Shown one piece after another: positions 1 to 42,362 of a stretch of 42,362 nt of DNA; position 1 is the first letter of the stretch; the number at the start of each line of letters is the position of its first letter. The position numbers were made by a program, and so were the translations under genes. The notes beneath the pieces are model-generated. The model was not told the DNA's origin. It worked only from the letters and a program-made list of their open reading frames with translations, and did no database searches. Origin of the DNA: Elusimicrobiota bacterium (lineage in GTDB: Bacteria > Elusimicrobiota > Elusimicrobia > UBA1565 > UBA9628); NCBI GenBank assembly GCA_028714015.1, contig JAQTNG010000004.1, forward strand, positions 1 to 42,362. The letters run 5' to 3'.

Positions 1-737
1 CCTCCGCCCTCGATGACTTCGACCTGGCGGCGGAATTCGGCGTCGATCGCGTCCTTGACGTTCTTGAACGAGTTGAGATTTTTCGTTTCCGTGCGCGTGC
101 CGAACTCCTTCTGGCCCACCGGGCGAACGGAGACGTTGGCGTCGCAGCGCATCTCGCCCTTCTCCATGTCGCAGCGCGAGGAGCCCGCGAACTGGATGAT
201 CTCCTTCAAGGCGGTCAGATACGCGTACGCCTCTTCGGAAGAGCGGAGGTCGGGTTCGCTGACGATCTCGATGAGCGGCACCCCCGCGCGGTTGAGGTCC
301 ACGAGCGAGCCGTCGAGCTTGGAGCCGGAGAGCTCGTGAACGAGCTTGCCGGCGTCCTCTTCCATGTGAATGCGGGTGATTCCGATCGTCTTGACCGCCC
401 CGTTCACCGTGATCGCGAGCTTGCCGTGCTGGGAGAAGGGCTGGTCGTACTGCGAAATCTGGTAGGCCTTCGGCAGGTCGGGATAGAAGTAGTTTTTTCG
501 GGCGAAAATCGACTGCTCGCTGAGCGTGCATTCGAGGGCCATGGCCGCCTGAAAGGCGAGCTCGACGGCGCGCCGGTTGAGCACCGGGAGCACGCCCGGC
601 TGGGCCGTGCACAGGGGGCAGATGCGGCTGTTCGGCGCCTGGCCGAAGCCGTCGGTGCCGCAGCCGCAGAAAAGCTTGGTTTTGGTGGCCAGCTGGCAGT
701 GGACTTCCAGCCCGATGACGAGTTCGTATTGTTTCAC
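1..737 (-). CDS. gatB: Asp-tRNA(Asn)/Glu-tRNA(Gln) amidotransferase subunit B, N-terminal part (3' end outside window)
   Basis: Minus-strand translation from GTG at 737: [68 protein letters not shown]...; GatB motifs. Absent from the ORF track because it is open at the window edge. GTGA overlap with the upstream NUDIX stop. Confidence 0.96.
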
Positions 738-1150
738 GCGTTATCCTTCCCTAAATAGCGGGCGATCAGCCTCAAATCGCTCGGGTATGAAAGAAATCTC
801 GCCGCGGAGCGGCGAAGAACCCATTTCGTTTTCATGATCTCGACTTCGTCCGGCCGTCCCGTCTTCTCGACCGGCTCCATCTTGTACCACCGGACTTTCT
901 TGGCCACCGGGCGTCCGTTGCGGTTGAAACGATAGCGAATGAGCGCCAACGGCCCGGTGTTTCGGCACTTCCAGCCCGTCTCTTCCTCGACTTCCCGGAG
1001 CGCGGCCTTGAGCGGCGTTTCCTTCTTCTCGAGGTGCCCCTTCGGGAAGGTCCAGACGACCTCGCCTTGAAGATTGGTCACCTTGACGAGCAGGATTTTC
1101 CCGTTCTTCTCGACGATCCCGCCCGCCGCGTACTCCTTCGCCTCTTTCAT
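734..1150 (-). CDS. NUDIX hydrolase
   Basis: [60 protein letters not shown]; Nudix box [22 protein letters not shown]. Start trimmed from 1276 to 1150, adjacent to the gatA stop. Confidence 0.93.
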
Positions 1151-2598
1151 CCCTTCAAGATCGCGAACGGGTTGGCCGTCTCGTAGGCTCTCGCCGCGGA
1201 CAGCATCTTCTTTTCCTGAAAAACGTCCCCGATGAGCTGGAGCCCGATGGGCATGCCTTTTTTCGAGAATCCGCACGGGAGCGAGACGCTCGTGTTGCCC
1301 GCCATGTTCGACGGGATCGTGAAGATGTCGGACAGGTACATCGCGATCGGATCGTTCGTTTTCTCGCCGAAACGGAACGGCGGCGTGGGCGTCGTCGGCG
1401 CGGCGATGAGGTCCACCTGCTTAAAGACCTCCTTGAAATCGTTCGCCATGAGCGTGCGCACCCGCTGGGCCTTCGTGTAGTAGGCGTCGTAGTAGCCGGA
1501 GGACAGCGCGTAGGTGCCGAGCATGATGCGGCGCTTGACCTCGGAGCCGAAGCCGGCGCCGCGCGTCATCTCGTAGACTTCCTGCAGGCTCGTCGCGGCG
1601 CGGTCGACGAAGCCGTAGCGGATGCCGTCGAAGCGAGCGAGGTTCGAGGACGCCTCGGACGGGGCGATGATGTAGTAGGCCGCGATCGCGTACTTCGTGT
1701 GCGGGAGGCTGACTTCGGTGATCGAAGCCCCCAGCGACTTCAGCACGGCGACCGCGTCGCGCACCGACTTCTCGACCTCGGGGTCGAGGCCTTCGATGAA
1801 ATACTCCCGGGGCAGGCCGACGCGCAAGCCCTTGAGATCCTTCGGCGCGGGAGCGGGAGCGGGGGGCGCGTTGACCGCGGACGTCGTGTCGCGCGGATCG
1901 TGACCGCCGATCACGGACAACGCGAGCTCCGCGTCCTCCACGGTCCGGGTGAACGGGCCGATCTGATCGAGCGAGGAGGCGAAAGCCACGAGGCCGTAGC
2001 GCGAGACGAGGCCGTAGGTCGGCTTGAGGCCGACGACGCCGCAGAACGCCGCGGGCTGGCGGATAGAGCCCCCCGTGTCGGAGCCCAGGGAAAACGCGCA
2101 CATGCGCGCCGCCGCGGCCGCCGCCGAGCCGCCCGAGGAGCCGCCGGGCACGCAGGCCGGATCCCACGGGTTGGTCGTCTTCTGGAACGCGGAGTTCTCC
2201 GTCGAGGAGCCCATCGCGAACTCGTCGAGATTCGTCTTGCCGACGATCACCGAGTCGGCCGATGTCAGCCGCTCGGTGACGGTCGCGTCATAGGCGGCGA
2301 TGTGACCCTTCAGGATTTTCGATCCGCAGGTGGTCTCGACGCCCTTGAGCTGGATGTTGTCCTTCAGGGCGACCGGAACCCCGGCCAAGGCGCCGAGCGT
2401 CCCGCCCTTCTTGCGCTTCGCGTCGACGGCGCGCGCCTGCTCGAGCGCCCGGTCCTTCGTGACGGCCAGGAACGCCTTGATCGTTCCGTCGAGCTTCTCG
2501 ATCCGCGCGAAATGGGCGAGGGCGACGGCTTCCGCCGTGGCCTCTCCGTTTTGAACGACGGTCGCGATCCGAGCGGCGGATAATTCTGTTAGATCCAT
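1147..2598 (-). CDS. gatA: Asp-tRNA(Asn)/Glu-tRNA(Gln) amidotransferase subunit A
   Basis: 483 aa; amidase signature [45 protein letters not shown]. Confidence 0.98.
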
Positions 2599-2608
2599 TT
2601 TATTTATC

Positions 2609-3862
2609 TTACTTATCGATGAAGAGCGACTCTTCTTCGCCGTTGTGGCGTTCCGGAAGGGGCTCTTTGCGCGCTCTTCTGCCGGGAGCCGCGCCGGGCT
2701 TTGGCGCGTCCACGGAATCCGGCTTGGCCGGGAGCTCGTCGAGATCGGCCTCGGGCGCCTTGACCCTCTTGGGCGCGATGTCCTTCCCCGATTTCTCGAC
2801 GCTCACGGCGGGACCGTCGTCGCCGAAGGACGGCGCGTCGCGATCGGCCGCGGGCGCCCGGCGGGGCGGGGCGGCCTTCTCCGGAGCGAGGGCCTCGGGC
2901 TCCGGGGCCGGCTCGGCCGCGGGAGCCGCGTCGGACTCGATCGCGGCGATCGCGGCCTGAATTTTGTCGCGGCGCTGCGGATCGAGCTCGAGCGCCTTTC
3001 TTAAATCCGCGACGGCGCCGGCCTTGTCGCCGAGCAGGGCGCGGGTCTGCCCGCGGTTCGAGTAGGCGAGGCCTTTGCGCGGATTGACCGCGATCACCTT
3101 GGTCAGGTCGGCCGCGGCGCCGCGGTAGTCTCCGAGGAGAAAACGCACGTTCGAGCGCAGGTAATGCGAATCCTCGTGATCTTCGTTCGTCTCCAGGAAG
3201 GCCGAGAAATCGGCGTCGGCGCCGCGGTAGTCCTTGAGCTCGCGCAGGGCCTTGCCGCGATAGTAGCGCGCCCACGTGAACTTCGGGCTGATCTCGAGTA
3301 TGGCGCCGTAATCCTCGGAGGCGCCGCGGAAGTCGCGCATGCGGTCCTTGACCGACCCGCGCATGAGCAGCGCGGCCGCGGAGCCGGGGTCGCGCTTGAC
3401 CGCCGCATTGAGGGCCGCCAGCGCCTCGCGGGACTTGCCGAGCGCCGACAAGGTGCTGCCCTCGCCGAGCGGGCCCTCGATGGAGCGGCTGTCCTCCGCG
3501 GAGGACGCGCGGAAGTCGGACAGCGCGCCGGCGTAGTCCTTGAGCACGAGGCGGGCCTTGCCGCGCGCGGCGTAGGAAGGGGCGTCGTTCGGCTTGAGCT
3601 TGATCGCGATCTTCGCGTCCTCGGCGGCGCCGGCGAGATCGCCGAGCGTCCAGCGGCACGCGGCGCGAAAGCCCGCCGCCGTCTTCCAGCCCGGAACGGC
3701 CTCGAGCGCCTCATCGAAGCGGGCGGAGGCCCCGGCGAGGTCGAGCTTGTGGTAAAGCCGTATCGCGGCCGTTAAATTGCGCTTGGCTTTTGCGTCGGGC
3801 GCCGCGGCGGCCGAAGCGGCCAGCGGCGCGGCGATGAGGGCGGCGGCAAGAAGAAGCTTCAT
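2609..3862 (-). CDS. Secreted TPR-repeat protein with Pro/Ala-rich C-terminus
   Basis: Signal peptide [20 protein letters not shown]; repeated TPR-like units (AxxxRGxxxxxLxDYxGAxxDF). ATGA overlap with the gatC stop. Confidence 0.85.
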
Positions 3863-4146
3863 TCGAGCACCTTCTTCACCTTGAAGTAAGGGCCGTCTCG
3901 CTCCGGCGCGTTGGCGAGCAGGGCTTCCGTATCCCCGAAAGGCATGGGCTCGTCGTCGCGCATCACGTTGACGGCTCCGAGCACGGAGGTCGTGGGCGCG
4001 ACGCCGCTCGTGTCGGCCGTGTTGAGCTCGGCCATCGAATCGAGGATTTTGGTCAGCTGGCCGCCGTACAGCGCGACCTCGTCGTCGGTGAGGCGCAGGC
4101 GCGCGAGCTTGGCGATCTTCTTGACGTCGGCATCCGAGACGCTCAT
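3859..4146 (-). CDS. gatC: Asp-tRNA(Asn)/Glu-tRNA(Gln) amidotransferase subunit C
   Basis: 95 aa: [95 protein letters not shown]; buried as the C-terminal end of a spurious 611-aa track ORF. Confidence 0.95.
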   Translation of the reverse strand: MSVSDADVKKIAKLARLRLTDDEVALYGGQLTKILDSMAELNTADTSGVAPTTSVLGAVNVMRDDEPMPFGDTEALLANAPERDGPYFKVKKVLE

Positions 4147-6323
4147 TAGGCGGGCTCCAGAGGGGCGTAGCGGGTCAGCAGCTTGGCCACGCGCCCGTCG
4201 TCGAATCGCACGGTCACCTTCATCGTATCGCCGGCCCCGGAAATCTCGGCGACGATGCCGCGCCCGAACTGCGGGTGCCGCACGCGCTGGCCGTTCTTGA
4301 ACCCGGTCGCGCGCGCCGACGGAGCCGCGCCGGCCGCCGCGGGGCGGACGAACGCCTGAGCGCCCCCGGAGGCGGACTCGCGGGCGGCGGAACCGAACAA
4401 TTTGGCTTCGATGATGAAGCGCGAGGGCAGGCTCGCGTAGACCTGGCCGAACAGGCGTCGCGTGGCCGCGTAGGTCATGTACAGCCGTTCTCTGGCGCGC
4501 GTGATGCCGACGTAGCACAGGCGCCGCTCTTCTTCCAGATCTTCGGGGGTGGCGTTGCCGCCGCCGATCGGAAACAGGCCTTCCTCGAGGCCGGTCAGGA
4601 ACACGACGGGGTATTCGAGGCCCTTGGCGAGATGGATCGTCATGAGCGTCACCGCCGGCGTGTTCTCGTCGTAGTCGTCGAGGCCGGTCTGCAGCGCGAC
4701 CTCCTCGAGGTAGGTCGCCAGGCTGCTCACGCGCCCGTTTTGCTTCTCCTTGTCGTCGTATTCCTTCACGGCGTTGAGAAGCTCCTGAAGGTTGGCCAGC
4801 CGCCCCGCGGCCTCGGGGTCCGTGTCCATCTCGGACTCGATCCAGGCCCAGTAGCCGGTCGCCTCGAAGATCAGGGCCATGGCACCCCCGGCGGGCAGGG
4901 TCTGCGTCGTGTCGCGCAGGCGTTCGAGGGTTTGGGTGAAGTCGCTGAAGGCGGAGTGAGCCTTCCCCCCGAGCCCGTCGATCTGGCCGTGCGCCCAGAA
5001 GGCGTCCCACAGGGAGAGATCGTGGGCGGCGGCGTAGTTTTCCGCGAGCTCGAGGCTCTTCGCGCCGAGGCCGCGCGGCGGGCAGTTGATGACGCGGTCG
5101 AGGGACACCGAGTCGCGCTTGTTGACCACGATGCGCGCGTAGGCCATCGCGTCCTTGATCTCCTTGCGCTCGTAGAAGCGCATGGCTCCGACGATCTTGT
5201 AGGGCATGCGCGCGCGGCGCATCGCCTCTTCGAACGACCGCGACTGGGCGTTCGTGCGGTAGAAGACCGCCACGTCCTTCAACGAGCGCCCCGCCGAGAC
5301 CTCGTCCTGGATGCGGCGCACGACCCAGGTCGCCTCCTCGTACTCGTTGGGCAGCTCCTGCACGCGGACCTCGTCTCCGGGAGGGGCCTGAGTCCAGAGC
5401 TTCTTGGGCTTGCGCGTCTTGTTGTGGTGAATGACCAGGGCGGCGGCGTCGAGGATGCGCGACGTCGACCGGTAGTTCTGCTCGAGCGTGACGACCATCG
5501 TGTTCGGGAAGTCGCGCTCGAACTCGAGGATGTTGCGTATGTTCGCGCCGCGCCACGAGTAGATGGACTGGTCGTCGTCGCCGACAACGCATACGTTTTT
5601 GTGTTTGGCGGCCAAAGTCTTGGTCAAGATATACTGGGCGTGGTTCGTATCCTGGTACTCGTCGACCAACAGGTGCGTGAAGTGCTCCTGCCACTTCTCC
5701 CTGACCTTGGGATGATCCCGCAGGAGTTGGCAGGTCTTCAGAAGGAGATCTCCGAAGTCGAGCGCCCCGGCCTTGTTCAGCTTGTTCTCGTAGACCTTGT
5801 AAATTTTCGCGGCCGTTTGACGAGATTGATCGATCGAAGCCATCGCGTGGATCTCATAGGACCCCGCGTCGAGCAGGTCGTCCTTGGCGCGCGAGATGAT
5901 GTTGACGAAGAGGCCGGCCTTGCTCTTCTGGTCCTCGATCCCGAGTTCCTTCATCGCCTCGTTGACGAGCTTCTTCTGGTCGCTCTGGTCGTAGATCGTG
6001 AAGTGACGCGGCAGGCCCAGCTCGGCATGGTGGATGCGCACGAGCTTGGCGCAGAAGGAGTGGAAGGTGAAGGCCCAGACGAGAGCGCCCTTGCCGGGCG
6101 CGAGCTCCTCGAGGCGCTTGCGCATCTCGCCGGCCGCCTTGTTCGTGAAGGTGACCGCGAGGATGCGGTCGGGCGCCACGCCCGTTTCGATGAGGCGCGC
6201 GATCCGATAGGTGATGACGCGGGTCTTGCCCGTGCCCGCGCCGGCGAGCACGAGCAAAGCTCCGTCCAGATGCGTCGCCCCGGCCCGCTGCTCCGGGTTG
6301 AGCTTTTCGAGATCGACGCCCAT
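4146..6323 (-). CDS. pcrA: ATP-dependent DNA helicase, UvrD/PcrA family
   Basis: 725 aa; LNPEQRAG, AGAGTGKTRVI, VDEYQDTNHAQY, VVGDDDQSIYSWRGA, TIHLAKGLEYPVVFL motifs. Confidence 0.96.
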   Translation of the reverse strand: MGVDLEKLNPEQRAGATHLDGALLVLAGAGTGKTRVITYRIARLIETGVAPDRILAVTFTNKAAGEMRKRLEELAPGKGALVWAFTFHSFCAKLVRIHHAELGLPRHFTIYDQSDQKKLVNEAMKELGIEDQKSKAGLFVNIISRAKDDLLDAGSYEIHAMASIDQSRQTAAKIYKVYENKLNKAGALDFGDLLLKTCQLLRDHPKVREKWQEHFTHLLVDEYQDTNHAQYILTKTLAAKHKNVCVVGDDDQSIYSWRGANIRNILEFERDFPNTMVVTLEQNYRSTSRILDAAALVIHHNKTRKPKKLWTQAPPGDEVRVQELPNEYEEATWVVRRIQDEVSAGRSLKDVAVFYRTNAQSRSFEEAMRRARMPYKIVGAMRFYERKEIKDAMAYARIVVNKRDSVSLDRVINCPPRGLGAKSLELAENYAAAHDLSLWDAFWAHGQIDGLGGKAHSAFSDFTQTLERLRDTTQTLPAGGAMALIFEATGYWAWIESEMDTDPEAAGRLANLQELLNAVKEYDDKEKQNGRVSSLATYLEEVALQTGLDDYDENTPAVTLMTIHLAKGLEYPVVFLTGLEEGLFPIGGGNATPEDLEEERRLCYVGITRARERLYMTYAATRRLFGQVYASLPSRFIIEAKLFGSAARESASGGAQAFVRPAAAGAAPSARATGFKNGQRVRHPQFGRGIVAEISGAGDTMKVTVRFDDGRVAKLLTRYAPLEPA

Positions 6324-6331
6324 GGCGCGGC

Positions 6332-8476
6332 TCAGCGGGAGCCGACGGCCTCCCGCTTAGGAGCGTACAGCATGTTGCAGTAGTCCTTGACCATGCGGTC
6401 GGCGCCGTACTGGGAGGCGACGGAGCGGATGGACTCCTTCATGACCTTGACCCAGCCGCGCGGGATGCCGTATTCGTCACGGTCGTAGTACAGCGGCACG
6501 ATCTTCTCCTCGAGCGTGCGGTAGATGTCCTCGGCGTCGGCCGCGTCGGCCTCGGGGCCCGCGCCGCGCCCCCCGGCCTGGCCGATGGGCCAGCCGTTGC
6601 CGCCGTTGAAGCCCTCTTCCCACCAGCCGTCGAGCACGGAGAAGTTGGGCACGCCGTTGGCTCCGGCCTTCTCGCCGGAGGTGCCGCAGGCCTCGAGGGG
6701 TGCGAGCGGGTTGTTGAGCCACATGTCCACGCCCTGCACGAGGTAGCGCGCGACGTGCATGTCGTAGTCCTCGATGAAGGCGATGCGTCCGCCGAACTCG
6801 GGGTTCTTGGCGAGCTGATAGACCTGCTGGATCAGGGCCTTGCCGCCGTCGTCGGCCGGGTGCGCCTTGCCCGCGAACACGAGCTGAACGGGGCGCCACG
6901 GGTCGAACAGCATCTTCTTGAGCCGCGGGATGTCGCTGAGGATCAAGGTCGCGCGCTTGTAGCCGGCGAAGCGCCGGGCGAAGCCGATGACGAGCGCGGG
7001 GTGGTCGAGCAGGGCGCCGCCGGCCAGCACCTGCGCCGGGCCGTGCTTCTCCTTCATCCAGCGGGCGCGGGCGCGGGCGCGGGCGAGCTGCAGAAGCGCG
7101 CTCTTGTTCCGGTTGTGCTGGAGCCAGAGAACCTCGTCGGGGATCGAGGCGACCTTCGACCAGACCGCCTCGTCGTCCTGGCGCACGCGCCAGTCCGGTC
7201 CGAGGTAGCGGTCGTACACCGACCCGAGCTCCTGGTTGATCCAGGTCGGCAGGTGCACGCCGTTCGTGACGTGCGTGATCGGAATCTCGGTTTCCGGGAG
7301 AGAAGGCCACAGGCATTTCCACATCTCGCGGGAGACTTGGCCATGGCGGCGGCTGACCGCGTTGCGGCGGCCGGCGATCTTGAGCGACAGCGCGGTCATG
7401 TTCCAGCCGGTGCGGCCGGGCACGCGCGCGAAATCCATGAAGCGCTCGCGGTCCACGCCGAGCTGGGGCCAATAGCTCGAGAAGTACTCCGCGATCATCT
7501 CCTCGGCGAACACGTCGTGGCCGGCCTCGACGGGCGTGTGCGTCGTGAAGACCGCGTTCTCGCCGACCTGGCGCAGGGCCTCGTCAAGCGCGGTGCCGCC
7601 GGCCACCTTCTCTCGAGCGAGCTCGAGAAATAGGAAAGAAGAGTGGCCCTCGTTGGCGTGGAACACCGCGGGGTGCACGCCGAGCGCGCGCAGGACGCGC
7701 ACGCCGCCGATGCCGAGGATGATCTCCTGGCGCAGGCGCATCGTGCGGTCGCCGCCGTACAGCCGGCCCGAGATCTCGCGGTCGAGCTGCGAGTTGCCCT
7801 CGACGTTCGTGTCCATCAGGAACAAAGGCACGCGTCCGACCTGCACCTTCCACACCGCGACCTTGATGGTGCCGCGGCCGAGAGGGATATCGAGCACCAT
7901 GCGGCCGCCGGTGGGGCCGAATACGGGCCGCACCGGGGAGGCGTCCCAGTTGACCGACTCGTACACGTTCTGCTGCCAGCCGTCGGAGGAGATCTTTTGG
8001 ACGACGTAGCCTTCGGGATACATGAAGCCGACGCCGACGAGGGGCACGCCCAGGTCCGAGGCGGACTTGCAGTGGTCGCCGGCGAGGATGCCGAGGCCGC
8101 CGGAGTAGATCTTGAGGGAGTTGTGGACGCCGAACTCGGCCGAGAAGTAGCCGATGTTCTTGCCCTTCATCTCGGGATGGTTCTGGGCGAACCAGGTCTG
8201 GTCCGTCGTCATGTACCGGTCGAACGCGGCGATCACCGCTTCGAGGCGGGAGAGGAAGCCGGCATCTGAAGCCAGTTGGTCGAGGCGACCAACCGGACAG
8301 CTGCGCATCAGCGAAACGGGGTTGTGGTGCGTCTCCGCCCAAAGCGTGAGATCCATCTCTTTGAACAGGGCGCGAGCCTCGGGATGCCAGCTCCACCAGA
8401 GGTTGTACGCCAGATCCTTGAGGCGGGCGAGCTTGGGAGGGAGCTGCATGTCGTTGTAGGAGTCAGTGGTAACCAT
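6332..8476 (-). CDS. glgP: Alpha-glucan (glycogen) phosphorylase
   Basis: About 714 aa; IGYFSAEFGVHNSLKIYSGGLGILAGDHCKSASDLGVPLVGVG, HVTNGVHLPTWI, CGTSGEKAGANGVPNFSVLDGWWEEG. Track start 8482 is TTG; ATG at 8476 preferred. Confidence 0.95.
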   Translation of the reverse strand: MVTTDSYNDMQLPPKLARLKDLAYNLWWSWHPEARALFKEMDLTLWAETHHNPVSLMRSCPVGRLDQLASDAGFLSRLEAVIAAFDRYMTTDQTWFAQNHPEMKGKNIGYFSAEFGVHNSLKIYSGGLGILAGDHCKSASDLGVPLVGVGFMYPEGYVVQKISSDGWQQNVYESVNWDASPVRPVFGPTGGRMVLDIPLGRGTIKVAVWKVQVGRVPLFLMDTNVEGNSQLDREISGRLYGGDRTMRLRQEIILGIGGVRVLRALGVHPAVFHANEGHSSFLFLELAREKVAGGTALDEALRQVGENAVFTTHTPVEAGHDVFAEEMIAEYFSSYWPQLGVDRERFMDFARVPGRTGWNMTALSLKIAGRRNAVSRRHGQVSREMWKCLWPSLPETEIPITHVTNGVHLPTWINQELGSVYDRYLGPDWRVRQDDEAVWSKVASIPDEVLWLQHNRNKSALLQLARARARARWMKEKHGPAQVLAGGALLDHPALVIGFARRFAGYKRATLILSDIPRLKKMLFDPWRPVQLVFAGKAHPADDGGKALIQQVYQLAKNPEFGGRIAFIEDYDMHVARYLVQGVDMWLNNPLAPLEACGTSGEKAGANGVPNFSVLDGWWEEGFNGGNGWPIGQAGGRGAGPEADAADAEDIYRTLEEKIVPLYYDRDEYGIPRGWVKVMKESIRSVASQYGADRMVKDYCNMLYAPKREAVGSR

Positions 8477-8606
8477 AGACAAGCATTCTACCTTTTATGG
8501 GATGGACGGCCAAGGCCGACCGAGCGATAAGCGAGGAAGTGCCCCTTCCAAATTCCGTCAGGGAAGGGGCCTTGACGCCGGAGGCGGGGACGACTATCCT
8601 CTCGTC

Positions 8607-9332
8607 GTGAGAGCCCTGTCTTTCGCCCTTCTCCTGGCCTGCTCGGCCGCCGCCCCCGCCTCCGCCCAGGAAGCGGAGACCGGCCTGCGCGCCCAGAAGG
8701 CCCGGGAGCTGGTGGACGCCCTGCCGGCCGAAGCGCGCGTCGAGCTCAAGAAGATGTACCGCCGCTACAAGGAGGTCGTCGCGCGCAAACTCGAATCAGG
8801 CTGGCGCACGGGCGTCTTGAGCGAGGCCGTCATCGAGGACGTCGATGAGCCCTTCCAGCCCGCGCGCCTCGTGTCGGGCATGATCGAGCTCCGCAAAAAG
8901 GAGATCGCCAAATTGCAGGAAGCGCTGAAAGCGCTCGCCAGCGACGATCCGTACAACGACAAGCGGCTGCGCGCGGCCCTGGAGGCCAAGCGCGAGGAGC
9001 TCAACGCCCTCGTCGCCCAAAACAAGCGGGAAAAGGGCCTGTGCCGGGACTGGTCGGACCTGATTTGGTCGGAGTTCATGTCCATGGACCTCGAATATTG
9101 GGGCGCGCGCGACGAGCGCCGCGCGACGCGCCCCTACCACACCGCCGCCGTCGCCTGCTCCCCGGCGGATTCGCCCGAAGTCTGCCTGGCCTTCGACCCC
9201 TGGGAGGACGGCCGCCCGAGCGTGTTCGCCTACGGGGCCTGGGACGAGTCGGCGCCCGGAGGCCGCTTCCCGGCCGAGTACTTCCTGCACGGCCTGCCGG
9301 ACAAGGTCGAGAAGGCCGAGAAAAAGCCTTGA
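8607..9332 (+). CDS. Hypothetical secreted protein
   Basis: GTG start giving VRALSFALLLACSAAAPASAQEAETG (signal peptide); start lies 7 nt downstream of a TTGACG-N17-TATCCT promoter. No family recognised. Confidence 0.75.
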   Translation: MRALSFALLLACSAAAPASAQEAETGLRAQKARELVDALPAEARVELKKMYRRYKEVVARKLESGWRTGVLSEAVIEDVDEPFQPARLVSGMIELRKKEIAKLQEALKALASDDPYNDKRLRAALEAKREELNALVAQNKREKGLCRDWSDLIWSEFMSMDLEYWGARDERRATRPYHTAAVACSPADSPEVCLAFDPWEDGRPSVFAYGAWDESAPGGRFPAEYFLHGLPDKVEKAEKKP

Positions 9333-9976
9333 GCACCGGGGCCCTCCCCCTCCTCGCCCGCCTGGGCGAAGCCGCCAGCTTCCCCCAAGCCGTGCGCAAC
9401 TACGAGACCGACCCCTGGAGCTACATGCGCCGCAAGCTCGGAGAATGCGCGCTTCCCCTGCGCGAATACAAACGGACTTTGTACGAAGAGGCCTCCGCCC
9501 GCCTGCTCGAGGATCTTCGGGCTCCGTTCCTCAAACCGGGCGCGATGCTGGATCACAAGGAGACCTTCGAAAAGCTCCTGACGCCCGACGCCTACGCCGA
9601 CCTCTCCTTCCACCTCGACCCCGGGGGCGACCCGAAATCCCGGCGCGAGGCGGTCAAGGCGCTCCTCTCCGCGGGAAAAATAAAAACCGCCTTCGACACG
9701 GAGGCCCTGCCCCCCGAACGCCGCGGCAAGCCGTGGCAGGCCCTGGTCGAGGACACCTCGCGCCGTCTGGGGCTCGATCAGCTCAAGGAGATCATGGAGC
9801 GCGGGCCCAAGACCGAGCGCCGGCGCGCCTACGCCGTCCGCCGCGCGCGCCGCGACCTCGCCGAATTCCTGACGGTCACGCGGGGCGAGTCGGGGATGCG
9901 CGAGGAGATCACGCTGTTCGTCCTGACCCGCGTCGAGGCCGCGATCGCCGCCTTGCTGCGCTTTCTGAACGCCTAG
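9329..9976 (+). CDS. Hypothetical protein
   Basis: TTG start overlapping the previous stop (TTGA): LSTGALPLLARLGEAASFPQAVRNYETDPWSYMRRKLGECALPLREYKRTLYEEASARLLEDL... No family recognised. Confidence 0.65.
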   Translation: MSTGALPLLARLGEAASFPQAVRNYETDPWSYMRRKLGECALPLREYKRTLYEEASARLLEDLRAPFLKPGAMLDHKETFEKLLTPDAYADLSFHLDPGGDPKSRREAVKALLSAGKIKTAFDTEALPPERRGKPWQALVEDTSRRLGLDQLKEIMERGPKTERRRAYAVRRARRDLAEFLTVTRGESGMREEITLFVLTRVEAAIAALLRFLNA

Positions 9977-10941
9977 GCGTCGACGCTGTAGGGCGAGCGA
10001 GCCTTGCAGACGAGCCCGTCGATGAGGCCCGAAGCCGCCATCACGCCCATCCTCATGCGCGTCTCGAGCGTCGCCGAGGCCAGGTGAGGCGCCAGCACCG
10101 CGTTTTTGCAGGAAGCCAGGCCGGGCGCCATCTTCGGCTCCCGCTCGTACACGTCGAGGCCCGCGCCGCGGATCTTGTCCGACTTGAGCGCGCGCACGAG
10201 CGCACCCTCGTCGACGATCGGACCGCGCGCGGCGTTGATCAGGTACGCGGACTTCTTCATCAGACTGAACGCCCGGTCGTCGAGCAGGTGCCGCGTGCCC
10301 GCGTCGAGCACGGTGTGGACCGACACGTAGTCGGACTCGCGCAACAGGTCGTCGAGCGGGACGAACTTCGCGTTCAGCGCGGACTCCAGCGCGGGCGCGG
10401 CCCGGCGCGTGTCGTAATAGAGCACCCGCATCGAGAAGCCCGCCGCGCGCTTGGCCACGGCCTGGCCGATGCGCCCGAAGCCGATCACGCCGAGCGTCTT
10501 GCCGAACACGTCGGTTCCCAGGAGCATCAAGGGGTCCCAGCCCTTGTATTTTCCGCCGCGCATGCAGGCGTCGCCCTCGACGACGCGCCGCGCCGCCGCC
10601 ATCAGCAGGGCCCACGTGAAATCCGCCGTGGACTCGGTCAGCACGCCGGGCGTGTTCGTCACGCAGACGCCTCTCGCTTTGCACGCGGGGACGTCAATAT
10701 GGTCGTAGCCGACGGAGAACGTCGAGACCGCCTTCAGCCTCGGCGCGGCCGCGAGCAGCTCCGAGTCGATCTTGTCGGTGAGCAGGCACAGAAGCCCGTC
10801 CTTGTCCTTCACGCTCTTGAGCAGAAGCTTGCGCGGGATCGCCGTCTGCTTGTTGTAGTGCTCGATCTCGAAGTGCGGCTTCAGCAGGTCGAGGCACTCC
10901 TGCGGGACGCGGCGCGTGACGAGGACTTTGGGTTTGGCCAT
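9973..10941 (-). CDS. D-isomer-specific 2-hydroxyacid dehydrogenase (glyoxylate/hydroxypyruvate reductase-like)
   Basis: 322 aa; GVIGFGRIGQAVAKRAAGFSMRVLYYD NAD-binding motif; NAARGPIVDEGALVRALKSDKIRGAGLDVYEREP; APHLASAT. Confidence 0.93.
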   Translation of the reverse strand: MAKPKVLVTRRVPQECLDLLKPHFEIEHYNKQTAIPRKLLLKSVKDKDGLLCLLTDKIDSELLAAAPRLKAVSTFSVGYDHIDVPACKARGVCVTNTPGVLTESTADFTWALLMAAARRVVEGDACMRGGKYKGWDPLMLLGTDVFGKTLGVIGFGRIGQAVAKRAAGFSMRVLYYDTRRAAPALESALNAKFVPLDDLLRESDYVSVHTVLDAGTRHLLDDRAFSLMKKSAYLINAARGPIVDEGALVRALKSDKIRGAGLDVYEREPKMAPGLASCKNAVLAPHLASATLETRMRMGVMAASGLIDGLVCKARSPYSVDA

Positions 10942-10957
10942 TCTGTTGATTGTAGCT

Positions 10958-11710
10958 TTACCGGACGCCGGGCCACTCCAGCCAGAGATCGGTCATGGCC
11001 CGCCGCAGATAGGGAATGGAGTTGTTGCGCCACGCGTTCACGTGCGAGAACCGGAAGTACACCATGCAGCGTATCGGGGAAGAGAGATTGCGCCCCCGGT
11101 CATGGGCGAGCTGAAAATGGAAGAGGACGACATCGCCCTTCTTGCCCGTCACCTGCTCCGGCTCCGGCAGCTTGATGGATTGCACCAGGCGGGTTTTCCA
11201 GAATCCGGTGCCGCTCTTTTTGACGAGCCCCGCGATCTGACGATGGGATCCGGGGAAGACGGTCAAATTCCCCATGTCCTTTCTCGGCAGATCGCTGAGA
11301 AGTATGCCGGCGCACATGGTGAATCTCTCGATCGCCTCGGGGTTGTTCTTCGAATACATGCCGTCGATGTGCGCGTGGACCTCGCCGTCCGTCTCGTCGT
11401 TTTCCGCCGGGAAGCGAAGGGCGATCTGACCCTGCGACGGGCGTTCGACCTGGCCCGCGCCGAGCAAGGACTCCGCCAGAGCCCAGAGAGGGCTTTCGTA
11501 CAGCAGCGACATGATCGCCGGGGTGTCGGAACGCTCGGATAGATAATCCACGTCGTCGGCGTACGCGTCCTTCGTCGGGTGGCTGCCGGTCCCCAGACGG
11601 TGGTTGATCTCGCGCATCGCGGCGTCGAGCCGCGGCTTCGGCACGACGCCGGGGACTACGACGTAGCCGTCATCGAGAAGGCGCCGCTTCCGCGCCCTGC
11701 TGAGCTTCAT
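10958..11710 (-). CDS. Phytanoyl-CoA dioxygenase (PhyH) family protein
   Basis: 250 aa; VHAHIDGMYSKNN (HxD), LSDLPRKDMGNLTVFPGSHR, FHFQLAHDRGRNLSSPIRCMVYFRF. Confidence 0.82.
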   Translation of the reverse strand: MKLSRARKRRLLDDGYVVVPGVVPKPRLDAAMREINHRLGTGSHPTKDAYADDVDYLSERSDTPAIMSLLYESPLWALAESLLGAGQVERPSQGQIALRFPAENDETDGEVHAHIDGMYSKNNPEAIERFTMCAGILLSDLPRKDMGNLTVFPGSHRQIAGLVKKSGTGFWKTRLVQSIKLPEPEQVTGKKGDVVLFHFQLAHDRGRNLSSPIRCMVYFRFSHVNAWRNNSIPYLRRAMTDLWLEWPGVR

Positions 11711-11771
11711 GGCCGAAGTGTAGCCGGACGGCGCCGCCTGTCAAGTCATCCTCGAAGTGCTAAAATACGCT

Positions 11772-12791
11772 GTGGCGCTCCAGATCGGTTCCCTCCGCCT
11801 TTCGTCGAAAATCATACAGTCCCCCCTCGCCGGCTGCTCCGACCTGCCTTTCCGGCTGATCGGACGCGAAAAAGGCCTGGGCTTCTGCTTTTTGGAAATG
11901 GTCTCGGCGCAGTCGCTCACGCGCGAAAACGCCAAGACGCGGCGCATGCTCAACACCCTGCCCGAGGACAAGCCGCTCGGCGCCCAATTGCTCGGCTGCG
12001 ACCCGGACATGATGGCCGAGGCCGCGCGCATTCTCGAGGAGATAGGCTTCGACCTCATCGACATGAACCTCGGCTGTCCCGTCAAGAAGGTCGTCGGCAA
12101 CGGCGAGGGCTCCGCGCTTCTCATGGACCCCGCCCGGGCGGAAATGGTGTTCCGCGCGGTGCGCAAAGCCGTCAAGGTGCCCGTCACGATGAAGACGCGC
12201 AAGGGCTTCAAGGACCCGTCGGGCGACGAGGCCGTCGAGCTCGCCAAACGCGCCGAGGGCGCGGGCCTGTGCGCCGTCACGATCCACGGCCGCACGCAGG
12301 CCCAGGGCTACTCCGGCAGGTCGGACTGGGAAGCCATCGGCAAGGTCAAGCGCGCGGTCAAGATCCCCGTCATCGGCAACGGCGACGTGCTCACGCCCGC
12401 GGACGCGGCGCGGCTTCTCGAGGTTTCCGGCTGCGACGGCATCATGATCGGGCGCGGCGGCCTCGGCAACCCGTGGATCTACCGCAACCTCGACGACGTG
12501 ATGAACGGCCGCCGCGACGCGGCGTACGTCCCGACGGTGCCCGAAAGAAAGGAGACCCTGCTCAGGCACTTCGCGCTCGAGCGCCGGCTCCTCGGCGACC
12601 GCCAGGCCGCGCTGAACATGCGCCGCATCACGGTCTGGTACTCCCAGGGCCTGCCGCACAACAAGATCATGCGCGTGGGAGTCTGCTCGACGATGGATTG
12701 CCCGGAGATCGCGCGGCTGATCACGGAGTTCTTCGACGCGCTTCCCGCCGACGCCCCGCCCCCGTCCGTGCCGATATTACTGGCCGAATAG
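11772..12791 (+). CDS. dus: tRNA-dihydrouridine synthase family protein
   Basis: IIQSPLAGCSDLPFRLIGREKG, IDMNLGCPVKKVVGNGEGSALL, VTIHGRTQAQGYSGRSDWEAI, VIGNGDVLTPADA, GIMIGRGGLGNPWIY. The track start (GTG 11757) overlaps the -10 box, so GTG 11772 is preferred. Confidence 0.95.
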   Translation: MALQIGSLRLSSKIIQSPLAGCSDLPFRLIGREKGLGFCFLEMVSAQSLTRENAKTRRMLNTLPEDKPLGAQLLGCDPDMMAEAARILEEIGFDLIDMNLGCPVKKVVGNGEGSALLMDPARAEMVFRAVRKAVKVPVTMKTRKGFKDPSGDEAVELAKRAEGAGLCAVTIHGRTQAQGYSGRSDWEAIGKVKRAVKIPVIGNGDVLTPADAARLLEVSGCDGIMIGRGGLGNPWIYRNLDDVMNGRRDAAYVPTVPERKETLLRHFALERRLLGDRQAALNMRRITVWYSQGLPHNKIMRVGVCSTMDCPEIARLITEFFDALPADAPPPSVPILLAE

Positions 12792-12869
12792 GTGTCAGGC
12801 CTGCCGATCGGACAGTATTCAGATTGGAAGACGCCCTAGAAATACTGTCCGATCGGCAGGCCTGACACC
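12791..12869. repeat. Long perfect inverted repeat (29-bp arms, 21-nt loop)
   Basis: GGTGTCAGGCCTGCCGATCGGACAGTATT (12791-12819) / AATACTGTCCGATCGGCAGGCCTGACACC (12841-12869). Confidence 0.98.
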
Positions 12870-12873
12870 AGTT

Positions 12874-13563
12874 CTACAGGTTGGGGGCGGCGGCGAAAAG
12901 AGCTTCCGGCGTGTCGCCCATCTTGAAGCGCGTCTCGAGCCAGAGCCGGCGCGCGATGTAGGCGAGCGGCCCGATCGAATGCACGTGCCGGGCCGCCGGC
13001 CGCAGGCGTTCGGGCAGCAGCGCGATGCGGCCGCGCGCCTTGAGGCGCCGGGAGAACTCGAGGTCCTCGAGGACCGGGAACGCGGGGAAGCCGCCGACGG
13101 CCTTGTAGATTTCGGGCGTCGTGCAGATGCCGTGATCGGAGGAGGCCAGCCCCGAGCGCACGCGCGCGTTGGACCACATCGACAAAGCGGAGAGCCCCAG
13201 GCCCGCGCCGTACGAGACCGAGAACGCGGTGGCGGCCAGGCCTTCCGTCGGGGTGGTGAGCCAGTAGTGCTCCAGCGCCTGCTGCCAGTTCCCCGGCGGC
13301 TGGGCGTCGGCGCGCAGGAAGAAGAGCAGGTCGCCCGTCGCCTTTTCCGCGCCCGCGTGCCACTGCGCGCCGCGGTTCGGCTTGCCAAGGTCCACGACCT
13401 CGTCGGCCCACCCGCGCGCGGCGTCCACCGTTCCGTCGTCGGATCCGCCGTCGATGACGATGACTTCCATCGGGCTCGTCTGGGACACCTGACGCAGGCG
13501 CTTCAGGGAAGAGCCGATCTGCGGGCCCTCGTTGTAGGACGCGACGATGACGGAGAATTTCAC
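12874..13563 (-). CDS. Family 2 glycosyltransferase
   Basis: GTG start: VKFSVIVASYNEGPQIGSSLKRLRQ...EVIVIDGGSDDGTVDAARGWADEVVDLGKPNRGAQWHAGAEKATGDLLFFLRADAQPP. GTGA overlap with the DUF1015 stop. Confidence 0.9.
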   Translation of the reverse strand: MKFSVIVASYNEGPQIGSSLKRLRQVSQTSPMEVIVIDGGSDDGTVDAARGWADEVVDLGKPNRGAQWHAGAEKATGDLLFFLRADAQPPGNWQQALEHYWLTTPTEGLAATAFSVSYGAGLGLSALSMWSNARVRSGLASSDHGICTTPEIYKAVGGFPAFPVLEDLEFSRRLKARGRIALLPERLRPAARHVHSIGPLAYIARRLWLETRFKMGDTPEALFAAAPNL

Positions 13564-14723
13564 TCGGCGTCCAGCGGGCGGAACGCGAGGCCGGTCGCGA
13601 TCTTCGGGTAGAAGAAGGTCGACTTCTGCGGCAGGAGGCCGACGGCCTTCGCCGCGCGCCGCACCTGCGCCACGGTAAACGGCTTGACGAGCACGGCCGC
13701 GCCGCCCGCCGCCTTCGCCTTCTTGACGGCGAGCGCCGCGTCGGGCGTGTAGCTCATCGCGTCGGGACGAACCTGCGACAGAAGGTTCGCCCCCAGCCAC
13801 TCGACCGCGAGCCCGCTCCTGCAGCCGCGGGGCTTCGGCTCGCCGAAATGGAAGCCGTTCTCGATCAAGCCGAACGCGTAGGGGTTCTTCGATTTGGCGA
13901 CGAGCGCCTCGAGCGCGCCGAGATTCCGGGCCTTCTTAAGGGAAGCGAGCGCGCCCGCGCGCTTGAGCAGGCTGACCCCGGCGATGCGGTGCGTGGGGAG
14001 CACGACCAGGCCGGCGTCCTCGTCGGGCACGAGGTAGGTCAGCACCGCGTCGGTGCCCGGCCCCTTTGTTTTGGCGTGATGGTCGCGGCTCACGGAATAG
14101 CGGTGGTGTCCGTCGGCGATCAATATGGAGCGCGGCGCCAGCGCCTTGCGGATCGCGGCGACGAGCTTCGGCTCATCCACGACCCAAAGCCTGTAATCCA
14201 CCCCCGCGTGGGACCTCCCCGCCGCGTCGGGCCGGCCCTTCATGCCCGCGGCGATGGCGCGGCGCGCCGCGCCGGACGGATCCGCGAACACGCCGAAGAT
14301 CGGGCTGATGTTGACGCCGACGGCGTCGAGCATCTTGAGGCGATCGACCTTCGGCTTGGCCAAAGTTCTTTCATGAGGGATGATCGCTTTCGCGGCCTTC
14401 GGGGTCGCCCCCAGCGCGGAGAGAATGCCGCGGCGCACGCGCTTCTTTCCGTTGAGCGTGTAGCGCTCTTCAATCGCGTAAAACGCGGGCCGGGGATCGC
14501 GCGCGAGCGTCCCATCGACGGTCCAGCGGCGCCAGAGCGCCGCCGCCCGTTCGTATTTGGCGGGCGGCTCGCCCCGGGGCAATTCCAAATGGACCGCGTT
14601 CGCCATTCGCCGCCGCAACGCGGCGGCCAGCTCCGGCCCGATCACGTCGTAAGGGGGGCACAGCGCGGAGTTCAGCGTCGGGGAGGAGTATCGAACACCG
14701 CGGAAAGGTCGGACGTCAGCCAT
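13560..14723 (-). CDS. DUF1015 family protein
   Basis: 387 aa; MADVRPFRGVRYSS...LCPPYDVIGPELAAAL, FYAIEERYTLNGKKRVRRGILSAL, ILIADGHHRYSVSRDH. Confidence 0.88.
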   Translation of the reverse strand: MADVRPFRGVRYSSPTLNSALCPPYDVIGPELAAALRRRMANAVHLELPRGEPPAKYERAAALWRRWTVDGTLARDPRPAFYAIEERYTLNGKKRVRRGILSALGATPKAAKAIIPHERTLAKPKVDRLKMLDAVGVNISPIFGVFADPSGAARRAIAAGMKGRPDAAGRSHAGVDYRLWVVDEPKLVAAIRKALAPRSILIADGHHRYSVSRDHHAKTKGPGTDAVLTYLVPDEDAGLVVLPTHRIAGVSLLKRAGALASLKKARNLGALEALVAKSKNPYAFGLIENGFHFGEPKPRGCRSGLAVEWLGANLLSQVRPDAMSYTPDAALAVKKAKAAGGAAVLVKPFTVAQVRRAAKAVGLLPQKSTFFYPKIATGLAFRPLDAE

Positions 14724-14751
14724 AAGTCATCATCCCGTTTCCGTGCTCTCA

Positions 14752-14780
14752 TTGTCAAGCCGCTCCTAGGGCGGTAGAAT
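14752..14780 (+). promoter_or_regulatory. Putative sigma70-type promoter for nadD-yqeK, sharing its -35 region with a divergent promoter
   Basis: TTGTCA (14752-14757)-N17-TAGAAT (14775-14780). On the minus strand, TTGACA (14758-14753)-N18-GATGAT (14734-14729) precedes DUF1015. Confidence 0.6.
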
Positions 14781-14790
14781 GAAGGTCTTC

Positions 14791-15915
14791 ATGCGCGTCC
14801 TCGTCTTCGGCGGCACTTTCGATCCTCCCCATCGCGGCCACGCCGCGCTCCTTCTCGCCGCCGCGAAAAAAATACGTCCCGACAAGATTCTGATCGTTCC
14901 CGCATACCAGGCTCCGTTGAAAGGCACGCCGCAGGCAAGCTCCAAAGATCGTCTGACCATGGTCCGTCTGGGCATTCTCGATCCGTTGCCGTTGAAATGG
15001 CGGAAGATCAGCCGTTTAGACGCGCGCGAAGCGCGCGCGCGCCGCCGGGTTTTCACCGTCGAGACGCTCGGCGCGCTCAAAGGAGCCGACCTCCACTTCG
15101 TCTGCGGCCAGGACTCCGCCGTCTCTTTCCCCAAGTGGAAAAATCCTTCCCTCTTGAAGTCGTCGGCGACCTGGTGGTACGGGGCTCGTCCCGGAGCATC
15201 AATCCGTCCTTCCACGCACTTCCGTACGGTGCCGGGAAGGTTCCCCTCTATTTCTTCAACAGAAATCCGTTCGCTGCTGGCGCTCGACCAGGATTGCTCC
15301 AAGGAGCTGTTCCCCGCCGTTTTGTCGTTCATCCACGATCGCCGTCTTTACGGCAAAAGGATGGTGGCTCGTTTAAGCACGACCCTGTCCCCGAGCCGCT
15401 ACGAACATACCCTCAATGTCGCGACCCTGGCCGAATCCCTGGCTCGGCGTTGGGGAGCGGACCCCGTCAAGGCCCGCCTCGCCGGGCTTCTTCACGACGC
15501 GGGCCGGCGTTATTCCCCGCCTGAATTGGCGCGCTACGCGCGCCGCCGCCGTCTGGCCGTTCCCGAACGAGCGGCCATCCTCGCGCTCGCCCCCATGCTC
15601 CTTCATTCGTACGTCTCCGAGGATCTGGCCCGGCGCGAATTCGGCGTTTCCGATCACGAGGTTCTTTGCGCCATCCGGCGCCACACACTCGGCGACCGCC
15701 GTTTGGGCCTGCTCGACCGCATCCTATACGTCGCCGACGCCTGCGCCTACGATCGGACCCACGCGACCTCCGCCGCCACCCGCGCCCTCGCCTTCGTCGA
15801 TCTGGACGCGGCCCTCAAGCGCTGCGTTTCCGAAAAACTCGTTCACGCCGTCTCCCGCGAAGCCTGGCTCCACCCCCTCACCGTCAACCTATGGAATTGC
15901 CTCGCGCGGCTCTGA
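14791..15915 (+). CDS. nadD: Nicotinate-nucleotide adenylyltransferase fused to YqeK-type HD phosphohydrolase
   Basis: N-term MRVLVFGGTFDPPHRGHAALL and SISSTEIRSLL (NadD); C-term YEHTLNVATLAESLARRWGADPVKARLAGLLHDAGRRY and RRHTLGDRRLGLLDRILYVADAC (YqeK HD). ATG 14779 overlaps the -10 box, so 14791 is preferred. Confidence 0.92.
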   Translation: MRVLVFGGTFDPPHRGHAALLLAAAKKIRPDKILIVPAYQAPLKGTPQASSKDRLTMVRLGILDPLPLKWRKISRLDAREARARRRVFTVETLGALKGADLHFVCGQDSAVSFPKWKNPSLLKSSATWWYGARPGASIRPSTHFRTVPGRFPSISSTEIRSLLALDQDCSKELFPAVLSFIHDRRLYGKRMVARLSTTLSPSRYEHTLNVATLAESLARRWGADPVKARLAGLLHDAGRRYSPPELARYARRRRLAVPERAAILALAPMLLHSYVSEDLARREFGVSDHEVLCAIRRHTLGDRRLGLLDRILYVADACAYDRTHATSAATRALAFVDLDAALKRCVSEKLVHAVSREAWLHPLTVNLWNCLARL

Positions 15916-16868
15916 ACATCCAGCGAGGGCTCGCCCTCCTCATGCTCGCCGCCGTTCTCGGCGTCGCCGTCGTCGAGCGCGGGTCGCCCTTCGCGTCCCG
16001 GGTCAGGGCCTCCAAGCCCTGGCCCTTTTGGCTGTCCTTGCGGGAGCCGGGCCGCGCCGGCGCCCATGGCGCCGCCGCGTATCTGGGGGTTTATCATCCC
16101 GCCCGCCGCATCCTCGTCCTGATCCGCATACCCGAAACGACCAGGCTGCAGGGCAAGCTCACCGCCGCCCGCGCCTACGCGGACGCGCTGCGCGCCACCG
16201 ACGACGAGGCGTCGGCGTCGCGCGCCGTCGAAGACCTCGCGCAGATAAAAATATCGGCGTTATCGTTGGAGCCGATTTCATGGGAGGGCGCCGGCCGCCT
16301 GGCCCTCGAGCTCGAGGCCGGCGAGGAGGACGACGAGCCCGCCGTCGCCGCCGCGCGCGCCCTCAAGGCGCGCGGCCGCTCCCCGCGCGCGCTCTGGTCG
16401 CTGGCGCGCCGCGCCGCCGCCGGCCTCTCCCGCGGCGACAGGGCCGCGGCGGACGCGCTCCTCCTGACCCTCGAGCTCCGCCGGACCCCGCTCGAGGGCC
16501 TCGAGCCCGCCTTGCTGCCCGAGGACGCCGCCGCTCCCGCGTTCCTGGCGCACGCCTTCGCGCCCGACCCCGAGCCGCGGAGCGACGACAAGCCGATCGT
16601 CGTCGAGGTGCTCAACGGCACCGGCTCCGCGGGCCTGGCGGCTCAGGCGGCGAAAGTTCTAAGATCAAAGGGTGTGGACGTGATGGCGCTCGGGCAGGCC
16701 CCGCGTCCGCGTTCGCGGACGGTTGTCTATGACCGGACCGGCGATTTCGACCGCGCCGCGCGCGTCCGCGCGGCGCTCGGCTGTCCGACGGCGATCGCGG
16801 CGACCCGCATCGACGCCTTGCGGGGCGTGGATGCGAGCGTCGAGCTCGGCGCCGACTGTAGTTACTAG
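15891..16868 (+). CDS. Membrane-anchored protein with LytR_C-like C-terminal domain
   Basis: N-terminal hydrophobic anchor (LALLMLAAVLGVAVV); C-term VVEVLNGTGSAGLAAQAAKVLRSKGVDVMALGQAPRPRSRTVVYDRTGDFDRAARVRAALG typical of LytR_C. Confidence 0.82.
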   Translation: MELPRAALNIQRGLALLMLAAVLGVAVVERGSPFASRVRASKPWPFWLSLREPGRAGAHGAAAYLGVYHPARRILVLIRIPETTRLQGKLTAARAYADALRATDDEASASRAVEDLAQIKISALSLEPISWEGAGRLALELEAGEEDDEPAVAAARALKARGRSPRALWSLARRAAAGLSRGDRAAADALLLTLELRRTPLEGLEPALLPEDAAAPAFLAHAFAPDPEPRSDDKPIVVEVLNGTGSAGLAAQAAKVLRSKGVDVMALGQAPRPRSRTVVYDRTGDFDRAARVRAALGCPTAIAATRIDALRGVDASVELGADCSY

Positions 16869-16876
16869 GAGAAATC

Positions 16877-17962
<1,086 letters not shown>

Positions 17963-17964
17963 GC

Positions 17965-18867
17965 ATGGGCGCCCCCGACCGCGTCGCCCTGCTCCGCTCG
18001 CTCGAGCTCTTCGATCAGTACCCCGAAGAGCGCCTGAGCGCGCTGTCCGTCTACCTCGAGCCGCTGTCGTTCCCCGACGCCGCGGAGATTTTCGCCGAGG
18101 GCGAGATCGGCGACGGGCTCTACTTCGTCCTCTCCGGCCGCGTGCGCGTGACCAAGCGCCTGGCCGCCGGCGGCCAGAAGGACCTGGCCTCGCTCGGCGC
18201 GGGCGACTGCTTCGGCGAGATGGCCCTGCTCGACGCGGTCGCCAGGTCCGCCGGCGCGTACGCGTCGGGCCCGGCGGAGCTGCTGCGCCTCAAGCGCGAC
18301 GACCTCAAGAACTGGCTTACGGCGGATCCGAACCTGGCGATGCAGTTCTTCGCCGAGCTCGTGCAGGTCCAATCGCGCCGCCTGAGGCGGACCTCCGCGG
18401 AGCTCGCCCTGCTCTACGACCTGTCGAGCCTTCTCGTCGAGCCGGCGGCGAGCCCGGTCTCGCTGCTCGAGCGCGCGCTGGGCCGAGTCCTGCCCCATCT
18501 CGACGGCGACTGGTCGGCCTGCGCCTACGCCTACAATCCCTATAACGAGGAGATGGACCTCGCCGGCGCCTCCGGGAAGGAGGCGTTCGGCCTCGAAGCC
18601 GCCGTCCTGCCCCCGAAGACGGCTCCGGAGCAGGCCTGGACGGACGGGCGCACCTTGACCCTCGTCCTGCGCTCCCCGGCGAAGCTCCTGGCGACCTTGC
18701 GCCTGCGCGCCGCCGCCGCTCCCGACGAGGGGCGCCGCGCCGAGACCGCCCGCACGATGTCCGCCGTCGCGCGCCTGCTCACCTCGGCGCTCGAGAATCT
18801 CGATTTTCGCGCCGACGAGGCGCTACGCCGCCGTCTCCAAACGAGGAACAATGCCCAAAGCTTTTAA
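17965..18867 (+). CDS. Cyclic-nucleotide-binding (CRP/cNMP) domain protein without recognisable DNA-binding HTH
   Basis: FAEGEIGDGLYFVLSGRVRVTKRLAAGGQKDLASLGAGDCFGEMALLDAVARSAGAYA; C-terminal about 150 aa may be GAF-like. Confidence 0.85.
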   Translation: MGAPDRVALLRSLELFDQYPEERLSALSVYLEPLSFPDAAEIFAEGEIGDGLYFVLSGRVRVTKRLAAGGQKDLASLGAGDCFGEMALLDAVARSAGAYASGPAELLRLKRDDLKNWLTADPNLAMQFFAELVQVQSRRLRRTSAELALLYDLSSLLVEPAASPVSLLERALGRVLPHLDGDWSACAYAYNPYNEEMDLAGASGKEAFGLEAAVLPPKTAPEQAWTDGRTLTLVLRSPAKLLATLRLRAAAAPDEGRRAETARTMSAVARLLTSALENLDFRADEALRRRLQTRNNAQSF

Positions 18868-19201
18868 GACGATCGCCATCGCCGCCGCCCGCGCCATGAA
18901 CGAAAACAAGGCCGGGGACATTCTCGTGCTCGACGTCAGAAAGACGAGCCCGCTGTCCGACTACATGATCATCGCGACCGCGCTGTCGCGGCCGCATCTC
19001 GAGTCCCTCGAGGACAAGCTCGCCGAGGCGCTCGAAAAGTCCGGCATCCGCGTCCACCACCGCAACCGCCCGCAAAGCGACCTGTGGCGCGTGCTCGATT
19101 TCGGCGGCCTCATCGTCCACCTGATGGTCGAGGAGGCGCGCGAGCTGTACGCGCTCGAGCGCCTGCACGACGGCGCGAAGGAGCTGGCATGGCGGAACTG
19201 A
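18851..19201 (+). CDS. rsfS: Ribosomal silencing factor RsfS
   Basis: DILVLDVRKTSPLSDYMIIATALSRPHLESLEDKL...HHRNRPQSDLWRVLDFGGLIVHLMVEEARELYALERL. Confidence 0.95.
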   Translation: MPKAFKTIAIAAARAMNENKAGDILVLDVRKTSPLSDYMIIATALSRPHLESLEDKLAEALEKSGIRVHHRNRPQSDLWRVLDFGGLIVHLMVEEARELYALERLHDGAKELAWRN

Positions 19202-20280
19202 CCGAAATTCTGGCGCAGACCGCGCGCCTCGGCGCCAGCGACCTGCACCTCGTCGTCGGCAAGCCCCCGATGGTGCGCCGCCAGGGTGTCATCGAACCTC
19301 TCCCGGGCCTGCCCGAGCTCAAGGCCGAGGAATGCGAGCGCATGATCTACTCGGTGCTCACCGAGGCCCAGCGCGCGAAGTTCGAGGAGGCCTGGGAGCT
19401 CGACGGCTCGGTCTCGCTACCCGGCGTCTCCCGCTTCCGCCTCAACGTCTCCCGCCAGAAGAACGGCATCGCCGCCGTCTTCCGCGTCATCTCGGCCAAG
19501 ATCCCGACGCCGGCCGAGATCGGGCTCATGCCCTCGATCGCGAACCTGATCGACCTGCCGCGCGGCCTCGTCCTCGTCACCGGCCCCACGGGCTCGGGCA
19601 AGTCCACCACGCTCGCCTGCCTCATCGAGCAGATCAATCTGAAGTACCCGAGAAAGGTACTGACGATCGAGGATCCGATCGAGTTCGTCTACGAAGACAA
19701 GCAGTCGCTCATCCTCCAGCGCGAGATCGGCTCGACGACGAAATCCTTCTCCGAGGCCCTGCGCCACTCGATGCGCCAGGACCCCGACGTGATCCTCATC
19801 GGCGAGCTGCGCGACCTCGAGACGATCCAGCTCGCGATCTCCGCCGCCGAGACCGGCCATCTGTGCTTCGCCACGCTCCACACGCACGACGCCGCGACCA
19901 CCGTCGACCGGATCATCGACGTGTTCCCCTCAGGCCAGCAGCAGCAGGTGCGGGTCCAGCTCTCGACGGTGCTCCAGGCCGTCGTCTGCCAGCAGCTCCT
20001 GCCGCGCAAGGGCGGCGGCGGCCAGGTCTGCGCGCGCGAGTTCATGAAGGTCACCAGCGGCATCGCGAGCTTGATCCGCGAATCGAAGACTCACCAGATC
20101 TACGGGGCGGTCGAGGCCGGAGCCAAGCACGGCATGATCACGATGGACCAGTACCTCGCCTTCCTGCTCAAGCAGGGCCTGCTCGAGGTCGACGAGGCCC
20201 TGGGCGCCGCGCACGAAGCGGAGACCGTCAAGCGCCTGGCCGGCATGGAAGTCGCGCCGCACTCCGGAACGAACGCATGA
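19189..20280 (+). CDS. pilT: PilT-family type IV pilus retraction ATPase (copy 2)
   Basis: MAELTEILAQTARLGASDLHLVVGKPPMVRRQG, LVTGPTGSGKSTTLACLIEQ, ILIGELRDLETIQLAISAAETGHLCFATLHTHDAATTVDRIIDVFP. Confidence 0.95.
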   Translation: MAELTEILAQTARLGASDLHLVVGKPPMVRRQGVIEPLPGLPELKAEECERMIYSVLTEAQRAKFEEAWELDGSVSLPGVSRFRLNVSRQKNGIAAVFRVISAKIPTPAEIGLMPSIANLIDLPRGLVLVTGPTGSGKSTTLACLIEQINLKYPRKVLTIEDPIEFVYEDKQSLILQREIGSTTKSFSEALRHSMRQDPDVILIGELRDLETIQLAISAAETGHLCFATLHTHDAATTVDRIIDVFPSGQQQQVRVQLSTVLQAVVCQQLLPRKGGGGQVCAREFMKVTSGIASLIRESKTHQIYGAVEAGAKHGMITMDQYLAFLLKQGLLEVDEALGAAHEAETVKRLAGMEVAPHSGTNA

Positions 20281-21929
20281 TCATCGCGGCCCTGCGCAAA
20301 AAGCTCGCCTATGAGGCCCGCAAATGGGCCGAGGCCGCCGGCGTCCCCCTTCCCGAGAACCTCGCGGTCAACGCGCCGCCGGCGCACGTCAAAGCGGACC
20401 TGTGCCTGCCGTGGCCGCTGGCCGCGGCGAAGGCCGCCAAGAAGAACCCGCTGGAGCTGGCTAAATCGTTGGCCGAGCATCTTTCCAAAGTTCCCGAAAT
20501 CGAAAGCGCCGTTTCCGCGCCCCCCGGCTTCGTCAACATCATGATCAAGCAGACGGCGCTGTGCGCCAATCTGAAGGCCATCACGCTCTCCCCGAAAACC
20601 TACGGCGAAGACGAGGGCGGACCCAAGACGAAAGTTTTGGTCGAGTTCGTCTCCGCGAATCCGACCGGCCCCCTGCACATGGCCTCGGGCCGCGGCGCGA
20701 CCCTTGGGGACAGCCTGGTGCGGATCATGAAGCGGCTCGGCCGCCAGGCGGCGGCCGAGTACTATGTCAACGACGGCGGCGACCGCGTCATCCTGCTCGG
20801 CGAGTCGATCATGGCCCGCTACAAGCAGTCGAAAGGCGAGAGCGCCGCGGTCCCCGAAAAAGGCTACCAGGGAGAGTATCTCGTCGACCTCGCCGCCGCC
20901 GCCCCCGCCGGCCACGATGGATGGGACACTTTGGCCTGGGGCCGCTATGCGATGGACACCTTGCTCGCCTCGCATAAGGACGACATGAGGGTCTTCGACG
21001 CGCATTTCGACCGCTGGTACCTGGAGAGCGAGCTGTTTTCCTCCGGCGCCGTGACGAAGACGCTCGAGTTCCTCAAGGGCCGCGGCATGGTCTTCGAGAA
21101 GGACGGCGCCGTCTGGCTCGGCACGCAGGCCGCGGAAGGCTCGACCGACGACAAAGACCGGGTCCTGATCAAGAACACCGGCAAGCCGACCTACTTCCTC
21201 CCCGACATCGCCTACCACAAGGACAAGTACGACCGGGGCTTCGAGCGGGTCATCGACATCTTCGGCGCCGACCATCACGGCTACGTCCCGCGCATGAGGG
21301 CCGCGATCGGCGCGCTCGGCAAGCCGCCGGAAAGCTACCACGCGATCGTCCACCAGCTCATCCATCTTTTCCGGGGCCAGGAAGCGGTCAAGATGTCCAA
21401 GCGCGCGGGCACCTTCATTCCGCTTCGCGAAATCATCGAAGAAGTGGGCAAGGACGCCTGCCGCTTCTTCTTCGCTCTGCGCACGCCCGACAGCCACCTG
21501 AACTTCGACCTCGAGCTCGCCAAGAAGCAGTCGAGCGAGAACCCGGTGTTCTACGTCCAGTACGTGCACGCCCGCATCTGCTCGATCTTCCGCAAGGCGG
21601 CGGAGGCCGGTCTTTTCCCGCCGGATTCGCAGCTGCCGATGCCGAACGCGCGCTATTTAGGCGCTCCGGAGGAGCGCGCGCTGCTCAACAAGCTCGCCTG
21701 GCTGCCCGAGGTGCTCCTCGACTGCGAGCGCCTGCTCTCCCCTCACCCGCTCGCGAACTACCTGCTGGAGCTGGCCGGCCTGTTCCATCCCTTCTACGAG
21801 AAGTGCCCGGTCGTCTCCGCCGAGGACCCGGAGCAGGGCAAGGCGCGCCTGCTGCTCATCGCGGGCGTGCGCGACGCCATCCGCGAAGGCCTGGATCTGC
21901 TCGGCGTCGCCGCCCCCGAGCAGATGTAG
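20277..21929 (+). CDS. argS: Arginyl-tRNA synthetase
   Basis: VEFVSANPTGPLHMASGRGATLGDSLVRIMKRLGRQAAAEYYVNDGG; YHAIVHQLIHLFRGQEAVKMSKRAGTFIPLREIIEEVGKDACRFFF. Confidence 0.97.
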   Translation: MIIAALRKKLAYEARKWAEAAGVPLPENLAVNAPPAHVKADLCLPWPLAAAKAAKKNPLELAKSLAEHLSKVPEIESAVSAPPGFVNIMIKQTALCANLKAITLSPKTYGEDEGGPKTKVLVEFVSANPTGPLHMASGRGATLGDSLVRIMKRLGRQAAAEYYVNDGGDRVILLGESIMARYKQSKGESAAVPEKGYQGEYLVDLAAAAPAGHDGWDTLAWGRYAMDTLLASHKDDMRVFDAHFDRWYLESELFSSGAVTKTLEFLKGRGMVFEKDGAVWLGTQAAEGSTDDKDRVLIKNTGKPTYFLPDIAYHKDKYDRGFERVIDIFGADHHGYVPRMRAAIGALGKPPESYHAIVHQLIHLFRGQEAVKMSKRAGTFIPLREIIEEVGKDACRFFFALRTPDSHLNFDLELAKKQSSENPVFYVQYVHARICSIFRKAAEAGLFPPDSQLPMPNARYLGAPEERALLNKLAWLPEVLLDCERLLSPHPLANYLLELAGLFHPFYEKCPVVSAEDPEQGKARLLLIAGVRDAIREGLDLLGVAAPEQM

Positions 21930-21932
21930 GTG

Positions 21933-22015
21933 TAGGGGTCAGGCTTTCCGATCTTGCAATTCGTCCTTAAGTCAGCCCTGTAGCCGAATTGCAAGATCGG
22001 AAAGCCTGACCCCTA
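21933..22015. repeat. Long perfect inverted repeat (31-bp arms, 21-nt loop), related to 12791-12869
   Basis: TAGGGGTCAGGCTTTCCGATCTTGCAATTCG (21933-21963) / CGAATTGCAAGATCGGAAAGCCTGACCCCTA (21985-22015). Confidence 0.98.
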
Positions 22016-22021
22016 TCCTCC

Positions 22022-22426
22022 CTAGCGGTGGACGCCGCGCGGCCGCTCGAGCAGGCTCGAGACCATGCGCAGGAGCCGTTCGGCGGGGCAGGGCTGGCGC
22101 ACGCAGAATCGCGCGCCTTGCGCGAGCGCGCGCTCGGCCAGCGGGGCGAAATCATCCATGGCGCTCGTGATGATCACCTTCGTGGCCGCTCCCGCCGCGC
22201 GCAGCTCCTCCAGGATTCCGAGGCCCGTCACGCCCGGCAGGAACTGGTTCAAGATCGCGATGTCCGGCTTCGTGACCTTCGCGAGCGCCGCGGCCGTGAG
22301 GCCGTCGTAGGCGCGCGAGACGCGGTAGCCGGCCGCCGTGAAAAGGTAGCCGTAGACGTCGGCCAGGTCGCGCGTTTCGTCGGCGATCAGTATTCGGGGC
22401 TTCACCGAAAAATCGTGTTTTCTCAT
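22022..22426 (-). CDS. Stand-alone response-regulator receiver domain, degenerate (phosphoacceptor Asp replaced by Asn)
   Basis: 134 aa: PRILIADETRDLADVYGYLFTAAGYRVSRAYDGLTAAALAKVTKPDIAILNQFLPGVTGLGILEELRAAGAATKVIITSAMDDFAPLAERALAQGARFCVRQPCP. Confidence 0.88.
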   Translation of the reverse strand: MRKHDFSVKPRILIADETRDLADVYGYLFTAAGYRVSRAYDGLTAAALAKVTKPDIAILNQFLPGVTGLGILEELRAAGAATKVIITSAMDDFAPLAERALAQGARFCVRQPCPAERLLRMVSSLLERPRGVHR

Positions 22427-22478
22427 GCCCTCAGTGTATCAGGCGTCGAGGAATACACAAGGCCCAGTCAAGAAACTG

Positions 22479-22883
22479 TTACACCGGATTTTCGAGATCG
22501 AGGCGCAAGCCGCCGAGGCCGGCGCGCGCGAACAGGTTGTAGATCGCGGACACCGCGAGCACGACGCCGTCCATCAGCACCATGTAGAAGAGGCTGAAGC
22601 CCGCGGTCGCGAGCGCGCGCATGAGCGGCGAGAGCCCCGCGCTCGGGGCCGCGAGGAAGGTCACCACGCCGCCCAAAAGCCCGAAGACGGCGAACACGCC
22701 GGACAGCGCGGGCTTCGTCGCGAGAAAGACCGCGACCCCGCAAACGGCCGCGGCGGCCGCCGCGACGGGCAGCCGCCCCGACCGCGCCGCGAACAGCGCG
22801 ACCGCCGCGGCCGCGAGGGCGAGCCCGGGGACGACGGGCGTCTTGAGCCAGAACGGATCGACCCGCTTGATGCGATAGCGCAC
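22479..22883 (-). CDS. Small integral membrane protein
   Basis: GTG start: VRYRIKRVDPFWLKTPVVPGLALAAAAVALFAARSGRLPVAAAAAAVCGVAVFLATKP...; about four hydrophobic segments; start overlaps the subtilase stop by 1 nt. Confidence 0.75.
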   Translation of the reverse strand: MRYRIKRVDPFWLKTPVVPGLALAAAAVALFAARSGRLPVAAAAAAVCGVAVFLATKPALSGVFAVFGLLGGVVTFLAAPSAGLSPLMRALATAGFSLFYMVLMDGVVLAVSAIYNLFARAGLGGLRLDLENPV

Positions 22884-24904
22884 TATTTGCCCGCGACCGG
22901 CACGGCGGCCGCGCGCAGGGCCTCGAGGGCCTGAAGCGGACGCACGACGAAAAACGGCTGGTCGATCGGCACGCCGGGAGGCAGCTTGTCGAGCGCCATC
23001 GGCGTCGAGCTCTGCACGAGAGCCGCCTTCAGGCGCTGGGCCGCCTCGATCGGATTGGGCACGAGCGTCATCTGGCCCATGTCCTGGACGAGCAAAGCGG
23101 TGACGCCCGTCATGGCCGGCGTCGCCATCGAGGTGCCGCTCATCGCGGCGTACTCGGGAACGCTCTTGCCGAACGAAAACGGCGACTGCGGCATCGTCGA
23201 GACGATGTTCGAGCCGGGCGTCATGAACACGTCCTTGACCACCGTGGTCAGCTTGCGCGCGTCGAAGCGCTTGCCGAAGGTCGTGAAGTCGGCCATGCGC
23301 CCCGCCGAGTCGAGCGAGCCGACCGTGATCGCCGAGGGCGCCGAAGAGGGCGAATCGATGCCTCCGCTCATGTTGCGCGAGTTTCCCGCCGCGATGAGGA
23401 AGATCACGCCCTTGCTCGCGTACTCCTCGACGACGCGCGAGAGCTGGCTCGAGGGGCCTTCGCCGGAGCCGAGGCTCATGTTGATGACCTGGTTGCCGTC
23501 CTTGACGGCGCGATGGATCGCGTCGATGATGGGCTGCTCCGGGTTCTCCCGGAGGGCGTCGTTGCCCTCGTCGCCGGCGAACACCGCGTAGCCGCGCAGC
23601 TCGGCGTCCGGCGCCAGCGCGTGGATGATGCCCGAGACGTGCGTGCCGTGGGAGCCGACGGCGCCCGCGCCGCGTTCGGCGGTGAAATTGACTCGCGCCT
23701 TGACCGCCCCGTCGAGCTCGGGATGCTCGGCGATGCCCTCGTCGATGACCGCGACCTTGACGCCCTTGCCCGTCAGGCCCTGCTTCCACAGGTCCTGCGC
23801 GCCCATGCGCCAGACCAGGTCGCCCATCGGAAAGGCCTTGATCAGGTTCTCCTGCTGGTCCGGGGTGAGCGGCGTCCCGTTGACGCGGTCGAGAACGCGC
23901 AGCAAGCCGGGAAGGCCCGACGCGAGCGGGGCGTACGGCTCGTCCTTCCCCTCCAGGCCCGGAGCCGACGGCTTCAGACCGGGACCGGCCGCGACGGGCT
24001 TCTTCTCCTTGCCCGGCTCGGGAACCGCGTCCAGATCGAGATAACGATGCGAACGCTGCTTCTCCAGATTGTTCAGAACCGCCAAGGCGTCGGCGGAATC
24101 CTTGCGGCGGACGGGGTCTCCGTCCTTGAGCGCGGCGGCCGCTTCGGCCTCCAGTTGAGCCTTGTAGCCCTGGAGCATCGCGGCCGGATCGGGACGCGCC
24201 TTCATGGCCGGAGACCCCAGCGGCGTCTCGCCGCCGCGCGGCGCCGCGAACAAAAGCAGGCGCGCGCGGTCGAGATCGGTCTGGGCGATGTCGGGGGCCT
24301 GATGATGGAACGCCTGGCCGTAGGCGTGGTCGATCAGGTTGAGGGCCTGCCCGGTCCGCTCGACGCCGAGCTTGGCGACCTGATCGGGCTTCGACGCGAG
24401 AATCGAGTGCATCATCATCCCGTAGTAGGTCGCGTCGCCGGCCGGATTGTACAACCGCTTGCCGTCGACGCTCGGCGGGAAGCCCCAGGCGGCCAGCGCC
24501 GCGCCGGCCTTCTGACGATCGACGCGCGCCGCCGAGGTGAACGAGGACAGGCCCTTCAGGATCGGAGCGAACATCTCCTGCGGCACGGCCTCGGGCGACT
24601 TGGAATAAAACAAAACGCCGTCCTTCCAACCGATAGCCGCCTTCTCGAGATAGCTCTTCGGGATCAGGCCCTTGTCGGCGCCGTCCGCGCGCGCGAGGCC
24701 CCCGTCCTTCTGGACCTTCCAGCCGATCTTTTCGAGCGCGGCGGCGGTCGCGGCCGAAACGACGACGCCGGGCTCGGCGTCGGGCCCGAGAGCCTTCGCC
24801 TTGACGGCCGGCAGGTCGGGGATCGGCGCGGTTTCGGTGCCGGCATAGGCGCCGAGGGGAAAGCCAACGAGGCACAGCATGAGCAAGAGGCGAGGGGTCA
24901 GCAT
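22883..24904 (-). CDS. Secreted subtilisin-like S8 serine peptidase with about 300-aa N-terminal region
   Basis: Signal peptide MLTPRLLLMLCLVGFPLGAYAG; catalytic motifs VAVIDEGIAEHPEL (D), GSHGTHVSGIIH (H), MSGTSMATPAMTGVTAL (S). Confidence 0.93.
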   Translation of the reverse strand: MLTPRLLLMLCLVGFPLGAYAGTETAPIPDLPAVKAKALGPDAEPGVVVSAATAAALEKIGWKVQKDGGLARADGADKGLIPKSYLEKAAIGWKDGVLFYSKSPEAVPQEMFAPILKGLSSFTSAARVDRQKAGAALAAWGFPPSVDGKRLYNPAGDATYYGMMMHSILASKPDQVAKLGVERTGQALNLIDHAYGQAFHHQAPDIAQTDLDRARLLLFAAPRGGETPLGSPAMKARPDPAAMLQGYKAQLEAEAAAALKDGDPVRRKDSADALAVLNNLEKQRSHRYLDLDAVPEPGKEKKPVAAGPGLKPSAPGLEGKDEPYAPLASGLPGLLRVLDRVNGTPLTPDQQENLIKAFPMGDLVWRMGAQDLWKQGLTGKGVKVAVIDEGIAEHPELDGAVKARVNFTAERGAGAVGSHGTHVSGIIHALAPDAELRGYAVFAGDEGNDALRENPEQPIIDAIHRAVKDGNQVINMSLGSGEGPSSQLSRVVEEYASKGVIFLIAAGNSRNMSGGIDSPSSAPSAITVGSLDSAGRMADFTTFGKRFDARKLTTVVKDVFMTPGSNIVSTMPQSPFSFGKSVPEYAAMSGTSMATPAMTGVTALLVQDMGQMTLVPNPIEAAQRLKAALVQSSTPMALDKLPPGVPIDQPFFVVRPLQALEALRAAAVPVAGK

Positions 24905-25042
24905 CGAGGGGTCCTCCGACGTCTTCGCCAGTGTAGCCCCGGCATGTGGACCTGTCAAGGGAGGGTTAAGACCTACAATTATTACAGACAGAGCGCTTCC
25001 GCATGATAGAATGGGCAAGGCCGGAATCAAAGGAGTCGAACC

Positions 25043-25561
25043 ATGAAAAGCATGCAGGCCGTCATCGCCGTGATTCTGGTTGCTCAAATGGCGGCCGCGG
25101 CGCAAGTCGAAGCCGTGTGGAAGAAGTATAAAGGGCCCGACGGCGCCTTCACCATCGAGATGCCCGCGCGCCCGAGTTACGAGAAGGATGTACAGACCAG
25201 CGCCGCGGGCACGCCTTATACGGTTCACACGTACAGCGCGGCCCTGAACAAAGCCGTTACTTTTTCCGCGTCGGTCAAGACCTATCCCGCGGATATGGAC
25301 GTCTCGGATCCCGAGAAGATGTTTAAAGCCATCTTGGCGGCCGATAAGGAGTTTTTTACCGGCGGAGAATGGAAGGGAACGTGGATGAAGTACCAAGGGT
25401 TTCCGGCCATCGAGTCGACCGGCACGAACGCGGGGATCGTCTCTCGAACGCGCTTCGTGATCCGGGGCCAACAGATGTTCATCGTGAAGTACTTCGCGAT
25501 GGACGGCGAAGCCCCCGCGGCCGACGTGGACCGGTTCATGGAGTCCTTGATCATCCTCTGA
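25043..25561 (+). CDS. Hypothetical secreted protein
   Basis: Signal peptide MKSMQAVIAVILVAQMAAAAQ; body YKGPDGAFTIEMPARPSYEKDVQT... AAGG purine-rich stretch upstream of ATG. Confidence 0.8.
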   Translation: MKSMQAVIAVILVAQMAAAAQVEAVWKKYKGPDGAFTIEMPARPSYEKDVQTSAAGTPYTVHTYSAALNKAVTFSASVKTYPADMDVSDPEKMFKAILAADKEFFTGGEWKGTWMKYQGFPAIESTGTNAGIVSRTRFVIRGQQMFIVKYFAMDGEAPAADVDRFMESLIIL

Positions 25562-25581
25562 CGCATCCAGCGGGACTCCGC

Positions 25582-25610
25582 TTGACGAGCGGGCGCCCAG
25601 GTTCTACACT
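25582..25610 (+). promoter_or_regulatory. Putative promoter producing a leaderless transcript
   Basis: TTGACG (25582-25587)-N17-TACACT (25605-25610); ATG at 25617. Confidence 0.6.
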
Positions 25611-25616
25611 GTCTCC

Positions 25617-26318
25617 ATGAGCTATTCCCCCCCGGGCCTGATGTCCTCCGCCGAGATCGAATCCCGCACCTTCATCCAGAAGGTCTACGCCTGGATGAGC
25701 CTGGGGCTCGTCGTCACCGGCGCCTGCGCCCTGTACATGGCCTCCGACCCGCGGATGATCATGGCGCTCATGCAGAACAAAATCCTCTTCTACGGCCTGA
25801 TGGCCGCCGAGCTCGGCCTCGTGATCTTCCTGTCCGGCTGGGTCAGGACGATGGAGATCGGGACGGCGCGCTTCGCCTTCCTCTTTTACGCGGCGCTGAC
25901 CGGCGTCACGTTGTCGACGATCTTCCTTATCTACACGAGCGGCTCGATCGCGACGACGTTCTTCCTCACCGCGGGCATGTTCGGCGCGATGAGCGCCTAC
26001 GGCTACGTGACGAAGACCGACCTGACCTCGATGGGCAACTTCGCCATGATGGGCCTGCTCGGGATCATCCTCGCCTCGGTCGTCAACTGGTGGGTCAAGA
26101 GCACGGCCGTCGAGATGGCGGTCTCCTACCTCGGCATCCTGATCTTCGTCGGCCTCACCGCCTACGACACGCAGAAGATCAAGGCGATGAACGTCATCGG
26201 GAACTCGGGAACCGACGAGGACGGCAAGGAAGCGATCTCGGGCGCGCTGATCCTGTACCTCGACTTCATCAACCTTTTCCTGAGCCTGCTGCGCGCGACC
26301 GGCCGCCGCCGGGACTAG
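25617..26318 (+). CDS. Bax inhibitor-1/YccA family membrane protein
   Basis: 233 aa; FIQKVYAWMSLGLVVTGACALYMA, LGILIFVGLTAYDTQKIKAM, ALILYLDFINLFLSLLRATGRRRD. Confidence 0.95.
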   Translation: MSYSPPGLMSSAEIESRTFIQKVYAWMSLGLVVTGACALYMASDPRMIMALMQNKILFYGLMAAELGLVIFLSGWVRTMEIGTARFAFLFYAALTGVTLSTIFLIYTSGSIATTFFLTAGMFGAMSAYGYVTKTDLTSMGNFAMMGLLGIILASVVNWWVKSTAVEMAVSYLGILIFVGLTAYDTQKIKAMNVIGNSGTDEDGKEAISGALILYLDFINLFLSLLRATGRRRD

Positions 26319-26379
26319 ATTTACCGAACATTTAACCGCGCGAAATGAATTTTCGGCCGTGCCCGGTCACACTACAGGC

Positions 26380-27768
26380 ATGAACGACCACTCGCGCGCC
26401 CGCTCGACCGACGCGTACACTTCTCCGCCCCGGAGCCGGAAGCCGGGTCGCGCGTCCGTTCTCGTCCCCGCCGGAGCGGGCGTCGCGGCGGCGGCCGCGG
26501 GCCTGGTCTGGTTTTTCTCCCCCGGGTTCTCCGCGCCGAAGGCCCCGGCCCCCCTCCCCGCCGCGCCGTCCGCCGAGCCCGTTCTCGCGATGCCGGAACG
26601 CCCCGCGGCGCCCCGGGCGCGAGCCGCCGCCGCGCCGGCCGCGCCGCTTCGCGCCGAGGCGGAGGCCGCCCCGGCGTCCGCCTCCTTCAAGCGGGACGCC
26701 GTCGAGCAGCCGGCCTGGGTCAAGGCCAAGGTCTCGCAGGCCTGGACCTGGCCGCGCCGCGTGGGGATACTGGACGAGGAGGGCACCGTCAGCCGCAAGC
26801 TCATCGGCTGGTTCCCCTCGAACGCCGCGGGCAAGACCCTTCAGTTCCTGCTGACGGCCGACCGCGTGGAGACGCGCCTCTACGAGGATGAAATCCCCGC
26901 GTTCGAGGCGCGCCGGGCGGCGGAGGCCGAGGCGCGCCGGGCGGCGGCGGAGGCCCTGGCCCGGGCGCAGCAGCAGGCGGCGGCTCTCGCTCAGGGACAG
27001 CGGCAGGTGGGCGTCAATCTTGAACAGATCCGCCAACGGGAGCGGGAGTCGCTGAGAGCGCAGAAGGGGGCCGCCGCCGTGCGCGACGTCACCGTCAACG
27101 GCGGTCCGGCCATGGCGGAATTCGTCTACGCCGGCGGCAAAAAGGAAGTCGTCCCCTACGACCCTCTCGTCTTCGACCTGAAAGATAAAGGAATCAAGAC
27201 CACCACGAAGAAGGTCCTGTTCGACCTTTACGGCTACGGCAAGGCCGAGAAGATCCAGTGGATGAACGATCTCGACGAGGGCACGGGAATCCTCGTTTTC
27301 GATTCGAACGGCAGCGGCCGCTCCGGCAAGACCGGCTCGGAGGTGTTCGGCGACCGCACCGACCTCACCGGCGTCGGTCAGCCCGGCGGATTCGCCAATG
27401 GATTCGAGGCGCTGCACGGCCTTGCCCGGAAGGCCGTCGCCGAAGGCGTCCTGCACCAGGAAGTCCTCGACCGGGCCATCCTCGATTCCGACGCGCTGGC
27501 CGCCCTGGAGAAAGCCTACGGTCTCAGAATGAAGGTCGGCGGCTTCAACCACGAGGCCGTCTCCCTGGCCGAGGCGGGCGTCAAGGCCATCGCGCTGTCG
27601 CAGGCGCCCGCTCAGCGCGTCGCGGACTTCGACGACCAAGCCAATGATCTGCTCGTCCAGCCGGGCGCCGTCTTCCTGCGCCGCGACGGCACGACGGGGA
27701 CCTACATGAACGTCTGGCTCAAGGCCAAGCTCGGGAACCTCGGCCTCAAGAAAACGGTCCTGAAGTAA
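26380..27768 (+). CDS. Single-TM, Ala/Pro-rich protein with coiled-coil-like segment and EF-hand-like motif
   Basis: ATG 26380; TM VLVPAGAGVAAAAAGLVWFF; FEARRAAEAEARRAAAEALARAQQQAAALAQ; WMNDLDEGTGILVFDSNGSGRSGKTGSEVFGDRTDLTG. Confidence 0.8.
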   Translation: MNDHSRARSTDAYTSPPRSRKPGRASVLVPAGAGVAAAAAGLVWFFSPGFSAPKAPAPLPAAPSAEPVLAMPERPAAPRARAAAAPAAPLRAEAEAAPASASFKRDAVEQPAWVKAKVSQAWTWPRRVGILDEEGTVSRKLIGWFPSNAAGKTLQFLLTADRVETRLYEDEIPAFEARRAAEAEARRAAAEALARAQQQAAALAQGQRQVGVNLEQIRQRERESLRAQKGAAAVRDVTVNGGPAMAEFVYAGGKKEVVPYDPLVFDLKDKGIKTTTKKVLFDLYGYGKAEKIQWMNDLDEGTGILVFDSNGSGRSGKTGSEVFGDRTDLTGVGQPGGFANGFEALHGLARKAVAEGVLHQEVLDRAILDSDALAALEKAYGLRMKVGGFNHEAVSLAEAGVKAIALSQAPAQRVADFDDQANDLLVQPGAVFLRRDGTTGTYMNVWLKAKLGNLGLKKTVLK

Positions 27769-27774
27769 CGACCC

Positions 27775-28776
27775 CTAGGGAGCCGGATCCCGCTTGCAAA
27801 CGATGGTGCCGTCCTCGGCGACCTCGAAGGACACGGACTTGGCGTTCGCGGCGCGGGCCTCGACGAAGTAGGACGCGTAGCGATCGAACAGTATCCGCTC
27901 GAGCTCGCGTATGCCGAACTTGCTGACGCGCATGTTCGCCTCAAGGGCCTGTATGATCAGCTCGGGCGCGACGAAATGCGTCTCGATGCCGTACTCCTGG
28001 CCGAGCTTGGCGATCTTGAGCAGCGAGATCTCGGCGACCTGCATGCCGACCAGCGGCTTGAAGAGATAGACCTTGTCCACGCGGCCGAGGATCTCGGGGC
28101 GGAAGGTTCCGCTCTCGGCCAGAAGGGTCTTGATCGCGTTCATGATGCGGGGATAGTCGGTGAGGCCCTGCACCGCCTTGCCCATGGAGTCGGCGAGGGA
28201 GTTGCTCGTCATGATGATCACCGACTGGGTGAAGTCCGCGGTCTTCCCGCTGCCCTGCTCGGTCAGGCGGCCTTCGCCCATGACCTGGAGCAGGAGATCG
28301 AAGATGACGGGGTGAGCCTTCTCGATCTCGTCGAAGAGCACGACGCGCTTGGGGTTGGCGAACATCGGCCGGGTGAGCTGGCCGCCCTGCTCGGCTCCGA
28401 CGTAGCCCGAGGACGCGCCGGTCAGGCGCGACTTGCCCATCTCGGCGCTGGCGAGCTCGGAGCAGTCGAAGCGCAGAAGGGCCTGCTCGTCGCCGAAGAG
28501 ATACTCGCAGATGGCCTTCGCCAGCTCGGTCTTTCCCGTGCCCGTGGGCCCGAGGAAAAGGAGGTTGCACACCGGCCGCGTGCGCTTGTCCTTCATCCAG
28601 CTCAGGCGTATGAGGCGCGCGACGTCCTCGATGATCTCGTCCTGCCCCTTCACGCGCGAGCGCAGGTGCGCGACGAGCTTCGCCTCGTCGACCGTGAATC
28701 GCTGGCTCTCCGCGTTGGAGGTCTTGAGCATCCCCTGGAGCTTGGTCCAGTCCGTCATCTTGGAAAGATCGCTCAC
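27775..28776 (-). CDS. Single-domain Clp-type (ClpB D2-like) AAA+ ATPase
   Basis: 333 aa; GPTGTGKTELAKAI (Walker A), VVLFDEIEKAHP (Walker B), GASSGYVGAEQGG (pore loop), IIMTSN (sensor 1), FRPEILGRVD (Arg finger), FGIRELER (sensor 2). Confidence 0.92.
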   Translation of the reverse strand: MSDLSKMTDWTKLQGMLKTSNAESQRFTVDEAKLVAHLRSRVKGQDEIIEDVARLIRLSWMKDKRTRPVCNLLFLGPTGTGKTELAKAICEYLFGDEQALLRFDCSELASAEMGKSRLTGASSGYVGAEQGGQLTRPMFANPKRVVLFDEIEKAHPVIFDLLLQVMGEGRLTEQGSGKTADFTQSVIIMTSNSLADSMGKAVQGLTDYPRIMNAIKTLLAESGTFRPEILGRVDKVYLFKPLVGMQVAEISLLKIAKLGQEYGIETHFVAPELIIQALEANMRVSKFGIRELERILFDRYASYFVEARAANAKSVSFEVAEDGTIVCKRDPAP

Positions 28777-28786
28777 CGTTTTCTCC

Positions 28787-30103
28787 TCATGGAAGGGTCC
28801 CTGGCCTGCGCCCGCGTCTAAAGATATCCTTCGAGAATCCGCCTCTCGCGATCGCGGCCCTCTTGGCCCCGAACATTTCCTCGATCGCGGTCGCGTCGCT
28901 GCCGCGAGTCGTGATGATCGGAGGCTTCTGCTTGCCCGTCACGGTCACGCGGGCGCCCTCATAGGCGACGATCTCCGGTTTCGCGTCGGCGCCGAGGCCA
29001 AAACTGCAATCCGAAAACCCGATAACGGCGTCGATCCAGGCGACGACCGGGCGACGGACGGAGGCGAAGAAGACACCCGTGAACTTCGCCTTGACCGGCC
29101 CGCGGATCACCGCGTCGACGACGACGCCGCTGAGGTGGCCTCCGTCGGCCGTGACGCGCGTGGGTTTATCGCCCTGCTCGACGATCAGCGCCGGGGCGGC
29201 GGCGTCAAAACTGACGAGATCGACATCGCGCATGGATAAAGTCGAGGCGATGGCGTAGACGCTCCCGCCCGGCTCGGTGCGCGGATTCTCCTGATCGGGG
29301 CGCCGTTCGATCCACAATTTTTCCAGATCGAGCGTTCCGTTGCGCACGCCGATCGTCGCGCCGCGTCCGGCCCAGATCACCTTGACGTCAATCGGATTCG
29401 AGCCGGCGCCGCGGATGCGCACGGACTTGTTCTGGACTTCGACGGGGCCGTCATAGGTTCCCGGCTTCACCAAAATGAGGTCGCCGCTGGCCGCGCTGAA
29501 CGCCGCGTCACGCAGGCTCGAGGTGTCCACCCCCGCCATGCCGGGCGGGCCGACCATGATGACCCCTTTGCGCGCCGATACGACCCGATTGAGCGGCGCG
29601 GGCTGCGCCTGGACCTGCATGGCGGCCTGCGGCTGAGGGACGCCCATCAGGCGTCCGATCAGTCCGTTGATCATGCCGCCGCCGGAGCCGCCGACGATGC
29701 CCTGGGTGTTCCCGACGCCCGTGCCCGTGATGGTCATCTTCGGAGGAGACGAAGGATCGGCTCCGGCCGCCGGCCCTGTCTGGGCGGCCGGATCCGGGGG
29801 AGCGACCAAATCCAGCCCTGTCGCCGCGCCGGCCCCGCTGTAGGTGGCGAGATCGGAGGAAGACCTCGGCGCCGGCGTGATCGGGGCTTCCGCGCCGGGG
29901 CCCGAGGGCGCGGGGGCGGCCGCCGCCGGGACCGGAGCCGCGGCCTCGGCGGATTTGGCGGCCGCCGGAGCGGCGGGCGGCGGCGAAGCCGGGGCCGCGC
30001 CGCGGCGGGTCGACGCCGTGCCGAGGACCGAGACCACGCACGCCGTGCCCGCGATGGCGGTGAACAACTGGAACCAGGAGTCCTTGAGCAGCCTTTTCTT
30101 CAC
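28787..30103 (-). CDS. Single-TM/secreted Pro-Ala-rich protein with predicted right-handed beta-helix-like C-terminal domain
   Basis: GTG start (GTGA overlap with upstream AAA+ stop): VKKRLLKDSWFQLFTAIAGTACVVSVLG; later GDLILVKPGTYDGPVEVQNKSVRIRGAGSNPIDVKVIWAGRGATIGVRNGTLDLEKLWIERR, which resembles pectin-lyase-fold repeats. Confidence 0.75.
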   Translation of the reverse strand: MKKRLLKDSWFQLFTAIAGTACVVSVLGTASTRRGAAPASPPPAAPAAAKSAEAAAPVPAAAAPAPSGPGAEAPITPAPRSSSDLATYSGAGAATGLDLVAPPDPAAQTGPAAGADPSSPPKMTITGTGVGNTQGIVGGSGGGMINGLIGRLMGVPQPQAAMQVQAQPAPLNRVVSARKGVIMVGPPGMAGVDTSSLRDAAFSAASGDLILVKPGTYDGPVEVQNKSVRIRGAGSNPIDVKVIWAGRGATIGVRNGTLDLEKLWIERRPDQENPRTEPGGSVYAIASTLSMRDVDLVSFDAAAPALIVEQGDKPTRVTADGGHLSGVVVDAVIRGPVKAKFTGVFFASVRRPVVAWIDAVIGFSDCSFGLGADAKPEIVAYEGARVTVTGKQKPPIITTRGSDATAIEEMFGAKRAAIARGGFSKDIFRRGRRPGTLP

Positions 30104-31212
30104 CGCCGCTCCGCCGCGAGCATCAAAGTCGCGCCGCCGGTGGACGGGTCGAAGCCCAGCGACACGGCGCTCGAGCCCTTTTTCCGGGCCTCGTCGAGGA
30201 GCGGGTCCATCAGGCGGCGCAGGCAGCGCGCGAGCTGGCGCACGCCGTACTCCCCGAACTCGGCGTTGAGCGCGACGGCGCGCGCGAGAAGCTCGGGCGA
30301 CAGGTAGCTGACCTCGATGCCCTGCTCGCGCCACTGCTTGGCGATCTGCAGGCAGGCGATCTCGGCGATGTGGATGGGGGCCAGCGCGTCCATCAGCACG
30401 ATCTCGCTGAAGCGGGCGAGGAAGGCCTTCTCGAAGCCGGCGTCCTTGATCAGAGCGTCGCGCGCGCGCGCCGCGAACGTGGCGGAATCGGCGGCTTTGA
30501 GCGCGCGCAGGCGCTCCGCGCCCGAGTTGCAGGTCGCGAAGAACACGCAGCCGCTGAAGTCCACCATCTTAGAGGACGCCTTGTCGCGGATGTGCCCGCC
30601 GTCGAGCGCCTCGAAGAGGCCGTGGAGCACGTCGGGATGGCACTTGTCGATCTCGTCGAGGAGCACGACGCGGTACGGGTCCTCGAGCAGCGCCCCGGTC
30701 AGCGAGCCCGTCTCCGCGCCGCCCGTCGCGCCGAGCAGGGCCTGGAGGTCGTACGGGTCCTTGAACTGGTTCATGCGCAGGATGACCGGCTCCTTCTCGG
30801 GCCACAGGGCCATCGCGGTCATCTGCGCGAGAAAGGTCTTCCCCGTGCCGGTGGGCCCGACGAGGAGGAAGGAGCCGAGGCTGCGCCCCGGGCGGGCGAG
30901 CTCGAGGCCGCGCTGGATCGAGTGCACGATCAGGTCCACGGCCGCGTCCTGGCCGCGCACGTTCTCCTTGATCCAGCTTCCGTAGTCGCGCAGCCGCATC
31001 TTGCGCAGGACCTCGTGGTCGATGAGGCCCTCGCCGCGCGCGGCCGCGTCGTCGCGCTGGACCGACCAGAAACGATAGATCATGCCGAGCGCGGCGATGG
31101 CGAATATCCAAGGCAGGGCCTCGGGCGCGCGCTGCTTCACCGACAACAAAGCGCCCCCGAGGGCCACGACGGCCATCATGATGAACAGCGGGTGCATGGA
31201 GCTTGATTTCAC
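30100..31212 (-). CDS. Membrane-anchored single-domain Clp-like AAA+ ATPase
   Basis: GTG 31212 (GTGA overlap) or ATG 31197; two N-terminal TM segments (HPLFIMMAVVALGGALLSV, LPWIFAIAALGMIYRFW); GPTGTGKTFLAQM, VVLLDEIDKCHPDV, FFATCNS, AFLARFSEIV, YGVRQLARCLRR. Confidence 0.88.
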   Translation of the reverse strand: MKSSSMHPLFIMMAVVALGGALLSVKQRAPEALPWIFAIAALGMIYRFWSVQRDDAAARGEGLIDHEVLRKMRLRDYGSWIKENVRGQDAAVDLIVHSIQRGLELARPGRSLGSFLLVGPTGTGKTFLAQMTAMALWPEKEPVILRMNQFKDPYDLQALLGATGGAETGSLTGALLEDPYRVVLLDEIDKCHPDVLHGLFEALDGGHIRDKASSKMVDFSGCVFFATCNSGAERLRALKAADSATFAARARDALIKDAGFEKAFLARFSEIVLMDALAPIHIAEIACLQIAKQWREQGIEVSYLSPELLARAVALNAEFGEYGVRQLARCLRRLMDPLLDEARKKGSSAVSLGFDPSTGGATLMLAAERR

Positions 31213-32078
31213 TTGTAGTCGACGGTCCAGGTGTCGCTTTCGCCCACGGCCATGTTGCGCGAGAGGATCGTCCCGGCCGAGGTCTGCAGGCCGAGCGTGA
31301 CCCCGCCGTCGCCGTCGCGCACGGCCGTGACCGTGATCCGGTGCGACTCGCCTTTCTTGAGAGGAATCTCGAGCGTCGCCCCGGCGTGGCTCAAGGACAG
31401 GTACGACATGGGCACGCCGTCGACCGAGATCTGCACCACGTCGCCGTCCTCGGCGCAATCGTCGATGAGCCGCATCGAGAAGATCGACCAGCCGTCGGAG
31501 CGCACCGCCGTCCGGCCCTGGGGCGTCAGGACGGACTGGGGCGCGGAGGCCGCGGGCGAGACGAGCTCGGGCGGAGCGACGGGAAGCGGCGAGGAGGCCC
31601 GGTTCTCGACGGGAGCGCCCGGAGCGCCGGCGGCCGGCGCCTGCTGGACCGGCGCGGAGGGCGCCGTCTGGACCGGCGGCGCGCCGCCGGAGCCCATCGT
31701 CGTCGGGCCGCCGCCCATCGTGCCTGCCGCGCCGATCGCGGCGGCGGCCGCGGCGCCCTCGGATGAGCGCACGCGCTCGGTGGCCGCTAAGCTGACGTCG
31801 GCGTCGGTGACCGTGAGGACCTTGTCTCGCTGCGCGGCGGCGATCGCGATGGGCGCAGGCCCCGACGGCGGGCGGAAATGGACGGCCGTGCCGGCCAGCG
31901 CCCCGGCCGCGATCAGCGCGGCGAGAACCAAAACGCCGCGCCCCTTGCGCGGCGGCCGGCCCGGCAGCGGAACGTAGGCCTGCGCGCGGGACGCGTCGAG
32001 CCCTTGGGGCGCGGACGCCGGCTTGGGCGCGGCGTCGGATTGCGGCTTTTGCGGCTCAGGATCGGGTTGTTCGTTCAT
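31209..32078 (-). CDS. Single-TM protein with disordered linker and C-terminal beta-rich domain
   Basis: ATG 32078: MNEQPDPEPQKPQSDAAPKPAS...RKGRGVLVLAALIAAGALAGTAVHFRPP; C-term VVQISVDGVPMSYLSLSHAGATLEIPLKKGESHRITVTAVRDGDGGVTLGLQ. Confidence 0.78.
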   Translation of the reverse strand: MNEQPDPEPQKPQSDAAPKPASAPQGLDASRAQAYVPLPGRPPRKGRGVLVLAALIAAGALAGTAVHFRPPSGPAPIAIAAAQRDKVLTVTDADVSLAATERVRSSEGAAAAAAIGAAGTMGGGPTTMGSGGAPPVQTAPSAPVQQAPAAGAPGAPVENRASSPLPVAPPELVSPAASAPQSVLTPQGRTAVRSDGWSIFSMRLIDDCAEDGDVVQISVDGVPMSYLSLSHAGATLEIPLKKGESHRITVTAVRDGDGGVTLGLQTSAGTILSRNMAVGESDTWTVDYK

Positions 32079-32148
32079 GGTCGACTCAGGAGGGCATAGT
32101 ATTGAGGAAGGCCCCCGACTTGTCAACGCCTGATTCTCGATCTCGAGG

Positions 32149-32197
32149 GACTATCCTTGAGGATAGTCGCGCCTCGGACTCGCGCCGGCGCGAGTCC
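32149..32197. terminator. Two tandem hairpins downstream of hemL (possible terminator/insulator, no U-tract)
   Basis: GACTATCC-TTGA-GGATAGTC (32149-32168) and perfect 22-bp palindrome GGACTCGCGCCGGCGCGAGTCC (32176-32197). Confidence 0.5.
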
Positions 32198-32212
32198 TTC
32201 GCAATCCGCGGT

Positions 32213-33514
32213 CTAAATCTCCTGGAACGACTCGGCGGCGGCGCCGATGGCGATGTTGAGGTCTTTCTCGGTGTGCGCGTAGGAGACGAAGGCCGCCTCC
32301 CACTGCGCCGGCGGCAGATAGACGCCGCGCTTGAGCATGCCGTGGAAGTAGCGCCCGTACGCGGCCTTGTCGGCCTTCATCGCCGACGCGTAGTCGGTGA
32401 CCTCGCCCTCGAGGAAGAACGGAGTGAACATCGAGCCGATGGACTGGATGCGCAGCGGCACGCCCGAGCGCAGGGACACGCGCCGCAGGCCCTCGCACAT
32501 GTAGTCGGCGAGCTGGGCCATGCGCTTGTACGGCGATTCGTCGCGCAGGAGGTCGAGCATCGCCGTGCCGGCCGCGACCGCGACCGGGTTTCCGGACAGC
32601 GTTCCGGCCTGGTACGCCGGGCCCTCGGGGGAGATCACCGACATGACGTCGCGGCGGCCGCCGTAAGCGCCCATCGGCAGGCCTCCGCCGATGATCTTGC
32701 CCAAGACCGTGAGGTCGGGCTTGATCTTGTAGATGGTCTGCGCGCCGCCGTAGCAGACGCGAAAGCCCGTGATGACCTCGTCGAACACAAGCAATGCCTT
32801 TTCCCGCTTCGTGATCCGTCGAAGCCCTTCCAAAAAACCTTTGGCCGGGAAGACCACGCCCATGTTCGCGGGAATCGGCTCGACGAAGATCGCCGCGATC
32901 TTGCCTTTGTTTTTCTTGAACGCGTTCTCGACGGCTTTCAGGTCGTTGAACGGCACCACGATCGTCGTCGCCGCGAAGGACTTGGGCACGCCCGCGGAGT
33001 CCGGCACGCCCAGCGTCGTCGCGCCCGAGCCGGCGGCGACGAGCAGGCTGTCGAAGTGGCCGTGGTAGCAGCCCGCGAACTTGATGATGAGGTCGCGTCC
33101 GGTGAACGCGCGCGCCGCGCGCGCCGCGCTCATGCCCGCCTCGGTGCCGGAGCTGGTCATGCGCATCAGCTCGATCGACGGGAAGGCCTTCTTGATGCGC
33201 TCGGCCAGGTTCACCTCGGCCTGGGTCGCGGCGCCGAACGTCGAGCCGCGCGCCATCGCGTCCTGCGCCGCCTTGACGAGCTCGCGCCGGGCGTGGCCGA
33301 ACATCAGCGGCCCCCACGACAGGCAGAAGTCCAGATAGGACTTCCCGTCGTCCGCGAAAAGATACGCGCCGGAGCCGCCGTGCACGAACAGCGGCGTGCC
33401 GCCGACCGACTTGAAGGCGCGCACCGGCGAGTTGACGCCGCCGACGAGCGACTTGCGCGCGCGGGCGAAGATCTTCTTCATGCTCATGGGCTGGTTGTTT
33501 TTCAGGCGAGCCAT
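32213..33514 (-). CDS. hemL: Glutamate-1-semialdehyde 2,1-aminomutase
   Basis: [85 protein letters not shown]. Confidence 0.97.
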
Positions 33515-34473
33515 CTGGCGGCCTCCAGGGCGTAGTAGGTCAAAATGAAGTCGGCGCCGGCGCGCTTGATGCACATGAGCGACTCGAGCGCCATCTTTCT
33601 CTCGTCGATCCAGCCGTTGGCGGCCGCGGCCTTGATCATCGCGAACTCGCCCGACACCTGGTACGCCGAGGTGGGCAGGCCGAAGCGGACCTTGACGGCC
33701 TTGAGCACGTCGAGATAGGGCAGAGCGGGCTTGACCATCACCATGTCCGCCCCCTCCTCGACGTCGAGCGCGACCTCGCGCATCGCCTCGTTGAAGTTGG
33801 CCGGGTCCATCTGGTAGCCGGAGCGGTCGCCGAAGCTGGGCGGGCTCTCCGCCGCTTCGCGGAAAGGCCCGTAGAACGCGCTCGCGTACTTGGCGGCGTA
33901 GGCCAGGATCGGCGTGTCGCCGTGGCCGGCCCCGTCGAGGGCTTTGCGGATCGCCGCGACCTGGCCGTCCATCATGCCCGAGGGCGCGATGACGTCGAAG
34001 CCGGCCTTCGCCTGCGATACGGCCGTCTTGGCCGTGAGGGCCAAGGTCGGGTCGTTGAGCACCTTGCCGTCCTTGACGACGCCGCAGTGGCCGTGGTCGG
34101 TGTACTCGCAGAAGCACAGGTCCGCGATCATCAGAAGATTGGGGTGCTTGTCCTTGATCGCCTTCACGGCGTTCTGGACGATGCCGTTGTCGGCATAGGC
34201 GCCGGAGGCCTTCGCGTCCTTCTTGTCGGGGATGCCGAAGAGGATCAGTCCCGGTATGCCCTCGCGGACCGCGAGGTCGGCGGCCTTCACCGCCATGTCC
34301 ACGGAATACTGGAAGTGCCCGGGCATCGACGAGATCGGGCGCTTCTCGCCCTTGCCGGGGCGTATGAACAGCGGAAGTATGAAGTCCCTGGCGGTCAGTT
34401 CGGTCTCGCGGATCAGGGAGCGGAGGACGGGGCTGGAGCGCAGGCGGCGCGGGCGCGTGGTTGGGAAGCTCAT
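33502..34473 (-). CDS. hemB: Delta-aminolevulinic acid dehydratase (porphobilinogen synthase)
   Basis: [84 protein letters not shown]. Upstream ATG 34482 overlaps a TAAAAT box, so 34473 is preferred. Confidence 0.97.
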
Positions 34474-34672
34474 GAGGCGCATTTTACATCATGTCGGCGC
34501 ATTCACGACTTGATGCCGGTCACGCCTGGTTTTCCCCCGACTTTCAGCGTTGCAAGTCGGGGGATGCCTCGAGAGGGGGCCAAAGGGCCCAATTTCCATC
34601 AGACTAATGCGTCTCCGGCGGCGCTGTTTGGCCCTATCCGCCCCTCCGGGGCGGGGGCTACAATCATCTGAG

Positions 34673-37600
34673 ATGAGTATTCTCAAAAAGCCGCTGGCCA
34701 GCGTGGCCGCGGCCGTCCTCTTCATCTCCGCTCCGGGGCCCGCCTGCTATCAGGCGGCGGCGCAAAGCCTCGGCTCGGCGAGCAGGGCGGCCGAAGCGGC
34801 GTCCGTCCCGGCGACGGGAGTCGTGCCCGCGCTGGGGACGGCGGCGGGCCCCCCCTCGCTTGCGCCGTTGAGCGCCCCGACGCTCGGGCTTCCGGCCGCG
34901 GCCGTCCCCGCGCCCGTCCCTCTTCCCGCGATGGAGCCGGCGCGCCCGATCCCCCTCGCCGCGGCGCAAAAACCCCAGGCCGCGGCGCTGCCGGAATTGG
35001 CGAAGGCGATGGCGCCGGCCCGCGCGCAGGACATGCCCGGGCGATTGGACGCGCTCTACAGCGGAGGCGTCGCGAAAGCGAGCGCGGACGCCGACGCGGT
35101 CGCCGGGACTCTTGGACACATCGAGCCCAGCGGGCTCGAAGAGTCGTCGCGGCGCTTCTTCGAGGGCGCCGCGAAGGGGGCCTGGCGGGGCTACTTCGAG
35201 AAGCACGTCAGCGCGCTCGGCCTTCCCTACGACAACGCCCAGTGGCTCGAAACGCATGACCCCGGGGAAAAGAACAACCTGGGATTGGAGACGATGCCCG
35301 ACGGCACGATCCGCTACGCGCCGACCTCGCCGACCAACATCGGCTACTACCTCACGGCGGTCGCGGCGGCGAAGTCCTTCGGCTGGATCTCGGACGCCGA
35401 GGCGCTCGCGCGCGTGCGCCGGACCCTCAAGACGCTCGGGCAGATGGAGAAATGGCACGGGCATCTTTACAACTTCTACGACGCGCGCACTTTGACGGCC
35501 ACCAGCCGGTTCGTCTCGACCGTCGACTCGGGCAACCTGGCCGCCGGCCTCATCGCGGTCGGCAACCTTCTTCCGGAGATCCGCGGCGAGGCCCGGGCGC
35601 TCTCGGACGCGATGGACTTCGGCCCGCTCTACGATAAGGAAAAAGGCCTGCTGCTCGTCGGCTACGACGCTCAGAACAAGGCGCCGGACGCGAACCATTA
35701 CGGCGACTATCTCTCCGAGTCGCGCCTCGCCTATCTCGTCGCCATCGGGCAAGGAAGCGTCCCGGCTTCCGCGTGGTCCCGCCTGGACCGGACGGGGAGC
35801 CTGGACGGCGGCGCCATGGATCACCTGGCCCCGCTGGCCTTTCTCGACGAGCCCGGCCATGAGGCCGATGTCCGGGCGCAGGCGAAAGACGCCGAAACGC
35901 TGAGCGGCAAATCGGTGTGGGGAAAGTCCGAGGCGGCCTATCTCGAGAAGGACGAAAACGGGCATTGGCATCATCGCTACGGGCGCTTCGGCGCGGCCGG
36001 GCTCGCCTCCAAGAAGTACGCTCCCGGCGGCGCGCGCAAAGAGAAGGTCGTCAGCCCCTACGTCAGCTTCCTGGCGCTCGCGGTTCCCGGCGTCGACGCC
36101 GGGGCGGTGAGGCGCAACCTCCGGAACCTGGCGGCGCTGGGCCTGCGCCGGCGCGACGGGGCGTTCCTCGACGGGGCGCAGAAGGACGCGGAGACCGGCA
36201 AGGCGCTGCCGATATCGCAGGTCTTCGCCAATCACCAGGGGATGTCGCTGGCGGCGTTGGCCAACTATTTGAAGGAAGGGATGATCCGAAAGGCGTTCTC
36301 GGGAGACGAGCGGATACAAAAGGCGCTCGCGCTGATCGACGGCAAGACCGCCGCGGGCGTCGAACGCAAGAAGGAAGGAGCCAGAAAGATCAACGGCCTC
36401 AACGGCGTGCCGGAGGCCCATTACTTCGGCGCGGGAAGCCTATTCGGAATGGTGACGAACTTCGGATCCGGATTCTTAAAGGCCACGGGCGACGTGGTGC
36501 GGTACGTCAACGAATATCTTGTCAACGCGTTCCGCGCCGATCCCGTCGAGCAGGAAGCCTGGGGCCCGTTCGTCTACGTCTCCGAAGACAAGGCCGTGTG
36601 GTCCACGGCCTATCAACCGACCCGCAGCGCCGATCCGGAGAAGCTCGAGGCGGAGTTCTGGCCCGGAGGCGCCACTTTGGGAAATTCCCAGCGCGGCGTG
36701 AGGTCGACGACGAGAATCTGGGCCGACTCGAGCGTGCAGGTGCAGGAGGTCACGCTCACCAACGAATCTCAGCATGACCGCCGTCTGGCTCTCACCAGCT
36801 TTCAGGACATGGCCCTTCAAAACGGCGGCGCGTATTGGGCGCATCCGGCTTACCAGAAGATCTTCATCCAGACCAAATATGACGCCGAAGCGGAGGCCAT
36901 CTACGGCCTGCGGCGCGGCCACGCTCCGGGCGAGACCTGGCCGGTGGCCTTCTATTTCTCGGACGCGCCGGCCGGACCGGGCGCGTCCTTCGAGACCTCG
37001 CGCGAGGCGTTCCTCGGCAAGGGCGGGGCCCGCGCGCCCGACGCGCTCGCCGGCGGGACATTGACGGGCATGACGGGCGCGGTGATCGAGCCCGCCGCCA
37101 TCCTCCAGCGGAGCGTGACGCTCAAGCCCGGAGAGAGCCGGACGGTGCGCTTCTTCACGGGCCTGGCGCAGGACGAGGCGGCCGCTCGGGCGACCATCGC
37201 GAGATACCGCGGCCTCGCGGCGACGAGCTTCGAGGGCTCGCGCCGGGAAGCGGTCCGCGCGGCGGAGAACGAAATCCTCGCGGCCGGGATCGCGCCTCGG
37301 AACCGCGCGAAGTGGGCCTCGGTCCGCTCCCAGCTGCTCTACCCGAAGCCCCGGCCGGTGGCCCAAGAGAGCGCGCCGCGCACGGGCCGTCCCGCCATCG
37401 CCTGGCGCGTCACCTCGGAAAGCGAGATCCCCGACGCGCTCGAGCTGATCTCGCTTCAGCCGTCGTGGCGGGAAAAGGGCGCCGCCGCCGATTTGGTCTT
37501 CCTGCTCGACATCGGCGGCGCGCTCGAAAAACAAAGGGTCAAAACCGCGCTCGAGGCGGCGACGACCCGGATCCTGCCGGGCTGGAACAGGACGACGCTC

Positions 37601-40600
37601 GAGGGCGTGCGCGTGCTCGACGCCGCGGAGATGTCCGCGGCGGAACGCAACGGGCTGGAGAGCAAAGCGTCGGTCCTGCTCGGCGTGGCGGCGCCGACCT
37701 CCGTCGCCTCGCCCGCTCCTCGAAGGGAACAGGGATCGAAGCGGGAGCCGGGGACGGGACCGCTGTTCGAGTTCGATTCGGCGAAGAACGAGGTCGTCAT
37801 CTTCCGGCCCAAGGACGTCCCGGGAGTCTGGTCGCACGTGCTGGCGAACGGCTACGGGACGCTGAAGGACGGGGAGGTTCCCGAGGATGGAGGACCCCAG
37901 TACGCGCTCCTGCTCACGCAGAACGGCGGAGGGTTCGCGGCGAGGTGGGACGCGCAGGGCAACCGGACGACGGGGTTCACCGCCGACCCGAGCGTGGACG
38001 CGCCTGCGATGGCGTTCCACCTGCGCGACCTGGAGACGGGAAAGCATTTCTCCTTGACGCCGGGAGCCGACGCCTCGGGCGCGGCCGAGCACAAGGTCCG
38101 CTTCGGCCAGGAAGGCTACGCCGTGTTCGAGGCGGCGCAGAAGGAAGCGGGGCTCAAGGCGTCGCTCACGGCCTTCGTGCCGCCGGACTCGCCGGTCGCG
38201 TATCTGGTCGTCGACGTCGAGAACCTGCGGGACGGCCCCCGGCGCCTCGACCTGACCGGGCTGGTGGACCTGGCTCTCGGCGAAGGGCCGAAGCAGGCGA
38301 ACCGCGCCGTGATCGTCTCGCGCGATCCCGCGACGGGCGCCCTGCTCGCCCGCAACCCCGACGGGAAATTCCCCGACGCCTCCGCCTTTTTCGCGGCCGT
38401 CTCGGGCCGCCCCTCCTCGTACGGCACGGACCGGGCCTCGCTGCTGGGGCTCGGCGGAGATCTCGGGAATGCGGCCGCTCTGTCCCAGCCGGAACTGCCG
38501 GGCGCCGAGGCCAGCTCGGGCAATCCGATGGCGGCGCTCCGGCTGCCGATCCTCGATCTGGCCAAGAAGGGCGACGTGACGCGCGTGGTCCTCGTGCTCG
38601 GACAGGGCAAGGACCGCGCGGAAGCTCTCGATTTAGTGGCGAAGATGCAAAAGGCGGGCGCGGGCGGCGTCGTCGCCTCGCTCGAAGAGACCCGCGACGC
38701 GTGGAAGAAGACGCGCTCGGCTCTACAGATATCCAGCCCCGAGTCCTCGCTCGACCCGATGATCAACGGCTGGCTGCCGCGTCAGGCGCTCAAGTCGCGC
38801 ATGGAAGCCCGCTCCGGCTACCATCAGGCCAGCGGCGCCTTCGGCGGACGCGACCAGGTGCAGGACAGCCTCATCGGACTGCACCTCGACCCGATGATCA
38901 CGCGCAACCAGATTCGCCTCGTGGCCCGGCGCCAGTTCCGCGAGGGCGACATACAGCATTGGTGGTTCCAGTTCCGCGGCCAGGAGAGCGGCTTCGGCGT
39001 CCGGACCAAGTTCTCCGACGACCTGCTCTGGATGCCCTACGCGCTGACCCAGTACCTGGACGCGACGGGCGACGAGTCGCTCCTGAAGGAACGGGAGCCC
39101 TACCTGCTCGGCCGCGAACTCAACGAGCACGAGCGCGACCGGGGCTCCGTCCCGAAGGCGTCCCCGGAGACCGGCTCGGTCTACGAGCACGCGACGCGCG
39201 CGATCGACCGGTCGCTGTCCAAGATGGGCGAGCACGGCCTGCCGCTCATGGGCACCGGCGACTGGAACGACGGCATGGGCGACGTCGGCGCCGAGGGCAA
39301 GGGCGAGAGCGTGTGGCTCGCCTTCTTCCTGTACGACGTCTTGCAGCGCTTCGCGCCGGTCGCCGAGAAGCAGGGCGACGCCGGGCGGGCCAAGCTTTAC
39401 CGAGAGCGCGCGGCGGCGCTCAAGGCCGCCATCGCGAAGCACGCCTGGGACGGCAAATGGTGGCTGCGTGCGTACTACGACGACGGCGGGCCTCTGGGAA
39501 GCGTGGCCAACGAGCAGTGGATGATCGACAGCCTCCCTCAGGCCTGGGCCGTGATCTCCGGCGCCGGCGACCCCGCGCGCAACAAGGAAGGCCTCGAGTC
39601 GGCGTGGCGCTACCTCGTCGACGAGAAGAACGGCATCGTCCGGCTCGGCACGCCGTTTTACAAAGACCCCCCGCGGTCCGGCCAAAATCACCCGGGCTCT
39701 TTGGCCGGCTATCCTCCGGGGCGCCGCGAGCACGGCTCCTATACGCACGCGGCCGTATGGCTCGCGATCGGCTTCGCGATGCAGGGCGACGGCGACCGCG
39801 CCTTCGAGCTTCTGGGCATGCTCAACCCGATGGTCCGCACGATGACGCCCGAGCGCCTGGCGCAGTACCAGCAGGAGCCCTACGCGGTGGCCGCCGACCG
39901 CAACGCCGACGAGCCGTTCCTCGGACGCGCCGGCTGGACCCAATACACGGGATCGGCCGGCTGGATGTACCGCGCCTATGTCGAGTACATACTGGGCCTG
40001 CGCTTCAAGGACGGCGGCCTGCTCGTCGATCCGGCGATACCGAGCGCCTGGGACGGCTACACGGCGCAAAAGACGCTCAAGCACCCCGCGCCCGAGGGCT
40101 CCGGCATGGGCCTGCGCGAAGCGCGCTACGAGATCACGGTCCGCAATCCGAATCACGTCTCCAAGGGCGTCGAGTCGATCCGCTTAGACGGGGCATTGCT
40201 GACGTCCGGAACGAGCGTCGTGCCGTTCCTCGACGACGGGAAGCTCCACAAGGTCGAGGTGCTGATGGGCGGGGCCGCCGCCGCGCCCCGAAAGGCTTCG
40301 GCCGGGCGCGACGTCGTCAAGGACAACCGGATTCGCGCGTTCGTGCGCGGGACAGTGCCCCGCGCCGCCAACGTCGTCGGACGGGCGTTCTCCCATGCCG
40401 CGGCCGCGGTTTCCGCCCGGGCCGTTTCCGCCTACGATCGCGGCTACGCCGCCGTGCGCTCAGCCTTGTCTCTGCCGTATTGGCTCGAGCTCTATCCCGC
40501 GTGGGTCCGGGTCGCCTACGCGGTCGCCCCGTCCGGGACCGAGCGGGCGCTGCGCGCGGCGATGGGCTTCCTCCAGCGCCGTCAGGCCGCGAAGATTTCC

Positions 40601-42362
40601 TCGGAGGACAAGGATTATCTCCTCGGCGTCCTGAAGAAGACCTGGCGCTACTACGACGACTACGCCGGCGCGGAGTACGGCCATCTGATCCCGGATCACA
40701 TCGACGCGGCCGGCACGAACAAGCCCGACGCCAAGGAAGGCCGCGAGCCCGGGCTCGACGGGAACATCGTCTACGCGCCCACCTCGCCGACCGACATCGG
40801 CTACGGCCTGATCGCGACGGCCGTCGCCGCGCGCTTCGGCCTCATCACGCGCGCTCAGGCCGTCGAGCGGCTGACCTCGGCGCTCAAGACCGTGGAGTCG
40901 CTGCCGAAGTTCAACGGCCTGCTCTACAACTTCTATCACGCGCGCACCACGGTCGCCACCTCCCGCTTCGTCTCGACGGTCGACAACGGGAACCTGGCCG
41001 CGGCGCTGACCACCGTCGGCAACCTCTTCCCCGAGGTGAGCGCCTCGGCGCACGGCCTGCGCGACGCGATGGACTTCGGCCTCCTCTACGATCCCGCCAA
41101 AAAGCTGATGCACATCGGCTACTCTCCCGACACGCGCGAGCTGACCTCGTCTTACTACGACATGCGCGTCAGCGAGGCGCGCACCGCGTACCAGGAGGCC
41201 ATCGCCAAGGGCGACATCCCCCCGGAAGCCTGGTTCGCCTTGGGCCACGCCGTCGTGCGCACGCCCGCGGGGACGACCTTCTCGAACTACGGCGGCACGG
41301 CGATGGAGTTCAGCACGCCGCTCGGCCACCTCAACGAGGCGGATCTGGCGCCGCACACCTGGGGCCTCGTGCTGCGCCGGTTCTACAAGAATCAGCTGAA
41401 GCTCGCGCGCCGCTGGAGCCTGCCCTTCTGGGGCCTGTCCGAATCCGGGCGCCCCGAGGCCTCCGACGACGGCGATCCGCTGTTCGGCTACAAGACCCAC
41501 GGCGACCCCGAGCTCTCGCAGGGGCACTACCGCCACAACGGCCCGGACAAGGACGTCGTGACTCCGTACGCGTCGGTGATGGGTCTCTCCGCCGGCATCG
41601 CGCCCTCCGCCGTGGTGGCGAACCTCCGCGCGCTCGAGGCCAAGGGCGCGCTCGGACCGTACGGCTTCTGGGAAGCGATGGCGGTCAAGCCCGACGGCAC
41701 CGCGGCCCCCGTCAAGCAGGTCATGGCGCACCATCAAGGGATGATCCTGCTCGCGATCGCCAACACTTTGACCGACGGCGAGTTCGGCAAGGCGTACAGC
41801 GGCGACGCCCGGATCAAGAGCCGGATATTGCCGCTGATTCAGGAGCGCATGCCGGAGATCTCGGCGGCCCGGACCGCGGCCGGGATCGCGGCGCCCAAGG
41901 CCCGCCACCTCGGCCTCGGCAACAAGACCTACGGCGCGGTCGTCGCCGAAGACGGCTCCATGATTTCCCGCGGTCGGGGCCCGCTCGACGCGGTATTGGC
42001 TCGCGCCGAGGTCGTCCGCGTCACGGATTCCGCGACCGGCAAGTCCTGGTCCGCGGGGCCCGACGCCAAGGCGAACTATCAGCCCGGCGTCGTCACGATT
42101 CGTTCCGAGCAGGACGGGATCAAAGTGACCGGGAGCCTCTCCGTCGACGGAGAATATCCCGTCGAAATCCTGGAAATGACGGTCTCAAACGCGGGCTCGA
42201 CGACGCGCAGCCTGCGCCTCGAAAACCCTTTCGAAGTCCGCGCCCAGGGCTCCGGCCGCCGTCCGGTCGCTTTCCGGGGCGGCGACGCGCCGGGACTCGT
42301 CCTTCAGCCCGGCGAGACGAAGACGGTCCGCTTCATCACCGGCCTGGCGTCCGACCCGGCCC
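34673..42362 (+). CDS. Giant secreted multidomain protein: glycoamylase-like, GH94 (glycoside phosphorylase), second glycoamylase-like (open at window end, at least 2563 aa)
   Basis: Continuous frame from ATG 34673 (MSILKKPLASVAAAVLFISAPGPACYQAAAQ) to the window end; first HQGMSLAALANYL module, SGAFGGRDQVQD and LPLMGTGDWNDGMGDVG (GH94), second module ending MAHHQGMILLAIANTL. Not in the ORF track because no stop occurs in the window. Confidence 0.92.
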   Translation, partial: MSILKKPLASVAAAVLFISAPGPACYQAAAQSLGSASRAAEAASVPATGVVPALGTAAGPPSLAPLSAPTLGLPAAAVPAPVPLPAMEPARPIPLAAAQKPQAAALPELAKAMAPARAQDMPGRLDALYSGGVAKASADADAVAGTLGHIEPSGLEESSRRFFEGAAKGAWRGYFEKHVSALGLPYDNAQWLETHDPGEKNNLGLETMPDGTIRYAPTSPTNIGYYLTAVAAAKSFGWISDAEALARVRRTLKTLGQMEKWHGHLYNFYDARTLTATSRFVSTVDSGNLAAGLIAVGNLLPEIRGEARALSDAMDFGPLYDKEKGLLLVGYDAQNKAPDANHYGDYLSESRLAYLVAIGQGSVPASAWSRLDRTGSLDGGAMDHLAPLAFLDEPGHEADVRAQAKDAETLSGKSVWGKSEAAYLEKDENGHWHHRYGRFGAAGLASKKYAPGGARKEKVVSPYVSFLALAVPGVDAGAVRRNLRNLAALGLRRRDGAFLDGAQKDAETGKALPISQVFANHQGMSLAALANYLKEGMIRKAFSGDERIQKALALIDGKTAAGVERKKEGARKINGLNGVPEAHYFGAGSLFGMVTNFGSGFLKATGDVVRYVNEYLVNAFRADPVEQEAWGPFVYVSEDKAVWSTAYQPTRSADPEKLEAEFWPGGATLGNSQRGVRSTTRIWADSSVQVQEVTLTNESQHDRRLALTSFQDMALQNGGAYWAHPAYQKIFIQTKYDAEAEAIYGLRRGHAPGETWPVAFYFSDAPAGPGASFETSREAFLGKGGARAPDALAGGTLTGMTGAVIEPAAILQRSVTLKPGESRTVRFFTGLAQDEAAARATIARYRGLAATSFEGSRREAVRAAENEILAAGIAPRNRAKWASVRSQLLYPKPRPVAQESAPRTGRPAIAWRVTSESEIPDALELISLQPSWREKGAAADLVFLLDIGGALEKQRVKTALEAATTRILPGWNRTTLEGVRVLDAAEMSAAERNGLESKASVLLGVAAPTSVASPAPRREQGSKREPGTGPLFEFDSAKNEVVIFRPKDVPGVWSHVLANGYGTLKDGEVPEDGGPQYALLLTQNGGGFAARWDAQGNRTTGFTADPSVDAPAMAFHLRDLETGKHFSLTPGADASGAAEHKVRFGQEGYAVFEAAQKEAGLKASLTAFVPPDSPVAYLVVDVENLRDGPRRLDLTGLVDLALGEGPKQANRAVIVSRDPATGALLARNPDGKFPDASAFFAAVSGRPSSYGTDRASLLGLGGDLGNAAALSQPELPGAEASSGNPMAALRLPILDLAKKGDVTRVVLVLGQGKDRAEALDLVAKMQKAGAGGVVASLEETRDAWKKTRSALQISSPESSLDPMINGWLPRQALKSRMEARSGYHQASGAFGGRDQVQDSLIGLHLDPMITRNQIRLVARRQFREGDIQHWWFQFRGQESGFGVRTKFSDDLLWMPYALTQYLDATGDESLLKEREPYLLGRELNEHERDRGSVPKASPETGSVYEHATRAIDRSLSKMGEHGLPLMGTGDWNDGMGDVGAEGKGESVWLAFFLYDVLQRFAPVAEKQGDAGRAKLYRERAAALKAAIAKHAWDGKWWLRAYYDDGGPLGSVANEQWMIDSLPQAWAVISGAGDPARNKEGLESAWRYLVDEKNGIVRLGTPFYKDPPRSGQNHPGSLAGYPPGRREHGSYTHAAVWLAIGFAMQGDGDRAFELLGMLNPMVRTMTPERLAQYQQEPYAVAADRNADEPFLGRAGWTQYTGSAGWMYRAYVEYILGLRFKDGGLLVDPAIPSAWDGYTAQKTLKHPAPEGSGMGLREARYEITVRNPNHVSKGVESIRLDGALLTSGTSVVPFLDDGKLHKVEVLMGGAAAAPRKASAGRDVVKDNRIRAFVRGTVPRAANVVGRAFSHAAAAVSARAVSAYDRGYAAVRSALSLPYWLELYPAWVRVAYAVAPSGTERALRAAMGFLQRRQAAKISSEDKDYLLGVLKKTWRYYDDYAGAEYGHLIPDHIDAAGTNKPDAKEGREPGLDGNIVYAPTSPTDIGYGLIATAVAARFGLITRAQAVERLTSALKTVESLPKFNGLLYNFYHARTTVATSRFVSTVDNGNLAAALTTVGNLFPEVSASAHGLRDAMDFGLLYDPAKKLMHIGYSPDTRELTSSYYDMRVSEARTAYQEAIAKGDIPPEAWFALGHAVVRTPAGTTFSNYGGTAMEFSTPLGHLNEADLAPHTWGLVLRRFYKNQLKLARRWSLPFWGLSESGRPEASDDGDPLFGYKTHGDPELSQGHYRHNGPDKDVVTPYASVMGLSAGIAPSAVVANLRALEAKGALGPYGFWEAMAVKPDGTAAPVKQVMAHHQGMILLAIANTLTDGEFGKAYSGDARIKSRILPLIQERMPEISAARTAAGIAAPKARHLGLGNKTYGAVVAEDGSMISRGRGPLDAVLARAEVVRVTDSATGKSWSAGPDAKANYQPGVVTIRSEQDGIKVTGSLSVDGEYPVEILEMTVSNAGSTTRSLRLENPFEVRAQGSGRRPVAFRGGDAPGLVLQPGETKTVRFITGLASDPA

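Follow-up and report, generated by a model that had tools for sequence, protein, structure and literature searches.

Most known HSP100 unfoldases are soluble and form double rings. In eukaryotes, Torsin with LAP1/LULL1 combines a single-domain Clp-D2-like AAA+ protein and a membrane-spanning AAA-like partner, which can lack ATPase residues. Another arrangement is found in GspA, where a cytosolic AAA+ domain, a transmembrane segment (TM) and a periplasmic domain follow each other in one chain. The locus described here belongs to an Elusimicrobiota MAG and lies in a window of 42,362 nucleotides, the whole stretch of DNA that was analysed. Its core is P0001, a membrane AAA+, an anchor protein and a soluble AAA+. 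These four genes almost certainly encode one cell-envelope machine, apparently undescribed, because their order is kept in three distant phyla and one phage.

The core genes form a minus-strand operon of P0001 (31209..32078), P0002 (30100..31212, the membrane ATPase or memAAA), P0003 (28787..30103, the single-pass anchor) and P0004 (27775..28776, the soluble ATPase or solAAA). P0001 and P0002 overlap by the 4 nt GTGA, P0002 and P0003 overlap by 4 nt as well, and a 10-nt gap separates P0003 from P0004. The convergent P0005 (26380..27768, plus strand) encodes an accessory single-TM protein, and its 3' end lies 6 nt from the end of P0004. The genes, all five of them open reading frames, and the coordinates, overlaps and motifs listed in the first-pass annotation were all confirmed.

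Comparison with described AAA+ systems

The two ATPases are closest to the D2 domains of ClpB, ClpC and ClpA in sequence and motif set, with a PDB profile match to ClpC (3J3T, E=1.7e-62). Both match Pfam AAA_2 (P0002, E=1.5e-25; P0004, E=2.2e-40), and their best NCBIfam match is the second half of ClpB/ClpA. With 333 and 370 residues, P0004 and P0002 contain a single NBD each, which bears out their initial description as single-domain Clp-like proteins. Like an HSP100 D2 domain, solAAA carries Walker A/B, sensors, Arg finger and pore loop. In contrast to ClpB/HSP100, however, there is neither an N-domain nor a middle domain, and the module has a membrane-anchored sister ATPase, fixed partners and separate tree clades. 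The tandem AAA+ architecture with N- and middle domains and the Clp D2 placement of class I HSP100 proteins were not found, and the ClpB NCBIfam scores are 208 and 129 against a cut-off of 1232. Similarly, the TssH/ClpV model TIGR03345 gave 150.6 and 118.4 bits against a cut-off of 885, and no T6SS-like gene was recognised by eye among the called neighbours.

Torsin is matched below the Pfam gathering threshold (21.2 and 19.7 vs 27 bits). The likeness lies in a single-domain Clp-D2-like AAA+ that is paired with a membrane-spanning partner, which in L180/L181 has likewise lost ATPase residues, whereas the present ATPases are presumably cytosolic and solAAA has an Arg finger and a pore aromatic. 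With MoxR-vWA-beta-propeller systems the module shares a conserved operon in which an AAA+ gene stands beside repeat-domain partners, but no vWA or propeller gene was recognised here and bpMoxR scored 20.1 bits against a gathering threshold of 27. GspA/ExeA of type II secretion also couple an inner-membrane AAA+ to periplasmic partners. There, the AAA+ and a periplasmic binding domain share one chain, which is not the case here: the partners are separate proteins, and the hydrophobic segments of P0002 are N-terminal to the AAA+ domain, with nothing after it. None of the described systems compared could accommodate the module, profile searches assigned its partners to no described machinery, and searches of open-licence PMC full text found no paper describing this gene combination. 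The earlier impression that the combination is not a named system was therefore upheld.

Conserved gene order and signs of joint transfer

The order membrane AAA+, anchor, soluble AAA+, with the anchor gene between both ATPase genes, is kept in all contiguous Elusimicrobiota loci (23/23), in 4/4 Verrucomicrobiota loci and in 4/6 Bdellovibrionota loci. A 24th Elusimicrobiota locus is split across two contigs in an arrangement consistent with the same order. Additionally, one tailed-phage contig bears a complete variant in this order, in which a Sel1-repeat protein takes the place of the beta-helix protein and phage replication genes lie on either side. Since three phyla have this arrangement in common, the conservation of neighbours is far beyond chance, and in relatives the partners do stay beside the AAA+ genes, contrary to what would have refuted the initial proposal. 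It is therefore scarcely credible that these are ordinary Clp paralogues with accidental neighbours; generic AAA_2 matches would fit that reading, but the synteny, together with the correlated distances of the two ATPases, refutes it.

In trees, solAAA, memAAA and the sampled Clp D2 domains form three separate groups, each with 100% bootstrap; by this sequence placement, both ATPases are new clades apart from the Clp/ClpB D2 domains sampled. Pairwise distances of memAAA and solAAA correlate at r=0.94 over 29 genomes. Moreover, the two ATPases seem to be transferred together as a unit, since the trees of both families place one lineage of Elusimicrobiota (G215) with the Verrucomicrobiota, at moderate branch support (92/85 and 90/83).

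Carriers are few, namely 25/341 Elusimicrobiota, 6/369 Bdellovibrionota and 4/213 genomes in one Verrucomicrobiota order. solAAA was absent from the genomes of Omnitrophota, Deltaproteobacteria, Wallbacteria, Fibrimonadales and Opitutaceae in a sample of only five genomes. This patchiness, the signs of unit transfer and the complete phage-borne variant amid phage replication genes would suit an envelope system for phage defence or superinfection exclusion. Such a role is nevertheless improbable, as only 1 of 2.9 million IMG/VR contigs matches the solAAA signature pattern, the chromosomal neighbours resemble housekeeping genes with no defence island, and PADLOC matches reflect generic AAA similarity only. 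The DolB model of Dodola defence aligned with the AAA region only (58.8 and 46.7 bits). A phage or plasmid reservoir was also considered and dropped: viral scans with the ATPase alignments returned mostly generic Clp proteins, and all plasmid and phage-record matches were below 60% identity, the best being Clp-like at 36–40%, which leaves a single specific viral contig.

A probable soluble motor and a membrane partner with varied motifs

P0004 consists of a single Clp-D2-like NBD with an N-terminal MTDWxxLxxML motif. Walker A/B, sensor 1, Arg finger, sensor 2 and the pore aromatic (Y/F) are intact in 30/30 solAAA proteins, and solAAA is the only one of the two ATPases in which the pore aromatic never varies and no catalytic motif is missing. 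P0002 has two N-terminal hydrophobic segments before its one Clp-D2-like AAA+ domain and no domain after it. It was initially called membrane-anchored; the anchoring stands, with the refinement that the chain probably crosses the membrane twice and keeps its ATPase domain in the cytosol. In P0002, Walker A/B, sensor 1, Arg finger and sensor 2 are present and the pore-loop aromatic is lost; across the memAAA family this aromatic is lost or varied. Furthermore, memAAA from two genomes (L180/L181) has no Walker B, sensor 1 or Arg finger next to an intact solAAA, and by these motifs it is a predicted pseudo-ATPase there. The anchor protein is entirely absent from the same two loci. Because the motifs are intact in solAAA and lost or varied in memAAA, solAAA is the likely motor of the module and the ATPase activity of memAAA appears dispensable.

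Motors of HSP100 type could also extract membrane proteins and pass them to a ClpP-type peptidase. The host genome of the window indeed has a paralogous mem and beta-helix pair (L052), which adjoins a ClpP-like protease (Pfam CLP_protease, E=3.2e-20) and an 87-residue protein. However, that protease is predicted to be exported, a ClpP-like gene stands beside mem in 0 other genomes examined, and the solAAA alignment has no conserved [LIV]-G-[FL] ClpP-docking loop, the stretch reading xGLTDY, xGMKDY or xEMTDY on inspection. Membrane quality control of this kind is thus very unlikely, and the ClpP link was dropped because the protease does not recur beside mem in other genomes.

Tethered partners and their predicted cytosolic tails

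P0003 is composed of a juxtamembrane K-D-S-W-F-Q motif, a TM, a Pro/Ala linker and a periplasmic right-handed beta-helix. The beta-helix-like domain proposed at first sight is clear in orthologues, 7/12 of which match Pfam Beta_helix (best 2.6e-30), as do L061 and L182, and it is through these that a Beta_helix/NosD repeat domain is recognised; in the window protein alone the match stays below the Pfam threshold. The anchor N-terminus is kept even where the periplasmic domain consists of Sel1 repeats.

P0001, the member of the P1 family in this operon, has a cytosolic Pro-rich tail with AYVPLPG, one TM followed by the motif VLTVTDADxxxAATExxR, a linker and a C-terminal domain. The supposed beta-rich nature of the last was substantiated by an AF2 model showing a beta-sandwich (mean pLDDT 76). 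Against the PDB this fold has no significant relative, the best being a chitinase beta-domain at E=0.03. Many Elusimicrobiota loci have a homologue 5' of the membrane AAA+ gene, and so do Bdellovibrionota (hhalign with L182, probability 99.3, E=3.4e-20). For the Verrucomicrobiota protein in this position the post-TM motif alone aligns (E=0.0024, probability 12), and full homology was given up in favour of motif-level likeness.

P0005 comprises a DAYTSPP tail, one TM, a periplasmic linker and a C-terminal domain resembling the self-processing module (SPM) of FrpC (27160..27765, plus strand), recognised by profile, fold and an Asp-Pro pair. The profile matches 6SJW at E=3.1e-6, and the model has the fold of the calcium-loaded SPM (Foldseek vs 6SJX, E=3.8e-7, probability 1.00, TM 0.58 query and 0.69 target). 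As in the FrpC module (PMC7078468), the domain begins with Asp-Pro and has one EF-hand-like loop followed by FGD. The putative scissile pair is Asp261-Pro262; 12/17 family members have Asp-Pro and the remaining five Ser/Cys-Pro. The EF-hand-like motif reported before is therefore real, and is better described as one calcium-binding loop of an FrpC-type SPM (DSNGSG..FGD). Instead of four EF-hand-like sites, P0005 keeps this canonical loop and a partly degenerate site 1, with sites 3-4 unrecognisable. Unlike the SPM of an RTX exoprotein, the domain is tethered to the inner membrane. FrpC-type SPMs are characterised by calcium-dependent autocleavage with isopeptide linkage, and P0005 may cleave itself too. 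The P0005 family adjoins the module in only five genomes, at varying positions, and it co-occurs with the module genome-wide (Fisher p=2e-7; with solAAA in the order, 12/14). P0005 is hence an accessory and not a core gene, although its original grouping with the operon finds an echo in the co-occurrence.

The Pro-rich tails of these proteins share a form, [AGP]Y[TVI]xP, common to P1-family proteins of three phyla, P0005 and Sel1-type partners. In P0001 it is AYVPLP (31962..31979, minus strand; residues 34-39, just before the TM) and in P0005 AYTSPP (26413..26430, plus strand; residues 12-17). The motif occurs in 24/54 single-TM proteins called at these loci, all within or adjoining the module and spanning three unrelated periplasmic architectures; the pattern was picked after viewing the sequences, and the P1 members are mutually homologous and hence non-independent. 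A scan of the own genome with a related DNA pattern, not the exact motif, showed no enrichment, with 9 matches against 8 in the control and none in an N-terminal tail that precedes a TM; genome-wide enrichment was dropped as a claim since that pattern was too loose. Pro-rich tails are atypical AAA+ initiation sites.

All partners are Pro/Ala-linker-tethered periplasmic proteins, and pectinesterase/NosD-type beta-helices are common among carbohydrate-binding proteins. Both points would agree with a GspA/ExeA-like helper of envelope assembly or secretion, whose ATPases drive trans-envelope assembly of P0001, P0003 and P0005 with no client unfolding, while the beta-helix binds peptidoglycan or another polysaccharide. 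Such a helper is rather unlikely, since by eye no secretin gene was recognised near the module, nor any secretin, pseudopilin or outer-membrane channel as a recurrent neighbour, and the pore aromatic of solAAA, intact throughout, points to threading.

The preferred reading, at a probability of roughly 45%, is a remodelling machine of HSP100 type that is split between two proteins and docks at the inner membrane. The conserved motifs lend plausibility to the first proposal, in which the ATPases work on the tethered proteins, or put them together, across this membrane; topology, hetero-assembly, tail recognition and force direction we infer from sequence. In such a machine, solAAA would be a single-ring Clp-D2-like motor threading or pulling polypeptide, and memAAA would be its inner-membrane dock and probably regulator, in a stacked ring or mixed hexamer. 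The conserved W/Q juxtamembrane helix of P0003 would pack on memAAA and display the periplasmic beta-helix, which Sel1 repeats replace in the phage version. P0001, P0005 and any similar accessory proteins with a single TM would each reach into the cytosol with a short, disordered Tyr-x-(x)-Pro tail, a handle or docking site that lets the ATPases extract, activate or assemble the protein. P0005 would supply a calcium-dependent clip-and-link domain in the periplasm. Tentatively, this may be a new class of envelope machine, a split HSP100 whose soluble motor is Clp-D2-like and whose second AAA+ is embedded in the membrane and can decay to a pseudo-ATPase. It would recognise the Tyr-x-x-Pro tails of single-pass proteins and remodel effectors in the periplasm, among them a clip-and-link domain triggered by calcium, and its cassette would move between phyla and onto phages with swappable heads (beta-helix or Sel1 repeats).

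If true, a membrane-docked two-gene HSP100 with tail-tagged single-pass partners would represent a new kind of trans-envelope remodelling. It would also show that in bacteria, too, an active AAA+ can be coupled to a membrane AAA able to become a pseudo-ATPase, as is otherwise known from Torsin. The self-processing, anhydride-forming module of RTX exoproteins is now found beside an inner-membrane ATPase, and, as the gene set is consistent across three phyla, the idea lends itself to direct testing in a laboratory host.

Gene set and its recurrence

The window corresponds to contig C4 of a 4.05-Mb MAG, whose closest named relatives belong to Elusimicrobiota, and a check of open reading frames and coordinates recovers the five genes of the first-pass annotation as claimed. 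Four lie on the minus strand, encoding a single-TM protein (P0001, 289 aa), a membrane AAA+ ATPase (P0002 or memAAA, 370 aa), a single-pass anchor protein with a predicted periplasmic beta-helix (P0003, 438 aa) and a soluble AAA+ ATPase (P0004 or solAAA, 333 aa); their tight junctions are borne out, two being 4-nt overlaps and the third a 10-nt gap. The gene for P0005 (26380-27768, plus strand; 462 aa) is convergent with them and stops 6 nt short of P0004. The Clp/HSP100-type assignment of both ATPases also holds: each hits Pfam AAA_2 and, in the ClpB/ClpA models, the second half, with scores far under the full-length cut-offs.

Among 37 other close genomes, 12 have a true orthologue of P0004 (64-96% identity), as do 25 of 341 genomes across Elusimicrobiota. 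The same-strand order memAAA, anchor protein, solAAA is kept in all 23 contiguous Elusimicrobiota loci, a count leaving out G169; in a 24th genome (G009), the module genes are split over two contigs in an arrangement consistent with this order. Directly upstream of memAAA, most of these loci carry a P0001 homologue, and elsewhere another single-TM protein fills the slot. A search for conserved synteny had been proposed, and the order indeed recurs beyond Elusimicrobiota: four Verrucomicrobiota, all from a single order, have it (L060, L061, L186, L187), as do four Bdellovibrionota (L062, L063, L179, L182); the Bdellovibrionota loci L180 and L181 have memAAA and solAAA without an anchor gene. 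The P0001 family clearly extends to Bdellovibrionota (L182 at an hhalign probability of 99.3), whereas the Verrucomicrobiota proteins have the tail and post-TM motifs in common with it and nothing further, so that the likeness there is at motif level and homology no more than possible. The spread is patchy, covering 6 of 369 sampled Bdellovibrionota and 4 of 213 genomes in the Verrucomicrobiota order; in a 388-genome Verrucomicrobiota sample, the query genome itself was the only match.

Several loci show further features. A stop inside memAAA (L049, 7313-8482, G031) and a beta-helix gene in two frames (L045, 8875-10635, G011) are either sequencing errors or decaying copies. The gene after solAAA in L180 (4243-5127) and L181 (6322-7140) encodes a Cys-rich protein with a C-terminal Cys cluster and one hydrophobic segment. 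The window's own genome holds a second memAAA and beta-helix copy without solAAA (L052 on contig C22, 4704-7510), next to a 490-aa ClpP-like protease, predicted to be exported, with an 87-aa TM protein (2967-4702); such proteases occur in 25 of 56 genomes of the order, independently of the module. It also holds a 2489-aa open frame (L053 on contig C6, 1-7467) with a weak M50 (site-2 protease) match and Clp-type AAA+ domains. AAA_2 matches lie within open frames of 1800-3400 aa in many relatives, and frames of the L053 type are perhaps a conserved giant protease-unfoldase; in G036, two Clp-like AAA matches (around 46192-52836 of contig C5) fall in one 17,755-codon open frame. Elsewhere in the window are a predicted exported subtilase (22883-24904, minus strand; Peptidase_S8 E=5e-39) and two paralogous PilT-like ATPase genes, assigned by eye (16877-17962 and 19189-20280, plus strand), with a cNMP-binding-type gene between them, a neighbourhood present in L039 and L040 and absent from L044. 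A giant gene (34673-42361, plus strand; at least 2563 aa) continues past the window end, and its GH94 supersandwich, catalytic and glucoamylase-like domains suggest a cyclic beta-1,2-glucan synthase-like product.

The two ATPases and a phage-borne copy

A maximum-likelihood tree of 54 sequences separates solAAA, memAAA and the sampled Clp/ClpB D2 domains into three groups, each at 100% bootstrap. The two ATPases show correlated pairwise distances over 29 genomes (r=0.94), to which shared species history contributes. G215, of an Elusimicrobiota lineage, groups with Verrucomicrobiota in both ATPase families; the support is moderate (92/85 and 90/83), and the placement fits a possible joint transfer of the pair. 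Walker A, Walker B, sensor 1, Arg finger, sensor 2 and the aromatic pore residue are present in 30 of 30 solAAA sequences, which also have an N-terminal MTDW-type motif. Most memAAA members retain the catalytic motifs; many have Q, M, S, H or V, or a deletion, at the position of the pore aromatic, and L180 and L181 also miss Walker B, sensor 1 and the Arg finger. Since the motifs are kept throughout solAAA and lost in these two memAAA proteins, their sequences point to solAAA as the conserved motor, and memAAA's own hydrolysis may be dispensable in at least one lineage.

G1301, a 43-kb IMG/VR contig, carries the order P1 (P0001 family), memAAA, anchor, anchor, a 303-aa protein and solAAA, adjoining genes that can be recognised as those for a phage portal, capsid, terminase, tape measure and DNA polymerase. 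Its anchor proteins keep the W-F-Q N-terminus and have Sel1 repeats in place of the beta-helix. As this was the only match of the solAAA signature pattern among 2.9 million IMG/VR contigs, the case for phage carriage depends on a single metagenomic assembly.

Membrane partners and P0005

Pfam Beta_helix and NosD match P0003 orthologues, and in the PDB the family profile picks up pectinesterases as well as a phage tail fibre. The most conserved part of the anchor proteins is the N-terminal D-x-W-x-Q ahead of the TM segment, with D8, W10 and Q12 invariant in 12 aligned sequences. The C-terminal end of P0001 models as a beta-sandwich with good confidence, and its model had no significant relatives in the PDB. 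The predicted cytosolic tails of P0001, P0005 and the Sel1-type partners have the motif [AGPE]-Y-[TVIA]-x(0,2)-P in common. Of the 54 single-TM proteins called in module loci, 24 have it, all of them inside or adjoining the module; because the pattern was set after inspecting sequences and the P1 proteins are mutually homologous, it counts as a lead and not a statistic. Around one locus (L163, 11115-13541), three more single-TM proteins with Pro-rich tails suggest an enlarged set of tail-bearing partners.

Profile comparison relates the P0005 family to the FrpC self-processing module (SPM; 6SJW, E=3.1e-6), and two FrpC SPM entries are the sole significant PDB matches of the P0005 AF2 model (pLDDT 82.5, pTM 0.81; E=3.8e-7 and 5.7e-7). 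Upon Ca binding, the FrpC SPM cuts Asp414-Pro415, and the resulting anhydride is reactive and couples to lysine (PMC7078468). The corresponding pair in P0005 is Asp261-Pro262, and its relatives have Asp-Pro (12 of 17), Ser-Pro (4) or Cys-Pro (1) there. Of the four Ca sites, P0005 keeps one canonical loop, but most have degenerated. Within the order, solAAA is present in 12 of 14 P0005-bearing genomes versus 4 of 42 without P0005 (Fisher p=2.5e-7, without correction for shared ancestry). The first-pass annotation had listed P0005 alongside the four-gene operon; it is a real partner, co-occurring with solAAA, yet an accessory one. Five genomes have it adjoining the module, three with a convergent copy downstream and two with a copy upstream.

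Proposed mechanism and novelty

Conservation of the gene set and its motifs, together with the domain identities, is demonstrated. The best-supported reading is a split motor, for which we infer topology, hetero-assembly, tail recognition, force direction and P0005 cleavage. The threading motor would be solAAA, held at the inner membrane by docking to memAAA; the anchor protein would link the ATPase complex to the periplasm, and the single-pass proteins with the tail motif may be clients or adaptors. Envelope assembly and phage exclusion are both live rival explanations of what the module serves.

ClpB, ClpA/C with ClpP, TssH, Torsin, GspA and MoxR ternary systems each miss at least one defining feature tested, and the likeness of DolB to the module proteins is confined to the AAA domain. 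No description of the gene combination was found in open-licence papers, which is weak evidence of novelty as subscription papers lay mostly outside the search. The apparent novelty lies in the system as a whole; its motors belong to a known ATPase superfamily, within which they form a new branch.
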